Origin: Thermanaerosceptrum fracticalcis | Lineage (GTDB): Bacteria > Bacillota > Peptococcia > DRI-13 | Assembly: GCF_000746025.2 (NCBI RefSeq) | Contig: NZ_CP045798.1 | Coordinates: 544,501 to 608,500, forward strand | Length of the DNA: 64,000 nt | Direction: 5' to 3' | Notes under the pieces: model-generated | The model's database searches: none | Seen by the model: only the letters and a program-made list of their open reading frames with translations | What the model was told of the DNA's origin: nothing | Shown here: positions 1 through 64,000 of the stretch, in pieces | Position numbering within the stretch: the stretch's first letter is position 1 | How the letters are laid out: each line of letters opens with the position of its first letter | Program-made: the position numbers and the translations under genes

Positions 1-123
1 ATTAACAAGAAAGTGGCCCGGGATATCGCCGAGCTATTTGGTGAGTGTGCCGCCGGCTTAGACTTGGAGAAAAGACCACCTCTGGGACATTTCGACTTAA
101 ATGACCCTGAAAAGTTTATGTAG
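1..123 (+). CDS. C-terminal fragment of an upstream electron-transfer protein
   Basis: An open frame enters from the left edge and stops at TAG 121-123, giving 40 residues that end DLNDPEKFM. The fragment has no diagnostic motif. The stop overlaps the Shine-Dalgarno of the next gene, so the two are translationally close and very likely one operon. The following two genes are Fe-S and flavin subunits of the FlxB/FlxA or AsrA/AsrB type, which in anaerobes commonly sit beside HdrA- or MvhD-like subunits; that this fragment is one of those is inference only. Confidence 0.6.
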   Translation: MNKKVARDIAELFGECAAGLDLEKRPPLGHFDLNDPEKFM

Positions 124-135
124 GAGGTGGAGCGA

Positions 136-1131
136 ATGAAAACCATTGTAAAATCACGACTTGCTGAGTTGTTACAAACAATGGCCCAGGACTTCAGGGT
201 TTTGGTGCCCGTTAAATCAGAGGCTATCAGCCAATTTGTACCATGGCAGGAAGGTTTGACGGTGAACCTGGAAGGGAATACGGTTTTGCCGCCCAAAGAC
301 ATTTTCTTCCCCCAAACGGAGAAAATGTACAAATTCAAAGTTAAGGGGAGTTCCGTAGATATAGAGGAATTTGCAGAAGATGTACAGAAACAGGTTATCT
401 TCGGTATACGTTCCTGTGATATGCAGAGCATCGATTGCCTTGATAAGGTATTTTTAACCAAAGGTTATGAAGACCAGTTTTACAAAACCAAGCGGGAGAA
501 GACCCTGCTTGTTGCCTTATCCTGTACTAAGCCTCAGGATACCTGTTTTTGCGAATCTATGGGTTTAAATCCCCAGGAAGCTCCGGGAGCAGATGTCCAG
601 GGCTATGATCTGGGGGATGCTTTAGGGTTTGTGGCCAAAACACCGGAGGGTGAGGAATTGCTGGCTAAGTACGGCAGCCTCTTTACAGAGGTTAATGCCG
701 TTCCCCAAAAGGTAGAGGGCTTTAATCTCAAAGCTGATGTGGCAGGAATACCTGAGAAACTGGCTAAAATGTTCGACCATCCCATATGGGGTGAGGTAAG
801 CCAAAAGTGTTTGGGCTGCGGGGCATGCGCTTATCTGTGCCCAACCTGTCATTGCTTTGATATTTCCGGAACTGTTAAAGGAGACCAGGGCTATAAGTTC
901 CGCTGCTGGGACTGCTGTATGTTTTCCGAATATACCCGGATGGCAGGGGGACATAATCCCCGGCCCAGCAAAAAAGAACGGGTACGGAACAGGTTCTTGC
1001 ACAAACTTTACTACTTTAAGGACCGCTATGGGCAGCTTTTATGTACGGGCTGTGGTCGCTGCATTGCCAAGTGCCCTGTAGGTATGGATATCACCGCCAT
1101 TATTGAAAAAATAAAGGAGGCGGAGGTCTAA
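136..1131 (+). CDS. 4Fe-4S dicluster electron-transfer protein (AsrA/FlxB-like)
   Basis: A cytoplasmic iron-sulfur protein expected to pass electrons between a flavin subunit (the next gene) and a catalytic partner encoded upstream. Near residues 225-240 is CLGCGACAYLCPTC, and near 300-312 CTGCGRCIAKCP, two ferredoxin-type cluster motifs. The N-terminal 200 residues match the general layout of sulfite reductase subunit A, sulfhydrogenase beta and FlxB proteins, with extra cysteines (SCD, CFCESMG). An in-frame GTG lies at 127, but AGGAGG at 122-127 is placed 8 nt before ATG 136, which I take as the start. The downstream gene begins immediately after the stop. The physiological electron acceptor cannot be told from sequence; no sulfite reductase siroheme subunit is visible. 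Confidence 0.85.
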   Translation: MKTIVKSRLAELLQTMAQDFRVLVPVKSEAISQFVPWQEGLTVNLEGNTVLPPKDIFFPQTEKMYKFKVKGSSVDIEEFAEDVQKQVIFGIRSCDMQSIDCLDKVFLTKGYEDQFYKTKREKTLLVALSCTKPQDTCFCESMGLNPQEAPGADVQGYDLGDALGFVAKTPEGEELLAKYGSLFTEVNAVPQKVEGFNLKADVAGIPEKLAKMFDHPIWGEVSQKCLGCGACAYLCPTCHCFDISGTVKGDQGYKFRCWDCCMFSEYTRMAGGHNPRPSKKERVRNRFLHKLYYFKDRYGQLLCTGCGRCIAKCPVGMDITAIIEKIKEAEV

Positions 1132-1971
1132 ATGTCTGTTAGTACTGCTGATATCAAAAGAATCAACCCCCTGATTCCCATACGGGGCAAGATAACGAAA
1201 ATTGTCCAGGAAACGCCTGATGTTAAAACCTTTCATATAACTACCCTGGACGGACAAAAACCCTTTACTCCGCTGCCCGGGCAACTGGCCATGTTTTCTA
1301 TACCCCAGGTGGGTGAAGCCATGTTCTCCATCACTTCCCAAGGGCCTAATCATCTGGAAATGTCTATAAAAGAGGTGGGCCAGCTCACCAGGTTCCTCCA
1401 TGAAGTGGAGGAGGGGCAGGAATGCGGTATCAGGGGTCCTTATGGCAACGGTTTTCCCATAGACTACTGCAGAGGAAAAGACCTGCTCTTTATTGGCGGC
1501 GGCATCGGTCTGGCGCCTGTCAGAAGCTTAATTAATTATTGTGTGGAAAACAGGAAGGATTTTGGAAAACTTATTGTCGTGTATGGGGCCCGTTCTTATG
1601 CCGATTTGGTTTTCAAAGAAGACCTCTTTGAAAACTGGCCCAAAGTGGAAAACATGGAAGTGTTCGTTACCATTGACAGGGCAGAAGAAGGATGGAACGG
1701 TCATGTAGGCTTTGTCCCTGCCTATGTGGAAGAATTGAACATCAGCCCCATGGTGACCATCACCTGTGGTCCACCCATCATGATCAAGTTTGTACTTCAG
1801 TCCCTGGCGAAAATGGGCTTCAACGACAAGGATGTGATCACCACCTTAGAGATGCGCATGAAATGCGGCATTGGTAAATGCGGCCGCTGCAATATTGGCA
1901 GCTGCTATGTCTGCCTGGATGGGCCGGTCTTTACCCTGGAACAATTAAAGCTCTTGCCGCCGGAATATTGA
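1132..1971 (+). CDS. FAD/NAD(P)-binding oxidoreductase subunit (AsrB/FlxA-like)
   Basis: A flavoprotein of the ferredoxin-NADP reductase superfamily that would exchange electrons between NAD(P)H and the Fe-S protein encoded just upstream. It has an N-terminal FAD-binding barrel, a nucleotide-binding domain starting with the glycine run LLFIGGGIGLAPVRSL (residues about 120-135), TCGPPIMI near 215, and a C-terminal four-cysteine motif CGIGKCGRCNIGSCYVC that in this family binds a 2Fe-2S cluster. Length (279 aa) is normal. ATG follows the preceding TAA by one base and the SD (GGAGGCGGAGG) lies inside the upstream gene, indicating coupled translation. A strong hairpin follows, so this ends the operon. 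Sulfhydrogenase gamma and dihydroorotate dehydrogenase electron-transfer subunits are alternative labels for the same fold. Confidence 0.87.
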   Translation: MSVSTADIKRINPLIPIRGKITKIVQETPDVKTFHITTLDGQKPFTPLPGQLAMFSIPQVGEAMFSITSQGPNHLEMSIKEVGQLTRFLHEVEEGQECGIRGPYGNGFPIDYCRGKDLLFIGGGIGLAPVRSLINYCVENRKDFGKLIVVYGARSYADLVFKEDLFENWPKVENMEVFVTIDRAEEGWNGHVGFVPAYVEELNISPMVTITCGPPIMIKFVLQSLAKMGFNDKDVITTLEMRMKCGIGKCGRCNIGSCYVCLDGPVFTLEQLKLLPPEY

Positions 1972-1981
1972 TGTAAATGTA

Positions 1982-2012
1982 AAAACCTGCTGAGAAAATC
2001 AGCAGGTTTAAT
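1982..2012 (+). terminator. Rho-independent terminator
   Basis: An 11-bp perfect stem (AAACCTGCTGA / TCAGCAGGTTT, 1982-1992 and 1998-2008) with a GAAAA loop and a short T-rich tail, 10 nt after the flavoprotein stop codon. Confidence 0.8.
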
Positions 2013-2065
2013 TATTCAGGTAAAAGGAGAAGGATAATGTACTGCCGAACTTATTTAATTAAACT

Positions 2066-3772
2066 ATGTTAATAACAGGGGGGGTTACTATTTTCAATCT
2101 TCTGATAGAAGTTATGAAAAATTCGGCCCTTATTGCTATCGTCGCTTATTTGCTGATTCATACCAGATCCTTACGCCGCGCTTTGGAAGGAACGGCCAAA
2201 GGAAAAGATAAGCTGCTTTTGGCCATGGTCTTTAGCCTGTTATCAGTGGCGGGGAATTATCTTGGTATTCCCGTAATGGGAGGGGCCCTGGCCAATAACC
2301 GCATTGTAGCTCCCGTGGTTGGAGGATTATTGGTAGGACCGGAAGTAGGTATTGTGGCCGGTTTGATCGGCGGGATACACCGCCTGTTTTTAGGAGGCTT
2401 TACCGCTGAAGCCTGTGCAGTGGGTAACATTGCTGTGGGTATACTTGGGAGTTTGATTTATCTGAAACGGGGGCCTACGAAGATTAATGGCAAAGTGGCC
2501 CTGGTTACCGGCTTTATTGCAGAATTGATTGTAAAAGCAATAGTGCTCATAATGGTTAAGCCTTTTTCCAGTGCACTGGCTCTGGAAAAGATGATCGCCG
2601 TACCCACCATTTTGGCCAATACCCTGGGAATTGCCATTTTTGTGACCATGGTCCAGAGTGTACGTTTCGAACATTTGAAGGTTGGGGCATCATATGCTGA
2701 ACAAGCCCTTAATATAGCCAGCCAAACCTTACCCATTCTGCGTCAGGGGCTGACTTCCCAAGCTGCTTTTAAGGTAGCAAGTCTGATTTTACAAGAAACA
2801 AAAGTAGCAGCAGTCGCCATTACAGACCGGGAGCATATCCTGGCTTTTGTGGGCAGTGGTTCGGAGCACCATAAGACAGGTTCTCCTATTCTTACCCCTG
2901 TAACTCATCAGGTGATAGGAACTGGCTTGACCCAGGTGGTTTTGGATAAAGAAACACTGGCTTGCCCCCATCCCGGGTGTTCCTTACACAGTGCTGTTAT
3001 TGTGCCCCTTTATATCCGGGATGAGATCATAGGGTCTTTCTGTATGTTTAAAGCCAACGGGGAAGAGATATCCCCTGCCGAGCGTAAACTAGCCGAAGGA
3101 ATCAGTAATCTTTTGAGTTTACAATTGGAAGTGGCCCAGCTCAATGAACAAAGCAAATTGCTGGCCCGTGCCGAGTTTGCCGCTCTAAAAGCCCAGGTCA
3201 ATCCCCATTTTCTTTTTAACACATTGAGTGTAATCATGTCTTGCTGCCGTTCTAACCCAGAAGAAGCGCGAGAACTGTTAGTGCATTTATCTCACCTTTT
3301 ACGGCGCAGGTTGAGAGAAAATGATGATTTTGTTCCCCTGCGGGAGGAGCTGGAGGCAATCAATGAATACCTGGCCATTATCAAAGTGCGTTTTGGGGAT
3401 AGACTCCGGATAAAAATAGCTATCCAGGAAGAAACCATGGATTTTCTTATTCCCGTCTTTTCGGTGCAACCCTTAGTAGAAAATGCTATCAGACATGGGC
3501 TTTTAGCGAAAGAAGACAACTGTTATCTGGAATTAAAGGCCTTTCTGAAAACAGATCATACGCTCCAGGTAGAAGTTTATGACAATGGGGTCGGTATTAC
3601 ACCGGAAGTGCTGGAGCGAATTAAGCTGGGAATTAAGTCTTCCAACGGCGGGGTAGGACTCACCAACATTATGCAGCGACTGAAACTGCTTTACGGAGAA
3701 CGGGGAAGTTGTACCCTCAAAACCGCTGTAGGTGAGGGTACCAGAGCGATCCTTGTGCTTCCCAGAATATGA
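2066..3772 (+). CDS. LytS-like membrane sensor histidine kinase
   Basis: Membrane-bound sensor kinase that should phosphorylate the LytTR regulator encoded 17 nt downstream. Residues 1-190 form a 5TM-LYT type membrane domain (five to six hydrophobic segments). A GAF-like domain follows (about 215-340). The kinase core has the His_kinase-family box QVNPHFLFNTLS (near 380), the N box QPLVENAIRHG (near 468) and the G box DNGVGI (near 506). Length 568 aa matches LytS/BtsS-type kinases, which sense small carboxylates or pyruvate-like signals. The next operon encodes a TAXI-type TRAP carboxylate transporter, so it probably responds to that substrate. The start is uncertain: ATG 2066 lacks an SD, and ATG 2114 is an alternative that removes 16 residues. 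Confidence 0.9.
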   Translation: MLITGGVTIFNLLIEVMKNSALIAIVAYLLIHTRSLRRALEGTAKGKDKLLLAMVFSLLSVAGNYLGIPVMGGALANNRIVAPVVGGLLVGPEVGIVAGLIGGIHRLFLGGFTAEACAVGNIAVGILGSLIYLKRGPTKINGKVALVTGFIAELIVKAIVLIMVKPFSSALALEKMIAVPTILANTLGIAIFVTMVQSVRFEHLKVGASYAEQALNIASQTLPILRQGLTSQAAFKVASLILQETKVAAVAITDREHILAFVGSGSEHHKTGSPILTPVTHQVIGTGLTQVVLDKETLACPHPGCSLHSAVIVPLYIRDEIIGSFCMFKANGEEISPAERKLAEGISNLLSLQLEVAQLNEQSKLLARAEFAALKAQVNPHFLFNTLSVIMSCCRSNPEEARELLVHLSHLLRRRLRENDDFVPLREELEAINEYLAIIKVRFGDRLRIKIAIQEETMDFLIPVFSVQPLVENAIRHGLLAKEDNCYLELKAFLKTDHTLQVEVYDNGVGITPEVLERIKLGIKSSNGGVGLTNIMQRLKLLYGERGSCTLKTAVGEGTRAILVLPRI

Positions 3773-3789
3773 AGTAAGGAGTGGTACAG

Positions 3790-4548
3790 TTGGTCTATCG
3801 TGTCTTCTTTGCTGATGATGAACCACTTATTTGTAATGAACTTAGGTACATCCTGGAACAGGAACCTGATATAGAAATTGTGGGAGAATGTTATGCAGGA
3901 AGTAAGGTTGTTGGAGAAATCAAAAAGTATAAACCCCATGTAGTTTTTTTAGATATCAATATGCCTGGCAGTTCCGGGATAGAAATAGCCAGCCAGCTGG
4001 TACAAGAACCATTTCCGCCTCTGGTCATATTTGTAACCGCTTATGAAGAATATGCCATTGCTGCTTTTAAAGTAAATGCTATTGGTTATGTTCTTAAACC
4101 CTTTACAGGAGAAGATATTCAAAAGGTATTAAGACAGGTAAGAATCCTCCTGGGGCGTCAGGTTCAGTATACGGACAGATTACAGAAAACTCTAGACATT
4201 CTGCAAAATAATAAATTAAAAAGGATACCTGCTGAGAAGGACGGAAAGATTTTTCTCATTGATCCAGAAGAAATTCACGTAATATTAGTTAAAAATAAAA
4301 TAACCTATATCCAAACACAGCATCATGAATATATATCAAATCAACCCCTGTTGCATCTGGAGGAAAAACTTATCGGGAGTCACTTTTTTCGCTGTCATAG
4401 AAACTTCCTGGTGAATCTAAAAAAGGTTAAAGAAATTATTCCCTGGTTTCATGGTACCTATCTTTTAGTTGTTTATGCCAAAGATAAAATGGAGATACCG
4501 GTCAGCAGGTACAGGGTAAAAGATTTCAAAGAACTAGTGGATTTATAA
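3790..4548 (+). CDS. LytTR-family response regulator
   Basis: DNA-binding response regulator paired with the LytS-like kinase upstream. The receiver domain (1-120) has the acidic pocket DDEP, the phospho-acceptor Asp in VVFLDINMPG (near residue 54), and T and K in FVTAYEE and YVLKPF. The C-terminal 100 residues form a LytTR domain ending with the usual HRNFLVNLKKV and IPVSRYRVKDF segments. I chose TTG 3790 because AAGGAG (3776-3781) lies 8 nt before it; an in-frame GTG at 3781 overlaps that SD. Targets are probably the TRAP transporter genes starting at 4687, whose leader carries an inverted repeat. Confidence 0.9.
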   Translation: MVYRVFFADDEPLICNELRYILEQEPDIEIVGECYAGSKVVGEIKKYKPHVVFLDINMPGSSGIEIASQLVQEPFPPLVIFVTAYEEYAIAAFKVNAIGYVLKPFTGEDIQKVLRQVRILLGRQVQYTDRLQKTLDILQNNKLKRIPAEKDGKIFLIDPEEIHVILVKNKITYIQTQHHEYISNQPLLHLEEKLIGSHFFRCHRNFLVNLKKVKEIIPWFHGTYLLVVYAKDKMEIPVSRYRVKDFKELVDL

Positions 4549-4623
4549 AAATGTCCTGCTACTTAGACTAAAATAAGGACTAATCAGCCGTGAAAAATGA
4601 CCAATCAGGGCAAAATCCTTCAT

Positions 4624-4661
4624 GTTTTCTAAAATATATCTTTTAATAATATTTAGAAAAC
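4624..4661 (+). promoter_or_regulatory. Inverted repeat upstream of the TRAP transporter
   Basis: GTTTTCTAAA (4624-4633) is repeated inverted as TTTAGAAAAC (4652-4661), ending 25 nt before the solute-binding protein start. No T-run follows it. It may be a regulator binding site or a leader hairpin; the adjacent LytTR regulator is the obvious candidate, although LytTR proteins usually bind direct repeats. Confidence 0.45.
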
Positions 4662-4686
4662 TATTTTTTAGTGGGGAGGATAATTC

Positions 4687-5673
4687 ATGAAAAAAATAAT
4701 TGCCCTGATTTTGGTTCTAAGCCTGATCCTTACATTAGCGGTAGGCTGCGGTAGCAGCAGTAATGGGGGTAAGCCGGCAGAGCCTAAGAAAGAACCTGTC
4801 TACATTACCATTGCCACAGGTGGCAGTTCCGGACCTTACTTTGCCCTGGGTGGCGCGGTTGCAAAACTGTTTAATGAGAAAATCCCTGGCGCCAATGCTT
4901 CGGTACAGTCTACAGGTGCTTCAGCCGTTAATGCTACTCTCCTGGGTGAGAAAAAGGCTGAACTGGCTTTTGCCATGAACGATGTGGTGTCCTATGCTTA
5001 TACCGGAACCGAAGTATTCAAAGATAAAGGTGCTGTGAAAAATTTACGGGGTTTGGCCGCACTTTATCCTAACTATGTTCAGGTGGTTACTTTAGCAAAA
5101 ACGGGTATCAAGTCCATTTATGACTTGAAAGGAAAAAGAGTTGGCGTGGGGGCTCCGGGCAGCGGTACGGAAGTCAATGCCCGCCAGATCCTGGAAGCTC
5201 ACGGTATCACCTATAAGGATATCAAACCTGATTATCTCTCCTATGCTGAGGCCATTGAACAGATGAAAAACGGAGCGGTAGATGCAGCCTTCTTAACCTC
5301 AGGCTTGCCAAACTCCAACATTTTGGACCTGTGTACTACCCAGGATGTGAAGATCGTACCTATTGATCCCAAGGCAGTAGAAAAGCTGGCAGAAAAATAT
5401 CCTTTCTATACCTCTGTACTTATCCCTGGCGGTACTTATGACGATAAAGAAGACGTGCCTACCGCTGCGGTAACTACTATTTTGGTAGTCCGGGAAGATA
5501 TGAAAGAAGACCTGGTGTACAATATGACCAAAGTCATCTTTGAAAACCTTGATGTTTTAGTAAGTACCCATTCAGCCGCTAAGGATATCAAACTGGAAAA
5601 AATTAAGAAAGGGATGCCCATTCCTTTCCACCCAGGCGCGGAAAAATACTTTAAAGAAAAGGGCATCAACTAA
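4687..5673 (+). CDS. TAXI-family TRAP transporter solute-binding lipoprotein
   Basis: Extracytoplasmic solute receptor for the TRAP transporter whose fused permease follows. The N-terminus has a lipoprotein signal (MKKI, hydrophobic run, lipobox LAVGC with Cys near residue 21). The mature start YITIATGGSSGPYFALGGAV is the TAXI (TRAP-associated extracytoplasmic immunogenic) family hallmark, and GVGAPGSGTEVNARQILEA lies in the ligand domain. Length 328 aa is normal. SD GGGGAGG lies 8 nt before ATG. Known TAXI transporters import small dicarboxylates, glutamate or alpha-ketoglutarate-like acids; the specific ligand cannot be read here. The LytS/LytTR pair upstream probably controls it. Confidence 0.92.
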   Translation: MKKIIALILVLSLILTLAVGCGSSSNGGKPAEPKKEPVYITIATGGSSGPYFALGGAVAKLFNEKIPGANASVQSTGASAVNATLLGEKKAELAFAMNDVVSYAYTGTEVFKDKGAVKNLRGLAALYPNYVQVVTLAKTGIKSIYDLKGKRVGVGAPGSGTEVNARQILEAHGITYKDIKPDYLSYAEAIEQMKNGAVDAAFLTSGLPNSNILDLCTTQDVKIVPIDPKAVEKLAEKYPFYTSVLIPGGTYDDKEDVPTAAVTTILVVREDMKEDLVYNMTKVIFENLDVLVSTHSAAKDIKLEKIKKGMPIPFHPGAEKYFKEKGIN

Positions 5674-5702
5674 TTAGAGGCTGTACATCGCTATGCCATT
5701 AC

Positions 5703-5734
5703 GAGGAGGGGTATCCATGATACCCCCTCTCCTC
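5703..5734 (+). promoter_or_regulatory. Intercistronic hairpin between TRAP receptor and permease
   Basis: GAGGAGGGGTATC pairs with GATACCCCCTCTCCTC around a CAT loop, with a small bulge. No T-run follows, so it probably stabilises the upstream receptor mRNA or gives partial attenuation. That would fit the higher receptor-to-permease ratio these transporters need. Confidence 0.5.
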
Positions 5735-5774
5735 ATATTCCCAGCATAAACTATAAGATGAGGAGGTTCGGTTG

Positions 5775-7730
5775 ATGAGTAACGTCACTGGCGAAAGGAC
5801 GCAGACCGAAGCCCAGGTAGAACAAGTCTTAAAAAACTATGATACTGAATCACGTTTTCGTAAATTTACCAGTCATCATGTTACCCGGACAGTAGCTTTT
5901 ATGGCTATTGCTTTATCCTTATTCCATCTGTACACAGCATGGACAGGACCCTTAGTTACTCTGAAGCATCGAGCTCTCCATACTTCGGTAGTGATGGCCC
6001 TGGTTTTCCTTTTATACCCCTTTTCTAAGAAGAGTGCCGGGGATAAGCTGACAGTAGTGGATATTCTGCTGGCTATTCTTTCCCTGGCTACAGGAGCATA
6101 TATTTTAATAGACTATAATGGAATTGTTTTAAGGGCAGGAATGCCCAATAACACGGATCTCATCTTTGCCTTTATTACGCTGCTCCTGGTTTTGGAGGCT
6201 GGACGGCGCATCACGGGAAAAGAATTGGCTATTCTAGCTGTGATCTTTTTAGCTTATGCTTATTTTGGACGTTCCCTTCCGGGAAATCTCCTGTCCCATC
6301 GCGGTTATGGAATTAAAGATATTTTGGACTATATGTATCTGACCACGGAAGGTATCTTTGGTATACCCATTGGTGTATCCTCCACCTATATTATTTTATT
6401 TATACTCTTCGGCTCGTTCCTGGATAAGTCCGGTATGGGACAATTCTTCAATGATTTGGCCATGGCCCTGGCCGGTACCAGCCGCGGCGGCCCGGCTAAA
6501 GTAGCGGTAGTATCCAGCGGTTTTATGGGTTCTATCAACGGCAGCGCTGTGGCTAACGTGGTCACTACCGGGTGTTTTACCATTCCTTTAATGAAAAAGG
6601 TAGGCTACAGGCCGGAGTTTGCGGGGGCAGTAGAAGCCGCCGCTTCCGTGGGCGGGCAGATTTTGCCGCCCGTCATGGGGGCTGCCGCCTTTATTATGGC
6701 CGAAACCCTGGGCGTGCCATATCTAAAGATAGCCATTGCCGCTGCAGTACCGGCCGTTCTTTATTATCTTGGTATTATTATGATGGTGCATTTACAGGCT
6801 TGCAAAAGGGGCCTGCAAGGTATCCCCAAAGAGGAGGTTCCCCGGGTCTGGGATGTTCTAAAATCCCGCGGCCATTTGCTTCTTCCTCTGGTGGGCCTGG
6901 TTTATCTTTTAGTTAAGGGTTATACGCCTATTTATGCCGCCTTTTACTCCATCGTCCTCACCGTATTGGTGAGTGCCCTGAAAAAGGAAACACGGATGTC
7001 CTTCCGGGATATATTAAAAGCCTTGGAAGATGGTACCCGTACTGCACTGGGTGTAGCCATGTCCTGTGCCATTGTGGGTATCATTGTGGGTGTGGCTACT
7101 CTTACCGGTTTCGGACTGAAATTGGCTTCGGCCATTCTCCTTGTGGGGCAGGGGAATCTCTTTATCACCCTGGTTTTAACCATGATCGCTTGTCTGATTC
7201 TGGGAATGGGGTTACCATCCATACCGGCTTATATTATTACGGCTACTATGGCCGCTCCGGCCCTGGCCAAGATGGGTGTACCACCTCTAGTGTCCCATAT
7301 GTTTGTCTTCTATTTTGGTATGCTGGCCAATTTAACGCCGCCTGTAGCTCTGGCAGCCTTCGCTGGGGCAGGCATTGCCGGCGCCAATCCCACCAGTACA
7401 GGTATCCAATCTATGAAGCTGGCCCTGGCCGGATTCATTGTTCCTTTTGTCTTTGTATATTCGCCTTCGCTGATGCTGATCAATACTACCTGGCTTGATG
7501 CTGTGATGGTGACGATTACTGCTACCATCGGGGTCATTGCCCTGGCTGGAGCGGTGGAAGGCTATTTATTGACTCATGCCAATGCCTTAACCCGGGTACT
7601 TTTACTTGTGGGTGCCCTTTGTATGATAAAACCTGGTGTGATCACAGATGTCGTAGGGATAGTGGTTATTGCTGCGGCAGTTCTCCTCCAAAGGATGGAA
7701 ATAAAAAAGAAACGAGAGATAACAGCCTAG
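5775..7730 (+). CDS. TRAP transporter fused 4TM/12TM permease
   Basis: Integral membrane permease combining the small (DctQ-like) and large (DctM-like) TRAP subunits, as is usual for TAXI systems. It drives substrate uptake with an ion gradient together with the lipoprotein encoded upstream. About 650 aa are nearly all hydrophobic segments, with DctM-type signatures such as SGFMGSINGSAVANVVTTG, GGQILPPVMGAAAFIMAE and GMGLPSIPAYIITATMAAPA, and a repeat of that topology near NLTPPVALAAFAGAGIAG. AGGAGG (5761-5766) lies 8 nt before ATG 5775; an in-frame TTG at 5772 is less well placed. A bidirectional terminator separates it from the convergent DUF1850 gene. Confidence 0.92.
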   Translation: MSNVTGERTQTEAQVEQVLKNYDTESRFRKFTSHHVTRTVAFMAIALSLFHLYTAWTGPLVTLKHRALHTSVVMALVFLLYPFSKKSAGDKLTVVDILLAILSLATGAYILIDYNGIVLRAGMPNNTDLIFAFITLLLVLEAGRRITGKELAILAVIFLAYAYFGRSLPGNLLSHRGYGIKDILDYMYLTTEGIFGIPIGVSSTYIILFILFGSFLDKSGMGQFFNDLAMALAGTSRGGPAKVAVVSSGFMGSINGSAVANVVTTGCFTIPLMKKVGYRPEFAGAVEAAASVGGQILPPVMGAAAFIMAETLGVPYLKIAIAAAVPAVLYYLGIIMMVHLQACKRGLQGIPKEEVPRVWDVLKSRGHLLLPLVGLVYLLVKGYTPIYAAFYSIVLTVLVSALKKETRMSFRDILKALEDGTRTALGVAMSCAIVGIIVGVATLTGFGLKLASAILLVGQGNLFITLVLTMIACLILGMGLPSIPAYIITATMAAPALAKMGVPPLVSHMFVFYFGMLANLTPPVALAAFAGAGIAGANPTSTGIQSMKLALAGFIVPFVFVYSPSLMLINTTWLDAVMVTITATIGVIALAGAVEGYLLTHANALTRVLLLVGALCMIKPGVITDVVGIVVIAAAVLLQRMEIKKKREITA

Positions 7731-7735
7731 AAAAG

Positions 7736-7769
7736 AAAGAACCCGGTTATACACAACCGGGTTCTTTTT
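7736..7769 (+). terminator. Bidirectional terminator
   Basis: A 13-bp perfect stem (AAAGAACCCGGTT 7736-7748 / AACCGGGTTCTTT 7755-7767) with T- and A-runs on both sides, between the convergent permease and DUF1850 genes. It overlaps the DUF1850 stop codon. Confidence 0.85.
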
Positions 7770-8283
7770 ATGCCAACATTTTTTTCCAATACAATTTTAG
7801 AGCTGACCAAAAATATGCTCCCCGGGATAGCTTCTGCAAAGAAAGGCTCACTTTGGTGTTATCGGGAACGAGAAGGGAAAGGTTATAATCTTGGTTCCCG
7901 ATTTTTAAATGATAAAGGGCATAATGAGAAAGGTAGAAAGGGAGTGAGGTATAGGGTTGGTTGAGGTTTTTATAGACGATAAAGCCGTTCTCCAGGGCAT
8001 ACCTGCCTGGTGAAACATTGGGAACACCTGCCCCGTATGCACGAAATCGTGTCTCTACTAAAACAAATTCCTGGTTCTTCAGGTTGACCCGGAATGTTTC
8101 CTCCCAGGGCTGCAGTTCTACGGAGTGACGCCAGGCCAGGCTAAATTCTTCTTTGTCTTTCACCAGTGCAAGAAAATAGCCTTCTGATGTAAGCTGATCA
8201 CTCAGGACAAGGCAAGTTTGGGGTACAGACAATGACCATATGATTAAGGCACAGGTGAGAAAAAAATAGAACTTATTCTTCAT
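7768..8283 (-). CDS. DUF1850-family exported protein
   Basis: A 171-aa protein with an N-terminal hydrophobic signal or anchor (residues 3-25). FSLAWRHSVELQPWEETFRV is the characteristic DUF1850 core (HSVE..PWEE). DUF1850 proteins have no assigned biochemical role but repeatedly occur beside TAXI-type TRAP transporters, as here, so a part in ligand handling outside the membrane is likely but unproven. It is transcribed toward the permease gene rather than with it. SD AAAGGGAGG lies just upstream of ATG (8281-8283 on the reverse strand). Confidence 0.8.
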   Translation of the reverse strand: MKNKFYFFLTCALIIWSLSVPQTCLVLSDQLTSEGYFLALVKDKEEFSLAWRHSVELQPWEETFRVNLKNQEFVLVETRFRAYGAGVPNVSPGRYALENGFIVYKNLNQPYTSLPFYLSHYALYHLKIGNQDYNLSLLVPDNTKVSLSLQKLSRGAYFWSALKLYWKKMLA

Positions 8284-8403
8284 AGTACCCTCCCTTTATC
8301 CTTTAATATTACTAAATTTATACTTCGCGGGGGATTTTCCTGCTGATCTATCCCATAAACAAAGAACATAATGTTGGAAAGAAATAAAAGCAGGAGTTTT
8401 AAA

Positions 8404-8431
8404 AGAACTGTCTAATATTGTAGACAGTTCT
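8404..8431 (+). promoter_or_regulatory. Perfect 11-bp palindrome upstream of the sigma-54 regulator
   Basis: AGAACTGTCTA (8404-8414) and TAGACAGTTCT (8421-8431) flank a 6-bp spacer, ending 27 nt before the regulator start. A related TGTCTA-N6-TGGACT occurs at 10545, upstream of the sigma-54 promoter. It is therefore probably the enhancer-type binding site of the regulator itself (autoregulation), although a hairpin in the leader is also possible. Confidence 0.55.
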
Positions 8432-8458
8432 AAAAACCCTGTTAAGGAAGTGTGTCCA

Positions 8459-10522
8459 GTGAAACTGCATGATTTGTTAATAGCGGAACCTGTGACCTGT
8501 AGAGAAGATGTGACATTAGGAGACGTGGCCCAACTGTTGAACAACGGTAAAGTAAAGACCATACCCATTGTCAAGGAAGATGGTAAAGTCCTGGGCATGG
8601 TAACGGGAAAGAGCATTGCCCAGGCTCTTTTAAAAGAAGTCCCCCTGTATACGCCTGCGGTAGGTTTCATTGAAGAAGTGATACAGTTTTCTGGTGAAAC
8701 CATGCTGGGCAGTGTCTTGGATTATCCTTTGGACCGTTTGGTGGTAGTTGACCAGGACCAGCGATTTCTGGGGGTAATCTCAGAAGAACAGCTCTTTTCC
8801 AACCTTTTACGCCAGCGGGACCGTATCATCAGTGAATTAAACGCCATTCTGGACGGCAGCAACAACAGTATTATTGCCATCAATAAAGAAGGCCGGGTTA
8901 TTGTTTATAATAAGTCGGCAGAGAAGGTTTTAAAAGTACCCACCGGTGAAGCCATCGGTAGGCCTATTGAAGAACTGATACCGTACACCCGTTTACCGGA
9001 GATTGTGGTAACAGGGAAACCCCAGATCGGCCAGCGCTTCGTATTTGGTAACTCCACCTTTATCACCAATCGTACGCCCATTGTCAGAAACGGAGAGGTC
9101 ATAGGCGCTGTAGCCATCTTCCAGGATATTACGGAACTGCAGAATATCATGGAGGAATTGACTCAGGTCAAAGAATACCAAAAAATACTGGAGACCATTC
9201 TGGATAATGCTTACGACGGCATCGTGGTGGTGGATGCCAACGGTATTATTACCATGTTTAATAAGGCTTACGCTGAGTTCCTGAAAATTCCCCGGGAAAA
9301 AGCCTTAGGAAAGCACGTAACCCAGGTGATAGAGAATACACGGATGCACATTGTGGCCCAGACCGGTAAGGCCGAAATCGGGGATGTCCAGAGAATCCAC
9401 GGTCACGACATGGTGGCTATGCGCCTGCCTATTGAAAAAGATGGCAAGATTATCGGGGCGGTGGGAAAGGTAATGTTTAAAGATATTAAAGAACTAATAG
9501 CCCTGGCCCATAAAGTCAGCAAACTGCAGACAGAATTAGAATACTATAAGGATGTTGTGAAACAATACCAAGGTGCCCGCTTTACTTTTCAGAATATTGT
9601 GGGTAACAGTCCCCAGATGCAGGAAATTAAAACCATGGCCATGCGGGTGGCCCGGAACAATTCTACTGTCTTAATCCGGGGGGAAAGCGGAACGGGCAAG
9701 GAACTTTTTGCCCATGCCATTCACTATGAAAGCAGCCGCAAAAACGGACCTTTTGTCAAAGTGAACTGTGCCGCCATACCGGAAAACCTTTTGGAGTCTG
9801 AATTATTTGGCTACGAGGAAGGCGCTTTTACCGGCGCCAAAAAAGGCGGTAAGATTGGCAAATTTGAACTAGCCAATAAAGGGACGATTTTTCTGGATGA
9901 AATCGGCGATATGTCTCTTTCCATGCAGGTTAAACTGCTGCGTGTCCTGCAAGAAAAAGAAATAGAAAGGGTAGGGGGAATTAAACCCATACCTGTAGAT
10001 GTACGGATCCTAGCGGCCACAAACCGTAACCTGGAAGAATTGATGGAGAAAAATCTCTTCCGTAGTGATCTTTACTACCGGTTAAATGTCGTAGAATTAA
10101 AAATACCTCCTTTACGTCACAGGAAGGAAGATATACCTGATCTTATACATTACCTGTTGGAGAAACTTTGTACCAGTATGGGGCACCTGGTTTTACCAAT
10201 TGATGAAGAAGCTGTGCAGTGTCTGGTGAATTATCACTGGCCGGGCAACATCCGGGAACTGGAGAACGTCTTAGAACGCTGCCTGAACCTGGTAGAAGGC
10301 GGTGCCATTAACGTTGTTCACCTGCCTTTCCATATCAGGCGTCCGGAAATTGAGGGAGACGATTCTTCCCTCTTATTAAAAAATCTTTTGGAAGAAACAG
10401 AGCGCATGGCCATTATCAAAGCTTTAGAAGTTTGCAAGGGCAATAAAATTAAGGCCGCAAAAATGTTGGGTATCTGCCGTGCGAATATTTATCAAAAAAT
10501 TGAAAAGTATGGAATTATATAA
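8459..10522 (+). CDS. Sigma-54-dependent enhancer-binding regulator (CBS-PAS-PAS-AAA-Fis)
   Basis: Activates RNA polymerase containing sigma-54 from a distant enhancer. In order: two CBS motifs (about 1-120), two PAS domains (about 125-235 and 245-355), an AAA+ ATPase with Walker A GESGTGKE, Walker B GTIFLDEIGD and the sigma-54 contact loop EGAFTGA, then a Fis-type helix-turn-helix at the C-terminus (KAAKMLGICRANIYQKI). The CBS plus PAS input suggests sensing of adenine nucleotides or CoA-linked ligands, which is inference. GTG 8459 follows AAGGAAG at a better distance than GTG 8450. The near-consensus -24/-12 promoter at 10691 and the acid-degradation genes beyond it are the likely targets. 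Confidence 0.92.
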   Translation: MKLHDLLIAEPVTCREDVTLGDVAQLLNNGKVKTIPIVKEDGKVLGMVTGKSIAQALLKEVPLYTPAVGFIEEVIQFSGETMLGSVLDYPLDRLVVVDQDQRFLGVISEEQLFSNLLRQRDRIISELNAILDGSNNSIIAINKEGRVIVYNKSAEKVLKVPTGEAIGRPIEELIPYTRLPEIVVTGKPQIGQRFVFGNSTFITNRTPIVRNGEVIGAVAIFQDITELQNIMEELTQVKEYQKILETILDNAYDGIVVVDANGIITMFNKAYAEFLKIPREKALGKHVTQVIENTRMHIVAQTGKAEIGDVQRIHGHDMVAMRLPIEKDGKIIGAVGKVMFKDIKELIALAHKVSKLQTELEYYKDVVKQYQGARFTFQNIVGNSPQMQEIKTMAMRVARNNSTVLIRGESGTGKELFAHAIHYESSRKNGPFVKVNCAAIPENLLESELFGYEEGAFTGAKKGGKIGKFELANKGTIFLDEIGDMSLSMQVKLLRVLQEKEIERVGGIKPIPVDVRILAATNRNLEELMEKNLFRSDLYYRLNVVELKIPPLRHRKEDIPDLIHYLLEKLCTSMGHLVLPIDEEAVQCLVNYHWPGNIRELENVLERCLNLVEGGAINVVHLPFHIRRPEIEGDDSSLLLKNLLEETERMAIIKALEVCKGNKIKAAKMLGICRANIYQKIEKYGII

Positions 10523-10544
10523 AAAGTACAATATTATAGATGAA

Positions 10545-10562
10545 TGTCTACAATTATGGACT
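10545..10562 (+). promoter_or_regulatory. Candidate upstream activating site
   Basis: TGTCTACAATTATGGACT matches the half-site and spacing of the TGTCTA-N6-TAGACA palindrome at 8409-8426, with two mismatches in the right arm. It lies about 130 bp before the -24/-12 promoter, a normal enhancer distance for sigma-54 activators. Confidence 0.45.
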
Positions 10563-10690
10563 CATTCACTGAATCCTTTTTCATCAAGGGTTCCGTTGAA
10601 AGAATCCTGAACAATCTAAAAAAATAGACACCAACAAGCCTTCCTCCTATCAGAACAAGCCATGATGCGGCTTGCCCGTTTCTAGAGATA

Positions 10691-10707
10691 TTGGCATGAT
10701 ACTTGCA
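10691..10707 (+). promoter_or_regulatory. Sigma-54 (-24/-12) promoter
   Basis: TTGGCATGATACTTGCA differs from the consensus YTGGCACGRNNNTTGCW at one position (T for C). The GG and GC elements have the required 10-bp spacing. It lies 110 bp before the GntP permease, directly downstream of a sigma-54 activator gene. Confidence 0.8.
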
Positions 10708-10817
10708 TTAGTATTAAGTGTACTTGTTTTAGAAAAATCATCGTGGAGAAAGGAGGATAGCGACAAAGGCACCCTTACATTACCCTGAGAGATAATATAA
10801 GGAGGTTGGTGTAAACT

Positions 10818-12194
10818 ATGGTACTTGGCATTATTTTATCACTTATTCTCTTAACAATTATTGCTTATCGTGGCTTTTCAGTTATTTTGTTTGCTCCCGT
10901 TTGTGCTCTCGTGGCTGCAGCTACGGCAGGACTCCCACTGCTACCTACTTATACTGAAGTTTTTATGGTTAAAGCAGTGGGATATGTTAAAAACTTCTTT
11001 CCCATATTCCTGTTAGGTGCTGTTTTTGGAAAGGTTATGGAGGAAACAGGCGCAGCCAAAGCTATAGCCCACTGGATTACTTTAAAACTGGGACCAGCTA
11101 AGGCGGTGACTGCCGTTGTCCTGGCCTGTGCCGTGCTGACCTACGGTGGAGTAAGCCTTTTCGTGGTAGCTTTTGCTGTTTATCCTTTTGCTGCTGCTCT
11201 CTTTAAAGAGGGTAATATCCCCAAGAGATTAATCCCCGCCTGTATTGCCCTTGGTTCTTTCACCTTTACCATGACTGCCTTCCCAGGTACCCCGCAGATC
11301 CAAAACCTGATACCAGGTAAATATTTTGGCACGGATGCGTACGCAGCGCCCACTGTTGGTATTATTGCCGGTTTAATGATGGCCATTGGTGGCATTGCCT
11401 GGCTGGAATGGCGCAAGCGAAAACTTATGGCTGCCGGTGAAGGTTACGGAACGGGGCACATCAACGAGCCCGAGGAAAAGAATCATGAAAATCTTATGAA
11501 TCCTATTGTGGCCATGTTGCCTCTCTTTACCGTTTTAGTGTTGAACTATGTTCTAACCACGGTGATCAAAGGCTGGGATCCTGCGTTCCTTAAGCCTTAT
11601 GGTGTTACCCTAGCCAGTGTGACGGCGACCTGGGCCCTTATCATTGCCTTAGTTGTTGGTATAGTTTTGGCCCTAATTATCGGATGGAACAATGTTAAGG
11701 GTGAAGCCAGGCTGCATAAAGCCCTGAACACAGGAGCTATCGGTTCCCTTCTTGCTATTATGAATACGGCTTCCGAGGTGGGTTACGGTAACGTTGTATC
11801 CAGCCTGCCCGGATTTAAACAAGTTGCCGATTTTATGATGAGTATTGACCCCGGAACTCCCCTTGTTTCTGAGGCAATTACCGTAAACGTCCTGGCAGGT
11901 ATTACAGGTTCTGCTTCCGGCGGTATGAGTATTGCTCTGGAAGCCATGGGTAAACAATATTTGGATTGGGCCAATGCAGTCGGATTGAATCCCCAGTTGC
12001 TCCATAAGATTGCTTCCCTTTCCTCCGGCGGTTTTGACTCTTTGCCCCACAACGGTGCCGTTATTACCTTGCTGGCCATTTGTGGGATGAACCACAGGGC
12101 CTCTTATCCCGATATCGGTATGGTATCCGTTGTAATCCCCTTCGTATCAACCTTCTTTGTCATTATCCTGGCCACACTTTTCGGAATTGTGTAA
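10818..12194 (+). CDS. GntP-family permease (hydroxy-acid uptake)
   Basis: A 458-aa polytopic membrane protein with about 12 hydrophobic segments, of the gluconate/hydroxybutyrate permease (GntP) type. Recognisable blocks include AVLTYGGVSLFVVAFAVYP, GSFTFTMTAFPGTPQIQN and a C-terminal SLSSGGFDSLPHNGAVITL. The DSLPHNGAV block and the following CoA-transferase, hydratase and thiolase genes favour D-3-hydroxybutyrate or a similar short acid over gluconate. SD AAGGAGGT lies before ATG 10818. Transcription should start at the sigma-54 promoter at 10691. Confidence 0.88.
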   Translation: MVLGIILSLILLTIIAYRGFSVILFAPVCALVAAATAGLPLLPTYTEVFMVKAVGYVKNFFPIFLLGAVFGKVMEETGAAKAIAHWITLKLGPAKAVTAVVLACAVLTYGGVSLFVVAFAVYPFAAALFKEGNIPKRLIPACIALGSFTFTMTAFPGTPQIQNLIPGKYFGTDAYAAPTVGIIAGLMMAIGGIAWLEWRKRKLMAAGEGYGTGHINEPEEKNHENLMNPIVAMLPLFTVLVLNYVLTTVIKGWDPAFLKPYGVTLASVTATWALIIALVVGIVLALIIGWNNVKGEARLHKALNTGAIGSLLAIMNTASEVGYGNVVSSLPGFKQVADFMMSIDPGTPLVSEAITVNVLAGITGSASGGMSIALEAMGKQYLDWANAVGLNPQLLHKIASLSSGGFDSLPHNGAVITLLAICGMNHRASYPDIGMVSVVIPFVSTFFVIILATLFGIV

Positions 12195-12224
12195 TCCTGG
12201 CCTGACCTAAGTGAAAAGTAAAAT

Positions 12225-12257
12225 AAACAGCTTCCGGGCCAACTCCGGAAGCTGTTT
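12225..12257 (+). terminator. Hairpin after the permease gene
   Basis: A 13-bp perfect stem, AAACAGCTTCCGG (12225-12237) with CCGGAAGCTGTTT (12245-12257). No T-run follows directly, so termination may be partial. That would let the downstream CoA-transferase genes be transcribed at a lower level from the same promoter. Confidence 0.6.
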
Positions 12258-12323
12258 AGTCGAAAAGCAGTTTTTCTTGTGTTCACGAAATATATTATAA
12301 ACTAAAACAGGGAGGGCTAGATT

Positions 12324-13871
12324 ATGTCACCTAAATTTCTCACTGCCCGTGAAGCGGTTGAACTGATTAAAGACAATGATATGGTGGCAACCGGAGGTTT
12401 TGTGGGCAACTGTCATCCCGAAGAGCTTACTATAGCCCTGGAAGCCAGATTCTTGGAAACGGGAACCCCTAAAGGCATTAGTCTTATTTATGCTGCCGGT
12501 CAAGGTGACGGTAAAGACCGTGGCTTAAACCACCTGGGTCATGAGGGCCTGATTAAAAGGGTTATCGGGGGCCACTGGAACTTAGCCCCCAAACTTGGCA
12601 AACTGGCTGCGGAAAATAAGATAGAGGCCTACAACCTGCCCCAGGGGGTTATCTCTCACCTTTTCCGGGATATAGCCGCTGGTAAGCTTGGTACCATCAC
12701 CCATGTGGGTTTAAAGACCTTTGTCGATCCCCGGGTAGAAGGCGGTAAGATCAACAGTGTTACTAAAGAAGATATTGTAGAAGTTATTACCATCGCCGGC
12801 AAGGAGAGATTGTTCTATAAGGCTTTCCCCATTGACGTAGCCTTGATCCGTGGCACCACCGCAGATGAAAAAGGGAATGTCTCCATGGAAAAAGAAGCTG
12901 TATCTTTAGAGGCCACAGCCATGGCTCAGGCTGTAAAAAATTCCGGCGGTACAGTGATCGTGCAAGTAGAAAGGGTAGTTAAAGCAGGGACCATTGATCC
13001 AAAACTAGTAAAGATTCCAGGTATCTATGTAGATGCCGTCGTCGTGGCCGAGCCGAAGAACCACATGCAGACCTTTGGCGAACAATACAATCCATCTTAT
13101 ACAGGGGAGATCAGGGTACCTGTAACCCAGGTGAAGAGTATCCCCCTTGATGAAAGAAAAATTATTGGACGCAGGGCAGCTATGGAACTCAAACCCGACA
13201 CCATTGTCAACCTGGGTATCGGTATCCCCGAAGCCGTAGCTATGGTAGCTAATGAAGAGGGTACTGGCGAATACATGACCTTAACCGTAGAGGCCGGTCC
13301 GGTGGGAGGTATTCCTGCAGGAGGCTTGAGTTTTGGCGCCGCCATTAACCCGGAAGCCATCCTGGATCAGCCTTACCAGTTCGATTTTTATGACGGAGGC
13401 GGCATAGATTTGGCCTTTTTGGGGATGGCTGAGACTGATGAGGCCGGTAACGTCAATGTCAGCAAACTCGGTTCAAGGGTAGTAGGCTGTGGAGGATTTA
13501 TCAACATTACCCAGAATGCCAAGAAGGTCTTTTTCTGCGGTACATTCACCGCCGGCGGCCTGGAAATTGCCGTGGATGACGGGAAACTGGTCATCAAGCA
13601 AGAGGGTAAGGTTAATAAATTCATCAAAAAAGTTGGCCAGATTACTTTCAGCGGTGCTTATGCCCAGGAAATCCGGCAGCCCGTCATGTACATTACAGAA
13701 AGGGCTGTGTTTGAACTGAAAAAAGACGGGTTATATCTTACTGAAGTGGCTCCCGGCATTGATATTGAAAAGGACATCTTAGCCCATATGGATTTTGTGC
13801 CCAAAATGGAAGGTACACCTAAACTTATGGATGAAAGAATCTTCAAACCGGAACCAATGGGTATAAAATAA
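12324..13871 (+). CDS. Fused acyl-CoA:carboxylate CoA-transferase (YdiF/propionate CoA-transferase type)
   Basis: Transfers CoA from one acyl-CoA to a free acid, activating an imported carboxylate without ATP. At 515 aa it has both subunits of the SCOT/AtoDA fold in one chain, as in YdiF and Pct. The N-terminal half has [12 protein letters not shown]. The catalytic glutamate is most likely the E of [14 protein letters not shown] near residue 330. Next to the GntP permease, a MaoC hydratase and thiolase, it would activate a hydroxy- or keto-acid such as 3-hydroxybutyrate or acetoacetate. SD AGGGAGGG precedes ATG. The MaoC gene follows after 17 nt. Confidence 0.9.
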
Positions 13872-13888
13872 GGGAGGAGGGTCTCTTC

Positions 13889-14299
13889 ATGAGAACCTAT
13901 GATGACATTAAGGTAGGAGACAAAGATTTTGTAAAAAAAGTGGTAACAGAGGCTGATGTAGCGGACTTTGCCCGCATTAGTACAGACAATAATCCTGTAC
14001 ACCTGGACGAGGAGTATGCCAAAACGACGCCTTTCAAATCACGGATAGCCCATGGTATGTTTAGTGCCGGGCTTATCTCGGCTGTCCTGGGGACTAAACT
14101 GCCGGGTTACGGAACCATTTATCTTTCCCAGGATTTAAAGTTCCGGGCTCCCGTTTACCTGGGTGATGAATTGACCGCCTATGTAGAAGTGGTAGAGAAA
14201 ATTGATGCCAAGAAACGCCTGAGAATGCGTACCTGGGTAGAAAACCAGAAAGGTAACGTCGTTACTGAAGGCGAAGCCATGGTCATGTTTAATGTTTAG
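13889..14299 (+). CDS. MaoC-like (R)-specific enoyl-CoA hydratase
   Basis: A 136-aa hot-dog fold enzyme that interconverts (R)-3-hydroxyacyl-CoA and trans-2-enoyl-CoA. The catalytic hydratase-2 motif is visible in ARISTDNNPVHLDEEYA (Asp and His) followed by SRIAHGMFSAGLIS, the usual PhaJ arrangement. It is separated by 17 nt from the CoA-transferase and has SD GGGAGGAGGG. It pairs logically with the thiolase and crotonase further on: crotonase forms the (S)-isomer, so together the two hydratases can epimerise 3-hydroxyacyl-CoA. Confidence 0.88.
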   Translation: MRTYDDIKVGDKDFVKKVVTEADVADFARISTDNNPVHLDEEYAKTTPFKSRIAHGMFSAGLISAVLGTKLPGYGTIYLSQDLKFRAPVYLGDELTAYVEVVEKIDAKKRLRMRTWVENQKGNVVTEGEAMVMFNV

Positions 14300-14380
14300 T
14301 CAAATGAACAAAGAGTTTTGCCTTAAATAAATCATTGCTAAAAAATAGCAGGATTATAAGTTATCTAGCAGAATATTAAT

Positions 14381-14407
14381 CAGGGGAGGTTACTTTGGTA
14401 ATCCCCC
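14381..14407 (+). promoter_or_regulatory. Leader hairpin before the thiolase gene
   Basis: The 150-base gap 14300-14450 is AT-rich. It holds an imperfect stem in which GGGGAGGTTAC pairs with GTAATCCCC around TTTG, 40 nt before the thiolase start. Its role, if any, is unknown. Confidence 0.3.
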
Positions 14408-14450
14408 TTGGTCACTTTATTTAAAATTTATGGAGGAGGTAATTGAGAGT

Positions 14451-15626
14451 ATGAGGGAAGTTGTGATAGCAAGTGCTGTTCGTACACCCATCGGCAGTTT
14501 TGGGGGCTCTCTTGCGGAAGTAAGCGCTGTTGATTTAGGTGCCCTTGTAATCAAAGAAGCATTAAAAAGAGCCAGTGTTGCTCCGGAGAATGTGGATGAA
14601 GTAATTATGGGGTGTGTTTTACAGGCTGGCCTGGGACAAAATGTCACCCGCCAGGCAGCGCTGAAAGCCGGTTTGCCTATATCCACACCGGCATTAACCA
14701 TCAATAAGGTTTGTGGTTCGGGTCTCAAAGCGGTAATTATGGCAGCCCAGGCTATTATGGTGGGAGATGCAGATATTATAGTGGCCGGAGGAACGGAGAA
14801 TATGTCCCAGTCTCCTTATCTCTTACCTAAAGCCCGTTTTGGCTACCGCATGGGTCCGGGGAAATTGGAAGACTCTATGATTAAAGATGGCCTCTGGTGC
14901 GCCATGTCTGATTATCATATGGGCATTACCGCAGAAAACATTGCCGAGCAGTGGGGAATTACCAGGGAAGAACAGGATAAGTTTGCAACCATCAGCCAAA
15001 ACCGGGCAGAAAAAGCCATCAAAGAGAATAGGTTTGCTGCAGAAATTGTTCCTGTGCAAGTTCCTGTCAAAGGCGGCTTTAAAGAATTTGCGGTGGATGA
15101 ATTTCCCCGGACCGGAGTTACCGAGGAACAACTGGCTAAATTAAAACCTGCTTTTAAAAAAGATGGAACAGTCACCGCAGGAAATGCTTCAGGAATCAAT
15201 GATGGGGCAGCCGCACTGGTCTTAATGACGGCAGAAAAAGCCAAGGAGCTGGGCATTAAGCCATTGGCCCGTTTCGTGGCTGGTGCTTCAGCCGGCGTTG
15301 ATCCCAGCATCATGGGTATCGGTCCTGTTAATGCTACTAAGAAAGCCCTGGCTAAAGCAAACTGGCAAATCGCCGACCTGGATTTGATAGAAGCTAACGA
15401 AGCTTTTGCCGCTCAATCCCTGGCTGTCGTTAAAGACTTGGGACTGAATCCTGAATTTGTCAATGTTAACGGCGGGGCCATTGCCCTGGGTCATCCCATT
15501 GGTGCCAGCGGGGCCAGAATTCTTGTAACCCTTCTCCATGAAATGATCAAACGTGATGCCAAAAAAGGCTTAGCCACCCTCTGCATTGGCGGTGGCCAAG
15601 GTGTTTCTGCCCTGGTGGAGAGATAA
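14451..15626 (+). CDS. Acetyl-CoA C-acyltransferase (thiolase)
   Basis: Cleaves acetoacetyl-CoA or a 3-ketoacyl-CoA to acetyl-CoA, or runs in reverse. It has all three thiolase signatures: the nucleophilic Cys in [10 protein letters not shown] (near residue 88), [11 protein letters not shown] with the catalytic His, and the C-terminal Cys in [11 protein letters not shown]. The start is ATG 14451, 10 nt after GGAGGAGGT (14432-14440), giving 391 aa, the standard length and the usual N-terminus [16 protein letters not shown]. An upstream ATG at 14430 would add residues that encode the SD itself. Confidence 0.94.
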
Positions 15627-15690
15627 GGGGAATTTAGCGGCTCAAAGATCAAGGATAAGCTGCTAAAAATAGAATGGAGGAGGCTTCACT

Positions 15691-16467
15691 ATGGAGTACA
15701 AAAACATTCTCTTAACTGAGGAAGGACGGGTGGCAGTGGTAACTGTGAATCGTCCACAGGCTTTAAATGCTTTAAACGAAGAGACGATGACGGAACTAAA
15801 AGACTGTTTCACCAAGCTTGGACAGAAAGAGACGGTTCGCGCTATTGTCCTTACAGGTGCGGGAGAAAAGGCTTTTGTAGCTGGCGCCGACATTTCCTAC
15901 ATGGCCAAAATGAATCCCATTGAAGCGAGACAATGGGCTAAATACGGGCATGAAGTATTTAACCTGATAGCTAATCTCCCCAAACCTGTAATTGCTGCCG
16001 TTAACGGTTTTGCTCTGGGGGGCGGCTGTGAAATTGCTATGGCTTGTGATATTCGCATAGCTGCAGATAATGCTAAGTTCGGTCAGCCCGAAATAAATCT
16101 GGGTATTATTCCCGGATTTGCAGGTACCCAGCGGCTAACCCGCCTGGTAGGTAAAGGGATGGCTAAACTTCTCATCTACACCGGTGATATGATTGATGCT
16201 AATCAAGCTTTGGCTATCGGTTTGGTGGAAAAGGTAGTATCCAAAGAAGAATTGATGGCTGCGGCCATAGAGTTGGCGAACAAAATTGCCGGCAAACCTG
16301 TTGCACCTATCGTCTTGGCAAAAGAGCTGATCAATGCCTGTGACGAGGTAGGGCAAAAAGCCGGTGAGGTCCTGGAAGGCGAGTGCTTCGGTATGTGCTT
16401 CTCCACGGAAGACCAAAAAGAGGGTATGGACGCATTCCTCAACAAGCGGAAGCCTAATTTTAAATAA
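15691..16467 (+). CDS. Short-chain enoyl-CoA hydratase (crotonase)
   Basis: A 258-aa cytoplasmic enoyl-CoA hydratase of the crotonase superfamily. The oxyanion-hole segments are AFVAGADISYMAKM and NGFALGGGCEIAMACD; the two catalytic glutamates are in GGGCE and FGQPEINLGIIPG. SD GGAGGAGG precedes ATG. It closes the acid-degradation gene group, as shown by a strong terminator 8 nt after its stop. No 3-hydroxyacyl-CoA dehydrogenase gene is in this window, so that step must be encoded elsewhere. Confidence 0.93.
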   Translation: MEYKNILLTEEGRVAVVTVNRPQALNALNEETMTELKDCFTKLGQKETVRAIVLTGAGEKAFVAGADISYMAKMNPIEARQWAKYGHEVFNLIANLPKPVIAAVNGFALGGGCEIAMACDIRIAADNAKFGQPEINLGIIPGFAGTQRLTRLVGKGMAKLLIYTGDMIDANQALAIGLVEKVVSKEELMAAAIELANKIAGKPVAPIVLAKELINACDEVGQKAGEVLEGECFGMCFSTEDQKEGMDAFLNKRKPNFK

Positions 16468-16474
16468 GTAAAAC

Positions 16475-16502
16475 AAAGAGGCGGCAACTGCCGCCTCTTT
16501 TC
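16475..16502 (+). terminator. Bidirectional terminator after the crotonase gene
   Basis: AAAGAGGCGGC (16475-16485) pairs with GCCGCCTCTTT (16490-16500), followed by TT. It separates the crotonase gene from the convergent rubredoxin-like gene. Confidence 0.85.
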
Positions 16503-16512
16503 ATGAGTAATC

Positions 16513-16623
16513 CTATTCTTTTTTGACTATAGAGTCTTTGGGAGCACCGCACTCCGGACATTTGCCCGGGCGGCAGCGGGATTCTTTTTCATAACCGCAA
16601 ACACTACATTTCCAAACAGCCAT
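16513..16623 (-). CDS. 36-residue rubredoxin-like zinc-ribbon/iron protein
   Basis: A very small ORF on the reverse strand encodes MAVWKCSVCGYEKESRCRPG followed by KCPECGAPKDSIVKKE. The two CxxC pairs (CSVC, CPEC) match the rubredoxin-like tail domain of rubrerythrins and the stand-alone RCKP-type rubredoxin-like proteins (here RCRP). It would bind one Fe or Zn. The SD AAGGAGG (reverse complement of CCTCCTT near 16631) lies about 6 nt before ATG 16623. Roles for this family in oxidative-stress electron transfer are inferred, not proven. Confidence 0.8.
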   Translation of the reverse strand: MAVWKCSVCGYEKESRCRPGKCPECGAPKDSIVKKE

Positions 16624-16725
16624 ATTTAATCCTCCTTAATTTTATTAATAGTAATGATTATTAACAATATTCGATATCCGTAGGCGAAATCCTTTCACAA
16701 ACCGAAAATTTTATTGCCTTTTTTA

Positions 16726-16734
16726 TGCTATAAT
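16726..16734 (+). promoter_or_regulatory. Extended -10 promoter
   Basis: TGCTATAAT is a perfect extended -10 (TGN TATAAT) about 135 bp before the FmdB-like gene. No good -35 is seen at 17 bp. The rest of 16624-16867 holds no gene I can support. Confidence 0.5.
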
Positions 16735-16867
16735 ACATGATGTGCAAAATAATAGCATTTTATTGCAGATGGGAAGCAGGGTCTAAGGGTTACGGACCTT
16801 GACAGTTGGCCCCAGGGCTACTAAAATTTTTTGTGGAGATAGGACTTACAAGCAGGAGGTGAACAAT

Positions 16868-17095
16868 ATGCCCAGTTATGATTATCGCTGCCCCCGGTGC
16901 GGCAAATTTACTATTACCCAGGGAATAAAGGAAGCTCCTTTACAAAAATGTCCTACATGCCAATCTCCCGTGAATCGCCTTATCGGCAAGAATGTAAATA
17001 TCATATATAAATGCTCAGGTTTCTATACTACCGACTCAAAAAGTTCTCCAAGTTCCCAGGGTTCTAACAATGAAACCAAGGCTGTTAATGAATAA
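16868..17095 (+). CDS. FmdB-family zinc-ribbon protein
   Basis: A 75-aa protein with two CxxC knuckles (YRCPRCGKF and KCPTCQSPV) and IYKCSGFYTTDSK, the conserved tail of the FmdB/CxxC_CXXC_SSSS putative regulatory family. The C-terminus is low-complexity serine-rich. ATG 16868 has SD AGGAGGTG 6 nt upstream; an earlier in-frame GTG-type start would lack an SD. Function is not established for this family; a regulatory role has been proposed from the formamidase operon. It is monocistronic, with its own promoter and terminator. Confidence 0.85.
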   Translation: MPSYDYRCPRCGKFTITQGIKEAPLQKCPTCQSPVNRLIGKNVNIIYKCSGFYTTDSKSSPSSQGSNNETKAVNE

Positions 17096-17124
17096 ACGCA
17101 AGCTTAACCTTGCGTTTATTTTTT
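17091..17124 (+). terminator. Rho-independent terminator
   Basis: AATAAACGCAAG (17091-17102) pairs with CTTGCGTTTATT (17109-17120), followed by TTTT. The stem starts inside the stop codon of the FmdB-like gene. Confidence 0.88.
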
Positions 17125-17203
17125 CATTGCAAAAAATATTTCCTGATCTAATTTACCAAAGAGGAATTTTTCTTTTCATAGAGAATAATTATTAACAAAA
17201 TAC

Positions 17204-17216
17204 GAAACGTTGTTTC
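17204..17216 (+). promoter_or_regulatory. IclR/KdgR-type operator
   Basis: GAAAC-GTT-GTTTC is a perfect palindrome 33 nt before the IclR gene start. It has the form recognised by KdgR-like IclR regulators (GAAAC, 3-bp centre, GTTTC), so autoregulation and control of the KDG genes downstream are likely. Confidence 0.6.
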
Positions 17217-17248
17217 ATAATGCGCGACAAAATAGGGGAGAGACGGCA

Positions 17249-18028
17249 TTGAAAATCGAAAAAGACAATAGTGTTCAGGCTGTGAAAAGGGCTTTGAAAA
17301 TAATTGAGTTATTGGGCCGAAGCCGTGAGGAATGGGGAGTTACCGACATTGGCCGGGAATTAGGCTTACACAAAAGTACCATTTACCGGCTCCTTTCCAC
17401 TATGAGTGAGGAAGGTTTTGTTGAGCAGAGTGACACGGGCAAATACCAGTTGGGAACTAAAATCTTAGAAATAGGTGGTCGCATGCTCAATAATATTGAA
17501 ATAAGAAAGGTAGCCATGCCTTTTCTCCTGGAACTATCAAAATATGTGGGGGAAACCGTGCATTTGGTTGTACTCCACGAAGGGGAGGGCATCTATGTCG
17601 ACAAAGTTGAAGCGGAAAATGTTATCCGTATGCATTCCACCATCGGCGCCCGTGTGAAACTCCATTGTTCGGGCGTTGGCAAAAGTATCCTGGCCCATTT
17701 ACCGCCCCAGGAAGTACAGGAAATCATCAGAAAACACGGTTTAACCAAAATCACCGATAATACCATAATCACCTATGAAGCGTTGATGGCCGATTTGGCT
17801 AAGGTAAGAAAACTTGGCTATGCTCTTGACAATGAAGAAAATGAGTATGGCATCCGTTGTGTGGCGGGCCCCATATTAGATTACCGGCAGAGGCCTGTAG
17901 CAGCCCTTTCTGTCTCTGGGCCAACTATGCGGATGACCTTGGAAAAAGTAGAGGAGATTGGCGCTCAGGTGGTAAAAACAGCCTTATTAATTTCTAGGAG
18001 AATGGGGTACACTGCCGACAAATTCTAA
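17249..18028 (+). CDS. IclR-family transcriptional regulator (KdgR-like)
   Basis: A 259-aa regulator: winged-helix domain (about 8-70, with LGLHKSTIYRLLSTM as recognition region) followed by an IclR effector domain ending AALSVSGPTMRMT. The effector domain in this family binds small organic acids. The adjacent dehydratase, KDPG aldolase and KDG kinase genes suggest 2-keto-3-deoxygluconate or a relative as ligand. I place the start at TTG 17249, 8 nt after AGGGGAG; ATG 17210 overlaps the operator and has no SD. The dehydratase gene starts 18 nt after its stop. Confidence 0.9.
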   Translation: MKIEKDNSVQAVKRALKIIELLGRSREEWGVTDIGRELGLHKSTIYRLLSTMSEEGFVEQSDTGKYQLGTKILEIGGRMLNNIEIRKVAMPFLLELSKYVGETVHLVVLHEGEGIYVDKVEAENVIRMHSTIGARVKLHCSGVGKSILAHLPPQEVQEIIRKHGLTKITDNTIITYEALMADLAKVRKLGYALDNEENEYGIRCVAGPILDYRQRPVAALSVSGPTMRMTLEKVEEIGAQVVKTALLISRRMGYTADKF

Positions 18029-18046
18029 AAGGAGAGAGGGATTCAG

Positions 18047-19765
18047 TTGTTAAAGTCACAGAGATTAAAAGGAGCTGCCCCGGAAATCGAATCACTGCGC
18101 TTGGGTATGAATTATACCGAAAATGATTTAGAAAAACCACAAATCATGGTGAATAGCACCCAGGGAGAAAGTCACCCCGGCAGTTATGGGCTAAACCAGC
18201 TGGTAGAAGAAGCCGTAATAGGCGTCTGGAGTAAAGGGGGCAAACCTTCCCGCTATACCGTTACGGATATCTGTGATGGCATCGCCCAGGGACATGAAGG
18301 TATGAATTACTCTTTAGCCTCACGGGAAATCATCGCTGCTATGATTGAAATCCAGGGGCAGGCCAGTCCTTTTGACGGGATCATCCTCTGCGCTTCCTGT
18401 GATAAATCCATTCCCGCCCACCTAATAGCTGCCGCCCGTTTAAATATTCCTGCTATTTTTATTCCAGGCGGAACTGCCCTAACCGGGCCGGGCAATCTTA
18501 GTTTGGAACAGATAGGGACATATAGTGTGCAATACCATCTTGGTAAGATTACAAAAGAAGAATTTACCCATCTCCAGCGGGAGGCTTGCCCAAGCTGCGG
18601 CGCCTGTCAGATGATGGGGACAGCCAGTACGATGCAGGTCATGGCAGAAGCCTTGGGTCTGGCTTTACCGGGTACTGCCCTCATTCCTTTTCCCTTAAAG
18701 AAAATAAGGGATATGGCAAGACAGGCGGGAGAACAAATCTTATATCTAGTGGGAAAAGATATCAAACCCTCTGATATCCTAACAAAGGAAGCCTTTAACA
18801 ACGCCCTGATGGTTCATGCAGCAATCTCCGGTTCTACCAATGCCATCTTACATTTACCTGCAATTGCCAGGGAAGTTGGTATTAAACTGGAACCGTCTGA
18901 GATCGATGAGATACACCGCAGGATACCTTACCTGGTGGACGTCAGACCAACGGGTTATTATGCTACAGAGTTCTTCTGGTATGCCGGTGGAGTACCTGCC
19001 GTCATGTGGGAAATCAAAGAACATTTACACCTGGATCAGCTGACAGTGACCGGAAAGACTTTAGGAGAAAACTTGGAAGAACTTGAGAAATCAGGCTGGT
19101 TCCAGAGAGTAAACCGTTACCTGGAAAACTACCGTATGCAAAAAGAAGCTGTGATCAGGCCCAAACATAACCCCATCCAGGCTCAAGGTTCACTGGCTGT
19201 TCTCAAAGGAAACATTGCCCCTGAAGGCGCTGTGGTGAAACATGCTGCCGTGCCCCGAGAAATGCAGGATCACATTGGTCCTGCCCGGGTCTTTGATCAT
19301 GAGGAAGCAGCCCGGGAAGCAGTTTTGCATAACAGGATACAGCCGGGGGATGTCATTGTGGTCCGCTATGCAGGACCGAAAGGTTCGGGCATGCCTGAAA
19401 TGTTCTATACTACGGAGGCTATTGCCGCCAACCCCCTTTTAAGCAGTACTACGGCTCTAATTACAGATGGCCGGTTTTCGGGGGCTACCCGCGGTCCGGC
19501 TATCGGCCATGTTTCTCCCGAAGCCATTGAAGGTGGTCCTATCGCCCTGGTGCAGGACGGTGATTTAATCCACATTGATATAGCAGGGAGAGGTCTGAAC
19601 ATGATCGGCTGGGACGGCAGTCAAAAAACACCTGCGGAAGTGGCGGAGGAACTGTCCAGGAGGAAGGCGAAGTGGCAGGCTCCGGCAAGTCGATTACAAA
19701 AAGGAATTCTTAAGGTCTTCGGTCGCCTGGCAAGTTCTGCCATGTCCGGGGGCTTTATGGAATAA
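18047..19765 (+). CDS. IlvD/Edd-family dehydratase (sugar-acid dehydratase)
   Basis: A 572-aa Fe-S dehydratase of the dihydroxy-acid / 6-phosphogluconate dehydratase family. Cluster cysteines are in [11 protein letters not shown] (near 120) and [18 protein letters not shown] (near 190), and the C-terminal region has [20 protein letters not shown]. Alone it could be IlvD, but its place between an IclR regulator and KDPG aldolase plus KDG kinase makes a hexonate or pentonate dehydratase producing a 2-keto-3-deoxy sugar acid more likely. TTG 18047 follows GGAGAGAGGG. The exact sugar acid is unknown. Confidence 0.88.
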
Positions 19766-19794
19766 CAATTTAAGTGATTAAAGGAGGAATTATT

Positions 19795-20448
19795 GTGTTA
19801 CCCAACAGAATTAAAATCTTACAAAAACTCATCGAGTGTGGTGTAGTTGCCGTTGTACGGGCAGAATCGGCACAACAGGCCAAGGTTATTGCCGATGCAG
19901 TGAAAGCCGGGGGTGTAACAGCTGTAGAAATTACCATGACAGTTCCCGGAGCTCTGGATGTCATGAAGGAACTGGCTGCTTATTACTCTCCTGAAGAAAT
20001 GTTATTGGGGGCCGGAACAGTGTTAGATGCAGAAACTGCCCGTATGGCTATTTTGGCCGGGGCCCAGTACGTGGTTTCACCTCATCTGAACTTGGAAGTA
20101 GTTAAACTTTGTAACCGCTACCAGGTGCCGGTCATGCCAGGCGCCATGACGATTAAAGAGGTTGTGGAAGCCATGGAAGCAGGAGCAGATGTGGTAAAAA
20201 TCTTTCCGGGGGAAGTTTTAGGCGTAGGCGTGATCAAGGCTATCAAAGGTCCCCTGCCCCAAGCCCCTCTCATGCCTACGGGCGGTGTATCCCTGGATAA
20301 CGTGGACCAGTGGATCCAAGCTGGCTGTGTAGCTGTTGGGGTAGGCAGTGCTTTAACCAAAGGGGCAGCCAAAGGAGATTACGCAGAAGTAACAGAAACA
20401 GCCAGGGCTTTTGTGGAAAAAGTGAAACTGGCCAGAAGCAAGAAATAA
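19795..20448 (+). CDS. eda: 2-dehydro-3-deoxy-phosphogluconate / 4-hydroxy-2-oxoglutarate aldolase
   Basis: Class I aldolase that splits KDPG to pyruvate and glyceraldehyde 3-phosphate. The 217-aa protein has the catalytic Glu in VTAVEITMTVPGA, the Schiff-base Lys in ADVVKIFPGE, and the phosphate-binding PTGGVSLDN and GVGSALTKG. GTG 19795 is 7 nt after AAGGAGG; an upstream GTG at 19774 would translate through the SD. It acts after the KDG kinase encoded next, completing an Entner-Doudoroff-type branch. Confidence 0.92.
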   Translation: MLPNRIKILQKLIECGVVAVVRAESAQQAKVIADAVKAGGVTAVEITMTVPGALDVMKELAAYYSPEEMLLGAGTVLDAETARMAILAGAQYVVSPHLNLEVVKLCNRYQVPVMPGAMTIKEVVEAMEAGADVVKIFPGEVLGVGVIKAIKGPLPQAPLMPTGGVSLDNVDQWIQAGCVAVGVGSALTKGAAKGDYAEVTETARAFVEKVKLARSKK

Positions 20449-20473
20449 GTAAGAAGTAAGGTAGGTCTTTAAC

Positions 20474-21496
20474 ATGAAAAAGGTAGTGACTTTCGGAGAA
20501 ATCATGCTGAGGCTCTCGACGCCTAATTATCAGCGCTTTGTCCAGGCCGAAAGCTTTGATGTAACTTATGGCGGGGGAGAGGCCAATGTGGCGGCTTCTT
20601 TAGCCAACTACGGGCTTGATGCTTATTTTGTCACGAAGGTTCCTGATAACCCTATGGGTCAAGCTGCCATTAATCATTTGAGAAGGTATGGTGTACATAC
20701 CGACCATATTTTAAAAGGCGGCCCCCGCCTGGGTATTTACTTCCTGGAATATGGTGCATCCCAGCGTCCCTCCAAGGTTGTCTATGACAGAGCCAATTCC
20801 TCCATTTCCCAGGTAAAAGCGGGCGAATTTGACTGGGAAAAAATCTTCCAGGGCGCAGACCTCTTCCATTTCACCGGGATTACACCTGCCCTGGGTGATG
20901 CTGCGGCAGCTGCAACCCTGGAAGCCTGCCAGGCTGCCAAGAAAATGGGTGTTACGGTTAGCTGTGACTATAACTACCGGAAAAATCTCTGGAGTCCTCA
21001 AAAAGCCAATGAGATCATGAGTCGTTTAATGGAGTATGTAGATATCGGTATCGGCAATGAAGAAGATGCCGAAAAAGTTTTCGGTATTCATGCCACAGGT
21101 ACCGATGTGACCTCCGGTCAATTAAGCCTGGAGGGCTATAAGTCCGTAGCAAGACAGTTAGTCGAAAGGTTCGGGTTTAAGAAAACCGCCATTACCTTAC
21201 GGGAGAGTTATTCCGCTTTTGACAACGGCTGGTCTGCGCTGCTTTATGATGGTAAAGAATTCTATCATTCCAAAAAATATAACATTCATATCGTGGACAG
21301 AGTGGGCGGCGGCGACTCCTTTGTGGGAGGCCTGCTTTACGGTTTGTTATCCGGCATGAGTAATCAGGAGGCCTTAGAGTTTGGCGTAGCTGCTTCCTGT
21401 TTGAAACATACCATTCACGGAGACTTTAACCACGTTACAGTTTCCGAGGTGAAAAGCCTGATGGAAGGCGATGCTTCGGGAAGGGTACAGCGGTAA
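20474..21496 (+). CDS. kdgK: 2-keto-3-deoxygluconate kinase (PfkB family)
   Basis: Ribokinase/PfkB-family sugar kinase, 340 aa, phosphorylating KDG to KDPG for the aldolase upstream. It begins KVVTFGEIMLRLSTP, has YGGGEANVAASLANYG for substrate binding, and the C-terminal ATP/anion-hole motif VGGGDSFVGGLLYG with the catalytic Asp. The spacing of 25 nt from eda and the single terminator after it indicate one operon from the IclR gene to here. Confidence 0.9.
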   Translation: MKKVVTFGEIMLRLSTPNYQRFVQAESFDVTYGGGEANVAASLANYGLDAYFVTKVPDNPMGQAAINHLRRYGVHTDHILKGGPRLGIYFLEYGASQRPSKVVYDRANSSISQVKAGEFDWEKIFQGADLFHFTGITPALGDAAAAATLEACQAAKKMGVTVSCDYNYRKNLWSPQKANEIMSRLMEYVDIGIGNEEDAEKVFGIHATGTDVTSGQLSLEGYKSVARQLVERFGFKKTAITLRESYSAFDNGWSALLYDGKEFYHSKKYNIHIVDRVGGGDSFVGGLLYGLLSGMSNQEALEFGVAASCLKHTIHGDFNHVTVSEVKSLMEGDASGRVQR

Positions 21497-21561
21497 GATA
21501 ACGTGAATCGTTAACCGTGAACGGTGAAGACCGTATAACAAAATTCAACCTTGAATATGTT

Positions 21562-21606
21562 AAAAAACAAAAACCAGCAGGATAACCTGACTGGTTTTTG
21601 TTTTTT
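21562..21606 (+). terminator. Rho-independent terminator of the KDG operon
   Basis: A long hairpin, AAAAAACAAAAACCAG-CAGG with CCTG-A-CTGGTTTTTGTTTTTT and an ATAA loop, ending in a T-run. The 65 bases before it (21497-21561) contain short repeats of the GTGAACGGTGAA kind. Confidence 0.88.
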
Positions 21607-21656
21607 AAAAATTATCCGGTAATCGGTAGGCAGATATCGGAAGTCGAAAAGATTGA

Positions 21657-21872
21657 CTAGATTTGGCCGCCGTTCTTTAAGTGTTCTTCGGCAAATTGCA
21701 CCATTTTTCTGGTCATATAACCACCGATATAACCGTTTTGACGGGAGGTCAAACTGCCTTTATCGACGGCTTCATAGTTGCCTAACCCCAGTTCTCCAGC
21801 CATTTCAAATTTCAAACTGTTTAAGAAAGACTTGGCTCCTTGTACAGCAGGTTTATTTGTGTTTCTTGGCAT
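21657..21872 (-). CDS. Alpha/beta-type small acid-soluble spore protein
   Basis: A 71-aa DNA-coating protein of the dormant spore core, with the conserved family segments KFEMAGELGLGNYEAVDKG and TSRQNGYIGGYMTRKMV. The GELG part includes the GPR protease site region used at germination. ATG 21872 (reverse) has SD AAAGGAGG about 8 nt upstream; upstream in-frame codons have none. It would be made in the forespore under sigma-G. It is divergent from sigK and is direct evidence for an endospore former. Confidence 0.93.
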   Translation of the reverse strand: MPRNTNKPAVQGAKSFLNSLKFEMAGELGLGNYEAVDKGSLTSRQNGYIGGYMTRKMVQFAEEHLKNGGQI

Positions 21873-22005
21873 TTTTGTTTCCTCCTTTAGCAAATTAGTA
21901 TTTATTGTGGTTTCGTTTATAGGATGTGCAGTGGGGAAAAAGATATGATGCAAATCTTTTGGCAATTCTACCAACATTGTTAAGTGGTTTTTTAAAAAAA
22001 GGACA

Positions 22006-22035
22006 GACACATTATCCCAATAACCTCCATACAAT
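22006..22035 (+). promoter_or_regulatory. Sigma-E/sigma-K type sporulation promoter of sigK
   Basis: CATACAAT (22028-22035) is a perfect mother-cell -10. GACACATT 14 bp upstream (22006-22013) fits the sigma-E -35 GKMATATT at six of eight positions. It lies 33 nt before the sigK start, as expected for sigma-E-driven transcription in the mother cell. Confidence 0.65.
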
Positions 22036-22067
22036 TTACAGCGAATTTAAATGGAGGGGGAGTTTAG

Positions 22068-22526
22068 ATGGGATTCGGAACAGTAGTGGTTGCTACTGTC
22101 ACTCTGGCAAAAAGTATCTTATTGCTTTTTTATTATTTGAATAACAATGCTTTTCCCCGACCTCTTTCCGATGAAGAAGAGACCTATTATCTTGAAGAAT
22201 TTAAAAAAGGAAACATGAATGCCAGGAATATCCTTATTGAACATAACCTACGACTGGTAGCACATATAGGGAAAAAATTTGACAGCACAGGCGAGGATAA
22301 GGATGATATCATTTCTATCGGTACTATCGGTCTGATTAAGGCTATCAATACATTTGACAGTGACAAAGGCACCAAGTTAGCCACATATGCCGCTCGCTGC
22401 ATTGAAAACGAGATCTTGATGCATCTCAGGGCCACGAAAAAAAATAAAGGTGAAGTATCATTATATGATCCCATCGGTATTGATAAGGAGGGCAATGAGA
22501 TAACACTAACGGTTTATCTGTATTGA
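22068..22526 (+). pseudogene. sigK: 5' portion of the pro-sigma-K gene, interrupted by a skin-type element
   Basis: The product starts with a hydrophobic pro-region (about 20 residues, cleaved by SpoIVFB in other species), then [13 protein letters not shown] and sigma region 2: [34 protein letters not shown] and [17 protein letters not shown]. It runs normally to KEGNEITL, where SigK proteins continue with IDILG and regions 3-4. Here it instead reads TVYLY and stops. The missing half (about 85 residues) is not in the window. In Bacillus subtilis and several clostridia sigK is split the same way by the skin element, excised in the mother cell by SpoIVCA. SD GGAGGGGG precedes ATG. Confidence 0.9.
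22494..22498 (+). other. Probable recombination core (attachment site) of the skin-type element
   Basis: AATGA within the codons for GNEI, just before sigK homology ends. The B. subtilis skin junction is reported to share AATGA, there in the ENEI codons. The ENEI of this gene (about 60 codons-worth of bases upstream) is intact, so this element uses a later NEI. The partner site would be outside the window. Confidence 0.5.
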
Positions 22527-23374
22527 CTAGATAACTTAGGATAAAGCACTAGAGTAAACTCATCTCCTTTTTGATGTTTTTCTTTGCGATAAGTGCCGTA
22601 TTCCAATATTGATTTCAAGAGGTTGTTTTTTTCCGCAGGACTTTTAAGTTCTGAATAAATATCCAAGGCGTTTTGCACCATAGGTATTATTTCTACCTGT
22701 GCTTTTACTCTTTGCATTTCATCATTCAGTGCTTTTTCCGCATTATTAATGGCTGTTTTGGTTGCATCAATTCGTTCGGTAATAGTACGTGATCTTTCTA
22801 AAAAAGTTTCTTCATCATAGATGCCCCGCTCAAGAAGATCGTGTAGTCGTCCTTTTTGCTTTTCCAATTCGGAGAGTTCCTTTTCTAAATTTTGCAGGGC
22901 TTTTCTACGAATATCTATAACGTTATCAGTTTTTAATTGTGGTTTGGATAGATTCCATTTTGCCTGATATTCCCGAAGCCAATTTCTTAGCCCTTCAATA
23001 ACCCGGTTTTCCACAAATTCAAACCGACTGCTTTTATTGGGACAACGAGTATTGTAACAGATGAAATGCGGCCTTTGATTTGTGTAAACCCTTAAAACCA
23101 TAGCTGACCCGCAAATATCACACTTAATAAGACCAGCAAGCGGGTTAACGATCCCATTTTGCAGTTGATAGGGAACATGATATTTGTTTTTTAATATTTC
23201 TTGAGCTTTAGTAAACTGTTCTTCTCTCACAAGGGGTTGGTGCTTGCCTTTAGAATATATCCATTCTTCTTTAGGTCTTGTTCGCACATCTTTTCTTTTT
23301 CCAGATACAACTGATTTTTTATATTCTTTTTTTTTCCATGTGATTATGCCTATATAAACAGGGTTTTTAAGAAT
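22514..23374 (-). pseudogene. SpoIVCA-like large serine recombinase, C-terminal part (split by an IS)
   Basis: Carboxyl part of the site-specific recombinase that should excise the element from sigK. From KNPVYIGI onward it shows the recombinase domain, a zinc ribbon (CDICGSAMV ... CYNTRC), a long coiled coil (about 90 residues with ELSELEKQKGRLHDLLERG) and a basic tail. Its stop codon overlaps the truncated sigK frame by 13 bp, so the two are convergent. The coding frame is broken at AAGAAT (23369-23374), the left copy of the IS target duplication. Joining 25734-25006 to 23368-22514 restores an uninterrupted frame (SVLSIL-KNPVYIG) of about 527 residues. Confidence 0.9.
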
Positions 23375-25005
23375 ACAGGAGTTATGCAGTTGGTGGAAAT
23401 AAATAGAAAATAATAACTCAAAAAATATTTTAAAAAAGATCCTAATTTTCGACAAAAAAGGTCTTGACTTTTTCGAAAAGCCCCCATAATCGCTTTGGAT
23501 GGTATTTTTTACCATCACTCTAGCGATATGGGTGATGTTGATGAAGAAACTGTGTAAACCAACTTTCGAAAAAAAGGATCACGGTCAAGGTGCCGGAATC
23601 CCGGTACTCAAGACAATTTGGGATTTGTTTGACCTGTCTCTGCTGTTTTCCCAGTCCGGAATACGCAAACACTCCGGAATTCCAGCGTGGCTCCTGGCTT
23701 TTGCCTACATCTGCGGCCTTGCTAATCATTCAAGTTCTGCAAATCAAAATGCTAAGTTTTCAACGGAAGCTCCATTTTTACAACAACTGCTTTCCGGGCA
23801 AATCATCTCTCAAAGTGCCTTCAGCCGGTTTCTCTCCAAGCCCTTTCAGTGGCTCCGGTTCTCTTTGGGCAGATTTGCCAGGTTACAAGAAAACACGGAT
23901 AGCAGGCTGACCGACGGCGATATCATTGCCTTAGACGATACTAAAATTGAGCATCCTCACGGTAAAAAAATCCCCTTTCTCTGTTGGCTCTTTGACAGTT
24001 CGGATAAGTGCCATGTATGGTGCATTAATCTTGTGTCGACCCTGGCTGTCTTAAAGAATGGGCTCGAATATCCTATGCTGTGGCGCTTCTGGGTTAAAAA
24101 TGGCCAGGAGAATGAAAAACAAACCAAGCTTGATCTTGCTAAACAGATGCTCGCAGAGGTGCGTCAGTTGAACAAGGCCAGACTCTGGGTAGCCATGGAT
24201 CGCTGGTTTTTGTGTAAAAAGTTCCTGAACTGGCTGATGGGTCAAAATTTTGACTGGGTTACCAAAGCCAAACGTAACACGGCGCTATTCAGGAAAATCT
24301 ACGACCCGGTACTAGGAAAGGAACGCTACATTAAACTTAATCCGAAGCAACTGCTGCGAGAAGTTTATTCCCAGCTTCGGGTCCTTGGCAAAGAATCGGT
24401 TCTCAGTATTCCGGACATTTACATCAAAATGCCCTATGAGACCTTAACACGCAAGGGAAAACCCATTACTAGACAACGTTTTTTACCCATAGCTGCCATT
24501 GCAGCCACTTATGAGAAGCAGGCTGTCGAGGGCAGCATAGTTCTTCCGGAGGAAGAATGCCCGGCAACCTTCAAGGATGCGTATCTCCTGATAAGCAATC
24601 GCGTAGATACGCCGGAAGAAGCTGCAACTGCCTATGCTAAACGATGGAGAATAGAAGTTTTTTACCGCACCGCTAAACAGAATCTTGGTTTAACATCTTG
24701 CTATGCTCAGTCTGAAACAGCTCATTTCGCACATGTGGAGCTCTTGTTTACAGCGAAGACCCTTCTTTGTTATGCCTCTTGGGAGTGCAATAAAGAAGGC
24801 GCCGAACAAGCCCCCTCCCTCTGCGAAGTGATAAGGTACTTCTTCAACGCCGGTTGTCGGATCCGCTGTTGCGAGCAGTTGATCCAAGTCTATTTTGACA
24901 CGGCAACCCAGCGTTTTTCAAGGCTTATTGATAAATTCTGGCCACATTCTTTGGAACTTAGGTTATGGAATTGGAAAAATTATCCTGAAACTGCATAACT
25001 ACTGT
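23375..25005 (+). mobile_element. IS4-superfamily insertion sequence inside the recombinase gene
   Basis: A 1,631-bp element bounded by 17-bp terminal inverted repeats with one mismatch (ACAGGAGTTATGCAGTT at 23375-23391; ACAGTAGTTATGCAGTT read inward from 25005) and flanked by the direct repeat AAGAAT (23369-23374 and 25006-25011). It carries one transposase gene. The perfect duplication and near-identical ends suggest a recent insertion. A GATGGTA-TTTTT-TACCATC hairpin (23498-23516) lies just before the transposase start. Confidence 0.92.
23541..24998 (+). CDS. IS4-superfamily DDE transposase
   Basis: Transposase of about 485 aa. Catalytic residues are visible as the first Asp in DIIALDDTKIEHP, the second in WVAMDRWFLCKK, and the Glu in the YREK-like signature RWRIEVFYRTAKQNLGL. 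The stop codon lies inside the right inverted repeat. Several in-frame starts exist (GTG 23532, ATG 23535, ATG 23541, and upstream ATG 23499 in the hairpin); ATG 23541 is my choice because GGTGA precedes it, but it is uncertain by up to 14 residues. Apparently intact, so the IS may be active. Confidence 0.88.
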   Translation: MKKLCKPTFEKKDHGQGAGIPVLKTIWDLFDLSLLFSQSGIRKHSGIPAWLLAFAYICGLANHSSSANQNAKFSTEAPFLQQLLSGQIISQSAFSRFLSKPFQWLRFSLGRFARLQENTDSRLTDGDIIALDDTKIEHPHGKKIPFLCWLFDSSDKCHVWCINLVSTLAVLKNGLEYPMLWRFWVKNGQENEKQTKLDLAKQMLAEVRQLNKARLWVAMDRWFLCKKFLNWLMGQNFDWVTKAKRNTALFRKIYDPVLGKERYIKLNPKQLLREVYSQLRVLGKESVLSIPDIYIKMPYETLTRKGKPITRQRFLPIAAIAATYEKQAVEGSIVLPEEECPATFKDAYLLISNRVDTPEEAATAYAKRWRIEVFYRTAKQNLGLTSCYAQSETAHFAHVELLFTAKTLLCYASWECNKEGAEQAPSLCEVIRYFFNAGCRIRCCEQLIQVYFDTATQRFSRLIDKFWPHSLELRLWNWKNYPETA

Positions 25006-25734
25006 AAGAATAGATAAAACAGAAGAAGATTTCCATTCAATTCCTGTATATGAACGATACCCTAGACGGTTGAGTTCGTTTGCTATTTTATTAGCTCCCA
25101 TTCGTAGAGAGGGGTCCTCGTGAGTGTACCAGTCAAAAATCATTTTAACGACAGGTGCCTGTTCCGGGTGAGGGACCAGGTATCTATTTTTGTCTTTTTC
25201 TTCGATAAGATAACCATAAGGCGGTCTTGTGCCAATATAGTTTCCTTCCTGCACGGAGCGGACACGGCCTCCTTGAAGCCTTCTGGTTATGATTTTGAGT
25301 TCCTTTCGGGCCATAAATGCTTCAAATTCGCTGTATTCTTCATCAAATTCATTTTGCAAGTCATATATCTTACGAGGGGTGATAATCTTAGTATTGGCCT
25401 TTTTAAACGTTTCTAGGATAAGTCCCTGCTCTTGCATATTGCCTCGGCCAAGACGATCCATGTCCATACACAGGACAGATTTCCATTTGCCTTCTTCTAC
25501 ATCTTTTAAAAGTTCCAGCATCTCAGGTCGATGTATCAGGCTTTCACCTGAGACAATTTCTTCGTAAACTTTTGTTACATTTATTTGCAGTTCTTTTGCC
25601 AGTCTAAATAATGCTTTTTTATGTTTTGCCAGCGTTTCGCCTTCGCCACGAGCTTCTGCTTCCCGGTCCTCACGAGACTTGCGAAGATAAATGCAAGCTG
25701 GCTCCAGGTCTATATTGTAAGTTTTGCTAATCAT
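25006..25734 (-). pseudogene. SpoIVCA-like large serine recombinase, N-terminal catalytic part (split by an IS)
   Basis: Resolvase-type catalytic domain: the nucleophilic serine is in CIYLRKSRED, followed by VYEEIVSGES, SVLCMDMDRLGRGNMQ and the start of the recombinase domain (GTRPPYGYLIEE). It begins 3 nt after the immA-like gene ends and is therefore the third gene of that operon. At ATTCTT it runs into the IS and would terminate after about 15 IS-encoded residues, so no functional integrase can be made from this copy. Confidence 0.9.
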
Positions 25735-25737
25735 GTT

Positions 25738-26196
25738 TTATCCCACTATCCTTGTCTTAGTTTTTGTCAACATAGCAACATCCGGCAGTTTCAGTCTAAA
25801 ATCAACCATCTCTTCGGTTACATTGAACCACTCGGCAAACTCCCATTTTTCGGCCATTCCGTTTTTTATCACACGTAAAAGTTTGCCTCGAGGCATAAGG
25901 TATTGTGCAGCCCATTTTAAGGCTCTATACTCAGCCTTGCTTATTTCCAACCTATCCTGATAATGAAAAAAAGTCCGGGGAACAGAATTGCCTGTAGTTG
26001 TAAAATGATGCCCGATCTCTTCCGCCAGAACACAACGAAGATAAGCACTGGAGCTTTGTTTTAATGAGTTGCTTAACCCAATAATAGGCGGCAAACCAGA
26101 TTTTGCCCAATAAACTGCTTCCAAAGGCGGTTTGAAATCCCACCATTGTATATCGATACCTTGTCTTTCAGCTAGTTTAAATAATTTAACAGGCAT
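25738..26196 (-). CDS. ImmA/IrrE-type metallopeptidase
   Basis: A protease of about 150 aa with the zinc motif AEEIGHHF (HExxH variant EIGHH with the preceding E) typical of ImmA, which in ICEBs1 and related phages cleaves the ImmR repressor to induce the element. It follows an immR-like gene and precedes the recombinase in one reverse-strand operon. The start is uncertain: ATG 26196 (MPVKLFKLAERQGID) or ATG 26202 after AGGGTG; earlier ATGs reach into the hairpin at 26249. Note that HExxH here reads EEIGHHF, so the first His of a strict HExxH is replaced; activity needs checking. Confidence 0.72.
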   Translation of the reverse strand: MPVKLFKLAERQGIDIQWWDFKPPLEAVYWAKSGLPPIIGLSNSLKQSSSAYLRCVLAEEIGHHFTTTGNSVPRTFFHYQDRLEISKAEYRALKWAAQYLMPRGKLLRVIKNGMAEKWEFAEWFNVTEEMVDFRLKLPDVAMLTKTKTRIVG

Positions 26197-26248
26197 GTCC
26201 ATCACCCTGCAAATTTTGTCGTTGTTTGTCAAAATATCCATATATGAC

Positions 26249-26291
26249 AGAACCTGCCACATGACTTATCAGTAGCAGGTTCTTATTTTTT
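26249..26291 (+). terminator. Hairpin between immR-like and immA-like genes
   Basis: AGAACCTGC (26249-26257) pairs with GCAGGTTCT (26275-26283) and, on the plus strand, is followed by TATTTTTTG. On the gene-bearing minus strand there is no T-run, so it would act as an attenuating or processing hairpin between immR and immA. Confidence 0.55.
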
Positions 26292-26687
26292 GCCATATTT
26301 TTTTAGAATATATTCCTTGAACTCTTCGAGGCTTCGGCGGGCTTCTTCGGGCAAATCCGCCATTGGGTCATCTGTTCTGTGGGCGGCTTCAGTCTCGTAT
26401 CCATAGCTAGAAGGGGATTCAGCAACCAAGCAAATATCACCTGTAGTATCACTTTCGTTATTATTGTTTTTATTGCTGTTTTCATCTGATTCTACACGAC
26501 CCAGGAGCCAGTCAACGGAAACGTTAAACAAATCTGCTATCTTCTTAAGAGTTGATGGGTCCGGTGTGCGTTGATCTATTTCCCACATTGAAATTGCGCC
26601 TCGGCTCACAGATAAAATTTTTGCAAAGTCATTTTGAGTCATTTTATGTTTTTTTCGCAGATAGACTAAACGTTCTCCGAATGTCAT
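26283..26687 (-). CDS. ImmR/XRE-family repressor
   Basis: A 134-aa repressor: helix-turn-helix at the N-terminus (MTQNDFAKILSVSRGAISMW, residues about 15-34), a low-complexity N-rich linker and an acidic C-terminal helix. It is the usual partner of an ImmA protease, encoded next. ATG 26687 has SD GGTGG 8 nt upstream; the GTG at 26699 is in the SD itself. The palindrome CCACATAATGTGG in its own promoter spacer is the likely autoregulatory operator. Confidence 0.85.
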   Translation of the reverse strand: MTFGERLVYLRKKHKMTQNDFAKILSVSRGAISMWEIDQRTPDPSTLKKIADLFNVSVDWLLGRVESDENSNKNNNNESDTTGDICLVAESPSSYGYETEAAHRTDDPMADLPEEARRSLEEFKEYILKKYGKK

Positions 26688-26718
26688 AACACTATCCACC
26701 TTTTTTTAAATTATTTTA

Positions 26719-26731
26719 CCACATAATGTGG
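26719..26731 (-). promoter_or_regulatory. Palindromic operator in the leftward (immR) promoter
   Basis: CCACATAATGTGG is a perfect 13-bp palindrome. It sits in the 16-bp spacer between TTGTTT (-35) and TAAAAT (-10) of a promoter reading leftward into the repressor gene. Confidence 0.6.
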
Positions 26732-26744
26732 CATAAACAATTAC

Positions 26745-26797
26745 TGCAACAAGAAGTTGCAAAATATATTGACTGCAACTTTTCGTTGCTATATACT
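26745..26797 (+). promoter_or_regulatory. Rightward promoter with two GCAAC-N5-GTTGC operators
   Basis: TTGACT (26769-26774), 17-bp spacer, TATACT (26792-26797). The spacer is almost exactly filled by GCAAC-TTTTC-GTTGC (26775-26789). A second copy, GCAAC-AAGAA-GTTGC, lies at 26746-26760, 29 bp away, and a third half site GCAAC at 26807. It drives the rightward XRE gene and is probably bound by one of the two helix-turn-helix proteins. Confidence 0.7.
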
Positions 26798-26836
26798 AAA
26801 AACAAAGCAACGGACCGTGTCATTGGAGGTGAAATC

Positions 26837-27103
26837 ATGGCAAGAACAAAGCTTATAAATTTACGTAGAATGCATGGATTAACACAACAGGAGATTGCCG
26901 ATAAATTAAAAGTCACACGAAGTTTTTATGGAATGATAGAAACCGGTGATCGTAACCCAACATTAGATTTAGCTAAGAAAATTGCCGAGATGTTTAATGC
27001 AAATATTGAGGACATTTTTTTTGAAGAAAAATGCCACGAACTGTTGCAATATCCGTCACATGTTAACGATGAGGCAATCACCACCGAGGCAGCAAACCAA
27101 TAA
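26837..27103 (+). CDS. Small XRE-family regulator (rightward)
   Basis: An 88-aa helix-turn-helix protein (LTQQEIADKLKVTRSFYGMIE as recognition region, in residues 14-34) transcribed divergently from the ImmR-like gene, in the position of Cro or Xis-type regulators of temperate elements. ATG 26837 follows TTGGAGGTG at 7 nt. The short acidic tail has no further motif. It likely competes with or complements the leftward repressor at the palindromes in 26719-26797. Confidence 0.85.
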   Translation: MARTKLINLRRMHGLTQQEIADKLKVTRSFYGMIETGDRNPTLDLAKKIAEMFNANIEDIFFEEKCHELLQYPSHVNDEAITTEAANQ

Positions 27104-27237
27104 ATTTTATCCCTTATATCAAGATTGTAAAATTCATACGCTTATTTCTTTAGCTGTAGGAGGATGTAAGAAACGGAGAAAGGGGGAAAGAGTGCTTTAT
27201 TTTCACCCGAAAATGGCGTAAGTAAAGCACACCAGTC

Positions 27238-27507
27238 ATGCAAAAAACTAGTGTTGTCCATCGTCATCACGGTCATAAGATTTACCGGGGTGATGCTAAG
27301 GTGGTTAAAAGTATCGATATTTCGGTCACATATAAAATTGGCAATACAATTATACATATTGTCGGGCCGCAAAACCTGTCGGAAGAAGAAGCCCACAAGA
27401 GACAGCGTGAATTTGATTTAGCAGGATGGTTAGCATGGAACACCTTGCCGGTTGAAGAACGCATCAAAATTAACCAGGAGTATTCCGAAAACAAAAAAAG
27501 CCTGTAA
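27238..27507 (+). CDS. Hypothetical protein of the element's early region
   Basis: An 89-aa hydrophilic protein I do not recognise. It has a His-rich start (VVHRHHGHKI), a possible beta-rich middle (IDISVTYKIGNTIIHIVGP) and a charged helical end. No clear SD precedes ATG 27238; a long inverted repeat (GTGCTTTA near 27193, TAAAGCAC near 27223) lies in its leader. It ends inside a terminator. Gap 27104-27237 otherwise holds nothing I can support. Confidence 0.5.
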   Translation: MQKTSVVHRHHGHKIYRGDAKVVKSIDISVTYKIGNTIIHIVGPQNLSEEEAHKRQREFDLAGWLAWNTLPVEERIKINQEYSENKKSL

Positions 27508-27520
27508 GATACAGGCTTTT
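27496..27520 (+). terminator. Rho-independent terminator
   Basis: AAAAGCCTGT (27496-27505) pairs with ACAGGCTTTT (27511-27520), overlapping the stop of the 89-aa ORF and lying just upstream of the NusG-like gene. Confidence 0.75.
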
Positions 27521-27554
27521 AGAAGAAATAACGGACAAGGGAGGAGGGGCATAA

Positions 27555-28223
27555 GTGGGGTTTACATATGCAGTATATGTTGGTGTCGGGAAAGAAATTG
27601 AAGTATTAGAAAAAATCAAAGCAAAAATACAATTATTCGGCAATCCCGGCATTGTTGAAATTACAGCACTTGAGACCTTTGTTCAGTTCGTCGATAAGAA
27701 AATCAGAAAAAAAAGCATCAAAGCAATGCATGAGGGTTATCTATACGTGACTGTAGAAAAAACCGAGAACGGGCTTTTGGAGATGGACCGTTCATGCTAC
27801 CATTTCCTGCGTTACATACCTTTTGTGAAAAAAATATTGAATTGTTTTATACCCCAAGAAATATGGGAGAACATAAAAGCAAACATTGATACTGAACCCG
27901 AGATCGGAATTTTGGATTCCTCCAAAAACTTTATGCTTGTAAAAAAGGCTAGAGAAATACTTGCAGTTCTCAAGGCAAAGAAAGAAGAGAATTCAAGGAA
28001 TTTTATCAAAATACTTTCCAAAATATACAAAACTGAAAAAAGAAAGGCTCATGGAAAAGAAAAATTTTATATGATTCCCCTCAGTTTGATAAATGTTGTT
28101 TCAGGTCCGGAGGACTGGCCACACAAATCGCCACCGGACGGACTTGAGCAAACGCTCGCTCAAACGCTGCTCCACAAACTGAACAACTTTTTTGACCACA
28201 TCGCTGCACAATATGGCAAATAA
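27555..28223 (+). CDS. NusG-like (NGN-domain) protein
   Basis: A 222-aa protein whose first 110 residues follow the NusG N-terminal domain pattern: FTYAVYVGVGKEIEVLEKIK (like WYVVHTYSGYE...), KKIRKKSIKAMHEGYLYVTV (like the K..R.LFPGYVLV strand) and HFLRYIPFV (like VRNTPGV). No C-terminal KOW domain is apparent; instead there is a charged helical region ending in HKLNNFFDHIAAQYGK. NusG paralogues such as RfaH, ActX and LoaP help polymerase read long operons. One at the head of a >35-kb rightward gene run would fit an antiterminator role, but that is inference. GTG 27555 has SD GGGAGGAGGGG. A terminator lies just upstream. Confidence 0.55.
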   Translation: MGFTYAVYVGVGKEIEVLEKIKAKIQLFGNPGIVEITALETFVQFVDKKIRKKSIKAMHEGYLYVTVEKTENGLLEMDRSCYHFLRYIPFVKKILNCFIPQEIWENIKANIDTEPEIGILDSSKNFMLVKKAREILAVLKAKKEENSRNFIKILSKIYKTEKRKAHGKEKFYMIPLSLINVVSGPEDWPHKSPPDGLEQTLAQTLLHKLNNFFDHIAAQYGK

Positions 28224-30477
28224 CGAAACAAAACTGAGAGGGACAATCAAAAAAATCCTTTTTCCACGAGCCAAAACCACAGACATCGACTTCGTAATTG
28301 CTGTCTTTGGCAACGACGACTTTGACGTTGTTATCAAAGGCAACATTTACGGTGCTGTTGAGAAAGAAGAAATCATCGTTGAAGGAGAATGGGTTGAGGA
28401 CAAGAAATACGGTTTGCAGTTCAAGGTAAACGCATGGGAAAAGCCCATCCCATCAACGAAAGAGCAGGCTTACGAACTGCTATCCTCCAGCCTTGTGAAA
28501 GGCTGCGGACCCAAAACGGCCAGGTTAATCGTGGACTCCCTGGGAGACGGAGCCATTGAAACAATTTTGGAACAAAAAGAGGCATGTCTCTTGCCAATCA
28601 AAGGCATCAGCAAGAAAAACGCCGGGAAAATAGTCGCAAGCCTTTCTGAAAACTTCAATGTGCAAAACATCATAAAACATCTGGCACAATACGGCGTAAC
28701 AGTAAAGATGGCGATTAAACTGCACAAGGAATACGGAAGCAATGCCGTTCCGATTATATTGAGAAATCCTTATGAACTGACCAACTTGAGCATGGTTGGT
28801 TTTGACCGGGCCGACATCATTGCAAGAAACATGGGCATTGCAGAAGATTCATTGTATCGTTGTGAAGCAGCCGTCATACATATTATGCGTGAGCAACCCG
28901 GCCACTGTTATGTGGACAAGCCCGACCTGATCAGGGAATGTCAGGCTTTGCTTAACAAAAGATCAGCAATCGAAATAGAATCAACGCTCGTTGAAAAGGC
29001 AATAAACAACTTGTCAAAGAACAACAAACTGCAAGTAGAAGAAGATAGGGTATATCTGAAACAGTTGTACCAGCTTGAAAAAACCCTGGCACAAAAGGTA
29101 GCGGAACTTGTTTTCGCCAAAGGTCCCGTTGTGCCCAGAAGTAAAATTGCCAGAGAACTCATAAAATACCAAGCCAGAAACAAAATCTTTCTTAACGAAA
29201 AACAGCAAGAGACAATATATAAAACATTTGAGAACAACATCCTTTTGCTCACAGGCGGACCGGGAACGGGCAAGACAGCCACAATCAAAGCCGTAGTAGA
29301 AATATACAGGCAAGTATTCCCTGATCACACAATAGCCTTGTGTGCTCCTACCGGGAGGGCTAGTCAAAATCTATCGAAGATTGTCGAAATTGAGGGCAAA
29401 ACTATCCACAGGCTGCTTAACTGGGGAGCAAGAAAAACGGAAGATGGAACGGAAACGACATCTATCGAAAGGGACGAAGCCAATCCCCTGGAAGAAGATT
29501 TCGTGATTGTCGACGAGCTGTCCATGGCCGATATAGAACTTGCCAGTTGCCTTTTTCGGGCTTTAAAAACAGGCAGCAGAATCCTTTTGGTGGGAGACGC
29601 CGACCAATTGCCATCCGTAGGGCCTGGTGCCGTACTGAGGGATTTGTTGAAAAGTCCCGTGCCAAGCGTCCGGTTAACGGAAATCTACCGCCAGGCAAAA
29701 AACAGCCTGATTGTGGAGAACGCCCACAGGATAAACAACGGCCAAATGATATGCACCGTCCCGGGAAGAAAAGATTTTATCTTTTTGGAGCGGTCTGATC
29801 CTCAAGACGTGGAAGAAACCATACTGGCCTGCATAAAGAGGCTTTTGGAGATAGGCTACAAAAAAGAGGACATACTGGTTTTGTCTCCAATGAAAAAAGG
29901 CGTGTCAGGCGTTTTATCCCTCAACGAAAAGATAAAATCGCTGCTTAATCCGCCTAATTCAAGAAAGAAAGAGCTGGTTGTAGGAAGCAAGTCATTCAGG
30001 GTGGGCGACATCATTATACAAAACCAGCGAAACGATGTAAATAAAGGTCTCTATAACGGCAATATGGGGCTGGTGAAAAACATATGCGTCAATCCTGATG
30101 ATCCGGAAAGCCGGGAGGAGGGGCTTTTATGCGAAATCTGGGGCAATGAAATATTTCTAACCAGGGAAGATATAACGGAATACGACTTCACAACCGGATA
30201 CTGCATCACGACCCATAAATCCCAGGGCGGGCAGGCAAAGGTTGTCATAGCTCCTGTAATTACAAACCACTATATCATGCTTACAAGGAATATTCTTTAT
30301 ACGGCAATAACCAGAGCAGAAGAAATGATGATTATGGTAGGCCAAAAGAAGGCCCTGGCTATGGCCGTAAAAAATACGACTCCTAACTTGCGGAAAACTT
30401 TTTTGTCGGAAAAAATCGAAAAATATTTGTCGGAAAAGCAAAAAAAGCAGTTGACGGCAAATTTTTTCACATGTTAA
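28213..30477 (+). CDS. RecD2-like SF1 DNA helicase
   Basis: About 754 aa. It has an N-terminal OB-like and helix-hairpin-helix region (SSSLVKGCGPKTARLIVDSL, GISKKNAGKIVASL), then the RecD/TraA-type helicase core: motif I LLTGGPGTGKTATIK, motif II VDELSMADIELA, motif III ILVGDADQLPSVGPGAVL, motif IV-V region LTEIYRQAKNSLIVENAHRI and motif VI region CITTHKSQGGQAKVVI. RecD2 proteins unwind DNA 5' to 3'. Here it probably serves element replication or transfer. ATG 28213 overlaps the end of the NusG-like gene by 11 nt, without a visible SD, suggesting coupled translation. Confidence 0.9.
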   Translation: MANNETKLRGTIKKILFPRAKTTDIDFVIAVFGNDDFDVVIKGNIYGAVEKEEIIVEGEWVEDKKYGLQFKVNAWEKPIPSTKEQAYELLSSSLVKGCGPKTARLIVDSLGDGAIETILEQKEACLLPIKGISKKNAGKIVASLSENFNVQNIIKHLAQYGVTVKMAIKLHKEYGSNAVPIILRNPYELTNLSMVGFDRADIIARNMGIAEDSLYRCEAAVIHIMREQPGHCYVDKPDLIRECQALLNKRSAIEIESTLVEKAINNLSKNNKLQVEEDRVYLKQLYQLEKTLAQKVAELVFAKGPVVPRSKIARELIKYQARNKIFLNEKQQETIYKTFENNILLLTGGPGTGKTATIKAVVEIYRQVFPDHTIALCAPTGRASQNLSKIVEIEGKTIHRLLNWGARKTEDGTETTSIERDEANPLEEDFVIVDELSMADIELASCLFRALKTGSRILLVGDADQLPSVGPGAVLRDLLKSPVPSVRLTEIYRQAKNSLIVENAHRINNGQMICTVPGRKDFIFLERSDPQDVEETILACIKRLLEIGYKKEDILVLSPMKKGVSGVLSLNEKIKSLLNPPNSRKKELVVGSKSFRVGDIIIQNQRNDVNKGLYNGNMGLVKNICVNPDDPESREEGLLCEIWGNEIFLTREDITEYDFTTGYCITTHKSQGGQAKVVIAPVITNHYIMLTRNILYTAITRAEEMMIMVGQKKALAMAVKNTTPNLRKTFLSEKIEKYLSEKQKKQLTANFFTC

Positions 30478-30540
30478 ACTATTGACAAAAGGGGTGGGCG
30501 AAGCCTGCCCATTTAAATTGGGAATATTTGTAATTAAAAC

Positions 30541-30572
30541 AAAGCCTTTTCCAAGGGCTTTTTTTATTTTTC
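30541..30572 (+). terminator. Rho-independent terminator
   Basis: AAAGCCTT pairs with AAGGGCTTT (one bulged G) around TTCC, followed by TTTTTATTTTT, 64 nt after the helicase stop. Confidence 0.75.
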
Positions 30573-30616
30573 CAAAAAGCCCGACAACCCGCATAATTTA
30601 TAAATCCAGTGCGGGA

Positions 30617-30681
30617 AAACCTCGGAATTCATTCCGGGGATGGCTTATACGAACCGAGAAGGCTCGGGCTTCAGTCCGGCA
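30617..30681 (-). repeat. Remnant of an IS605/iscB-type element (both end hairpins, reverse orientation)
   Basis: CTCGGAATTCATTCCGGGG is the reverse complement (one mismatch) of the right-end hairpin of the inner iscB element (CCCCGGAATGAATTCCGGGG near 36580). About 20 bases on, CTCGGGCTTCAGTCCGG matches the reverse complement of its left-end hairpin (CCGGACTGAAGTCCGAG near 35131). Only the two ends are present, as in palindrome-associated or deleted elements. Confidence 0.55.
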
Positions 30682-30708
30682 CAAATCAAAAAAAAAGGAG
30701 TGTTGGAA

Positions 30709-31005
30709 TTGGTGCAAAGAAATCTAAAAAATAAACAAAGGGAAAATGTATTTATTTGCAACGAAAATATTTTTGATCTTCCAATAAGCGTGTACGCAAA
30801 AATGGTATATATATACCTATGCAGTTGTGCCGGTGTGGCAAATGAATTTTTGCTGGCAAACAACACTATTACCCAAAAATGTTCACTGTCAAAAAACAAA
30901 ATACAAAAAGCAATAAAAGAATTAGTAGAAATAGGACTCCTGTCAGAAAAGAAGTCTCAAGCTGGGAACAGTACTACTAAGTTTCTTGAATTGCAGTTGT
31001 TGTAA
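30709..31005 (+). CDS. Winged-helix DNA-binding protein
   Basis: About 98 aa with a helix-turn-helix/winged-helix pattern: FDLPISVYAKMVYIYLC, then NNTITQKCSLSKNKIQKAIK and ELVEIGLLSEKK. This is the N-terminal fold of many plasmid and phage replication or DnaD-like proteins. I start it at TTG 30709, 8 nt after AAAGGAG; the longer frame from ATG 30640 would translate the IS605-type remnant. It stands immediately before a larger Rep-like gene and may be its partner or regulator. Confidence 0.65.
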   Translation: MVQRNLKNKQRENVFICNENIFDLPISVYAKMVYIYLCSCAGVANEFLLANNTITQKCSLSKNKIQKAIKELVEIGLLSEKKSQAGNSTTKFLELQLL

Positions 31006-31019
31006 AGGTGATAACTGCT

Positions 31020-32021
31020 ATGGTAAATAAAATCTTACTCGATGAATACCCTTTGCTGGTTTTGCCAAGATTGGCAACACTCATTGGATTAAACGAGTCG
31101 ATATTCCTGCAACAACTTCACTACTGGCTATTATCTAAAAACGCTAAAAACATGGATGGTAAAGACTGGGTTTTTAATACTTACTCCGACTGGCAGAAAC
31201 AATTTCCTTTTTGGAGTGCGAAAACAATCCAAAGGATAATAACTCAACTCGAAAACCGGGGATTAATCATAACCACCACAGAATATAACACATCAAAAAT
31301 AGACAAAACGAAATGGTATACAATAAACTACAAAAAACTGGAAGAACTAGTTGGAGAATCAGAAATAAGACAAAAAGCGAAAGAAAATAGACAAGAAAAA
31401 CCCTCGACGGAACAAAATGACCTCTCGACAGGACAAGTTGACCTCTCGACAGGACAAGTTGACCTCTCGACAGGACAAGTTGACCTCTCGACAGGACAAG
31501 TTGACCTCTCGACAGGACAAGTTGACCTGTCCATGAGGACAAGTTGTCCAGACAAGAAGTATTTATGTAATATATATAATATTAATACTACAGAGACTAC
31601 TACAGAGAATAATAATCAGTCAGTCAGTCAAATAAGTAATGTAAGTAATATAAGGGGAAAAAATGGAAATTCCGACGGACGGACTGACGGATTTTCTTTT
31701 GACAAGCGACGATGGGAACTCATAAAAGAGCAGATATGTCTGTGCGACTTCGACCCAGAGGATCAAGTAATAATCGAAACTGCAATAACAGGGCTGCTTT
31801 CGGGAGATTACGACAACAAAAAGCCTAGGGCGGTAATCTACAGCATCTTGGAAAAACTCGACGCACTCAGCGTGGAAAGGGCACTTTCTAGCTATCAAAA
31901 GATAGACTACAGGGAAAAAATAACAAACCCGATCCGGTACTTCCAACAGTGCCTTTTAAATTCCCAGGCAGAGGAAGTTTTGGAAAAGAAAAGGTTTGCC
32001 TTGCAGTTTTCTGGGCCCTGA
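31020..32021 (+). CDS. Rep-like replication protein carrying internal repeats
   Basis: About 333 aa. The N-terminal 110 residues resemble the winged-helix replication proteins of phages and conjugative elements (LATLIGLNESIFLQQLHYWL, DWVFNTYSDWQKQFPFWSAK, TIQRIITQLENRGLI). The middle is a disordered linker with five exact 7-residue repeats (DLSTGQV), encoded by 21-bp DNA repeats, then an N/T/S-rich segment. The C-terminal 110 residues (FDPEDQVIIETAITGLL, ALSSYQKIDYREKITNPIRY) look like a DnaD-type or helicase-loader domain. ATG 31020 lies 10 nt after AAAGGTGAT. The DNA repeats may be origin iterons, see findings. Confidence 0.7.
   Translation: MVNKILLDEYPLLVLPRLATLIGLNESIFLQQLHYWLLSKNAKNMDGKDWVFNTYSDWQKQFPFWSAKTIQRIITQLENRGLIITTTEYNTSKIDKTKWYTINYKKLEELVGESEIRQKAKENRQEKPSTEQNDLSTGQVDLSTGQVDLSTGQVDLSTGQVDLSTGQVDLSMRTSCPDKKYLCNIYNINTTETTTENNNQSVSQISNVSNIRGKNGNSDGRTDGFSFDKRRWELIKEQICLCDFDPEDQVIIETAITGLLSGDYDNKKPRAVIYSILEKLDALSVERALSSYQKIDYREKITNPIRYFQQCLLNSQAEEVLEKKRFALQFSGP
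31418..31522 (+). repeat. Five perfect 21-bp tandem repeats within the Rep-like gene
   Basis: Unit TGACCTCTCGACAGGACAAGT repeated at 31418, 31439, 31460, 31481 and 31502, with a degenerate sixth unit (TGACCTGTCCATGAGGACAAG, containing the palindrome GGACAAGTTGTCC) and a degenerate leading one. An AT-rich tract (31556-31600, TAATATATATAATATTAATA) follows 30 bp later. This is the arrangement of an iteron origin plus unwinding region. Confidence 0.85.
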
Positions 32022-32063
32022 AAACAACAAAACTGAAAACAACAAAAAAGGGGGGAGATTGCC

Positions 32064-32669
32064 ATAATCAACTGTTTTTTCGACGGTGCCAGTTCCGGCA
32101 ACCCCGGACCCGCAGGCATAGGAGCCATAATTCTGGACAAAGGCGAGAAAATCTGGGAAATATCAAGGTACATCGGTGAAAAAACAAATAATGAGGCTGA
32201 ATACATTGCCTTAATCGAGCTGCTCAAGGAGTTGCAAAGAAGGGGCATCGAAAGCTGCCGCATTTTTGGCGACAGCCAGCTTGTAATCAACCAGGTTACA
32301 GGCAACTGGAGAATCAATTATCATCATCTTTACAAACTATGGGCACAAGTCCATGACCTGCTGAAGGAAGGACATCAACTTGAATGGGTGCCCAGGGAAG
32401 AAAACAAGCTGGCAGACAAACTAAGCACACAGGCGATTGCCAAAAAAATCACAGAAAAAACTGAACCCGCAAACAACGAGCGTTTATTTCGGGCAAAAGA
32501 GCTTGCTCCCGGCATATTTCTTGTTCCTTCCAGCCGAAATATTCAGACGGCTTACGTTGTTGATCTCAACAACGGAGCCTGTACTTGTCCTGCTTTTATT
32601 TCGGGGAAAAAGAGACCATGCAAGCATTTCATCGCCATATCAGCGGGAAGGGAGATGGTCACAACTTGA
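32064..32669 (+). CDS. RNase HI-SWIM zinc-finger fusion, probable ATA start
   Basis: Residues 1-130 are an RNase HI-type domain with all acidic residues: CFFDGASSGNPGPAG (D), TNNEAEYIALIELL (E), IFGDSQLVINQVTG (D) and NKLADKLS (D). The C-terminal 65 residues contain a SWIM zinc finger, ACTCPAFISGKKRPCKH (CxC...CxH). The frame is open only from 32037, and no ATG, GTG or TTG lies before the first RNase H strand. ATA 32064 is 6 nt after AGGGGGGAG (32049-32057) and is the best-placed start; ATT 32058 is too close. RNase HI would remove RNA from primers or R-loops, and the SWIM domain may bind DNA or protein. The fusion is unusual. Confidence 0.75.
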   Translation: MINCFFDGASSGNPGPAGIGAIILDKGEKIWEISRYIGEKTNNEAEYIALIELLKELQRRGIESCRIFGDSQLVINQVTGNWRINYHHLYKLWAQVHDLLKEGHQLEWVPREENKLADKLSTQAIAKKITEKTEPANNERLFRAKELAPGIFLVPSSRNIQTAYVVDLNNGACTCPAFISGKKRPCKHFIAISAGREMVTT

Positions 32670-33154
32670 CCGGACCTACGCATCTCGCTACTGGTATACT
32701 TATAACCGCATCTTTGACCAGTGATCCGAAAGGGCTGGCGATAGGCATGGTGGCATCCCTGCTGCCGGACATAGACGAGCCTGGCAGCATGATTTCCAGG
32801 AAAATTCCGATCATCCCTTATATAATAAGCCTTTTGGGACACAGGACAATAACCCACAGTCTCATAGGGCTTGTTTTATTTTCCGGTTTTTTGTTTGTTT
32901 ATGCAAAAGAATATTTGATGGTAGGAGGTGTTGCATACCTGTCCCATTTGATTCTGGATACCCTGACTCCAGCCGGGGTGCCGTGGTTTTATCCTTTAGG
33001 CAGGAACTACAGCCTGGGCCTTTTCCGGACAGGCGGGCTGACTGAGGCATTGTATCTGGTCCTGCTTTTTGTGGCTGGAGCCGTATGGGGCCCTTTGTTG
33101 TTCAAGCCCTATATGGCACAACTTGCAAACCTTAAACGAATGTTAATGTTTTAA
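32666..33154 (+). CDS. YdjM/DUF457-type membrane-bound metal-dependent hydrolase
   Basis: About 162 aa with four to five membrane segments and the family's metal-ligand pattern GPTHLATGILIT, LLPDIDEPGS and GHRTITHSLIGLVLF, ending in LILDTLTPAGVPWFYPLG. TTG 32666 overlaps the RNase H stop (TTGA) and has AAGGGAG upstream, so translation is coupled. E. coli YdjM is LexA-regulated; the family's substrate is unknown. It is common on mobile elements of Bacillota. Confidence 0.8.
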   Translation: MTGPTHLATGILITASLTSDPKGLAIGMVASLLPDIDEPGSMISRKIPIIPYIISLLGHRTITHSLIGLVLFSGFLFVYAKEYLMVGGVAYLSHLILDTLTPAGVPWFYPLGRNYSLGLFRTGGLTEALYLVLLFVAGAVWGPLLFKPYMAQLANLKRMLMF

Positions 33155-33180
33155 GCGAGAAAAAAGAAAGGGGTTGTTTT

Positions 33181-33420
33181 ATGAAAAACCCAGGTGTTGC
33201 AGCAGTTTTAAGTTTTTTCATCAGTGGTTTGGGGCAGATATACAACGGGCAAATAGGTAAAGGATTGATAATACTGGGAGTGCAAATTGTAAATGCTATT
33301 CTAACTGTAATCTTAATTGGTTTCATTACAGGCCCCCTTGTCTGGATATGGGCAATCTACGACGCATATTCGACGGCTAAAGAACTGAACGAACAAACCG
33401 GCACTGTTGCCGGGCCATGA
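33181..33420 (+). CDS. Small TM2-like membrane protein
   Basis: A 79-aa protein with two hydrophobic segments: AAVLSFFISGLGQIYNGQIG and a longer one through ILTVILIGFITGPLVWIWAI, then the short YDAYSTAKELN helix. The G-LGQ-YNGQ-GKG turn is typical of TM2-domain proteins. Function unknown. SD AAGGGG precedes ATG. It begins the membrane-protein run of the conjugation-like region. Confidence 0.75.
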   Translation: MKNPGVAAVLSFFISGLGQIYNGQIGKGLIILGVQIVNAILTVILIGFITGPLVWIWAIYDAYSTAKELNEQTGTVAGP

Positions 33421-33457
33421 TTTTTTTTGTTGATTTTTGTTGAAAGGAGAGATTTTT

Positions 33458-33850
33458 GTGAAAAATGTTAAAATCTTGAAATTATTGAGTATGGTTGTTT
33501 TAAGCGTCATGTTTTTATCCTTGGTGACAACGGCTGCATTGGCGGATAACAATACCGGCAGCAACAACAACATCATAGACAGAATCAACCAGGCCAAAGG
33601 CAACGACAGCATAAGCAAGCTGGAGAAGAAAGCCAATGACGTGGCCAACTCTTTTGTCAAATTCTTGCGGAACACGGCGGCCATAATAGCCGTGGTGATG
33701 TTCATACTGGTAGCCTATTCGCTTTTGTTCAGCCCTGATGTAAGAACCATATCCGACTGCAAAGGCAAGGTCAGTGCACTGGTATTGGCGATAGCCGTAG
33801 CGGTAATGGCTGAGGAAATAGTCGGGACTCTGTTGGCATGGTTTCAGTGA
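33458..33850 (+). CDS. VirB2/TrbC-like pilin subunit
   Basis: A 130-aa protein with a cleavable signal peptide (VLSVMFLSLVTTAALA, cleavage near residue 29), a short soluble segment and two membrane helices (NTAAIIAVVMFILVAYSLLF and ALVLAIAVAVMAEEIVG). That layout is typical of VirB2/TrbC pilins, which form conjugative pili or channel subunits. GTG 33458 follows AAAGGAGAG at 7 nt. Its stop overlaps the next start (GTGA). A second protein of similar layout is encoded at 43801. Confidence 0.7.
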   Translation: MKNVKILKLLSMVVLSVMFLSLVTTAALADNNTGSNNNIIDRINQAKGNDSISKLEKKANDVANSFVKFLRNTAAIIAVVMFILVAYSLLFSPDVRTISDCKGKVSALVLAIAVAVMAEEIVGTLLAWFQ

Positions 33851-33971
33851 GATCAAAACAACCGGCCCGAAAGCTTCTGTACGAGGTATTCCTCCCTAGC
33901 GGTCGCTCGGTGATTGTAGAGGCAGTTGATTCTACGCAAGCCAAACGAAAAGCCTGCAAGTACTGGGGTTG
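33847..33971 (+). pseudogene. 5' part of a small conjugation-region gene split by an iscB element
   Basis: Reads VRSKQPARKLLYEVFLPSG, then a strand SVIVEAVDSTQAKRKACKYWG, before passing into the left end of the outer iscB element (TCAAC at 33972). The 3' part is found at 37090-37168 (RIDKPGDPWLGLSSMKARKI). Joining them gives an uninterrupted protein of about 67 residues. GTG 33847 overlaps the virB2-like stop. Function unknown; the YEVFLPSGR...VEAVDSTQA layout suggests a small beta-hairpin protein. Confidence 0.7.
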
Positions 33972-34014
33972 TCAACTACCCACCGCCTATAGAGGCGGGG
34001 GCTTGTAGGAGAAA

Positions 34015-34232
34015 TCCAGCAAGCCTGGTTGATTAGCCCCCTTACGAAAGTAAGGAGCCGTTCAAAGGGAATGACATAGGCACTCCGGGGTACTCCACAC
34101 GCTCCGGACACTGCGGCTGGTGGTTAAACATCGCTGATGGGCAGGCGAAGTGCTGCCAGCAAAAACCCCTTTGAACAAGGGCGAAGTGGACCAACAGCCG
34201 CAAGGCTGACTTATCTCAGAAAGAGGGATACT
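34015..34232 (+). ncRNA. Omega RNA-like leader of iscB-1
   Basis: The 220 bases between the left-end hairpin and iscB-1 are non-coding, GC-rich and structured. They share with the leader of iscB-2 the core GGTTAAACA-C-CTGA-GGGCAGG-GAAGTGC and flanking stems. IscB proteins use such an upstream omega RNA as guide scaffold. Exact 5' and 3' ends cannot be read from sequence. Confidence 0.6.
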
Positions 34233-35122
34233 ATGGTATACGTTCTCTCCAAAGAAGGCAAACCTCTCATGCCAACAGAAAGGCATGGGAAGATGCGTCG
34301 GTTGTTAAAAGAGGGCAAGGCCCGAGTGGTTAAGGCAAGACCCTTTACTATTCAACTAACCTACGAAACCACAAAATACACACAGCCAATAACCCTAGGT
34401 ATAGACGCAGGCAACCAAAGAGTAGGATTTTCAGTTATCACCGAAAAGAAAGAACTACTGGCCGGGGAGTGCCAACTTTTGCAAGTTCAAGCAGAGAGAA
34501 ACCGAGAACGGCTAATGTACCGCAGGCAAAGGCGAAACAGGCTGCGGTACAGAAAGCCTCGGTTTGATAACCGCAGAAAGCCCGAAGGATGGTTAGCCCC
34601 AAGTCTACAGAACAAGCTTGATGCTCATATAAGGCTGGTGGAGAAAATCAAATCAATACTTCCCATAACACAGGTTATAGTGGAAGTGGCCAACTTTGAC
34701 ATTCAAGCTATTAAAAATCCTGGTATCCAGGGTGTGGCATACCAGCAGGGAGAGCAGTATAACTTTTGGAACCTGCGGGAATATATCCTGCACCGTGATA
34801 ACCATGAGTGTCAAAACCCGGGCTGTAAAAACAGATCCAAGAACCCGAAACTACAGGTACACCATATCGGATACTGGAAGGGAGACTATACTGACAAGCC
34901 AGGGAACCTAATCACGCTATGTAGCAAATGTCATCGGCCGGAAAACCACAGGGAAAGCAAATTGCTGTGGGGCTGGCAACCGAAGGTAAAGTCCTTCCGG
35001 GCCGAAACCTTCATGTCAACCGTCCGGTGGAAACTGGTCAATACACTGGGTTGTGAATACACCTATGGCTATATCACAAAGTCCCGCAGGACAGAGTTGA
35101 GGTTGGAGAAAAGCCACGTCAG
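34233..35122 (+). pseudogene. iscB: iscB-1, N-terminal part (interrupted at RuvC-III)
   Basis: RNA-guided nuclease of the IscB family (Cas9 ancestor type). In order: PLMP domain (KPLMPTERHGKMRRLLKEGK), RuvC-I with Asp in LGIDAGNQRVGFSV, an arginine-rich bridge helix (RLMYRRQRRNRLRYRKPRF), RuvC-II with Glu in VIVEVANFDI, and an HNH domain (CQNPGCKNRSKNPKLQVHHI, CSKCH). Right after LEKSH, at the RuvC-III histidine, the frame enters the inner element and ends with foreign residues QPPRTEVRGL. The missing RuvC-III Asp (YDAFVI) and C-terminal domain lie at 36612-37047. ATG 34233 follows AAAGAGGG. Confidence 0.85.
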
Positions 35123-36611
35123 TCAACCACCCCGGACTGAAGTCCGAGGCTTGTAAGCCTCTGGTTAACCAGCCTCAGCTTGGAAAGAGCTACGTTAGAA
35201 GGGTCAAGACACCCTGGGATGCGTGCCCAAGTTCCAGGCTCCGTCGTCGGCGGTTAAACAGCTCTGAGGGGTAGGAGCAGTGCCGTCGATGTAAAAAGCC
35301 TTTCTAACATTGGCGATGGGCAATTTACTCTGAAAGGAGGTAGGCTATTTGTTAGTCTATGTGCAAAACAAACACGGTAAACCTTTGATGCCGTGCAGTC
35401 CGAGGAAGGCAAGGCTGCTTCTGAAACAGAAAAAGGCCAAAGTTATCAAAAGAACGCCGTTCACCATACAACTTATCTACGGTTCCAGTGGATACAAACA
35501 GGCCGTAAGTTTAGGGGTAGACGCCGGGAGCAGGACTATAGGTTTATCCGCCACTACTGTAAAGAAAGTATTGTATGAAGCAGAAGTCGAGCTAAGGAAC
35601 GACATAACAAAACTGCTGGCAGACCGAAGGGAGTTAAGAAGAAGCAGAAGATATCGCAAGACAAGATACCGCAAGCCGAGGTTTGATAACCGCAGGCGAC
35701 CAGAAGGCTGGCTGGCTCCTTCTGTCAGGAACAAGATTGAAGCACACACAAAAGCAGTACAAATGGTATGCAAGATGCTACCTGTGACCAAGATCACTAT
35801 TGAGGTAGCCAGTTTTGACATCCAGAAGCTCAAGAATCCCGAAATATCTGGCGTCGAGTACCAGCAGGGAGAGCAGTTGGGATTCTGGAATGTCAGGGAA
35901 TACGTCCTGTGGAGAGACGGTCATCAGTGTCAAGGTAGACCGGGATGCAGGAACAAGGTCTTGAACGTACACCACATAGAAAGCCGCAAGACCGGGGGAG
36001 ATGCCCCGAACAACTTGATAACTTTGTGTGATCAGTGCCATAAGGACTACCATACAGGGAAACTAAAACTCAACCTCAAACGAGGTCAATCTTTCAAGGA
36101 TGCGGCTTTTATGGGAATTATGCGTTGGATGGTTTACAACAGGCTAAAGACAATATATCCATATGTGCGACTTACTTATGGATATATCACCAAACACACC
36201 AGAATTGCCAATGGCTTAGAGAAAAACCATCGCACTGATGCTCGCTGCGTCAGCGGCAATCCGCAGGCACAACCCGACAACACCTGGTACTACTTCAAAC
36301 AGGTACGGAAACAGAACAGGCAGCTTCATAAGGCAAACCCTATCAAGAGAGGGATTTGGAAAGCAAACAAAGCACCGAAATACCTGTTTGGATACCAACT
36401 GTTTGACAAGGTGCTGTACGAAGGGCAGGAGTGTTTCATCTTTGGTCGCAGGGCCAGCGGGTATTTTGATTTAAGGAAACTGGACGGGACAAGAGTAAGT
36501 CCGTCGGTTAGTTGTAAAAAACTAAAACTGCTCGAAAGAGCAAGCATATTTCTATGCGAAAGGAGGAACAGCGACTTCCTCCCCGGAATGAATTCCGGGG
36601 TTTCCGTCGCC
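35123..36611 (+). mobile_element. Inner iscB (IS200/IS605-type) element inserted in iscB-1
   Basis: The left end TCAACCACCC plus hairpin CCGGACTGAAGTCCG matches the outer element's left end in layout; the right end has CCCCGGAATGAATTCCGGGG. Removing 35123-36611 joins the two halves of iscB-1 in frame (SHVS-NFYDAFVIAGG). About 1.49 kb, with an omega-RNA-like leader and a full-length iscB-2, no TnpA. Boundaries are inferred; a few bases either way would change the junction residues. Confidence 0.7.
35150..35348 (+). ncRNA. Omega RNA-like leader of iscB-2
   Basis: About 200 structured non-coding bases before iscB-2, containing GGCGGTTAAACAGCTCTGAGG and GAGCAGTGCCGTC, aligned with the equivalent block before iscB-1. 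Ends are approximate. Confidence 0.6.
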
Positions 36612-36614
36612 TAA
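35349..36614 (+). CDS. iscB: IscB-2, full-length RNA-guided nuclease
   Basis: A 421-aa IscB with every catalytic element: PLMP domain (KPLMPCSPRKARLLLKQKKA), RuvC-I Asp (SLGVDAGSRTIGLS), bridge helix (LRRSRRYRKTRYRKPRFDNR), RuvC-II Glu (TIEVASFDI), HNH (CQGRPGCRNKVLNVHHIE, CDQCH) and RuvC-III (LEKNHRTDARCV, His and Asp), then a C-terminal beta-rich domain. TTG 35349 is 7 nt after AAAGGAGG. The last residues read into the right-end hairpin and the stop TAA is formed at the element-host junction. Known IscBs cut DNA under omega RNA guidance and probably help retain their transposon. Confidence 0.9.
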   Translation: MLVYVQNKHGKPLMPCSPRKARLLLKQKKAKVIKRTPFTIQLIYGSSGYKQAVSLGVDAGSRTIGLSATTVKKVLYEAEVELRNDITKLLADRRELRRSRRYRKTRYRKPRFDNRRRPEGWLAPSVRNKIEAHTKAVQMVCKMLPVTKITIEVASFDIQKLKNPEISGVEYQQGEQLGFWNVREYVLWRDGHQCQGRPGCRNKVLNVHHIESRKTGGDAPNNLITLCDQCHKDYHTGKLKLNLKRGQSFKDAAFMGIMRWMVYNRLKTIYPYVRLTYGYITKHTRIANGLEKNHRTDARCVSGNPQAQPDNTWYYFKQVRKQNRQLHKANPIKRGIWKANKAPKYLFGYQLFDKVLYEGQECFIFGRRASGYFDLRKLDGTRVSPSVSCKKLKLLERASIFLCERRNSDFLPGMNSGVSVA

Positions 36615-37047
36615 TTTCTATGATGCTTTCGTCATAGCCGGCGGCACTAACCAAAACAGGACAATCCCTATCACTATTCAGCAGGTAAGGAGAAATAATC
36701 GCAGTTTACAGAAATTTTATGATGCAAAGTATATTGACCTGCGTACTGGCGAAAAGGCAAGTGGACAGGACTTAAACTGTGGTCGAAGGACACGGAACAA
36801 AAACCTCAACACCGAAAATCTCCGAAAATATCGTGGAAAAAAGGTATCGCCGGGGCGGGTAAATATCCGCAAACAGAGATACCCTTATCAACCAGGCGAT
36901 ACGGTACTTTATGAAGGACAAAAATGCACCGTTAAAGGAGTACAAAACTTGGGGGCTTATATTAAACTTTCAGAACTAAGCAAACCCGTCAAAACATCAG
37001 AAGTCGGTATTTTGTACTACGGAAAAGGGCTTCGTGTGGGGTGGTAA
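36612..37047 (+). pseudogene. iscB: iscB-1, C-terminal part
   Basis: An open frame without a start, beginning NFYDAFVIAGGTNQNR, which contains the RuvC-III Asp missing from the N-terminal part, then QQVRRNNRSLQKFYDAKYID and a domain parallel to the C-terminus of iscB-2 (PYQPGDTVLYEGQKCTVKG). It stops at TAA 37045-37047, before the outer element's right end. With 34233-35122 it would give about 441 residues. Confidence 0.8.
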
Positions 37048-37089
37048 CTGTCATTCATCCCCAACCTATAGAGGTCGGGGTCTTCTGCC

Positions 37090-37168
37090 GAGAATTGATA
37101 AACCGGGCGATCCCTGGCTGGGACTTTCGTCCATGAAAGCACGAAAAATTACAAAGAAAGAGGAATAA
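37090..37168 (+). pseudogene. 3' part of the small conjugation-region gene split by the iscB element
   Basis: Reads RIDKPGDPWLGLSSMKARKI then TKKEE and stops at 37166-37168, 10 nt before the VirB3-like gene. It continues the frame started at 33847 (KACKYWG) once the outer iscB element is removed. Confidence 0.65.
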
Positions 37169-37178
37169 GAGGAATAAT

Positions 37179-37505
37179 ATGTCTTACCGGGAATTTCACG
37201 AACTGCCTTACCAATCGGGCATAAAAGAAAAATTCTTTACCCTAGGCCCCGTATCCTTGTCACTGGACGAATCGGCCTGGGTGTTTTTCGGAATAATCCT
37301 GAGCTATAACATGACAAAACATGTGCCGCCTATGGAAATGTTGAGTTTTCCCTTTTCACACTTGTACTATGTCATCCCGGTGTTGGTGACATACTTTTTT
37401 GCCAAAGCCAAACATCCCCGGACGGGAATTTCTTTATGGAAATACATAGCCAGATGGCTTGCCATACGAAAAAGGGAGAGGGTGTTTTACTACGGCAGGG
37501 GATGA
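37179..37505 (+). CDS. VirB3/TcpE/PrgI-like conjugation membrane protein
   Basis: A 108-aa protein: a basic start, two adjacent hydrophobic segments (VFFGIILSYNMTKHV and LYYVIPVLVTYFFAKAKHP) and a basic amphipathic tail KYIARWLAIRKRERVFYYGRG. This is the layout of PrgI/TcpE proteins, the VirB3 counterparts of Gram-positive type IV systems, which sit just before the VirB4 ATPase. ATG has SD AGAGG. The label rests on layout and position, not on a decisive motif. Confidence 0.6.
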   Translation: MSYREFHELPYQSGIKEKFFTLGPVSLSLDESAWVFFGIILSYNMTKHVPPMEMLSFPFSHLYYVIPVLVTYFFAKAKHPRTGISLWKYIARWLAIRKRERVFYYGRG

Positions 37506-37795
37506 AACAATCCGGAGATGAATTGATTTGTGATGGACCAAAGAGAAGATCAAGACAATCAAACAGTTCGGCAGTTGGAAGGACAACAAGGAAAAACGCC
37601 GGCAAGCCAAAAAAGCATTATGTGAGTTATATTCTGAAACGGCAAACATTCCATTACTGCCGGTGCAGTTTATAAAAAAGGCTGGATCAAGGTCCAGGTG
37701 TATGACATAATGCTAAAACACCAAATTTCATGTGCAGAATAAACGAGCATTGCAACGATAAGCAATGCTTTTTTCACAAAAAAGAGGTGATTTGT
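37506..37795 (+). other. Gap with terminator and a possible gene remnant
   Basis: A hairpin GCATTGC-N8-GCAATGC followed by TTTTTT (37747-37774) is a good terminator. Before it, one frame (about 37532-37702) has coding-like composition (WTKEKIKTIKQFGSWKDNKE, then KALCELYSETANIPLLPVQF) but no canonical start, so it may be a decayed gene or one with an unusual start. Nothing else is supported. Confidence 0.5.
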
Positions 37796-38629
37796 ATACA
37801 CAAACTGCTCATTTTGGCTGCTATTTTAGGTGGCCTTTTTCTTTTATACAAAATCCTGATAAACAAAAAAACCGGCAAGGGAGAAGAAAAACCCAAAACA
37901 ACTCAGGACTTGTTTGGAAAAGATGCATTTGTAAGCCCAGACGGGATCATTGAGACGGGGGGCGTGTTCAGAGTATGCCTGCAAGTCTCACAGGTAAACA
38001 TGAGGACCAACGCCGACATGGAAAAATTGAAGGTCTGGGTGGCGTTCCGGTCCTTTTTGAACGAAATCGGCCTGTCATATACCTTGCTGCAATTATCCCA
38101 ATTCGTCGATGTCCGGGAATACGCCCGGTGGTACAGCGAACGGCTGGAGAAGAGCAGGCTGACCCCTCAACTTAAAGAAAGCGGGCAAAACGTTGTGAAA
38201 TTCATTGAGGAACTGGACGAAAACAAAAACTCCCGTGATTATTCCGGTTACATCGTTTTCCACTATGATCCCGACGATCCTCTTTTCCATGCTGAAACGG
38301 GCGTCAAGACGGGGAACCCGAAAGTGGACGAAGTGATTTCCAAGCTTACGGGCAAAAAGCATTTGCCTGCGGAGGAAAGGAAAAATCTGGCCCGGATGGT
38401 CTTGAACGAAGCTGTGCAGATCACAAGAAGCTATGCCGAGCAGATGGGCATGCAGTGCAGGCAGCTTGACAGGGCCGGTGTATATGATCTTTCGTACAGG
38501 GTTATCCAGAAGGACATGTCCGCCTTTTCCGGCGTGGAAGAAGCCAGTGACGCCCAGTGTTTCACCCCTTTTCACGACAGCCTAACGGCAAAGCTGGTGC
38601 AATTGGAGACATCCGGGGGGAGGGAATAG
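37796..38629 (+). CDS. Membrane-anchored protein of the conjugation-like operon, probable ATA start
   Basis: About 277 aa: one N-terminal membrane helix (LLILAAILGGLFLLYKILI), a charged linker and a cytoplasmic or external soluble domain with no recognised motif (SQVNMRTNADMEKLKVWVAF, RMVLNEAVQITRSYAEQMG). The longer frame from ATG 37730 would translate through the terminator hairpin and is unlikely. After the terminator the in-frame options are GTG 37787, which is part of the SD AAGAGGTGA, or ATA 37796, 8 nt after that SD and directly before HKLLILAAIL. I favour ATA. It precedes the VirB4 gene by 3 nt and is likely a T4SS component. Confidence 0.7.
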   Translation: MHKLLILAAILGGLFLLYKILINKKTGKGEEKPKTTQDLFGKDAFVSPDGIIETGGVFRVCLQVSQVNMRTNADMEKLKVWVAFRSFLNEIGLSYTLLQLSQFVDVREYARWYSERLEKSRLTPQLKESGQNVVKFIEELDENKNSRDYSGYIVFHYDPDDPLFHAETGVKTGNPKVDEVISKLTGKKHLPAEERKNLARMVLNEAVQITRSYAEQMGMQCRQLDRAGVYDLSYRVIQKDMSAFSGVEEASDAQCFTPFHDSLTAKLVQLETSGGRE

Positions 38630-38632
38630 TTT

Positions 38633-40645
38633 ATGGCTTTCAATATCTTCAAAAAACACAAAGAACCGGAACAGGCAAACAAAAAAACAATCAAGGCGGG
38701 CAAGAACAACAAAACCGGATTGTATGAGGGCAAGCCGGAGCCTGTGGATTTCATCGCTCCTTCAATAGCCAAGGAACTATTGCCCGCCGACCGGGCGGAA
38801 GGGTACACCGTGGGCGACTACATGGTGGAGATAGGCGGCACGGCTGTTCCATGCAGGTACTACAGGTCCTTTTTTGCTGAGATAATGAGCGGCAACACCT
38901 GGGGCGGGATGCTGGACGACCTTGGCAGGGGCAACTTCGGTGACGGCGACGTGGACATCGCCATCCATGTCCGGCCTGCTTCTTCGGATATGGAACTTCA
39001 AGAACTGAGCCGGAGGCTGAGAGGCTTGATGTCGGACCTGGCCTTTGAGGGCGACCCTTCCAAGATTGATGCCATCAGGGACGAGATTGAGGACATCAAG
39101 ACCCGCCAGAAAAAGCTGCGGATGGAGATTGAACGCTCGTTCAAGACCACTATCCAGGTTATTGCCAGCGGGACCGAGCTAAAAAGCTTCAAGATGTACT
39201 GCAACGCCCTGGTCAAAAGGTTTGCGGGAAAATCCATCTATCTTCGTCCTGCCGACGGCAAACAGCTTGAGGCGTTGAGGGGCATCCTGCCCATAGTTCC
39301 TCCCCAGCCGGTCACCGGCGAACATGGCATAACCCTGGAATCTTCCAACCTGGCCGATCTCTTTCCTTTCGCCCAGGGCGGGATAAGCCACAAGACCGGC
39401 ATCATCCTGGGCTTGGACGGTTTGGGCCGTCCCGTATACTTCGACCAGTGGCACCCTTCTTTGCCCAATCAGCACATGATCATCCTGGGCCGGTCCGGGG
39501 CCGGGAAAACCTACACCACCCAGATCATCATGCACAGGAGCATGCACATAGGCCGCACGGTGGCCGTATTGGACTGGAAGGGCGAACACAAGGACTTTTT
39601 CCTGCTCAATGACCTGCCGTACATAGAGTTTCACGAACATTCGCAAGACAGAATAAACCCCTACGACGTGGAAGTTACCCAGGATGTGGACGGAATCCGG
39701 TTTATTGACATTGAAAGCGTGGCCAACAACGTCCAGGCCCTCGTGTTCAAGATGATAAGCACATATGACAGGGAAATCCTGACCGGACGGGTGAAGGTTT
39801 TCATCGGGGAGGCCATAAGGCAGCAATACGAGGAAGCGGGGATAACCAAAGACCCTCGGAGCATTTACCTGCGTACCGTCACGGACGGCAAAATTTCCAC
39901 AAACAAAAAGAAGCCCATGCCCGAACTGGGCGGTTTGTATCTCAAGATGGCCGCAAGCGAACACGAAGAAGTAAGGAAAGCCGCAGAGATGCTGAAACCT
40001 TTTACCAGACACGGCTCCAGCCCTTCCTACGCTATCTTTGACGGCCAAAGCACGGTGGAACTGAAGGGGTATCCGGGTTATGGTTTTGCGTTGAACCGGC
40101 TGGACAAGGACGTGATGCGTCCCATCGGGCTTTCAGCTATAGCCATCTGGCTCAACGAAAACTTTGCCAAGTCCGATGTCAGTCAGGAAAAAATAATCGT
40201 GATTGAGGAGTGCCAGAACATCTTTGACGACCCGGACGTAGGCGGTCCCTTTGCGGAAACGGCCTACCGGGAGTACCGGGCCACCAACACCGGCGTGTGT
40301 GCCGTAACCCAGGGCCTGGAGGTTTTAAGCCGCACCAATGCGGGGATTGCGGCAGTAAAAAACTCGCCTATAAAAATCATCGGCAAACAGGAATCTTTCG
40401 ATATTGAAGCCATCCAGGGCAAGCTCAACCTTTCCGAAGGCGAGGCCGCCTTTTTGCTGGGGGCCAAGACGGGCCAACTCATCCTGAAAGTGGAGGACGA
40501 ATCGGACATAGTCCTGACAAAAGCCTCGGACTATGAGCACATGATGTTTACCACCAACCCCAACGATCCGGCTTATTACAAACGCAAGGAACTGTTGAAA
40601 AAGAAATACGGCGAGAAAGGAGAGGAAGGGGGAAATGAGCGGTAA
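38633..40645 (+). CDS. VirB4/TraC-like conjugation ATPase
   Basis: A 670-aa hexameric ATPase of type IV secretion. The N-terminal 270 residues resemble VirB4/CagE N domains. The ATPase core has Walker A LGRSGAGKTYTTQ (near residue 285), the following AVLDWKGEHKDF strand, Walker B IIVIEECQNIFDD, and the C-terminal motif ATNTGVCAVTQGLEVLSR. ATG 38633 has SD GGGGGGAGGG. It overlaps the VirB6-like gene by 11 nt. It would energise pilus or channel assembly at the inner face of the membrane. Confidence 0.9.
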   Translation: MAFNIFKKHKEPEQANKKTIKAGKNNKTGLYEGKPEPVDFIAPSIAKELLPADRAEGYTVGDYMVEIGGTAVPCRYYRSFFAEIMSGNTWGGMLDDLGRGNFGDGDVDIAIHVRPASSDMELQELSRRLRGLMSDLAFEGDPSKIDAIRDEIEDIKTRQKKLRMEIERSFKTTIQVIASGTELKSFKMYCNALVKRFAGKSIYLRPADGKQLEALRGILPIVPPQPVTGEHGITLESSNLADLFPFAQGGISHKTGIILGLDGLGRPVYFDQWHPSLPNQHMIILGRSGAGKTYTTQIIMHRSMHIGRTVAVLDWKGEHKDFFLLNDLPYIEFHEHSQDRINPYDVEVTQDVDGIRFIDIESVANNVQALVFKMISTYDREILTGRVKVFIGEAIRQQYEEAGITKDPRSIYLRTVTDGKISTNKKKPMPELGGLYLKMAASEHEEVRKAAEMLKPFTRHGSSPSYAIFDGQSTVELKGYPGYGFALNRLDKDVMRPIGLSAIAIWLNENFAKSDVSQEKIIVIEECQNIFDDPDVGGPFAETAYREYRATNTGVCAVTQGLEVLSRTNAGIAAVKNSPIKIIGKQESFDIEAIQGKLNLSEGEAAFLLGAKTGQLILKVEDESDIVLTKASDYEHMMFTTNPNDPAYYKRKELLKKKYGEKGEEGGNER

Positions 40646-42458
40646 AAAAACCTTATTTATTCTGCTCCTTGCCTGCTATCTTCTAACGAGCGTTATAATA
40701 CCGACAAAAGCTATAGACTACTACGACTATGAAGCCGGAGTATTTGAAATAAAGGACAAACAGACAGAAACAGACAAAGACAACATCGAATCCCTGATCT
40801 ACAACTCGGAGACCAGGGAATATTACCAAAAAAACAAGCCCGGCTACATGGAGAGGGCTGTGGCTTCCTTCATAATCTCCGTGATAAAGTGGATTATGAA
40901 CACCTTCCATGTGGCAGACCCGGTGGTTTTAATTTTTGGCAAAAACCTGGGAACGGAGGATGAGCAAGCCACCCTGTCGGGCTTTCTGGGCAGCGGGAAC
41001 AAAGACGATCTGATACTGGGCATTTTCCCGGAACCTTTCTTTAAAGGCATATCAGTGCTTTACACAATCTTTGAAAAACTGCTGCCCTTCCCTTTGGCGA
41101 TTGCCGTAATTCTACTGGCTGTCCTATTAATGATGGGGGCAGGCACCATACAAGGCAGAACCCGGGTCAAAGACAACGTGGCAGCCATTTTTATAGCCCT
41201 GATTCTCTTGCGTTTCGGGCACTATATCTGGAGTTGGCTTATAGAAATAAACAACTTTCTGATTGACCTTATCTGGGCCTACATGCTGGACAGCGGCGTA
41301 AAGCCGGGTGCCCTGATGGACATAATCTGGGGCGGAAAAACCGGTTTTGAAGGTGCGGCTTCCATGAACACCATTTCCGTGGCCATACTCTTGTTCATGG
41401 CCGCCATGATGATCCTGGCCCTGAATTTCCAGTACGTCATGCGTGCCATTATCCTGGGCCTTTTAATCGCCATCTTCCCTTTGGTTGCGGCACTTTCTGT
41501 CTTTCCTTCCTTCCGGGGATCGCTGGAGTCCTGGTTCCAGGAATTTTTCGCCAACACCATCATCCAACTGGCTCATGCCGTGGCTTTGGGCGGGTTTTTC
41601 ATCATTCTTTACACGCCCGGGATCGGAAAGGGCGGCATATTCTGGCTGATGCTGGTGTATTTCATGGGCTTGCCTGCCATAGCTGGCCTGGTAAGGTCCA
41701 TGCTGGGTCTTAAAGCGGGTTTTGGCGGCATAATGGGAGGGGTGGCCGGTATCGGAGGGATGCTCGGCGGCATAGGCGGCAAGTCAGGCAAGGCAGGCGG
41801 CCCGAAAGACAAGATGCCTGGCCCTGTGTTGGACGAAAAGGGGCAGACATCTTCCGGAGGCGGCTTTAAACCCAAAACCGGGGCTCAGACGACTGTCGGC
41901 AAAGTGCTGCAAGGAGCCTACAACATGGCGGGCAGGGTGATGTCCAGCAATGCGGCAAGGACTGCCGCCAGGATGGGCGTGGGAGCAACGGCAGCCGTTG
42001 CCGGCGGCGTTTTGTCGGGCATGTTGACGGGCGATTTCGCTTCCGGGGCCAGAGCGGGAAAAAACTTGAGCCAGTCGGCAATGAACGGTCTGGGCTGGGT
42101 GGGCGGAAAGGTATCAACAATACTGGACAAGATGAAAGGACCATCAACCAATCTGCCGGAATACCGGGAGAACAAGAAAATTATGGACATGGCCCAGGAA
42201 AACATGAACAAGACGAAACCACAGTTGGACCTGGCATATGCCCAATGGAAACATGCCGAGGCGTACCATAGCAAGGGGTCCCCGGAGATAAACGAGGCAT
42301 ACAAAAAGTATGACGAAATCCGTACCCAATACAAAAAAAACCAGGCGGACGAACTTCTGGCCCGCACAAGGCTGACCACCATGGGTTACATCAAGGAAAA
42401 AGCCGCCCCTTTGAATAGCAGCAACGCCTCTTATTCGGAGCGAAGGGGGCGGGTGTAA
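40635..42458 (+). CDS. VirB6/TrbL-like polytopic channel protein
   Basis: A 607-aa membrane protein with a signal-like start (LFILLLACYLLTSVIIPTKA), an external acidic segment, then six to seven membrane helices between residues 150 and 370 (such as AIAVILLAVLLMMGAGTI and AIILGLLIAIFPLVAALSVF). A Gly-rich stretch (GGIMGGVAGIGGMLGGIGG) leads to a charged cytoplasmic tail. Layout and position between VirB4 and a peptidoglycan peptidase fit the VirB6/TrbL channel component. ATG follows GGAGAGGAAGGGGG. Confidence 0.8.
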   Translation: MSGKKTLFILLLACYLLTSVIIPTKAIDYYDYEAGVFEIKDKQTETDKDNIESLIYNSETREYYQKNKPGYMERAVASFIISVIKWIMNTFHVADPVVLIFGKNLGTEDEQATLSGFLGSGNKDDLILGIFPEPFFKGISVLYTIFEKLLPFPLAIAVILLAVLLMMGAGTIQGRTRVKDNVAAIFIALILLRFGHYIWSWLIEINNFLIDLIWAYMLDSGVKPGALMDIIWGGKTGFEGAASMNTISVAILLFMAAMMILALNFQYVMRAIILGLLIAIFPLVAALSVFPSFRGSLESWFQEFFANTIIQLAHAVALGGFFIILYTPGIGKGGIFWLMLVYFMGLPAIAGLVRSMLGLKAGFGGIMGGVAGIGGMLGGIGGKSGKAGGPKDKMPGPVLDEKGQTSSGGGFKPKTGAQTTVGKVLQGAYNMAGRVMSSNAARTAARMGVGATAAVAGGVLSGMLTGDFASGARAGKNLSQSAMNGLGWVGGKVSTILDKMKGPSTNLPEYRENKKIMDMAQENMNKTKPQLDLAYAQWKHAEAYHSKGSPEINEAYKKYDEIRTQYKKNQADELLARTRLTTMGYIKEKAAPLNSSNASYSERRGRV

Positions 42459-42464
42459 AGACTG

Positions 42465-43814
42465 ATGCAAAGCGACGAACTTTACAGGCAGGCTGACGAG
42501 GAAGCCCGGAGGATAACGGGCACAGCCGCAAGGTACGGCAAGAAAATCCTTGGAAAAGTTGCCAAAAAAGTTGCATTAAAGACCCTGAAAGTTCTTTTTC
42601 TGATCCTCAAGATGACAGCTCCCGTGTGGGTGCCCCTTGTTTTGATCCTGGTGCTGGCCTTTGGCACCCACATGCTCCTTTACGGATTCGCCAAAGAAGC
42701 AACAGACGGCGGCCCGCCGGACAAAAAGACGGTTATTGCGGCCTTTTTCGGTGTCTTGGAAGATGAAGTCACCGAAGCCAACGAGCGTTTGTTTGACGAA
42801 TACAAAAAGCTGGCCGCCAAATGGAGCCAGGGTTTGAGCAAAGAGCAAAAGGAACAAGTCGTGGCCCATGCCTTGCCCTGGTCCGTTTTGCTGGCGACCG
42901 ACAGGGTGGTCAACGACGCCGCCGTCTGGGAAGGCAAGGAGAACGTAACCCTCCAGCCCTTGCAGGTGTTCGAGGCACTGCGGCCCAGGTTCAAGTGGAA
43001 AGAATCGGAAGTGATAACAACAACTGTTACATATACGGATAAAGGGACGGTAACTTCAACAAGCACACGCAAAGTAACCCTTGTAACCGAGGCAGACACT
43101 TTTGAAGGTCATTTCGATTATGTATACGAATGGCAGACGGAAATCGTAGAAAGAAGCAGCAGCGGGTATGTGTCGGTCAAAAAAGAAGTGCTTAAGGAAG
43201 TAAAACCTCCCGCAGAATACTACATACCCTGGAAGCAGTACTTGTCAAAAACAAGAGGAATCGAGGACCAGCTAACCATAGACCACTTGCAGGAGCTCGC
43301 CATCCTTTATGACGAGGACTATCAGTTCAGCCATGCGTTGACGGTGGGTTTGGATTACAGCACTTATCCGGTGATAGAAGGTTCTAACGGATGGATATGG
43401 CCCACACCGTCCACGAGAATAACCAGTCCCTTTGGGCCCAGGGCATACCCCAGGCCGGGCTTTCATCACGGGATCGACATAGGAGCCGTAAACAGAGGGG
43501 TGAGCGGAGACCCGGTTTACTGCATTGATGACGGAGAAGTGTTGGAAGCAGGTTTTTCGGTTATCTACGGGCGGTACGTCATAGTGAAACATGCAAAAGA
43601 CGTATTTACATGCTACGCTCACTTGGACCAAAGGAAAGTCAAGGAATATCAAAAAATCAAAAAAGGTGATCTGATTGGCACTATGGGCTCAACCGGTTTT
43701 TCAACGGGCGTTCATTTGCATTTTGAAATAAGACAAGGGAAAAGACCCCTTGACCCCAGGTTTTATTTTCCGCAAATTTTCTCTGAAAGGAGTGTTGGTG
43801 TTGAGGTTGAATAA
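42465..43814 (+). CDS. Membrane-anchored M23 peptidoglycan endopeptidase of the T4SS
   Basis: A 449-aa protein: a basic amphipathic N-terminus, one membrane anchor (about 50-72), an extended outer region, and a C-terminal M23/LytM domain. Zinc ligands are visible in GFHHGIDIGAVN (His, Asp) and TGVHLHFEIRQG (HxH). Before it, WPTPSTRITSPFGPRAYP is the standard LytM lead-in. It should open the cell wall for the conjugation channel, as VirB1-like or CwlT-type enzymes do in Gram-positive ICEs. Start ATG 42465, 6 nt after the virB6-like stop. Confidence 0.88.
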   Translation: MQSDELYRQADEEARRITGTAARYGKKILGKVAKKVALKTLKVLFLILKMTAPVWVPLVLILVLAFGTHMLLYGFAKEATDGGPPDKKTVIAAFFGVLEDEVTEANERLFDEYKKLAAKWSQGLSKEQKEQVVAHALPWSVLLATDRVVNDAAVWEGKENVTLQPLQVFEALRPRFKWKESEVITTTVTYTDKGTVTSTSTRKVTLVTEADTFEGHFDYVYEWQTEIVERSSSGYVSVKKEVLKEVKPPAEYYIPWKQYLSKTRGIEDQLTIDHLQELAILYDEDYQFSHALTVGLDYSTYPVIEGSNGWIWPTPSTRITSPFGPRAYPRPGFHHGIDIGAVNRGVSGDPVYCIDDGEVLEAGFSVIYGRYVIVKHAKDVFTCYAHLDQRKVKEYQKIKKGDLIGTMGSTGFSTGVHLHFEIRQGKRPLDPRFYFPQIFSERSVGVEVE

Positions 43815-44205
43815 AAAAGCCGTCTTGTTGCTTGTGATTATGTTGATATTTACTCTTTCAGCTCCTGTTTGGGCAAATGAACAGCAAAACAAGAAATTCT
43901 CGGAAATCCTTTCAAAGAAAGACGGGATAGGAGAAATAAAGCCTTTGGATTTTGACAAGCTGGGCGACAAGGTTATGAGCTTGGGCGATAAAATATTTGA
44001 ATTCTTGCAAAAAGGAAGTGTTCCCTTGCTGGCAATCGGGATGGGGATTGCCGTAGTCAGTTTATTCATTGGAATCTTCGTCGGCAAAGCCATAAAGACC
44101 GGAATATGGGGCATAGTCATATCTTTTGCCGTATACTACCTGATAAACTACATGCCGGAGACGGTAATGACCATAAAACAAACGGTCATTGGCTTTTTTA
44201 AGTAG
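43801..44205 (+). CDS. VirB2-like two-helix membrane protein
   Basis: A 134-aa protein with a signal peptide (AVLLLVIMLIFTLSAPVWA), a polar stretch (NKKFSEILSKKDGIGEIK) and two hydrophobic helices (VPLLAIGMGIAVVSLFIGIF and GIWGIVISFAVYYLINYMP). It resembles the VirB2-like protein at 33458 in layout, not clearly in sequence, so it may be a second pilin or channel subunit. TTG 43801 is 8 nt after AAAGGAG (GTG 43798 is an alternative). It overlaps the peptidase gene by 14 nt. Confidence 0.7.
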   Translation: MRLNKKAVLLLVIMLIFTLSAPVWANEQQNKKFSEILSKKDGIGEIKPLDFDKLGDKVMSLGDKIFEFLQKGSVPLLAIGMGIAVVSLFIGIFVGKAIKTGIWGIVISFAVYYLINYMPETVMTIKQTVIGFFK

Positions 44206-44220
44206 TAGGGGGGCGAAAAC

Positions 44221-46218
44221 TTGAGAATCCACCTGGTTTATGAAGTCGATTACCTTGAACAGTTAAAAGAAATGTTAGGGGAGGCGGGCCATGAAATAGC
44301 AGGCTGGGACTATTCCCTGCCGTTGTTCGCCGACTTTTCTGAGAAAAAAACGGTTGATGCTGACCTGGCCTTGATTGACGGGCAGGCAGGGGTGACGGAA
44401 AAAAGGGAGATCATGGAGGCCCTGGGCAGAATTCGTAAAAACCTGCCGGAATTGAGGCTGGTCGTCATATTTCCTACCGTTTTGGAAAAAGACGAGAAAT
44501 TCAAAGAAAAGCTGTTGTCGTACTCCTTGTATGACATGTATTTCCGGGACGAGTACGATATTGACGACTTGGAGCATTGGTTTGGAAATCCCAAAACCTA
44601 CGGAAATTATGACATACAGACGGACGACATAGCAGGGACATTGCCGCAAAGAGAGCCTGTTCAAGCGTCAAAAAAACAGGAGGAGCGGGGCGGGCTTCTG
44701 AAAAAAGGAATTGATACTCTCTTGAAGATAAACCTTAAAGAGAAATTTGCTAAAAAAGAATCGTCTGAGAAAGAAGATACGCATGAGACAAAAACGGGGG
44801 CTTTCGCCTCTGATTTTTTTGTCCCTCCTCAAGATAGAAATGTCTATGCAACAGCGAAAAAAAAGCAAAAAAAGCCTGTGGTTTACTCATGGGACATGGA
44901 ATACGAGGGTGTAACGGCTTTCAAGGATATTGGACAGTTGTTTGCCCTGGCCGAAATGGTAAGGCCGGACTTTATCCTGATGCCGGGCCATAAAGAAGAA
45001 GTGGCCGAAAAAATCAGGGAAATAAAGAGGCATAAAAAACTGTGGGACCTTCCCGTGGTGGTGGTTGGAAACATCAGCCACGAGCTTTTTAAGGCAGGGG
45101 CCGATGAATGTTTGCCGGAGTGGAATGATGACAGCTTCGGGTTATTGGCACCCAAACTGGACAGTTTGAGATTGATTAAAGAGATGAGCAAAAGCGAGGC
45201 ACTGAAAGACCCCTTGACAGGAGCTTATAACCGGCTTTTCATGGAAGAACTCCTTGATAAGTCAATTCGGGAATACAACATGCACGGGGTGCCTTTTTGC
45301 GGTTTGTTTTGCGACCTGGACTATTTCAAGAGGCTTAACGACACATATGGGCACCAGGTTGGAGACGATGTCCTTAAAGCCTTTGTGTCTTTCCTGAACG
45401 AAAACACAAGGAGCGGAGACTTTGTAACAAGATATGGCGGCGAAGAATTTTTGCTCCTGTTTTCCGCAACAACAGCCAAAGAGATGGCTTGCAAGATTGA
45501 CAACATGCGTCTTGCCTGGCAGGAAAAAGACCTGTACGGGTCCACTTTCAGCGGGGCGTTGGCCGATTACCTGGGCGAAGGGAAAGAGTTGTTTTTGCGG
45601 AAACTGGACGAAGCCCTCTATATGGCGAAGAACGCAGGCAGAAACAGGGTGATATACGTTGAAGAAGATGAAAGCATAAGCCCGCCTGCAGATTTGCGGT
45701 GCACGCCGGGAGGCGGTTTTCAAACGAGCGTTTATGCTGTGGCCGGGGCTGCTCCGAGAGTGGGGGCTACCAGTTTTGCCTTGATGCTGGCCAAAGAGTT
45801 TGCCTTGAAATATCCCGTGGAAATCCTGGATGCGGGAGGCGGTGCTTATGACTGGCTGGGAGGGCGTGGGGCAAAGAACATAAACGTGAGAAAAGCACCG
45901 CCGTACAGCATTACGCCCGGCGTTGTGACGATAATAGACGCAGGAACCGGGGTGCATGACGAGCTGAAGCCTTTCGTCGAAACGACCTTTGTCGTAACGG
46001 ATATGTCCAAAAAGGCCGTTTATATAAAAAATCTTGTCAAGGGCCCGGCCTGGCTTGTCGGCAACAGGTGCGTAAATGACATAAAAAAACTCGGCCAGAC
46101 CTGGGGTTTGCCGGTTCTTTTGGAAATCAAGCATGAGGAAGGAATCAGGGAAGCCGAAAAAAGGGGGACATTTCCTGAGATAAAAAGCGTAAGTAGAATA
46201 TTAAAAGCCCACATTTAA
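44221..46218 (+). CDS. REC-like/GGDEF/TadZ (ParA-like) fusion: c-di-GMP synthase coupled to a pilus ATPase homologue
   Basis: A 665-aa protein. Residues 1-130 and about 220-320 look like receiver-type domains. Residues about 329-470 are a GGDEF diguanylate cyclase with DPLTGAYNRLF, DLDYFKRLNDTYGHQVGDD, active site RYGGEEF and an RSGD inhibitory site five residues before it. The C-terminal 160 residues resemble a ParA/TadZ ATPase with a degenerate P-loop (GAAPRVGATSFALMLAKEF) and VVTIIDAGTG as Walker B-like strand. TadZ/CpaE proteins place Tad pili in the cell, so this chain could link c-di-GMP production to pilus assembly. TTG 44221 has SD AGGGGGGCG. No such fusion is known to me. Confidence 0.85.
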   Translation: MRIHLVYEVDYLEQLKEMLGEAGHEIAGWDYSLPLFADFSEKKTVDADLALIDGQAGVTEKREIMEALGRIRKNLPELRLVVIFPTVLEKDEKFKEKLLSYSLYDMYFRDEYDIDDLEHWFGNPKTYGNYDIQTDDIAGTLPQREPVQASKKQEERGGLLKKGIDTLLKINLKEKFAKKESSEKEDTHETKTGAFASDFFVPPQDRNVYATAKKKQKKPVVYSWDMEYEGVTAFKDIGQLFALAEMVRPDFILMPGHKEEVAEKIREIKRHKKLWDLPVVVVGNISHELFKAGADECLPEWNDDSFGLLAPKLDSLRLIKEMSKSEALKDPLTGAYNRLFMEELLDKSIREYNMHGVPFCGLFCDLDYFKRLNDTYGHQVGDDVLKAFVSFLNENTRSGDFVTRYGGEEFLLLFSATTAKEMACKIDNMRLAWQEKDLYGSTFSGALADYLGEGKELFLRKLDEALYMAKNAGRNRVIYVEEDESISPPADLRCTPGGGFQTSVYAVAGAAPRVGATSFALMLAKEFALKYPVEILDAGGGAYDWLGGRGAKNINVRKAPPYSITPGVVTIIDAGTGVHDELKPFVETTFVVTDMSKKAVYIKNLVKGPAWLVGNRCVNDIKKLGQTWGLPVLLEIKHEEGIREAEKRGTFPEIKSVSRILKAHI

Positions 46219-46233
46219 CGGGAGGTATTGGCT

Positions 46234-46443
46234 TTGAGCGAATTTGATCTTGTCCTGAATGTTCTTGCAAACGCCAAAAAAGTTGCTCTGGCCTACCGCA
46301 AGGCATGTGCCACGGATGCGGCAGCCGGGTTTTTCAGAAACGAGGAGACCAGGGAGCTCCAGGCCGCACTGCACGACCTGGAGGATTCCATTAACAAGAT
46401 TAACGATGTAGTGAAAAGAAGGAGATGGGACAATGCCTGTTAA
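46234..46443 (+). CDS. Small hypothetical protein
   Basis: A 69-aa, highly charged, mostly helical protein (LANAKKVALAYRKACATDAA, ELQAALHDLEDSINKINDVV) with no recognised domain. TTG 46234 is 8 nt after GGGAGG; TTG 46228 is too close. It overlaps the CpaB-like gene by 11 nt, so it belongs to the operon. Confidence 0.6.
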   Translation: MSEFDLVLNVLANAKKVALAYRKACATDAAAGFFRNEETRELQAALHDLEDSINKINDVVKRRRWDNAC

Positions 46444-47125
46444 GTTCAGTATTGACAAAGAAAAAAGAAAAGGAGTTGTGTTTATCCTTATAGCCCTGCT
46501 TTGCGGCGTTGTGGCCGCAGGTTTTGTTTTGGGCCTGGCCGTGAAAATGTCGCCGAAAGTACCGGCATTGGAGGCTGTGGTGGAGATTGCGGCGGGGACT
46601 CCGTTGGACAGGAGCCAGTTCAGGGAGATAAAACTGCCTGAAGCGGGGCTGCCGTCCGAGATAATACATCCGAACACCGATTTAAAAGGGAAGATAGCAG
46701 CCCGGACGATGGTGCCGGGTGATATACTTCGCCATCTCGTGACCATAGACCTGGAAAAGGGGGTTAGCCCCTCGCTTCTGAGTGCCCGGCTGAGGGCCCT
46801 GAACGATCCGGAACTGCGGGCTGTGGAAATACCCGTAGAGAGTGTGAAAAACATGCTGGGAGGCATGAAATCCGGAGACCGGGTTGACATAGTGGCCGTT
46901 TACGTTGATGAAACAGCATCCGGTCCCGTAAAAAAATTGATCTCCCAAACCATCATGGAGGCTGTTCCCGTCTTGGGGCTTAGATCGGAAGATTCCGGCA
47001 GTGCTTCAGGCGGCGGGCAAGCCGGGGCCCTGATAGCGGCCATGAAGAAGGAGCAGGTGGAAACTTACGCATTGTATAGGGAAAAGGGCCGGATTTATGC
47101 CTCGTTGAGACCATACAACCAGTGA
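46433..47125 (+). CDS. CpaB/RcpC-like pilus assembly protein (SAF domain), copy 1
   Basis: A 230-aa protein with an N-terminal membrane anchor (VVFILIALLCGVVAAGFVLG) and a SAF domain (AVVEIAAGTPLDRSQFREIK, ARTMVPGDILRHLVTIDL), followed by the RcpC-type RAVEIPVESVKNMLGGMKSG and GDRVDIVAVYVDE. CpaB/RcpC proteins belong to Tad (Flp) pilus machines and sit outside the membrane. SD AGAAGGAGA precedes ATG. This is the first clearly Tad-type gene after the T4SS-type block. Confidence 0.85.
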   Translation: MPVKFSIDKEKRKGVVFILIALLCGVVAAGFVLGLAVKMSPKVPALEAVVEIAAGTPLDRSQFREIKLPEAGLPSEIIHPNTDLKGKIAARTMVPGDILRHLVTIDLEKGVSPSLLSARLRALNDPELRAVEIPVESVKNMLGGMKSGDRVDIVAVYVDETASGPVKKLISQTIMEAVPVLGLRSEDSGSASGGGQAGALIAAMKKEQVETYALYREKGRIYASLRPYNQ

Positions 47126-47142
47126 GCAGGAGGGGAAAAGAA

Positions 47143-48492
47143 ATGAAAACAGAAGGAAGCACAGTTCACCTGGCGATTGCCGACCATGACATGGAATGGA
47201 TGATGCAGGCCCTTCAGGGCTTGAACAGCCACAAGCAGATAAAAGTTACGGTGTTTGCCAATACGGGCCGGGACCTGGTGGAAAGAGTTGCCTCAATGGA
47301 TGTCGATGCCGTGCTGATGGAATATTCAATGCCGGACATGACGGCGGTAGAGGTTGTAAAAAAACTGGCGGAAGATTCTCCAGGGACACTAATTTTTGCC
47401 GTCACTAACTCCTTGACCGAACAGCTTTTGCGGACGGCTAAAAGTGCCGGGGTCAAGGAAGTCTTTTTCAAGCCCAACTTCTCACCTGCCGAAGCCGGGA
47501 ACCGCATAGTGGCCGAAGTTGACGCCTTCCGGAGGGAACTGAGTCTGGCCGCCCAAAAACACGGGCGGATCGAAAAAGGCACAGGCCCTATCGGGGTGAA
47601 AATCCAGAAGGAATATGTAACCCGTACCCTAAAACAGGTGGTGGTGCTGACCCACAACATCAAGGGCGGGGTAGGGAAATCCACTATAGCCGTCAACTTG
47701 GCGGCAGCCATCAAAATGAGCCCTTACTACTCCGGCCAAAGAGTTTGTCTGGTGGACTTTGACTGCGGCGGGGCCAATGTAGCCACCTATTGCCACATAA
47801 ACGATAACGCCACATATAACAGAAACATCTATAACTGGCTGAGCGTTTCTCCGGACGTATCCGCAAGAGAGGTGGAGGAGATGCTCATAAAAGGTCCCCA
47901 GGGCATAATGATTGCGGCGGCACCCATCAACCTGGCCCATGCGGAGAAGATAAGCTATGACCTGGCGGACAAGATACTGAAAATACTCAAAAACTACTTT
48001 ACGGTGATAGTGATAGACGGGGCACCCAACCTTTCAGCCCCCATAGATTCCGCCATGCTCCACGCAACCCATATTTTGCTTGTGGCCAATGCGGAAGGGC
48101 AAAGTGTAAGGCAGTTGGCCAAAACGGTGGCCCTGTTTTCCCCTGAGCCTGATTTTCCCGAAAAACCCGACATGAGCCACATCTTGAATAAAATGTTCTT
48201 GGTCGTCAACTACGCCCAGGCTCCTACGGAATACGACTTGAAGAAAGCCGATATAGCGAGCGTCGTGGGCAGACCGTTGATTGCCGAAATTCCGTATGAC
48301 AAAACCGTGAGGAAAGCCTTGCACGGACCATATGAAAAAGTGGCGGTGGAACTTGATCCTGGTTCCGACTTCTCTCTTGCCATAAAGAAGTTGTCCAACG
48401 ATATTTGCGGAGCCTATCCGGACGGGATCAGGGGAGAGGATGACGAGAAAAAACCCTCTAAGGGGCTTTTCAGCAGGCTTTTGGGGAGATGA
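47143..48492 (+). CDS. TadZ/CpaE-like pilus localisation ATPase
   Basis: A 449-aa protein: a receiver-like N-terminal domain (about 1-125, with the acidic site altered to VLMEYSMPDM) and a ParA/MinD-type ATPase with deviant Walker A NIKGGVGKSTIAVNLAA and RVCLVDFDCGGANV. TadZ/CpaE proteins localise the Tad pilus at the membrane. ATG 47143 has SD AGGAGGGG; GTG 47122 overlaps the cpaB stop and is less likely. Unlike the TadZ-like part of the 44221 protein, its P-loop is intact. Confidence 0.88.
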   Translation: MKTEGSTVHLAIADHDMEWMMQALQGLNSHKQIKVTVFANTGRDLVERVASMDVDAVLMEYSMPDMTAVEVVKKLAEDSPGTLIFAVTNSLTEQLLRTAKSAGVKEVFFKPNFSPAEAGNRIVAEVDAFRRELSLAAQKHGRIEKGTGPIGVKIQKEYVTRTLKQVVVLTHNIKGGVGKSTIAVNLAAAIKMSPYYSGQRVCLVDFDCGGANVATYCHINDNATYNRNIYNWLSVSPDVSAREVEEMLIKGPQGIMIAAAPINLAHAEKISYDLADKILKILKNYFTVIVIDGAPNLSAPIDSAMLHATHILLVANAEGQSVRQLAKTVALFSPEPDFPEKPDMSHILNKMFLVVNYAQAPTEYDLKKADIASVVGRPLIAEIPYDKTVRKALHGPYEKVAVELDPGSDFSLAIKKLSNDICGAYPDGIRGEDDEKKPSKGLFSRLLGR

Positions 48493-48498
48493 TGGAAT

Positions 48499-49287
48499 TT
48501 GCGGCCGATCATGCGATACCCTGGAGCCAAATGGCGGTTGGCCCGGTGGATTATTGAACAGATGCCCTCGCATAAAGTTTACCTTGAGCCATATTTTGGA
48601 AGCGGGGCGGTTCTTTTCAACAAGGAGCCGCAAGGGGTTGAGATTATTAACGACATTGACGGGGATGTGGTTAATTTGTTCAGGGTTATGCGGGAAAAGC
48701 CCCGGGAGCTTGCCATGTTGGTTGAATTAACGCCATGGGCCCGTGATGAGTACGAAAACAGTTATTTTAAAACGGGGGACAGTTTGGAGGATGCCAGAAG
48801 ATTCCTCGTGAGGTGCTGGCAGGCATATGCGACGAGAACAAAATACAAAACCGGATGGAGGCACACATCCTATGGAAAATCTTCATACATGCCCGATCTG
48901 TGGGCCTCGATACCGGAAAGAATAATACAAGTTGCCAGGCGACTAAAAACTGTCCAGATCGAGAACATGGACGCTGTCGATCTCATCGAAAAACACAATC
49001 ACCAATCCGTACTGATATATGCCGATCCGCCGTATACTTTGGACACCAGGAACAAGCTGCTGTATGCCCACGATATGGACTTAAAGGGCCACGAAAAACT
49101 GCTTGACGTGCTGCTCCGGCATAAAGGTCCGGTTATGTTGAGTTCTTATGAAAACGAGCTTTACAACCAAAAACTGGTAGGTTGGTTCAAAAAAAAAATA
49201 ACAACTGTTGCTGAGAAAGGGCAAAAAAAGGAGGAAGTAATTTGGACCAATTTTTCTTACACCCGACAAACTATTTTCAATTTTTAG
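48499..49287 (+). CDS. D12-class N6-adenine DNA methyltransferase (orphan)
   Basis: A 262-aa Dam-like methyltransferase: MRYPGAKWRLARWI, the AdoMet motif EPYFGSGAVLFNKE and the catalytic DPPY in IYADPPYTLDT. No endonuclease gene adjoins it. It sits within the Tad-like operon between tadZ and a membrane-protein gene. It may mask the element's DNA from restriction or mark it. The start is TTG 48499 or ATG 48511 (MRYPGAK); spacing slightly favours the TTG. It differs clearly from the second methyltransferase at 55123. Confidence 0.88.
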   Translation: MRPIMRYPGAKWRLARWIIEQMPSHKVYLEPYFGSGAVLFNKEPQGVEIINDIDGDVVNLFRVMREKPRELAMLVELTPWARDEYENSYFKTGDSLEDARRFLVRCWQAYATRTKYKTGWRHTSYGKSSYMPDLWASIPERIIQVARRLKTVQIENMDAVDLIEKHNHQSVLIYADPPYTLDTRNKLLYAHDMDLKGHEKLLDVLLRHKGPVMLSSYENELYNQKLVGWFKKKITTVAEKGQKKEEVIWTNFSYTRQTIFNF

Positions 49288-49312
49288 GGGTGATTTTGAG
49301 GAGGGGAAAAAG

Positions 49313-50107
49313 ATGCTAGGTTTGTCTGAATTTGGCTTTTCGCTTATGCTCACAATAGTTTATTTTATTATTCTTTTCTTTATTGTTCATTTTGACTTGT
49401 TTCATGTCTTTGGTGCCTTGCACATTGTCGGTTTGACTTTCCAAACAGGACTGACATATCGGGCCTGGCTCGGAAAGCCTGTTGACATTTGGTCATATTT
49501 GCCGTCGTTTATGATCTTGGGAATTTACTTGTTGTTTTTGTTGTTTTCCGAATACACGTTATACAAAGACAGGAAAAGAAGAAAAATGTTGTGTAAAAAA
49601 TTTGAAGGAAAACCGTTTCCAAAAATATTTACGTTTTTTGGGAATAATGAGGTCTGGGTCGTAAATATTCCCGAAGCAAAGACACTTGCCTTGAAACACA
49701 CACTTGAGACAAAAAATCCCGTCAGCATACATATAACCCTTTTTGGTTACGAGTGGTGGTGGGCCGAAGAAGAAGGGATCGATATGAACGATGTTCAAAC
49801 CAGATTCAAACTGCTCAAAAAGGAAGAAGAAAAAGAAGCAAAAAATGACGCCTTGAGCGATGAGGATTTGTTGGATTTGGCCGAATGTTTCTTTGAAAGC
49901 CCCAAGGTCGGGGTTTTCTCCATCAGTCTGGACAGCAATGGTAAGAAAAAACTGGTAAAAGATTTCGAGGAGAATGGGTTCAATTTTGTAGAAACCGAAA
50001 AATTCAAAGAAACCGTAAGAGATTATCATAACTTCATCCTGATCCAAAAAAGCGAATTGGTGGAGAAGGGGGAGAGATTGGATTGGACGTTCCAAAACGA
50101 TTTATAG
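49313..50107 (+). CDS. Membrane protein of unknown function in the Tad-like cluster
   Basis: A 264-aa protein with three hydrophobic segments in the first 90 residues (SLMLTIVYFIILFFIVHF, HIVGLTFQTG, FMILGIYLLFLLFSEY) and a cytoplasmic charged domain (WWWAEEEGIDMNDVQTRFKL; a K/E-rich helix; FSISLDSNGKKKLVKDFEE). I do not recognise it. SD AGGAGGGG precedes ATG. The AT-rich base composition and codon use look different from its neighbours. It overlaps cpaF by 25 nt. Confidence 0.65.
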   Translation: MLGLSEFGFSLMLTIVYFIILFFIVHFDLFHVFGALHIVGLTFQTGLTYRAWLGKPVDIWSYLPSFMILGIYLLFLLFSEYTLYKDRKRRKMLCKKFEGKPFPKIFTFFGNNEVWVVNIPEAKTLALKHTLETKNPVSIHITLFGYEWWWAEEEGIDMNDVQTRFKLLKKEEEKEAKNDALSDEDLLDLAECFFESPKVGVFSISLDSNGKKKLVKDFEENGFNFVETEKFKETVRDYHNFILIQKSELVEKGERLDWTFQNDL

Positions 50108-51405
50108 AACTGGCGGCGATGCGGTCCGCCTTGGATGAGTTATCCAAAACGGACTGGGACATCCTGCGTAAAAAAGCCCAGGAAAGGGCCATGCAGAAAG
50201 TCCCCAGGGAATACCTGGGCAAGTACCGGGACCCGGAAGCCAAAAAACTGGTGAAATACCAGGTACTTGAAGTTATCGAAGAATATAAGCCGGGCTTGGA
50301 TATAAACGTCAGGCAAACACTAGCGGAAAGATTGACCAATGAAATATCGGGCTACGGGCCTTTGGAAAAACTCCTGGACGACAAGGAAATAACGGAAATT
50401 CTCATAGAAAGGTGGGACAAGGTGGTTATAGAAAAAGACGGGATTTTGCAGGAAACCGATATAAAATTCGACTCTGAGGAACACCTGGCCCTCATTGTCG
50501 AGAGGATGATAACGCCGTTAGGCCGGAGGCTGGACTATTCGTCGCCGATGGTGGACGCAAGACTTCCGGACGGGTCCCGGATCAATGCCGTGGCTCCGCC
50601 TGTGGCCGTACACGGCTTACAGGTTGCCGTAAGGAAATTCAAGCCCAACTTGAGCATGGAAAACCTGATCGAATACGGGGCCGTAAGCCGGGAACTGGCC
50701 GAAGCACTCAAGGCTTGCGTGCAGGCAAGAATGTCTTTTGTCATCAGCGGCGGCACCGGCAGCGGAAAATCCACTTTTCTGAACGCCCTGGCGGAATTCA
50801 TCCCTCGTCATCTTTCGATTATAACCATTGAAAACCCCGTGGAACTCAGGCTAAACCATCCCAGGGTGCGGTCCTGGGAGGCCAAGCCGCCCAATATCGA
50901 GGGGAAAGGCGAAATAAACCAGTTGGCCTTGGTTATAAACGCATTACGGGCCAGGCCGGACATAATCATCGTAGGCGAGGTAAGGGGTCCTGAAGCCTTT
51001 GCTTTATTGCAGGCCCTTAATACGGGTCACTCCGGCAGCATGACCACCGCCCACGCCAACAATACCGTGGATGCCATGAAAAGGCTGGTCTCGATGGTAG
51101 CCTCCGCAGGGCAGTTATCTCCAGCCCTTATTCCCGCATATGTGGCATCGGGGATTGATATGGTCGTGCAGTTGTCGAGGATGCCGGACGGCAGCCGAAA
51201 GCTCCTGGAAGTGGCGGAAGTCGTAGGCGAAGAAAACGGAGAAGTGGTCATAAACCCGTTGGTCAAGTATGTTGTAGACGGATATGACGAAAAAGGCAAA
51301 GTCGTAGGTCGCTGGGAAGAAACCGGCAACCGATTTACAAGGCTGCACAGATTCAAAGAGGCGAAAGTGGAGTGGCCGGGCTGGCTGGGAGGTGGGCAGG
51401 ATTGA
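50083..51405 (+). CDS. CpaF/TadA-like secretion ATPase, copy 1
   Basis: A 440-aa AAA-type ATPase of the type II/IV secretion (VirB11/PilB-like) superfamily, CpaF branch. Marks are the N-terminal NEISGYGPLEKLLDDKEITE, LDYSSPMVDARLPDGSRINA, Walker A ISGGTGSGKSTFLNAL, the Asp box IIVGEVRGPEAFALLQALN and the His box GSMTTAHANNTVDAMKRL. It powers Tad pilus assembly. TTG 50083 follows GGGGGAGAG; the tadB gene overlaps its stop (TTGA). A second CpaF-like gene begins at 63313. Confidence 0.92.
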   Translation: MDVPKRFIELAAMRSALDELSKTDWDILRKKAQERAMQKVPREYLGKYRDPEAKKLVKYQVLEVIEEYKPGLDINVRQTLAERLTNEISGYGPLEKLLDDKEITEILIERWDKVVIEKDGILQETDIKFDSEEHLALIVERMITPLGRRLDYSSPMVDARLPDGSRINAVAPPVAVHGLQVAVRKFKPNLSMENLIEYGAVSRELAEALKACVQARMSFVISGGTGSGKSTFLNALAEFIPRHLSIITIENPVELRLNHPRVRSWEAKPPNIEGKGEINQLALVINALRARPDIIIVGEVRGPEAFALLQALNTGHSGSMTTAHANNTVDAMKRLVSMVASAGQLSPALIPAYVASGIDMVVQLSRMPDGSRKLLEVAEVVGEENGEVVINPLVKYVVDGYDEKGKVVGRWEETGNRFTRLHRFKEAKVEWPGWLGGGQD

Positions 51406-52301
51406 TAGGAGGCGTAATATCCGCCATAGCCGTAATGTTTATGGTGGTATTGTTGTTTTTAGGCATCAAGATAGTAACGGAAAAAGGTTATTCCGCAACC
51501 CGGTTCGGTTTGCAAAGATATGACCCTCAAAAAGACGAGCACCTGCAAAAAGCCAAAAAGGTTCACACCAAGAAGAAAGAACGGCTTAAAATGTCGCTGT
51601 CTCAAAGAGTGGGTTTGATATTGAGCGGCGGTTTTTTTCTGGGCTTTGTGGCTTTTGCCGTCACGGGGAGCGGTGTAATTACAACTATCTCTGCTCTGGG
51701 CGGTTTTTTGATGCCCTTGTTGCGGGAAAAGAGAATCATAAAGTCCAAAGAGAGGCTGTATTCCTCTCAGGTTGAGCAGGCGATGGAGACCATATCAATG
51801 GTCATCAGATCGGGCGGCGACATAACCGAAGGCATGGAACGTGCAGCCAAAGAAGTGGGGGAGCCGTTCCGGGCCGTATTGCTTAAAGCTGTTGACGAAC
51901 TGCGGTTGGGCAAGCCAGAGGTGGAAGTTTTTCAGGAGATGGCTGCCAAAACCCCTGTTCCCGAACTGGAGATGTTATCTATTGCAACGATGTTGAAAAA
52001 AGAGGGTTTGGTAATAAACACCACCAACGTTATGAGCAGTATTCAGCACAGCATACGGGAAAGACAGGCTTACACCGAAGAAGTGCGGGTAATGACCACC
52101 GAGAACCGCCTGGCCGTTTGGATAGTATCCATTATACCCTTTGTGCTGATTGCCATAATGCGAAACCTTATGCCCGGCTTCCGGGAAACGCTTTTTGAAA
52201 ATGCTTTGGGGATAGTCTTTTCTTTTCTTATGTTTACAACCATCATCGGAGGTGTGGCATGGGCGTTGAATATAGCGGACGTAGAGAAGGAGCTGCTGTA
52301 A
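51402..52301 (+). CDS. TadB-like pilus inner-membrane protein
   Basis: A 299-aa protein with an N-terminal membrane segment, two middle ones and two C-terminal helices (WIVSIIPFVLIAIM and VFSFLMFTTIIGGVAWAL) around a T2SSF (GspF-like) domain (QAMETISMVIRSGGDITEGM-type segment). TadB and TadC form the membrane platform turned by CpaF. TTG 51402 overlaps the cpaF stop and follows GGGAGGTGGG, so it is translationally coupled. Confidence 0.87.
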   Translation: MIGGVISAIAVMFMVVLLFLGIKIVTEKGYSATRFGLQRYDPQKDEHLQKAKKVHTKKKERLKMSLSQRVGLILSGGFFLGFVAFAVTGSGVITTISALGGFLMPLLREKRIIKSKERLYSSQVEQAMETISMVIRSGGDITEGMERAAKEVGEPFRAVLLKAVDELRLGKPEVEVFQEMAAKTPVPELEMLSIATMLKKEGLVINTTNVMSSIQHSIRERQAYTEEVRVMTTENRLAVWIVSIIPFVLIAIMRNLMPGFRETLFENALGIVFSFLMFTTIIGGVAWALNIADVEKELL

Positions 52302-52534
52302 ACATCTTTGCGATTCACAAAAAAATAGCCTTGTTGCGGGCCAGGCTTCTCGAATCCGGGGAAAAGTACGGGCTTTTGGCCCCGCAAACGGTTTTGCTGA
52401 GCCAGGAACTGGACCGGCTCGTAGTGCTTGTGCAAAAAAAATTGAAATCCGAAAGGGGGGCATTGGTTTTTGAGTGCGTACTTTGCGGCATGGTTGGCCT
52501 TTTTAGGGACATTGTTTTTATTCTTCGGGCTTGA
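52259..52534 (+). CDS. Spo0E-like aspartyl-phosphate phosphatase
   Basis: A short ORF between tadB and tadC encodes NIFAIHKKIALLRARLLESG followed by LLSQELDRLVVLVQKK. The SQELD motif and two-helix pattern are those of Spo0E-family phosphatases, which dephosphorylate Spo0A and block sporulation onset. The frame is 91 aa from ATG 52259 (SD GGAGGT) and overlaps tadB by 43 nt and tadC by 65 nt. The conserved part is residues 15-62; a start closer to NIF would need a non-canonical codon. The overlaps and small size leave some doubt, but the motif is specific. Confidence 0.6.
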   Translation: MGVEYSGRREGAAVNIFAIHKKIALLRARLLESGEKYGLLAPQTVLLSQELDRLVVLVQKKLKSERGALVFECVLCGMVGLFRDIVFILRA

Positions 52535-53339
52535 ACTGCGTAAAAACGATTCGATTCTTGAAGTGTATTTGAAACCCTTTGAAAAGGAGAGGACCGGGCT
52601 TAAAGACATCGATTGGAAGGACGTATCCGAAAGGATCGGGCCTGTCGTAACCTCCCTTGTTCCTGTGTTCAACCTGGAAAAGATTAAACAAAAACTCGTG
52701 TGGGCCGGTAATCCTTACGGATTGACGGAGGCGGGCTTTGTGGGCATAAAAATATGTCTTGGTATTACGGGTCTTTTGTTCGCCATAACCGCCGCCATGC
52801 TGGGAATCCCTTTGATACTAGGGCTTATGTTGACCGTTTTGCTTTATTTTCTGCCTGACGCTTTGCTTCACAGCAAAATGGAGAAAAGAAAAAAGGCCAT
52901 ATACAACTCCTTGCCCAACATGATCGGGCTTTTGGGGATGGCGGTAAATGCCGGCTTGGAGATAAGCACGGCCTTTGAAACCATAGCCCGACGTTACCCG
53001 CCTCCCTTGGGGGACGAGCTGAGGCTTGCCTGGCGTGAGATGGCAACAGGCCGGGCACGGTCGGCAGCGTTGAGGGATATAGGGAAAAGGACGGGGGTGA
53101 GTGCTGTTTCCAGGTTTTTTGAGTCCATAGTAGTAGCGGAGGAAAGGGGTGGTACGAACGTATCCGCAACCATTGACGATTTCAGGAGGGAGCTTTCCGA
53201 CTCCCAGCGGAGAAAGATGCAGGAGGAAGCCAAAAAGATACCGACAAAGATGCTGTTGCCCTTGATGCTGTGTATATTCGTGCCTTTGGTTTTGCTTTTG
53301 CTGGTTCCTATCGGGATAAGTTTGATTAAGACATTGTAA
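52470..53339 (+). CDS. TadC-like pilus inner-membrane protein
   Basis: A 289-aa T2SSF-domain membrane protein: an N-terminal helix, a helix pair near 95-130 (LGITGLLFAITAAMLGIPLI), the conserved SLPNMIGLLGMAVNAGLEIS and AFETIARRYPPPLGDELRLA region, VVAEERGGTNVSATIDDFRR, and a final helix (PLMLCIFVPLVLLLLVPIG). It is the TadC partner of TadB. TTG 52470 lies 9 nt after AAAGGGGGG. A 190-base AT-rich gap (53340-53529) with no supported gene follows. Confidence 0.87.
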   Translation: MSAYFAAWLAFLGTLFLFFGLELRKNDSILEVYLKPFEKERTGLKDIDWKDVSERIGPVVTSLVPVFNLEKIKQKLVWAGNPYGLTEAGFVGIKICLGITGLLFAITAAMLGIPLILGLMLTVLLYFLPDALLHSKMEKRKKAIYNSLPNMIGLLGMAVNAGLEISTAFETIARRYPPPLGDELRLAWREMATGRARSAALRDIGKRTGVSAVSRFFESIVVAEERGGTNVSATIDDFRRELSDSQRRKMQEEAKKIPTKMLLPLMLCIFVPLVLLLLVPIGISLIKTL

Positions 53340-53529
53340 TAGACTTACCCCAAAAAACCTTCCGAAAATGTCCAGAATTGACTGTATTCAAACAAAAAGG
53401 CGGGTGATGTGTTTTGTATCAATAACTTAACAAAACTAAATACAAGCCGTTTTAAAAAGAGATTCAAAAAATTATAACAATAATAAAATTAATATAACAA
53501 TTCTTAATCAACTGGGAGGTTTATTATCA

Positions 53530-54387
53530 ATGTTTTGTCCAAAATGCGGCGGGGATGTCCGCAGTGGGAAGTTTTGCCCCAAATGCGGCACATCCTTGGG
53601 AGCGGCCGATGTTATTTCCTACAGAATCTATGGTGATGACATGCAGTTGGTGGAAATAGAACTGGATCCCGGCGAAGGAGTCAGGGCTGAAGCAGGAGCC
53701 ATGACTTATATGACTCAGGGAATCGAAATGTCTACCTCGTCCAGCGGTGGGATAATGGGCGGTCTGAAAAGGGTTATAACTGGAGAGAGCTTCTTTATAA
53801 TCAGTTTTATTAATAATGGAAGAGGCAAACAGCAGGTGGCTTTTGGATCACCCTATCCCGGCAAGATCATTCCTTTGCAATTGAGAGAATTGGGCGGCAC
53901 TTTCCTGTGTCAAAAAGATTCTTATCTTTGTTCGGCCCTGGGTATAGAAATTAATGTTGCCTTTACAAAGAAGATCGGTGCCGGTTTCTTCGGAGGCGAG
54001 GGCTTTATCCTGCAAAAACTGAGCGGTGACGGCCTGGCCTTTGTTCATGCGGGAGGGACCGTTATCAAGAAAGAGCTGGCTCCCGGTGAAACCTTGCGGG
54101 TAGACACAGGCTGTCTTGTTGCATTTGCTTCCACAGTAGATTATGACATCACTATGGTGAGGGGCTTTAAGAATATGCTTTTCGGAGGTGAGGGATTATT
54201 CCTGGCGACTTTGACGGGGCCTGGGCTTGTCTACATCCAAAGCCTGCCTTTATCACGCCTGGCTGACCGAATTGCTGCGGCGACCCGTGTCGGAGGGAGG
54301 AGGGAAGAACAAACAGGGCGGGGCAGCATCGCCGGAAGTAAGAAGGGAATATTTGGCAGAAAATATTTTTCAAATTTTGAAGATTAA
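53530..54387 (+). CDS. AIM24/TIGR00266-family protein with N-terminal zinc ribbon
   Basis: A 285-aa protein. Residues 1-20 form a double-CxxC zinc ribbon (CPKCGGDVRSGKFCPKCG). The rest is the AIM24-type beta-helix fold with repeated units (VEIELDPGEGVRAEAGAMTY, GETLRVDTGCLVAFASTVDY, NMLFGGEGLFLATLTGPGLV). The bacterial family has no settled function. SD GGGAGG precedes ATG. Why it lies between tadC and the pilin gene is unclear; it may be separately transcribed from the AT-rich gap upstream. Confidence 0.85.
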   Translation: MFCPKCGGDVRSGKFCPKCGTSLGAADVISYRIYGDDMQLVEIELDPGEGVRAEAGAMTYMTQGIEMSTSSSGGIMGGLKRVITGESFFIISFINNGRGKQQVAFGSPYPGKIIPLQLRELGGTFLCQKDSYLCSALGIEINVAFTKKIGAGFFGGEGFILQKLSGDGLAFVHAGGTVIKKELAPGETLRVDTGCLVAFASTVDYDITMVRGFKNMLFGGEGLFLATLTGPGLVYIQSLPLSRLADRIAAATRVGGRREEQTGRGSIAGSKKGIFGRKYFSNFED

Positions 54388-54409
54388 TTTTTCAAGGAGG
54401 CAGAAAAAC

Positions 54410-54604
54410 ATGTTTGAAAAAATCAAAAATCTTCTCAAAGAAGAAAGAGGCGTTGAGCTTGTCCAGGTCGCCATCATCATGGGGATATTGGCCGTTTTTG
54501 CCGTAACGGCCTTATTCTTCCTGCGTCAGCCGTTAACCGACCTTTTCGGGAACGTTAAAACGCAGCTTGAGCAAGCAAAAGACGCTCAGGGCGGCATCAG
54601 GTAA
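54410..54604 (+). CDS. Flp/Fap-type prepilin
   Basis: A 64-aa type IVb prepilin-like protein: short charged leader ending KEERG, then the pilin hydrophobic helix VELVQVAIIMGILAVFAVTALFF with Glu at position +2 or so of the mature chain. Size and layout match Flp pilins processed by a TadV-type peptidase (candidate at 61670). ATG 54410 follows AAGGAGG at 9 nt; longer upstream frames cover the previous gene. A terminator follows. Confidence 0.8.
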   Translation: MFEKIKNLLKEERGVELVQVAIIMGILAVFAVTALFFLRQPLTDLFGNVKTQLEQAKDAQGGIR

Positions 54605-54620
54605 CAAACAAACAAAAAAA

Positions 54621-54652
54621 GGGAAACGCCCCGGTGATGCAGGGCGTTTCCC
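54621..54652 (+). terminator. Terminator between pilin and convergent restriction genes
   Basis: GGGAAACGCCC (54621-54631) pairs perfectly with GGGCGTTTCCC (54642-54652). Confidence 0.75.
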
Positions 54653-54662
54653 GTATTTCCCC

Positions 54663-55151
54663 TTACCGAAATGTTGTATTAACCCAAACCAAAAACTCAG
54701 ACAAGTTCATTATACGAATTTTTTTGGGGTTGTTTGTCTTTATATATTTTTTTTCTGCGGCTGCCGACTTGAGCCATTCGACGGCTCCTTTTTTGTAACC
54801 GCCACCATCGACAATTATGATGATTTCGGCCTCTGGCATAACTTCCACGGCATTGAGATAAAGATAAGGGAATTTCTCATCTACGCTGCCAGCACTTTGT
54901 TGCCATTTACACTCAATGCGTATACGCATATTGTACTTATTTGATAACAACAGGAATTCACTATTGCCTGAATGATTGTATATGGTTTTGTAGGGAGCAT
55001 TTGTCAGCAATAACTCATTCCCGTAATTCTTCGGGCATTTAATCCATTTTCTGTAAGGAACCACTTGGAAGCCCTTGCTTGTTAATGCACCAACAACGGA
55101 TTTTTCCAGTGTTCCGCCGGTACTATTTGCATGCCCGCCTTGGCTGCTCAT
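54663..55151 (-). CDS. Putative PD-(D/E)xK restriction endonuclease
   Basis: A 162-aa protein encoded with a Dam-like methyltransferase. IRIECKWQQSAGSVDEKF has the E-x-K of a PD-(D/E)xK nuclease and AEIIIIVDGGGYKKGAVEWL follows, a layout seen in small type II endonucleases. ATG 55151 lies 7 nt after GGGGAGG; the frame start at 55169 has none. It overlaps the methyltransferase gene by 29 nt. Function as the cutting partner of the GATC-type methylase is inferred from context. Confidence 0.65.
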   Translation of the reverse strand: MSSQGGHANSTGGTLEKSVVGALTSKGFQVVPYRKWIKCPKNYGNELLLTNAPYKTIYNHSGNSEFLLLSNKYNMRIRIECKWQQSAGSVDEKFPYLYLNAVEVMPEAEIIIIVDGGGYKKGAVEWLKSAAAEKKYIKTNNPKKIRIMNLSEFLVWVNTTFR

Positions 55152-55965
55152 ATCCAAGCCTCCCCTCAAAAAGAGCTAAAACTTCGCCGACTTTACTGCG
55201 GTTTGAACCATTGCAACTGATAGAACGCCGGACCTGAAGTTTAGTTACTTTGGCTTCTCTGTACGCTGTTTCTGTAAAAACAGTATCGTGGTTGGATATG
55301 AGGACAGGAATCCCTTTTTGCGAAAGTTCGACAGCTAATATGGCTAACCGTTCTTGTTGTTCCAGAGAAAAACCGCCGGTGCTGTATGTAACAAAATTGG
55401 CAGTACTTGAAAGCGGTACATAGGGAGGATCGCAATAAAAAACATCGCCGGGCTGAGCAGCAGCCATAACTTCAGAAAAGTCGCCTATAGTGAATTTGGC
55501 TTTTTGTGATTTGTGGAAAAAATATTCCATTTCAGTCTCAGGAAAGTAGGGTTTTTTGTGTTGGCCAAACGGCACATTATATTCTCCTTGAGAATTATAG
55601 CGAACCAACCCATTATATCCATGCCGGTTAAGATACACAAGCAGGGCTGATTTTAAAACTGTGTCGGGGGTGGTATTAAACACTGTGCGTAGTTCGTAAT
55701 ATCGTTCCGGCGTATTGTTTTCCGGAGTAAAAAAAGAACGGCAGTATTTTATAAAACTTTTGCCTTCTTTTTGCAACACACAATAAAGATTAATTAAGTC
55801 TGAATTGGCGTCATTAAGCCAATATGAAGAATAATCGGTATTTAAGAATACGGCACCGGACCCTGCAAAAGGCTCGACCAGACGTTCTCCTGCCGGCAGT
55901 AACGCTTTAATGCAATTTGTTATGCGATATTTCCCGCCAGGCCATTTCAAAAAAGGACGTACCAT
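55123..55965 (-). CDS. Dam-like N6-adenine DNA methyltransferase (R-M partner)
   Basis: A 280-aa D12-class methyltransferase: FLKWPGGKYRITNCI, AdoMet motif VEPFAGSGAVFLNTD, catalytic DVFYCDPPYVPLS, and RHGYNGLVRYNSQGEYNVPF as in E. coli Dam and DpnM-type enzymes, which methylate GATC. SD AGGGGG lies 8 nt before ATG 55965. It is the first gene of a leftward operon with the putative endonuclease. The target site is inferred from family resemblance only. Confidence 0.88.
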   Translation of the reverse strand: MVRPFLKWPGGKYRITNCIKALLPAGERLVEPFAGSGAVFLNTDYSSYWLNDANSDLINLYCVLQKEGKSFIKYCRSFFTPENNTPERYYELRTVFNTTPDTVLKSALLVYLNRHGYNGLVRYNSQGEYNVPFGQHKKPYFPETEMEYFFHKSQKAKFTIGDFSEVMAAAQPGDVFYCDPPYVPLSSTANFVTYSTGGFSLEQQERLAILAVELSQKGIPVLISNHDTVFTETAYREAKVTKLQVRRSISCNGSNRSKVGEVLALFEGRLGYEQPRRACK

Positions 55966-56017
55966 AAAGTAATACCCCCTGCCTATTATCTCGCTCTACT
56001 TCCGAAATCTTAAGACT

Positions 56018-56046
56018 ATAGTACAATATATGGCACTATAATACAA
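56018..56046 (-). promoter_or_regulatory. Promoter of the restriction-modification operon
   Basis: On the minus strand TTGTAT (56046-56041), 17-bp spacer, TACTAT (56023-56018), about 50 bp before the methyltransferase start. The rest of the gap 55966-56197 is AT-rich with no supported gene. Confidence 0.55.
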
Positions 56047-56197
56047 ACCTTCTTTTATCCCCAAGGTTAAGGGGCTGATTTGTTTAAAAATAAGTCCAAA
56101 TTGTTATAAAAAATTTATCTTCAGCAATTTTGGGTTTGATGGTAGTTTGGAATTAAGAACAAATATTTTACAAAAAAAACAAAAAAGGAGTGGTTTT

Positions 56198-57280
56198 ATG
56201 TTCAAAAAAATCATGTTTATGTTGTTGGTGGCTTTAGTTGTTTTAGTACCGGCAAGCGAAGCGTTTGCCAGCATGGAATCCCCCATTTATATTTTCGTTG
56301 ACGGCGTGAAAGTAGGTTTCCCGGACCAAAAACCGTACGTAGATGAGAACAGCCGAACTCTGGTTCCTGTGCGGTTTGTCAGTGAAGCACTGGGAGCCAA
56401 AGTCGGCTGGGAGGCCAAAAAAAGCGAAGTTACCGTAACGGACAACGCTATTGGCAGGACCATCAAGCTGTGGATCAACAGAGCCGACTACACCATCAAC
56501 GGCAAGAGCCACCAGATGGACACCAAGGCGGTGTTGACTGCGGCAGGACGGACTATGGTGCCCTTCCGTTTTGTTTCCGAAGCCCTGGGCTGTGAAGTGA
56601 ACTACGAGAACGTGGAAGGTTACGGCGTAATTTTCAACTTCACCAAAAAATTCACCGGGAACAAAGAAGAAATCATGGAGAAGATACGCAATCAGGTGAG
56701 ACGTGAAGCGTTGGGCCAGTTTCGTGAAGTGAGCCAGGCGGAGATGAAGAAGGGGCTGGAGATCGAGGGGTTGGTCACGAAAACCGAACTCAACGGACAT
56801 TACTGGACAAAAACAATCGGCCCTGAACTGCAACTGGCGGAAGTGAGCTATGACGAACTGCCGGTGAGCATCCCGGCCAATGACATGCCGTTAATAATAT
56901 ACGACGTTTGGATTGACGAAAACTACGGAGGTTACGACTGGCGTTTCAACGGCCCGGCCGGAGCGATTTTTGTCAAAGCTAACAAAAATTTTAAAGCCAA
57001 TATTGTCTGCTTCGACGGAGAGTTCAGGGGCGGGCGTCCTGCCGTGCCCATTGACGAGAACGGGAAATACAACCCCAACTACAGAAACGGTCAGATCGGG
57101 ATTTTTGAAATAAGTCTTAACGGCGGTGGGGACCGTGCTACAGTAGGTGACCAAAAGCCTTTGCCCAAGGCCACCAAAGAGAATTTGAAGTGGTTTGTTT
57201 TCTACGATGACTCATTTGAAGTCAGCTCCTACAGTTTGTCTGGCGTATACATCAAGAACCCGTACTACAAGGGCGAGTAA
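56198..57280 (+). CDS. Secreted protein with copper amine oxidase N-terminal-type stalk domain
   Basis: A 360-aa exported protein: signal peptide (KKIMFMLLVALVVLVPASEAFA), then two repeats of the stalk domain common in Clostridia (RTLVPVRFVSEALGAKVGWE and RTMVPFRFVSEALGCEVNYE). The C-terminal 200 residues I do not recognise. The domain is named after copper amine oxidase but has no oxidase residues here. It is usually a surface attachment module. ATG 56198 has SD AAAGGAG. It is followed after 18 nt by another secreted protein gene. Confidence 0.85.
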   Translation: MFKKIMFMLLVALVVLVPASEAFASMESPIYIFVDGVKVGFPDQKPYVDENSRTLVPVRFVSEALGAKVGWEAKKSEVTVTDNAIGRTIKLWINRADYTINGKSHQMDTKAVLTAAGRTMVPFRFVSEALGCEVNYENVEGYGVIFNFTKKFTGNKEEIMEKIRNQVRREALGQFREVSQAEMKKGLEIEGLVTKTELNGHYWTKTIGPELQLAEVSYDELPVSIPANDMPLIIYDVWIDENYGGYDWRFNGPAGAIFVKANKNFKANIVCFDGEFRGGRPAVPIDENGKYNPNYRNGQIGIFEISLNGGGDRATVGDQKPLPKATKENLKWFVFYDDSFEVSSYSLSGVYIKNPYYKGE

Positions 57281-57298
57281 GTAAAGGAGGAACCAGGC

Positions 57299-58372
57299 AT
57301 GAGAAAAGTTTTGTCTGTACTGCTTGTATTTCTCCTTGTTATGTCTGTTGTTAAGCCGGTTGCGGCTGAAGAAATTCCGGGTGAAAAGCCCGAAGTGAAA
57401 ATCTGCACTGTTATTGACCTGGGCTATCACGACATCTGGAAGCACTCCAACGGCGTCTGGCAGAACACCGGTTATCCCGGGCAGGAAAACGTGATTCATG
57501 GCAAAAATAACGAATTTGAGCTGCAACTGCCGGAGGAGTTCCGGGGCAAATACAAGAATTTGCGGGCCGAAGTTAGGCAGGGGCTCATTGACGAAGCAAA
57601 AAGAAAAATACTTATGAAGACTCTTAAGCCCCTTTTCCCCGAACTCTACAACGCCTCCTGGTTCGGCGGCTGGGAAGGGTTTGTAAAGTATGCAGACATG
57701 CAGCCGCAGATCCTGGACGCCTGGGTGGAAAAAACAAACGACCGTTTCTTTATAAAGCGAAAGATTAATCTGATTGACAAAGATGCAGCCGTAAACCTGA
57801 CAAAAGAAAATGAACGCAACACATACGGCATAACCCTGTCCTCGTACCAACTGGCCAACGGCACGGAAGGCTACCGGTGGTACATTCCGACGGTGATAGA
57901 CTGGTACGGGGTGGAGGAGGACTTAAAGCCGGTCGATCTTCTGGCCAAACTGGATAGATCAAAACAGCCGCAAGGCAAGATCGGGCAAACCGTGACGCTC
58001 AGGGGATGGGTGAAAAACCTGGGCAGCGTGGAGCAGGCGACGGACTATACCTGGTGGCTGCCGGATATGAGCAAATACAACCCCAGCCCGTCAAATTTGA
58101 AACGATATAAGACAGTTTCCGTAACTTTAGGCCCTGGTGAAGAAAAAGAAGTGACGCTTAACTATAAGATTCCTGACACTGAATATACCAAATATTTAAG
58201 TTTCATCCAGTATCGGCTGGAAGTGAACAGCTTCAAGAACAAGCCTGCCGACGAGCCCAACTGGATTAATAATTTTCCCGGACCGATGTATATAAAAATC
58301 ATAAAACCCGAGCCTGAGCCTACACCACCTCAAAGCGGCAGCGGGTTGGACAGACCCAGATTAGCTGAATAG
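57299..58372 (+). CDS. Secreted protein with CARDB-like domain
   Basis: A 357-aa protein: signal peptide (VLSVLLVFLLVMSVVKPVAA), a central region without recognised motif, and a C-terminal Ig-like/CARDB-type fold (IGQTVTLRGWVKNLGSVEQA, VTLGPGEEKEVTLNYKIP), ending in a proline-rich tail PEPEPTPPQSG. Such domains mediate surface adhesion. SD AAAGGAGG precedes ATG. It is co-transcribed with the previous gene and closed by a strong terminator. Possible role: surface contact or mating-pair stabilisation, inferred. Confidence 0.75.
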   Translation: MRKVLSVLLVFLLVMSVVKPVAAEEIPGEKPEVKICTVIDLGYHDIWKHSNGVWQNTGYPGQENVIHGKNNEFELQLPEEFRGKYKNLRAEVRQGLIDEAKRKILMKTLKPLFPELYNASWFGGWEGFVKYADMQPQILDAWVEKTNDRFFIKRKINLIDKDAAVNLTKENERNTYGITLSSYQLANGTEGYRWYIPTVIDWYGVEEDLKPVDLLAKLDRSKQPQGKIGQTVTLRGWVKNLGSVEQATDYTWWLPDMSKYNPSPSNLKRYKTVSVTLGPGEEKEVTLNYKIPDTEYTKYLSFIQYRLEVNSFKNKPADEPNWINNFPGPMYIKIIKPEPEPTPPQSGSGLDRPRLAE

Positions 58373-58402
58373 AAAAAGAGAGGGAAGCCTCTCTTTTTCT
58401 GG
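58371..58402 (+). terminator. Rho-independent terminator
   Basis: AGAAAAAGAGAGG (58371-58383) pairs with CCTCTCTTTTTCT (58388-58400) with a 4-nt loop. Confidence 0.88.
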
Positions 58403-58450
58403 CAGGGTTGTTTGGGACAATGTAGAATAATAAAAAAGGGGGGATGCCAT

Positions 58451-58759
58451 ATGAGTGAAAAATTGTTAAGTGAAATTCTTAGTGAAATCAAAGGTATCAA
58501 AAACGAAATTACTGAATTCAAACAAGAAATGACTGAATTCAAACAGGAAATGTCTGAATTTAAACAACAAACAACCGAAAAACTCGACCGTATCGAAAAA
58601 CGCCAGGAAGTAATCTTTAGCCAAACAGCCATACTTACCGAGTTTCGCACAGAAGTTAACGAAAAACTCGATGAAATGGCCGCAAGCCAGGAATCAATCT
58701 CCGAAATACTGGGCAGGCATGAAGTCCAGATAATGAATCTCCGCAAACGGCCTGTGTAG
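58451..58759 (+). CDS. Small coiled-coil protein, paralogue A
   Basis: A 102-aa, almost wholly coiled-coil protein (LLSEILSEIKGIKNEITEFK, then three near-identical EFKQEM-type heptad repeats) with no other motif. It shares its start (MSEKLL-EILSEIK-IK-EI) with the next gene, so the two are tandem duplicates. SD GGGGGG precedes ATG 58451; the frame before it covers the terminator region. Such proteins are common, unassigned cargo of Clostridia mobile elements. Confidence 0.7.
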   Translation: MSEKLLSEILSEIKGIKNEITEFKQEMTEFKQEMSEFKQQTTEKLDRIEKRQEVIFSQTAILTEFRTEVNEKLDEMAASQESISEILGRHEVQIMNLRKRPV

Positions 58760-58775
58760 AAAGGAGTAATTAATA

Positions 58776-59099
58776 ATGAGCGAGAAACTTTTAAACGAAA
58801 TTCTCAGTGAAATAAAAAGCATCAAAGGAGAAATCGTCAACATAAAAACCACTCTTGACGAGCATACCCAATTACTCAAAGCATTGGAACACAGGACAGA
58901 GGAAAACACGGCCCAAATAAACTCTATTGCCGAAAATGTCGAATACTTAAAAGGTACTCAGGCACGCCAGGAAAGAATCCTTGAGCGTTTGTCTTTGCGA
59001 TCAATCGAACAGGAGACGGAAATCCAGTTTTTGGATCACAAGGAGCGGGAACACGAGAAAGAAATCTTCAATATCAAAAAAAGACTGGAAATTGCTTAA
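58776..59099 (+). CDS. Small coiled-coil protein, paralogue B
   Basis: A 107-aa coiled-coil protein (SEIKSIKGEIVNIKTTLDEH, ERLSLRSIEQETEIQFLDHK) beginning like its neighbour A. SD AAAGGAG lies 10 nt before ATG. It ends in a terminator. Function unknown. Confidence 0.7.
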   Translation: MSEKLLNEILSEIKSIKGEIVNIKTTLDEHTQLLKALEHRTEENTAQINSIAENVEYLKGTQARQERILERLSLRSIEQETEIQFLDHKEREHEKEIFNIKKRLEIA

Positions 59100-59122
59100 A
59101 AAGAGGGAAAACCCTCTTTTTT
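59098..59122 (+). terminator. Rho-independent terminator
   Basis: AAAAAGAGGG (59098-59107), loop AAAA, CCCTCTTTTTT (59112-59122). Confidence 0.85.
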
Positions 59123-59148
59123 AATTGCTCCAAAGAGGGGGGGTTAAT

Positions 59149-59934
59149 ATACTTAAATACCTGAACAACCAAAGAGGTACAATCATACCTTTTCTGGCCG
59201 TTGCCTTAGTGATCATGATTCTTTTTGCCGGATTGTCCCTGGCTGTTTCCACGTCATTTCTATACAGAAAGGCTGCATACGATGCGGTCGATGTGGCCAT
59301 GCTTTCCTCCCTTATGACCGTGGAAAAAAGGTCGAAGCCTACGAGGTACATAGAGGACAGAAAAGACGAAGGGGATACTCATTACCACTTCACTTGGCCG
59401 ACGGATTATAAAAACTATATATACATTGACGAAAGCAAAGCCAGGGGTTTGTTCCAGGAAAACCTTTATTTGAACTTTAACAATAACACTAAAGATTCAA
59501 GAATAATCAGTTGGAATTACACGGTAAAGTATGACAATGAAAGATATTTGGACATGTATAAAAACCTGCCTAATCTTCATACACAAAACTATTCAGTAAC
59601 ACATTGGGAATGTGACGAGGATTCTTGCTGGTCTTGGACTGAATATTTCATATTTGACGGGATGTATAACCCGGAATCCTGGTGGATAACGGAGTTGAGC
59701 AAACACCTGCCCGGGCCTGCCGCCTGGACCGATGCTGTTTTTGAAGAAAAAAAGTGGCGAACCAGCGGCACACATGGCCCGGACGGTCCGGTGCCGTTTC
59801 CTCGCTGGGTGGAGATAAAGGCGGAAGTAACGGCGGAAGTGCCTTCTCCTTTAGGAAACATATTTGGCAAGGGGAACAGACAAATAGTAACGATAACAGC
59901 GAAAGCCGTGCGTGAAATAGACAGTCTGGAATAG
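59149..59934 (+). CDS. TadG/TadE-like pseudopilin with large ectodomain, probable ATA start
   Basis: About 261 aa. The N-terminus LKYLNNQRGTIIPFLAVALV is a TadE/TadG-like pseudopilin start: basic, a Gly before a long membrane helix (FLAVALVIMILFAGLSLAVS). A 210-residue external domain of unknown fold follows, with one Cys pair (WECDEDSCW). The only canonical upstream start, TTG 59125, lies in the tail of a terminator with no SD. ATA 59149 is 5 nt after AAGAGGGGGGG and directly precedes LKYLNN, so I take ATA. Two more TadE-like genes follow. Confidence 0.72.
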   Translation: MLKYLNNQRGTIIPFLAVALVIMILFAGLSLAVSTSFLYRKAAYDAVDVAMLSSLMTVEKRSKPTRYIEDRKDEGDTHYHFTWPTDYKNYIYIDESKARGLFQENLYLNFNNNTKDSRIISWNYTVKYDNERYLDMYKNLPNLHTQNYSVTHWECDEDSCWSWTEYFIFDGMYNPESWWITELSKHLPGPAAWTDAVFEEKKWRTSGTHGPDGPVPFPRWVEIKAEVTAEVPSPLGNIFGKGNRQIVTITAKAVREIDSLE

Positions 59935-59950
59935 CCGGAGGTGTTGAGAT

Positions 59951-60319
59951 TTGTTTGGGTTTTTGAAACAAAAAAAAGGTTCAGCTACCATAGAAGCCGC
60001 AGTCATGCTGCCAGTTTTTGTTTCAGTTGTTTTGGGTTTTCTGTTTTTCATGGGGGCGATCAAAGAAAGCATGGCTTTACAGCAGGCGGCAAGAGAAGGG
60101 GCAATATATTATGCGACCTACGGGGATTCCTACATGGCGGTTGAAAAGACAAAAAAGGAACTCGAAAGAGGAGGAATTGACCCGCAGCAAATAACCATTA
60201 CTCCGGTTGCAAGCGGCAGCAAGAAGGGTATTGTTGTTCAAAAGGAATCCAAAGTTTTTACTGGTTATATTGAAAGCACGTTTTTGAGAAAAGAGGTTAT
60301 CATAGACAGGTTGTTTTAG
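59951..60319 (+). CDS. TadE-like pseudopilin, copy 2
   Basis: A 122-aa pseudopilin with the TadE signature LKQKKGSATIEAAVMLPVFV (Gly before a Glu-bearing hydrophobic helix), then MGAIKESMALQQAAREGAIY. It would be processed by the A24 peptidase encoded at 61670. TTG 59951 is 8 nt after GGAGGTG. Confidence 0.82.
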   Translation: MFGFLKQKKGSATIEAAVMLPVFVSVVLGFLFFMGAIKESMALQQAAREGAIYYATYGDSYMAVEKTKKELERGGIDPQQITITPVASGSKKGIVVQKESKVFTGYIESTFLRKEVIIDRLF

Positions 60320-60346
60320 ATTAGAGATGAGAAGGGGGTAATGCCG

Positions 60347-60766
60347 ATGTTGTTCAGGAATCAAAAAGGCTCGGCCATTATTGAAGTTGCAATCATATTC
60401 CCCTTAATGTTGATGGTTACGTTGGCGTTTATTTATTTTATCGAACTTGCAAGAGTAGGGGTAGTAATGGAGGCAGCGGCCAATGAAGGAGCAAGGGAAT
60501 TTGCCATTAACGCTAACGTAGAAGATGCAAAAACAAAAGTCGTAAAAGTATTGCAAATGGGACATGTTTCTTTTGTAGGTGATGGTTTTTACAGCATAGA
60601 AATAGACGGCAAAGCAGTTACAGTCAAAAGAAAAGTTATGACTATTCCTTTTTTCGGGAACATGGATATGAAAAGAACAGCCCAATACTACAAAGAAAAA
60701 GAATACAGGTACTACAACAAAGGCATTTACGGACCCGGTTATACCGGGAATCCATACAAAAACTAA
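60347..60766 (+). CDS. TadE-like pseudopilin, copy 3
   Basis: A 139-aa TadE-like protein (RNQKGSAIIEVAIIFPLMLM, then ELARVGVVMEAAANEGAREF). ATG 60347 is 7 nt after AAGGGGGT; ATG 60341 is too close to it. It is consecutive with two similar genes, so the machine has three pseudopilins of this class. Confidence 0.82.
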   Translation: MLFRNQKGSAIIEVAIIFPLMLMVTLAFIYFIELARVGVVMEAAANEGAREFAINANVEDAKTKVVKVLQMGHVSFVGDGFYSIEIDGKAVTVKRKVMTIPFFGNMDMKRTAQYYKEKEYRYYNKGIYGPGYTGNPYKN

Positions 60767-60795
60767 CAAAAAATCACTAAAGAAGGAGGAGAAAC

Positions 60796-61665
60796 ATGTA
60801 TCTTGTTGAGTTTTTGCAAAGAGTAGCTAAAAAGTCTAATGCAGGAACGATTATCTATTTGATTCTAAATATTCTCATCATCACTTACCTGTTCAGCGAT
60901 GGTTTTAACGATCCCGAAGGCTTTCTGTTCGGCATTGCCGCCTATGCCGTATCCCTGGCGGTTGCCCTTTCGCCCGTCGGAGAATTCATTCTTCGTCTGG
61001 TCACGGGGTGCAGGGATATTTCGACTGACCGGGAGGCGGAAAGACTGCAAGCTCTGTTCAAGGAAGTACATTCTGAAGTTAAGAAAAAGTACCCGGAACT
61101 GCCCGACGATATTAAGTTGTTTGTCAACGATAATCCTTCGCCCAACGCCTTTGCCATAGGCCGCAAGACGGTATGCCTGAACAAAGGTATTTTGGGTTTT
61201 TCAGACGAGCAAATCAAAGGCATTTTCGCTCACGAACTGGCACATCTGGCCCATAAGGACACCGACCTGCTTTTGGTGATCACCATAGGCAACTTCATCA
61301 TCACAGCAATATTCTTCATCACAAGGGTATTTCTAAGACTAACGGGCACACTGGTGGCGATAGTAAACGAAAGTTTCGGGGCGTGGATAACCACAGTACT
61401 GCTTGATCTTGTCCTGGTTGCGGCAATGGCACTTTGGACGAAGCTGGGCGTGCTTCTGGTCATGTATTCATCGAGGCAAAACGAGTACGAGGCGGACAAG
61501 CTGGCCGCCGAGACCGGCTACGGGGAAAACCTGATTTCTGCACTAACTGAGCTAAAAAAATACGATATTGCGGAAAAAGGGATTTTGGCCTCACTCGCCG
61601 CCAGCCATCCGGACACAGAGGACCGCATAGCAAAACTGAAGCAGCTTTTGGCGGGAGGTGTTTAA
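60796..61665 (+). CDS. M48-family (HtpX-like) membrane metallopeptidase
   Basis: A 289-aa protein with two N-terminal membrane helices, the zinc motif FAHELAHLAHKD (HExxH), two further helices and the second-ligand Glu in QNEYEADKLAAETG. HtpX-type proteases degrade misfolded membrane proteins. Here, in the pilus operon, it may trim or clear pilus subunits. SD AAGGAGGAG precedes ATG. It precedes the prepilin peptidase gene by 4 nt. Confidence 0.88.
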   Translation: MYLVEFLQRVAKKSNAGTIIYLILNILIITYLFSDGFNDPEGFLFGIAAYAVSLAVALSPVGEFILRLVTGCRDISTDREAERLQALFKEVHSEVKKKYPELPDDIKLFVNDNPSPNAFAIGRKTVCLNKGILGFSDEQIKGIFAHELAHLAHKDTDLLLVITIGNFIITAIFFITRVFLRLTGTLVAIVNESFGAWITTVLLDLVLVAAMALWTKLGVLLVMYSSRQNEYEADKLAAETGYGENLISALTELKKYDIAEKGILASLAASHPDTEDRIAKLKQLLAGGV

Positions 61666-61669
61666 AGGC

Positions 61670-62200
61670 GTGGGCAAACCTGACATCCTGTTTTTAGTTA
61701 TAACCGCAGCAATTCTGGTCTGCGGCCTGATAGACGCAAAGAAATACATCATACCCAATGTTATAACCGTACCGTTGATCATCTCCGGCGTTGTCTATCA
61801 GATTTATCATCAAGGTTATATAAACCTTGTCTTTGCAACAGCGGTGGCCCTTATAATCATAGTCCTGGCCCTTTTAACCAAAGGGGGCATCGGCGGCGGG
61901 GACCTGAAACTGCTAACCGGACTGGCTTTATGGATGGAGTTGCAGCATTTTTTATATGTGGTCCTGATCTCCAGCTTTATCGGTATCGTTTGGGGTATTG
62001 CCAAAAAAGTCAAAGCCCGTGGCTATGAAAAAGTAAAGGAAGAATATTTCCAAAAAATGGTACTTACTCATGCCTTGGGCTTGAAAAACGGGCTGGATGT
62101 CAGCATTGAAGAAGAACTGAACAATAACGACATTGTTCCTTTCGGTGCCTGCGTAGCCCTGGGTTATCTGGCATGGTTTTTTCCAGCCGTTATAAAATAA
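61670..62200 (+). CDS. A24 prepilin peptidase (TadV/CpaA-like)
   Basis: A 176-aa polytopic aspartyl protease with the family's two Asp sites, CGLIDAKKYIIPN and KGGIGGGDLKLLTGLALW (GxGD). CpaA/TadV enzymes cut Flp and TadE/F prepilins. GTG 61670 is 9 nt after GGGAGGTG; the GTG at 61658 overlaps that SD and the upstream stop. Likely acts on the pilin at 54410 and pseudopilins at 59149-60766. Confidence 0.88.
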   Translation: MGKPDILFLVITAAILVCGLIDAKKYIIPNVITVPLIISGVVYQIYHQGYINLVFATAVALIIIVLALLTKGGIGGGDLKLLTGLALWMELQHFLYVVLISSFIGIVWGIAKKVKARGYEKVKEEYFQKMVLTHALGLKNGLDVSIEEELNNNDIVPFGACVALGYLAWFFPAVIK

Positions 62201-62451
62201 TTGTCCGACAGCCAAATCCCTTGATACACAAGGCTTGGAGAGCAATTTTTTTAAACTTTGTCGGACAAAAAACAACTGGAAATTGAAAACCGCAAAAACC
62301 TTGTCGGACAAAAATGAGAAAAATTGCCTTTGAGCCCTTGTCCCGCAAGGCATCCGGCTGTCGGACAAAACAGTATGATGAGTGTCGGACAAAATCCGCA
62401 AAAATCAGCCTCTAGCCCTTGCGGGACAAGGCTTCCCGTTGTCGGACAAAA
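62201..62451 (+). repeat. Non-coding array of TGTCGGACAAAA repeats
   Basis: The unit (T)TGTCGGACAAAA is found at 62258, 62301, 62359, 62383 and 62439, with a variant TTGTCCGACAG at 62201. Between them lie three CCTTG-N6-AAGGC hairpins (near 62219, 62334 and 62416), two of which are inverted copies of each other. No ORF in either strand is credible. Candidate multi-site protein-binding or origin/partition region, see findings. Confidence 0.7.
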
Positions 62452-62487
62452 GTATTTGAAAAAACACAAAAAACAAGGAGGATGGAA

Positions 62488-63159
62488 ATGACAAAATTCA
62501 AACCATACATGCCGTATATTTTGCTTTTGCTATTGGGCCTTGCGATAAGCGGCTTTTTTTATTTCCAGCTAGAAAGCAAGCTGCACACCCAAAAACCGAC
62601 GACCGTTAAAATAGTGGTGCCTGCAAAGGACATTCCTGCACATAAAGAAATAACCACGGCGGATATAAAACTCAAGGAAGTACCGCAAGAAATGGGAACT
62701 GAGGACATTGCCAAAACTCCTGAGTCGGTGCTGGGTTTTTATGCGGATACCACCCTGTATGCCGAACTTCCTATCAAGTTAAACAGAATAATTAAAGACA
62801 AAAACATCCTTAACCGGGATATAGTCGCTATAAACATAGACTATGTACGCTCCGCAGCGGCCAAGCCCGGAGACATTGTGGATGTGTATTTCATCAAGGC
62901 GGAAGCTGCCAACTGGACGGCGGTATCTTCCGAAAAAGTTGCCTCGGATGTAATAGTCATCTCTATTGAAGATGCAGACGGCAACAAATTGGAAAAGGGC
63001 AAGTCTAAAACGGCGGTGGCGGTGTTGGCCGTATCGCCTTCTTTCACCGAAAAAGTCGTGCCCGGTGCCGTCAAGGATAATGCAAGATATGTCTTGGCGG
63101 TTAAAAACCGACCCCAAGAGATACAGCAGTCACAGCCGGCCTTACAGGAGGGGAACTAA
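62488..63159 (+). CDS. CpaB/RcpC-like pilus assembly protein (SAF domain), copy 2
   Basis: A 223-aa protein with an N-terminal membrane anchor (YILLLLLGLAISGFFYFQLE) and a SAF domain (IVVPAKDIPAHKEITTADIK, LYAELPIKLNRIIKDKN) and the RcpC-type AAAKPGDIVDVYFIKAEAAN region. It parallels the protein at 46433. ATG 62488 is 6 nt after AAGGAGG. The non-coding repeat array is directly upstream, so its regulation may depend on those sites. Confidence 0.83.
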   Translation: MTKFKPYMPYILLLLLGLAISGFFYFQLESKLHTQKPTTVKIVVPAKDIPAHKEITTADIKLKEVPQEMGTEDIAKTPESVLGFYADTTLYAELPIKLNRIIKDKNILNRDIVAINIDYVRSAAAKPGDIVDVYFIKAEAANWTAVSSEKVASDVIVISIEDADGNKLEKGKSKTAVAVLAVSPSFTEKVVPGAVKDNARYVLAVKNRPQEIQQSQPALQEGN

Positions 63160-63165
63160 AATAAG

Positions 63166-63312
63166 ATGCCTCTCTTTATTTTTGTTTCAGGTTTGGGGTT
63201 GATCCTGGCTTCCCTTATGGCAAAGGACTTTGCCGGGGTTTTGGTGTCTTTTGCCTTGTATATGCTTTTTCTCAGCCTGCAAAAAACAAAGGGAGAAGGG
63301 AGTGGCAAATAA
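63166..63312 (+). CDS. Small membrane protein between cpaB-2 and cpaF-2
   Basis: A 48-aa protein with two hydrophobic stretches (LFIFVSGLGLILASLMA and FAGVLVSFALYMLFLSLQ) and a short charged tail (KTKGEGSGK). ATG 63166 lies 18 nt after AGGAGGGG, farther than ideal. The stop abuts the start of cpaF-2, so it appears part of the operon. No family recognised. Confidence 0.6.
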   Translation: MPLFIFVSGLGLILASLMAKDFAGVLVSFALYMLFLSLQKTKGEGSGK

Positions 63313-64000
63313 TTGACAAAGTTGCTGGACATGCTTGTAAAACTTTTTAAGTCCGAAACACCGACAGAAGAACAAAACGAACAAGTAAAAAGACCTGAAA
63401 AACTGACTATTGAAGAAGCAAAAGCCCATGTGCAGGAACAAATATTCAAGTCGGAAAAAAACAGGGAAGAAACACAGGGAATCTTCAAGGATGCCATGGC
63501 CGGAGACCGCAACGCATATTTCAAAGCATTGGGGATTATAAAAGATATGCTTGCGGATATAAAACTCGACGATAACATTTCCTGCGAGGAAGCGGCGGAA
63601 ATCATATACAGCCAAACCTGGGGGCTGGATGTGGTGGAGAAGTACTACAGGGACAAGGAGATTGACGAAATCAGAGTGAACAGCCCTGATAACATCTATG
63701 TAGTACGCAGGGGAAAATCGGAAAGGATCAAGGAATCCTTTGAAAACGAAGAAAAAGTGGAAACAGTCATAAAACGAATGATCATTGATGATGTGGGTAT
63801 TTCCCTGGACCGTTCATCGCCCAGGATAGAAAGCGTGAGAAAGGACGGATCCCGCCTGACGGCCACCTGTTATCCAGTGTCAAAGACATGGACCTTTGTT
63901 TTAAGAAAACACAACACATTTGAAATGACCGTTGAAAACCTGATCAAACACAAGACGTTAGACGAAAAGACCTGGGAAATACTCAAACTGCTGGTGAGAG
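63313..64000 (+). CDS. CpaF/TadA-like secretion ATPase, copy 2 (N-terminal part, runs off the window)
   Basis: Begins at TTG 63313 directly after the previous stop. About 230 residues are present. From residue 95 the CpaF N-domain pattern appears: DVVEKYYRDKEIDEIRVNSP, ISLDRSSPRIESVRKDGSRL, TATCYPVSKTWTFVLRKHNT. The Walker motifs would follow beyond the edge. The first 90 residues form a charged extension not seen in copy 1 (50083). A second CpaF suggests two assembly motors or a divergent second machine. Confidence 0.82.
   Translation, partial: MTKLLDMLVKLFKSETPTEEQNEQVKRPEKLTIEEAKAHVQEQIFKSEKNREETQGIFKDAMAGDRNAYFKALGIIKDMLADIKLDDNISCEEAAEIIYSQTWGLDVVEKYYRDKEIDEIRVNSPDNIYVVRRGKSERIKESFENEEKVETVIKRMIIDDVGISLDRSSPRIESVRKDGSRLTATCYPVSKTWTFVLRKHNTFEMTVENLIKHKTLDEKTWEILKLLVR

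Follow-up and report, generated by a model that had tools for sequence, protein, structure and literature searches.

PleD, WspR and DgcR, among the known systems closest to the protein considered here, combine a receiver domain, a helix and a GGDEF domain carrying an RxxD inhibitory site. TadZ/CpaE proteins bear a receiver-like sequence and a MinD/ParA-superfamily domain on a single chain, and FlhG/FleN, a further MinD relative that works at a surface machine and regulates flagellar number, is an active ATPase; neither of the two is fused to a GGDEF domain. In Caulobacter, polar placement of the Tad machine depends on CpaE, and Tad and other type IV pili are regulated by c-di-GMP, whose exact influence on pilus assembly and retraction in that organism remains to be shown (PMC6581867). 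Diguanylate cyclases also travel on conjugative elements, as in three SXT/R391 ICEs where they form part of the variable hotspot 3 cargo (PMC2791158). GGDEF domains are likewise present in multidomain polyvalent proteins of phages and conjugative elements, which the parts of that article drawn on here discuss in terms of conflict or host-signal interference, with no description in those parts of a GGDEF-ParA fusion or of a place in a secretion operon (PMC5512222). No paper describing a GGDEF-TadZ/ParA fusion was found in the open-access literature, outside which most subscription journals lie.

Such a fusion is encoded in Thermanaerosceptrum fracticalcis, within the 64,000-nucleotide stretch of DNA analysed here (the window, whose numbering is used throughout), and it recurs beside DNA-transfer/pilus genes in at least nine other species, which suggests that c-di-GMP is made at the transfer machine itself. 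Unlike the SXT/R391 cyclases, the protein is encoded within a secretion operon and ends in a pseudo-MinD domain. The gene and its neighbours are arranged as follows.

38633-40645, + strand: VirB4-type T4SS ATPase (Pfam DUF87 and TraG P-loop)
40635-42458, + strand: VirB6-like polytopic membrane protein, assigned from position and hydrophobicity (no Pfam match; same position in relatives)
42465-43814, + strand: M23 peptidase of the T4SS operon (PF01551, 5.7e-29)
43750-44205, + strand: small membrane protein immediately 5' of the fusion (a similar small ORF is likewise placed in the relative G163)
44221-46218, + strand: fusion gene, with N-terminal domain, receiver-like domain, GGDEF and pseudo-MinD/ParA (665 aa, TTG start)
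46433-47125, + strand: CpaB/RcpC with SAF domain (PF16976, PF08666)
47122-48492, + strand: TadZ/CpaE, a receiver and a canonical MinD/ParA ATPase with KGGVGKS (PF00072, PF13614 (AAA_31), PF01656 (CbiA))
50083-51405, + strand: CpaF/TadA secretion ATPase (PF00437, 3e-54)
51372-53339, + strand: TadB and TadC platform proteins (PF00482)
54410-54604, + strand: Flp-like pilin MFEKIKNLLKEERGVELVQVAIIMGILAVFAV, read from the ORF sequence

The order thus runs VirB4, VirB6-like protein, M23 peptidase, small membrane protein, fusion, CpaB, TadZ, two extra genes, CpaF, TadB and TadC, and the initial annotation was right to place the fusion at a T4SS/Tad junction beside a true TadZ, with its receiver, its AAA_31/CbiA domain and its KGGVGKS motif. 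As judged by eye, the phospho-acceptor aspartate of this TadZ receiver is apparently a glutamate in the window and in G163, and is kept in G188 and G140.

A search for further GGDEF-TadZ fusions, suggested at the outset, returned ten relatives in the phylum, for a total of 11 members with the window protein. It took 1164 genome searches within one phylum, repeats included, to recover these ten, so that the family is sparse in that phylum; outside it, coverage consisted of a single contig scan whose listed matches centred on GGDEF, making it an unfair test for the fusion. No family member was found on viral contigs, and plasmids queried with the C-terminal domain gave one weak, partial ParA match (E 0.3). 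Eight relatives are complete in a single frame (G163, G003, G188, G120, G140, G363, G213 and G152), G261 is interrupted by a contig end, and in G431 (L192:8385-9922) the receiver-like part is encoded in one frame and the GGDEF-pseudo-ParA part in another that overlaps it, through either a frame break or a sequencing error. Because the whole architecture is seen again in independent genomes, a chance or assembly fusion is ruled out. Placed in a tree together with 35 further GGDEF domains, those of the family's 11 members form one group (support 90/93) that is recovered as a clade in 87% of bootstrap trees, the bootstrap being not fully settled, and none of 500 shuffles gave so low a value; the branch leading to the window GGDEF in this tree is long.

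The genomic position of the fusion is conserved along with its architecture. In nine of the 11 members (window, G163, G003, G188, G120, G140, G363, G261 and G213) it lies 3' of the gene for the M23 hydrolase, either adjacent to it or separated by one or two genes, and in six (window, G163, G003, G188, G140 and G431) it is followed by CpaB. The window's gene order is kept as far as TadC in G163, G188 and G140, and a T4SS coupling protein adjoins the fusion in G152. As Tad genes were not seen near the fusion in G363 and G213, the VirB4-VirB6-M23 secretion operon is the most constant neighbour, Tad genes are adjacent in part of the family, and TadZ is not a universal partner. The fusion represents a genuine and conserved version of the receiver-GGDEF cyclases, extended by a pseudo-MinD tail and associated with secretion/pilus operons; its parts in the window are the following.

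44221-44610, + strand: N-terminal domain, residues 1-130, possibly an atypical receiver (profile score near noise; pLDDT < 50)
44866-45195, + strand: degenerate receiver-like domain, residues 216-325, with a helix at 303-328 leading into the GGDEF (model like PleD/DgcR/WspR)
45196-45666, + strand: GGDEF diguanylate cyclase domain, residues 326-482 (PF00990, E=1e-31; pLDDT about 90-98)
45409-45450, + strand: RSGD inhibitory site and GGEEF active site, R397 to F410
45694-46215, + strand: C-terminal pseudo-MinD/ParA domain, residues 492-665 (hhalign against FlhG/ParA profiles 92-97%, E 7e-7 to 1e-10)
45730-45795, + strand: degenerate P-loop region VYAVAGAAPRVGATSFALMLAK, with both deviant Walker A lysines lost

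The reading frame at 44221-46218 (+) is open throughout its 665 aa, and the sole Pfam domain in the protein is PF00990 (GGDEF; 110 bits against a cut-off of 23.8, residues 328-476). The intact GGEEF motif with an RxxD site read from the sequence at first is borne out, with R397-S-G-D400 five residues ahead of G406-G-E-E-F, and the catalytic D365, N373, D382 and K470 do not vary among six aligned family members, so that active-site motif, Mg2+ and guanine residues are all intact. Across the family, GG[D/E]EF is kept in 11 of 11 members and RxxD in ten, the exception being KGAD in G363. D382 is the guanine-reading residue of c-di-GMP-type cyclases, and its retention makes a Hypr-type (cGAMP) cyclase less likely. 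The fusion is apparently an intact enzyme for c-di-GMP, with catalysis predicted from these residues.

A full-length AlphaFold model, for which 15 further sequences were supplied (14 from GGDEF homologues plus the window's TadZ), can be trusted only between about residues 221 and 480, with pLDDT of about 64-87 over residues 221-325. Among PDB structures, the whole model most closely resembles PleD, DgcR and WspR (Foldseek, about 300 columns), and the pre-GGDEF domain and the GGDEF are therefore modelled as a receiver-helix-GGDEF unit of the PleD/WspR type. The family profile matches WspR (3bre) across receiver and GGDEF; searched alone against the PDB, the profile of the pre-GGDEF domain returns mostly receivers, all below significance. 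Unlike PleD, WspR and DgcR, the fusion has no phospho-acceptor aspartate at the acceptor position of this domain in the alignment of six members, and, unlike in TadZ/CpaE, the receiver does not directly precede the ATPase-like domain, since the GGDEF intervenes. The initial annotation had spoken of receiver-like domains in the plural: the one at about 221-325 stands on its PleD/DgcR/WspR-like model, but for the first 130 or so residues a receiver is unsupported, given a near-noise score against receiver profiles and a poor model (pLDDT < 50).

Beyond the GGDEF, Pfam gives no significant match in the C-terminal 180 residues and does not recognise a ParA domain anywhere in the window protein. 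The C-terminal domain also resisted direct modelling (single-sequence AlphaFold, pLDDT 41, with meaningless Foldseek matches), and the fold assignment therefore rests on profiles. A profile of the window and G163 C-termini matches FlhG with 92% probability (hhalign, E 7e-7, 153 columns) and a mixed FlhG/TadZ profile with 96-97% (E 1e-9 to 1e-10), with a score of 48 against 17 for the best column-shuffled control and 12-19 for reversed ones; the second clade (G003, G188 and G120) reaches 80% and 94%. The similarity extends over 153-172 columns and takes in the Walker B-like TIIDAG as well as the GNR and GL segments at the C-terminal end, at two to four times the best control score. In genome searches with the C-terminal profiles, the best matches from outside the family were MinD-type P-loops, many of them from FlhG-like ATPases. 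The C-termini of G363, G261 and G213 match ParA weakly (48%), and that of G152 gave no ParA match in the profile comparison, leaving its ParA nature unsupported. In G140 (L166:7833-10340), pseudo-ParA domains occupy both ends of the chain around the receiver-like and GGDEF parts; the second replaces the N-terminal domain, is nearest to TadZ (94%), and likewise lacks the P-loop lysines.

Taken at the level of profiles, this supports membership of the C-terminal 170 or so residues in the MinD/ParA superfamily with loss of the P-loop lysines. Where MinD proteins read GKGGVGKS, the window protein reads AGAAPRVGATS, and KGG and GK[S/T] are absent from all 11 pseudo-ParA domains examined (drawn from ten of the 11 loci), none of which carries the deviant Walker A KGGxGK[S/T] that is a MinD/ParA hallmark; the window clade keeps the Walker B-like strand TIIDAG. 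The neighbouring TadZ, in contrast, keeps KGGxGK[S/T] in four of four cases examined. The reading of this region as a degenerate-P-loop, TadZ-like ATPase thus holds for the superfamily and for the P-loop, but "TadZ-like" proves too specific: against TadZ alone the match falls to 36% for window and G163, compared with 92% for FlhG, and to 11% for the second clade, so that the domain is closer to FlhG/MinD. Compared with FlhG, it is shorter by about 50 residues, missing between the halves that carry the P-loop and Walker B. The annotation had hinged on the C-terminal domain having a ParA/TadZ fold and no other, and the profiles do return a MinD/ParA match. Its further proposal that a GTP-dependent signal from this protein places the pilus lost its footing, as the P-loop lysines are gone.

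The simplest reading is that of an active, self-limiting cyclase on a non-hydrolysing docking module, because the cyclase and RxxD sites are kept and the ATP-binding lysines are gone while TadZ retains its own. We tentatively favor a model, with a chance somewhat short of even, where a dedicated diguanylate cyclase encoded by the T4SS/Tad mobile element would be held at the secretion/pilus machine by its pseudo-MinD domain and would tune that machine through local c-di-GMP. A degenerate receiver would lead through a helix into an active GGDEF, as in PleD/WspR, and the lysine-less MinD/ParA domain would serve as a protein-docking module anchoring the cyclase at the assembly site, most simply by pairing with TadZ, the active MinD-type ATPase whose gene lies two places downstream, or else with another component of the base. 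Two copies gathered at the site would switch on local, RxxD-limited c-di-GMP synthesis, which in turn could adjust how the transfer/pilus machine is assembled or how active it is. The control of Tad and type IV pili by c-di-GMP and the positioning role of CpaE (PMC6581867) are precedents, and synthesis where the machine is assembled, as initially proposed, is plausible and the best reading. Weighing against the model are the loci with no Tad gene adjacent (G363 and G213), the failed modelling of the C-terminal domain and the unmatched G152 C-terminus. A further point against it is that no recognised c-di-GMP receptor was found on the element among PilZ, GEMM and MshEN: the genome's only PilZ is elsewhere, at 983 kb, Pfam finds no MshEN domain in CpaF, and no GEMM c-di-GMP riboswitch was found in the window or five relatives. 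The family bears on two questions, how c-di-GMP stays local and how it reaches Tad pili, and a cyclase covalently joined to a disabled positioning ATPase in a secretion operon allows both to be addressed directly through constructs of one gene. A further suggestion is that certain conjugative elements bring along a self-limited c-di-GMP circuit dedicated to them and do not draw on that of the host.

The alternative that survives best, possible but doubtful, turns on dimerisation. GGDEF enzymes need dimers and MinD/ParA domains dimerise, so the pseudo-MinD tail might be a mere homodimerisation module aligning two GGDEFs, and the cyclase might give the host a general, non-local c-di-GMP boost, for example for attachment favouring mating. 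The cyclases of SXT/R391 ICEs (PMC2791158) and the members without adjacent Tad genes fit this account, but on its own it leaves unexplained why the gene keeps its place in the T4SS operon, shortly 3' of that for the M23 peptidase in nine of 11, and nucleotide-driven MinD dimerisation relies on the very lysines lost here. An asymmetric MinD-type heterodimer, with TadZ as the active ATPase and the fusion as its dead partner, such that the TadZ ATP cycle would join GGDEFs only at an assembling T4SS/Tad machine, is unlikely; if true, ATP-driven positioning would directly gate c-di-GMP synthesis on a mobile element. We consider it distinctly improbable that the GGDEF acts as a GTP or c-di-GMP sensor in a mainly structural or positioning protein, serving as a second, non-hydrolysing partner of TadZ and having little cyclase activity. 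Comparison of window and G163 does show the C-terminal domain to be no less conserved than the GGDEF (49% and 46%, respectively), and the window GGDEF is on a long branch; yet sensor GGDEFs usually lose the active-site motif, and here catalytic residues and RxxD are intact in nearly the whole family. Least probable is an ordinary P-loop or Rossmann-like C-terminal domain unrelated to MinD/ParA and resembling it only in the first strand-loop-helix, for although PDB sequence searches yield only weak matches, with DnaB beside FleN, and single-sequence modelling failed, the profile alignments run on through TIIDAG, GNR and GL well above controls and the G140 N-terminus bears a further TadZ-like domain.

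The element that carries the fusion is probably mobile. A VirD4-like coupling protein, recognised by sequence only, is encoded about 25 kb beyond the window. Within the window, a DDE transposase gene (23499-24998, + strand) divides a large serine recombinase (22514-25731, - strand; with resolvase, recombinase and zinc-ribbon parts) into two ORFs, and this integrase therefore looks interrupted. Two HEARO RNAs (Rfam RF02033; 33971-34195 and 35122-35328) lie beside RRXRR/HNH-endonuclease ORFs (34137-35156 and 35349-36614), which further ORFs past the window resemble in sequence. D12 adenine methyltransferases are encoded at 48499-49287, between TadZ and CpaF, and at 55123-55965. Finally, a second CpaB/RcpC gene is present at 62419-63159, followed past the window end by CpaF-, TadB-, TadC- and minor-pilin-like ORFs, so that one element may possibly carry two Tad-like sets.
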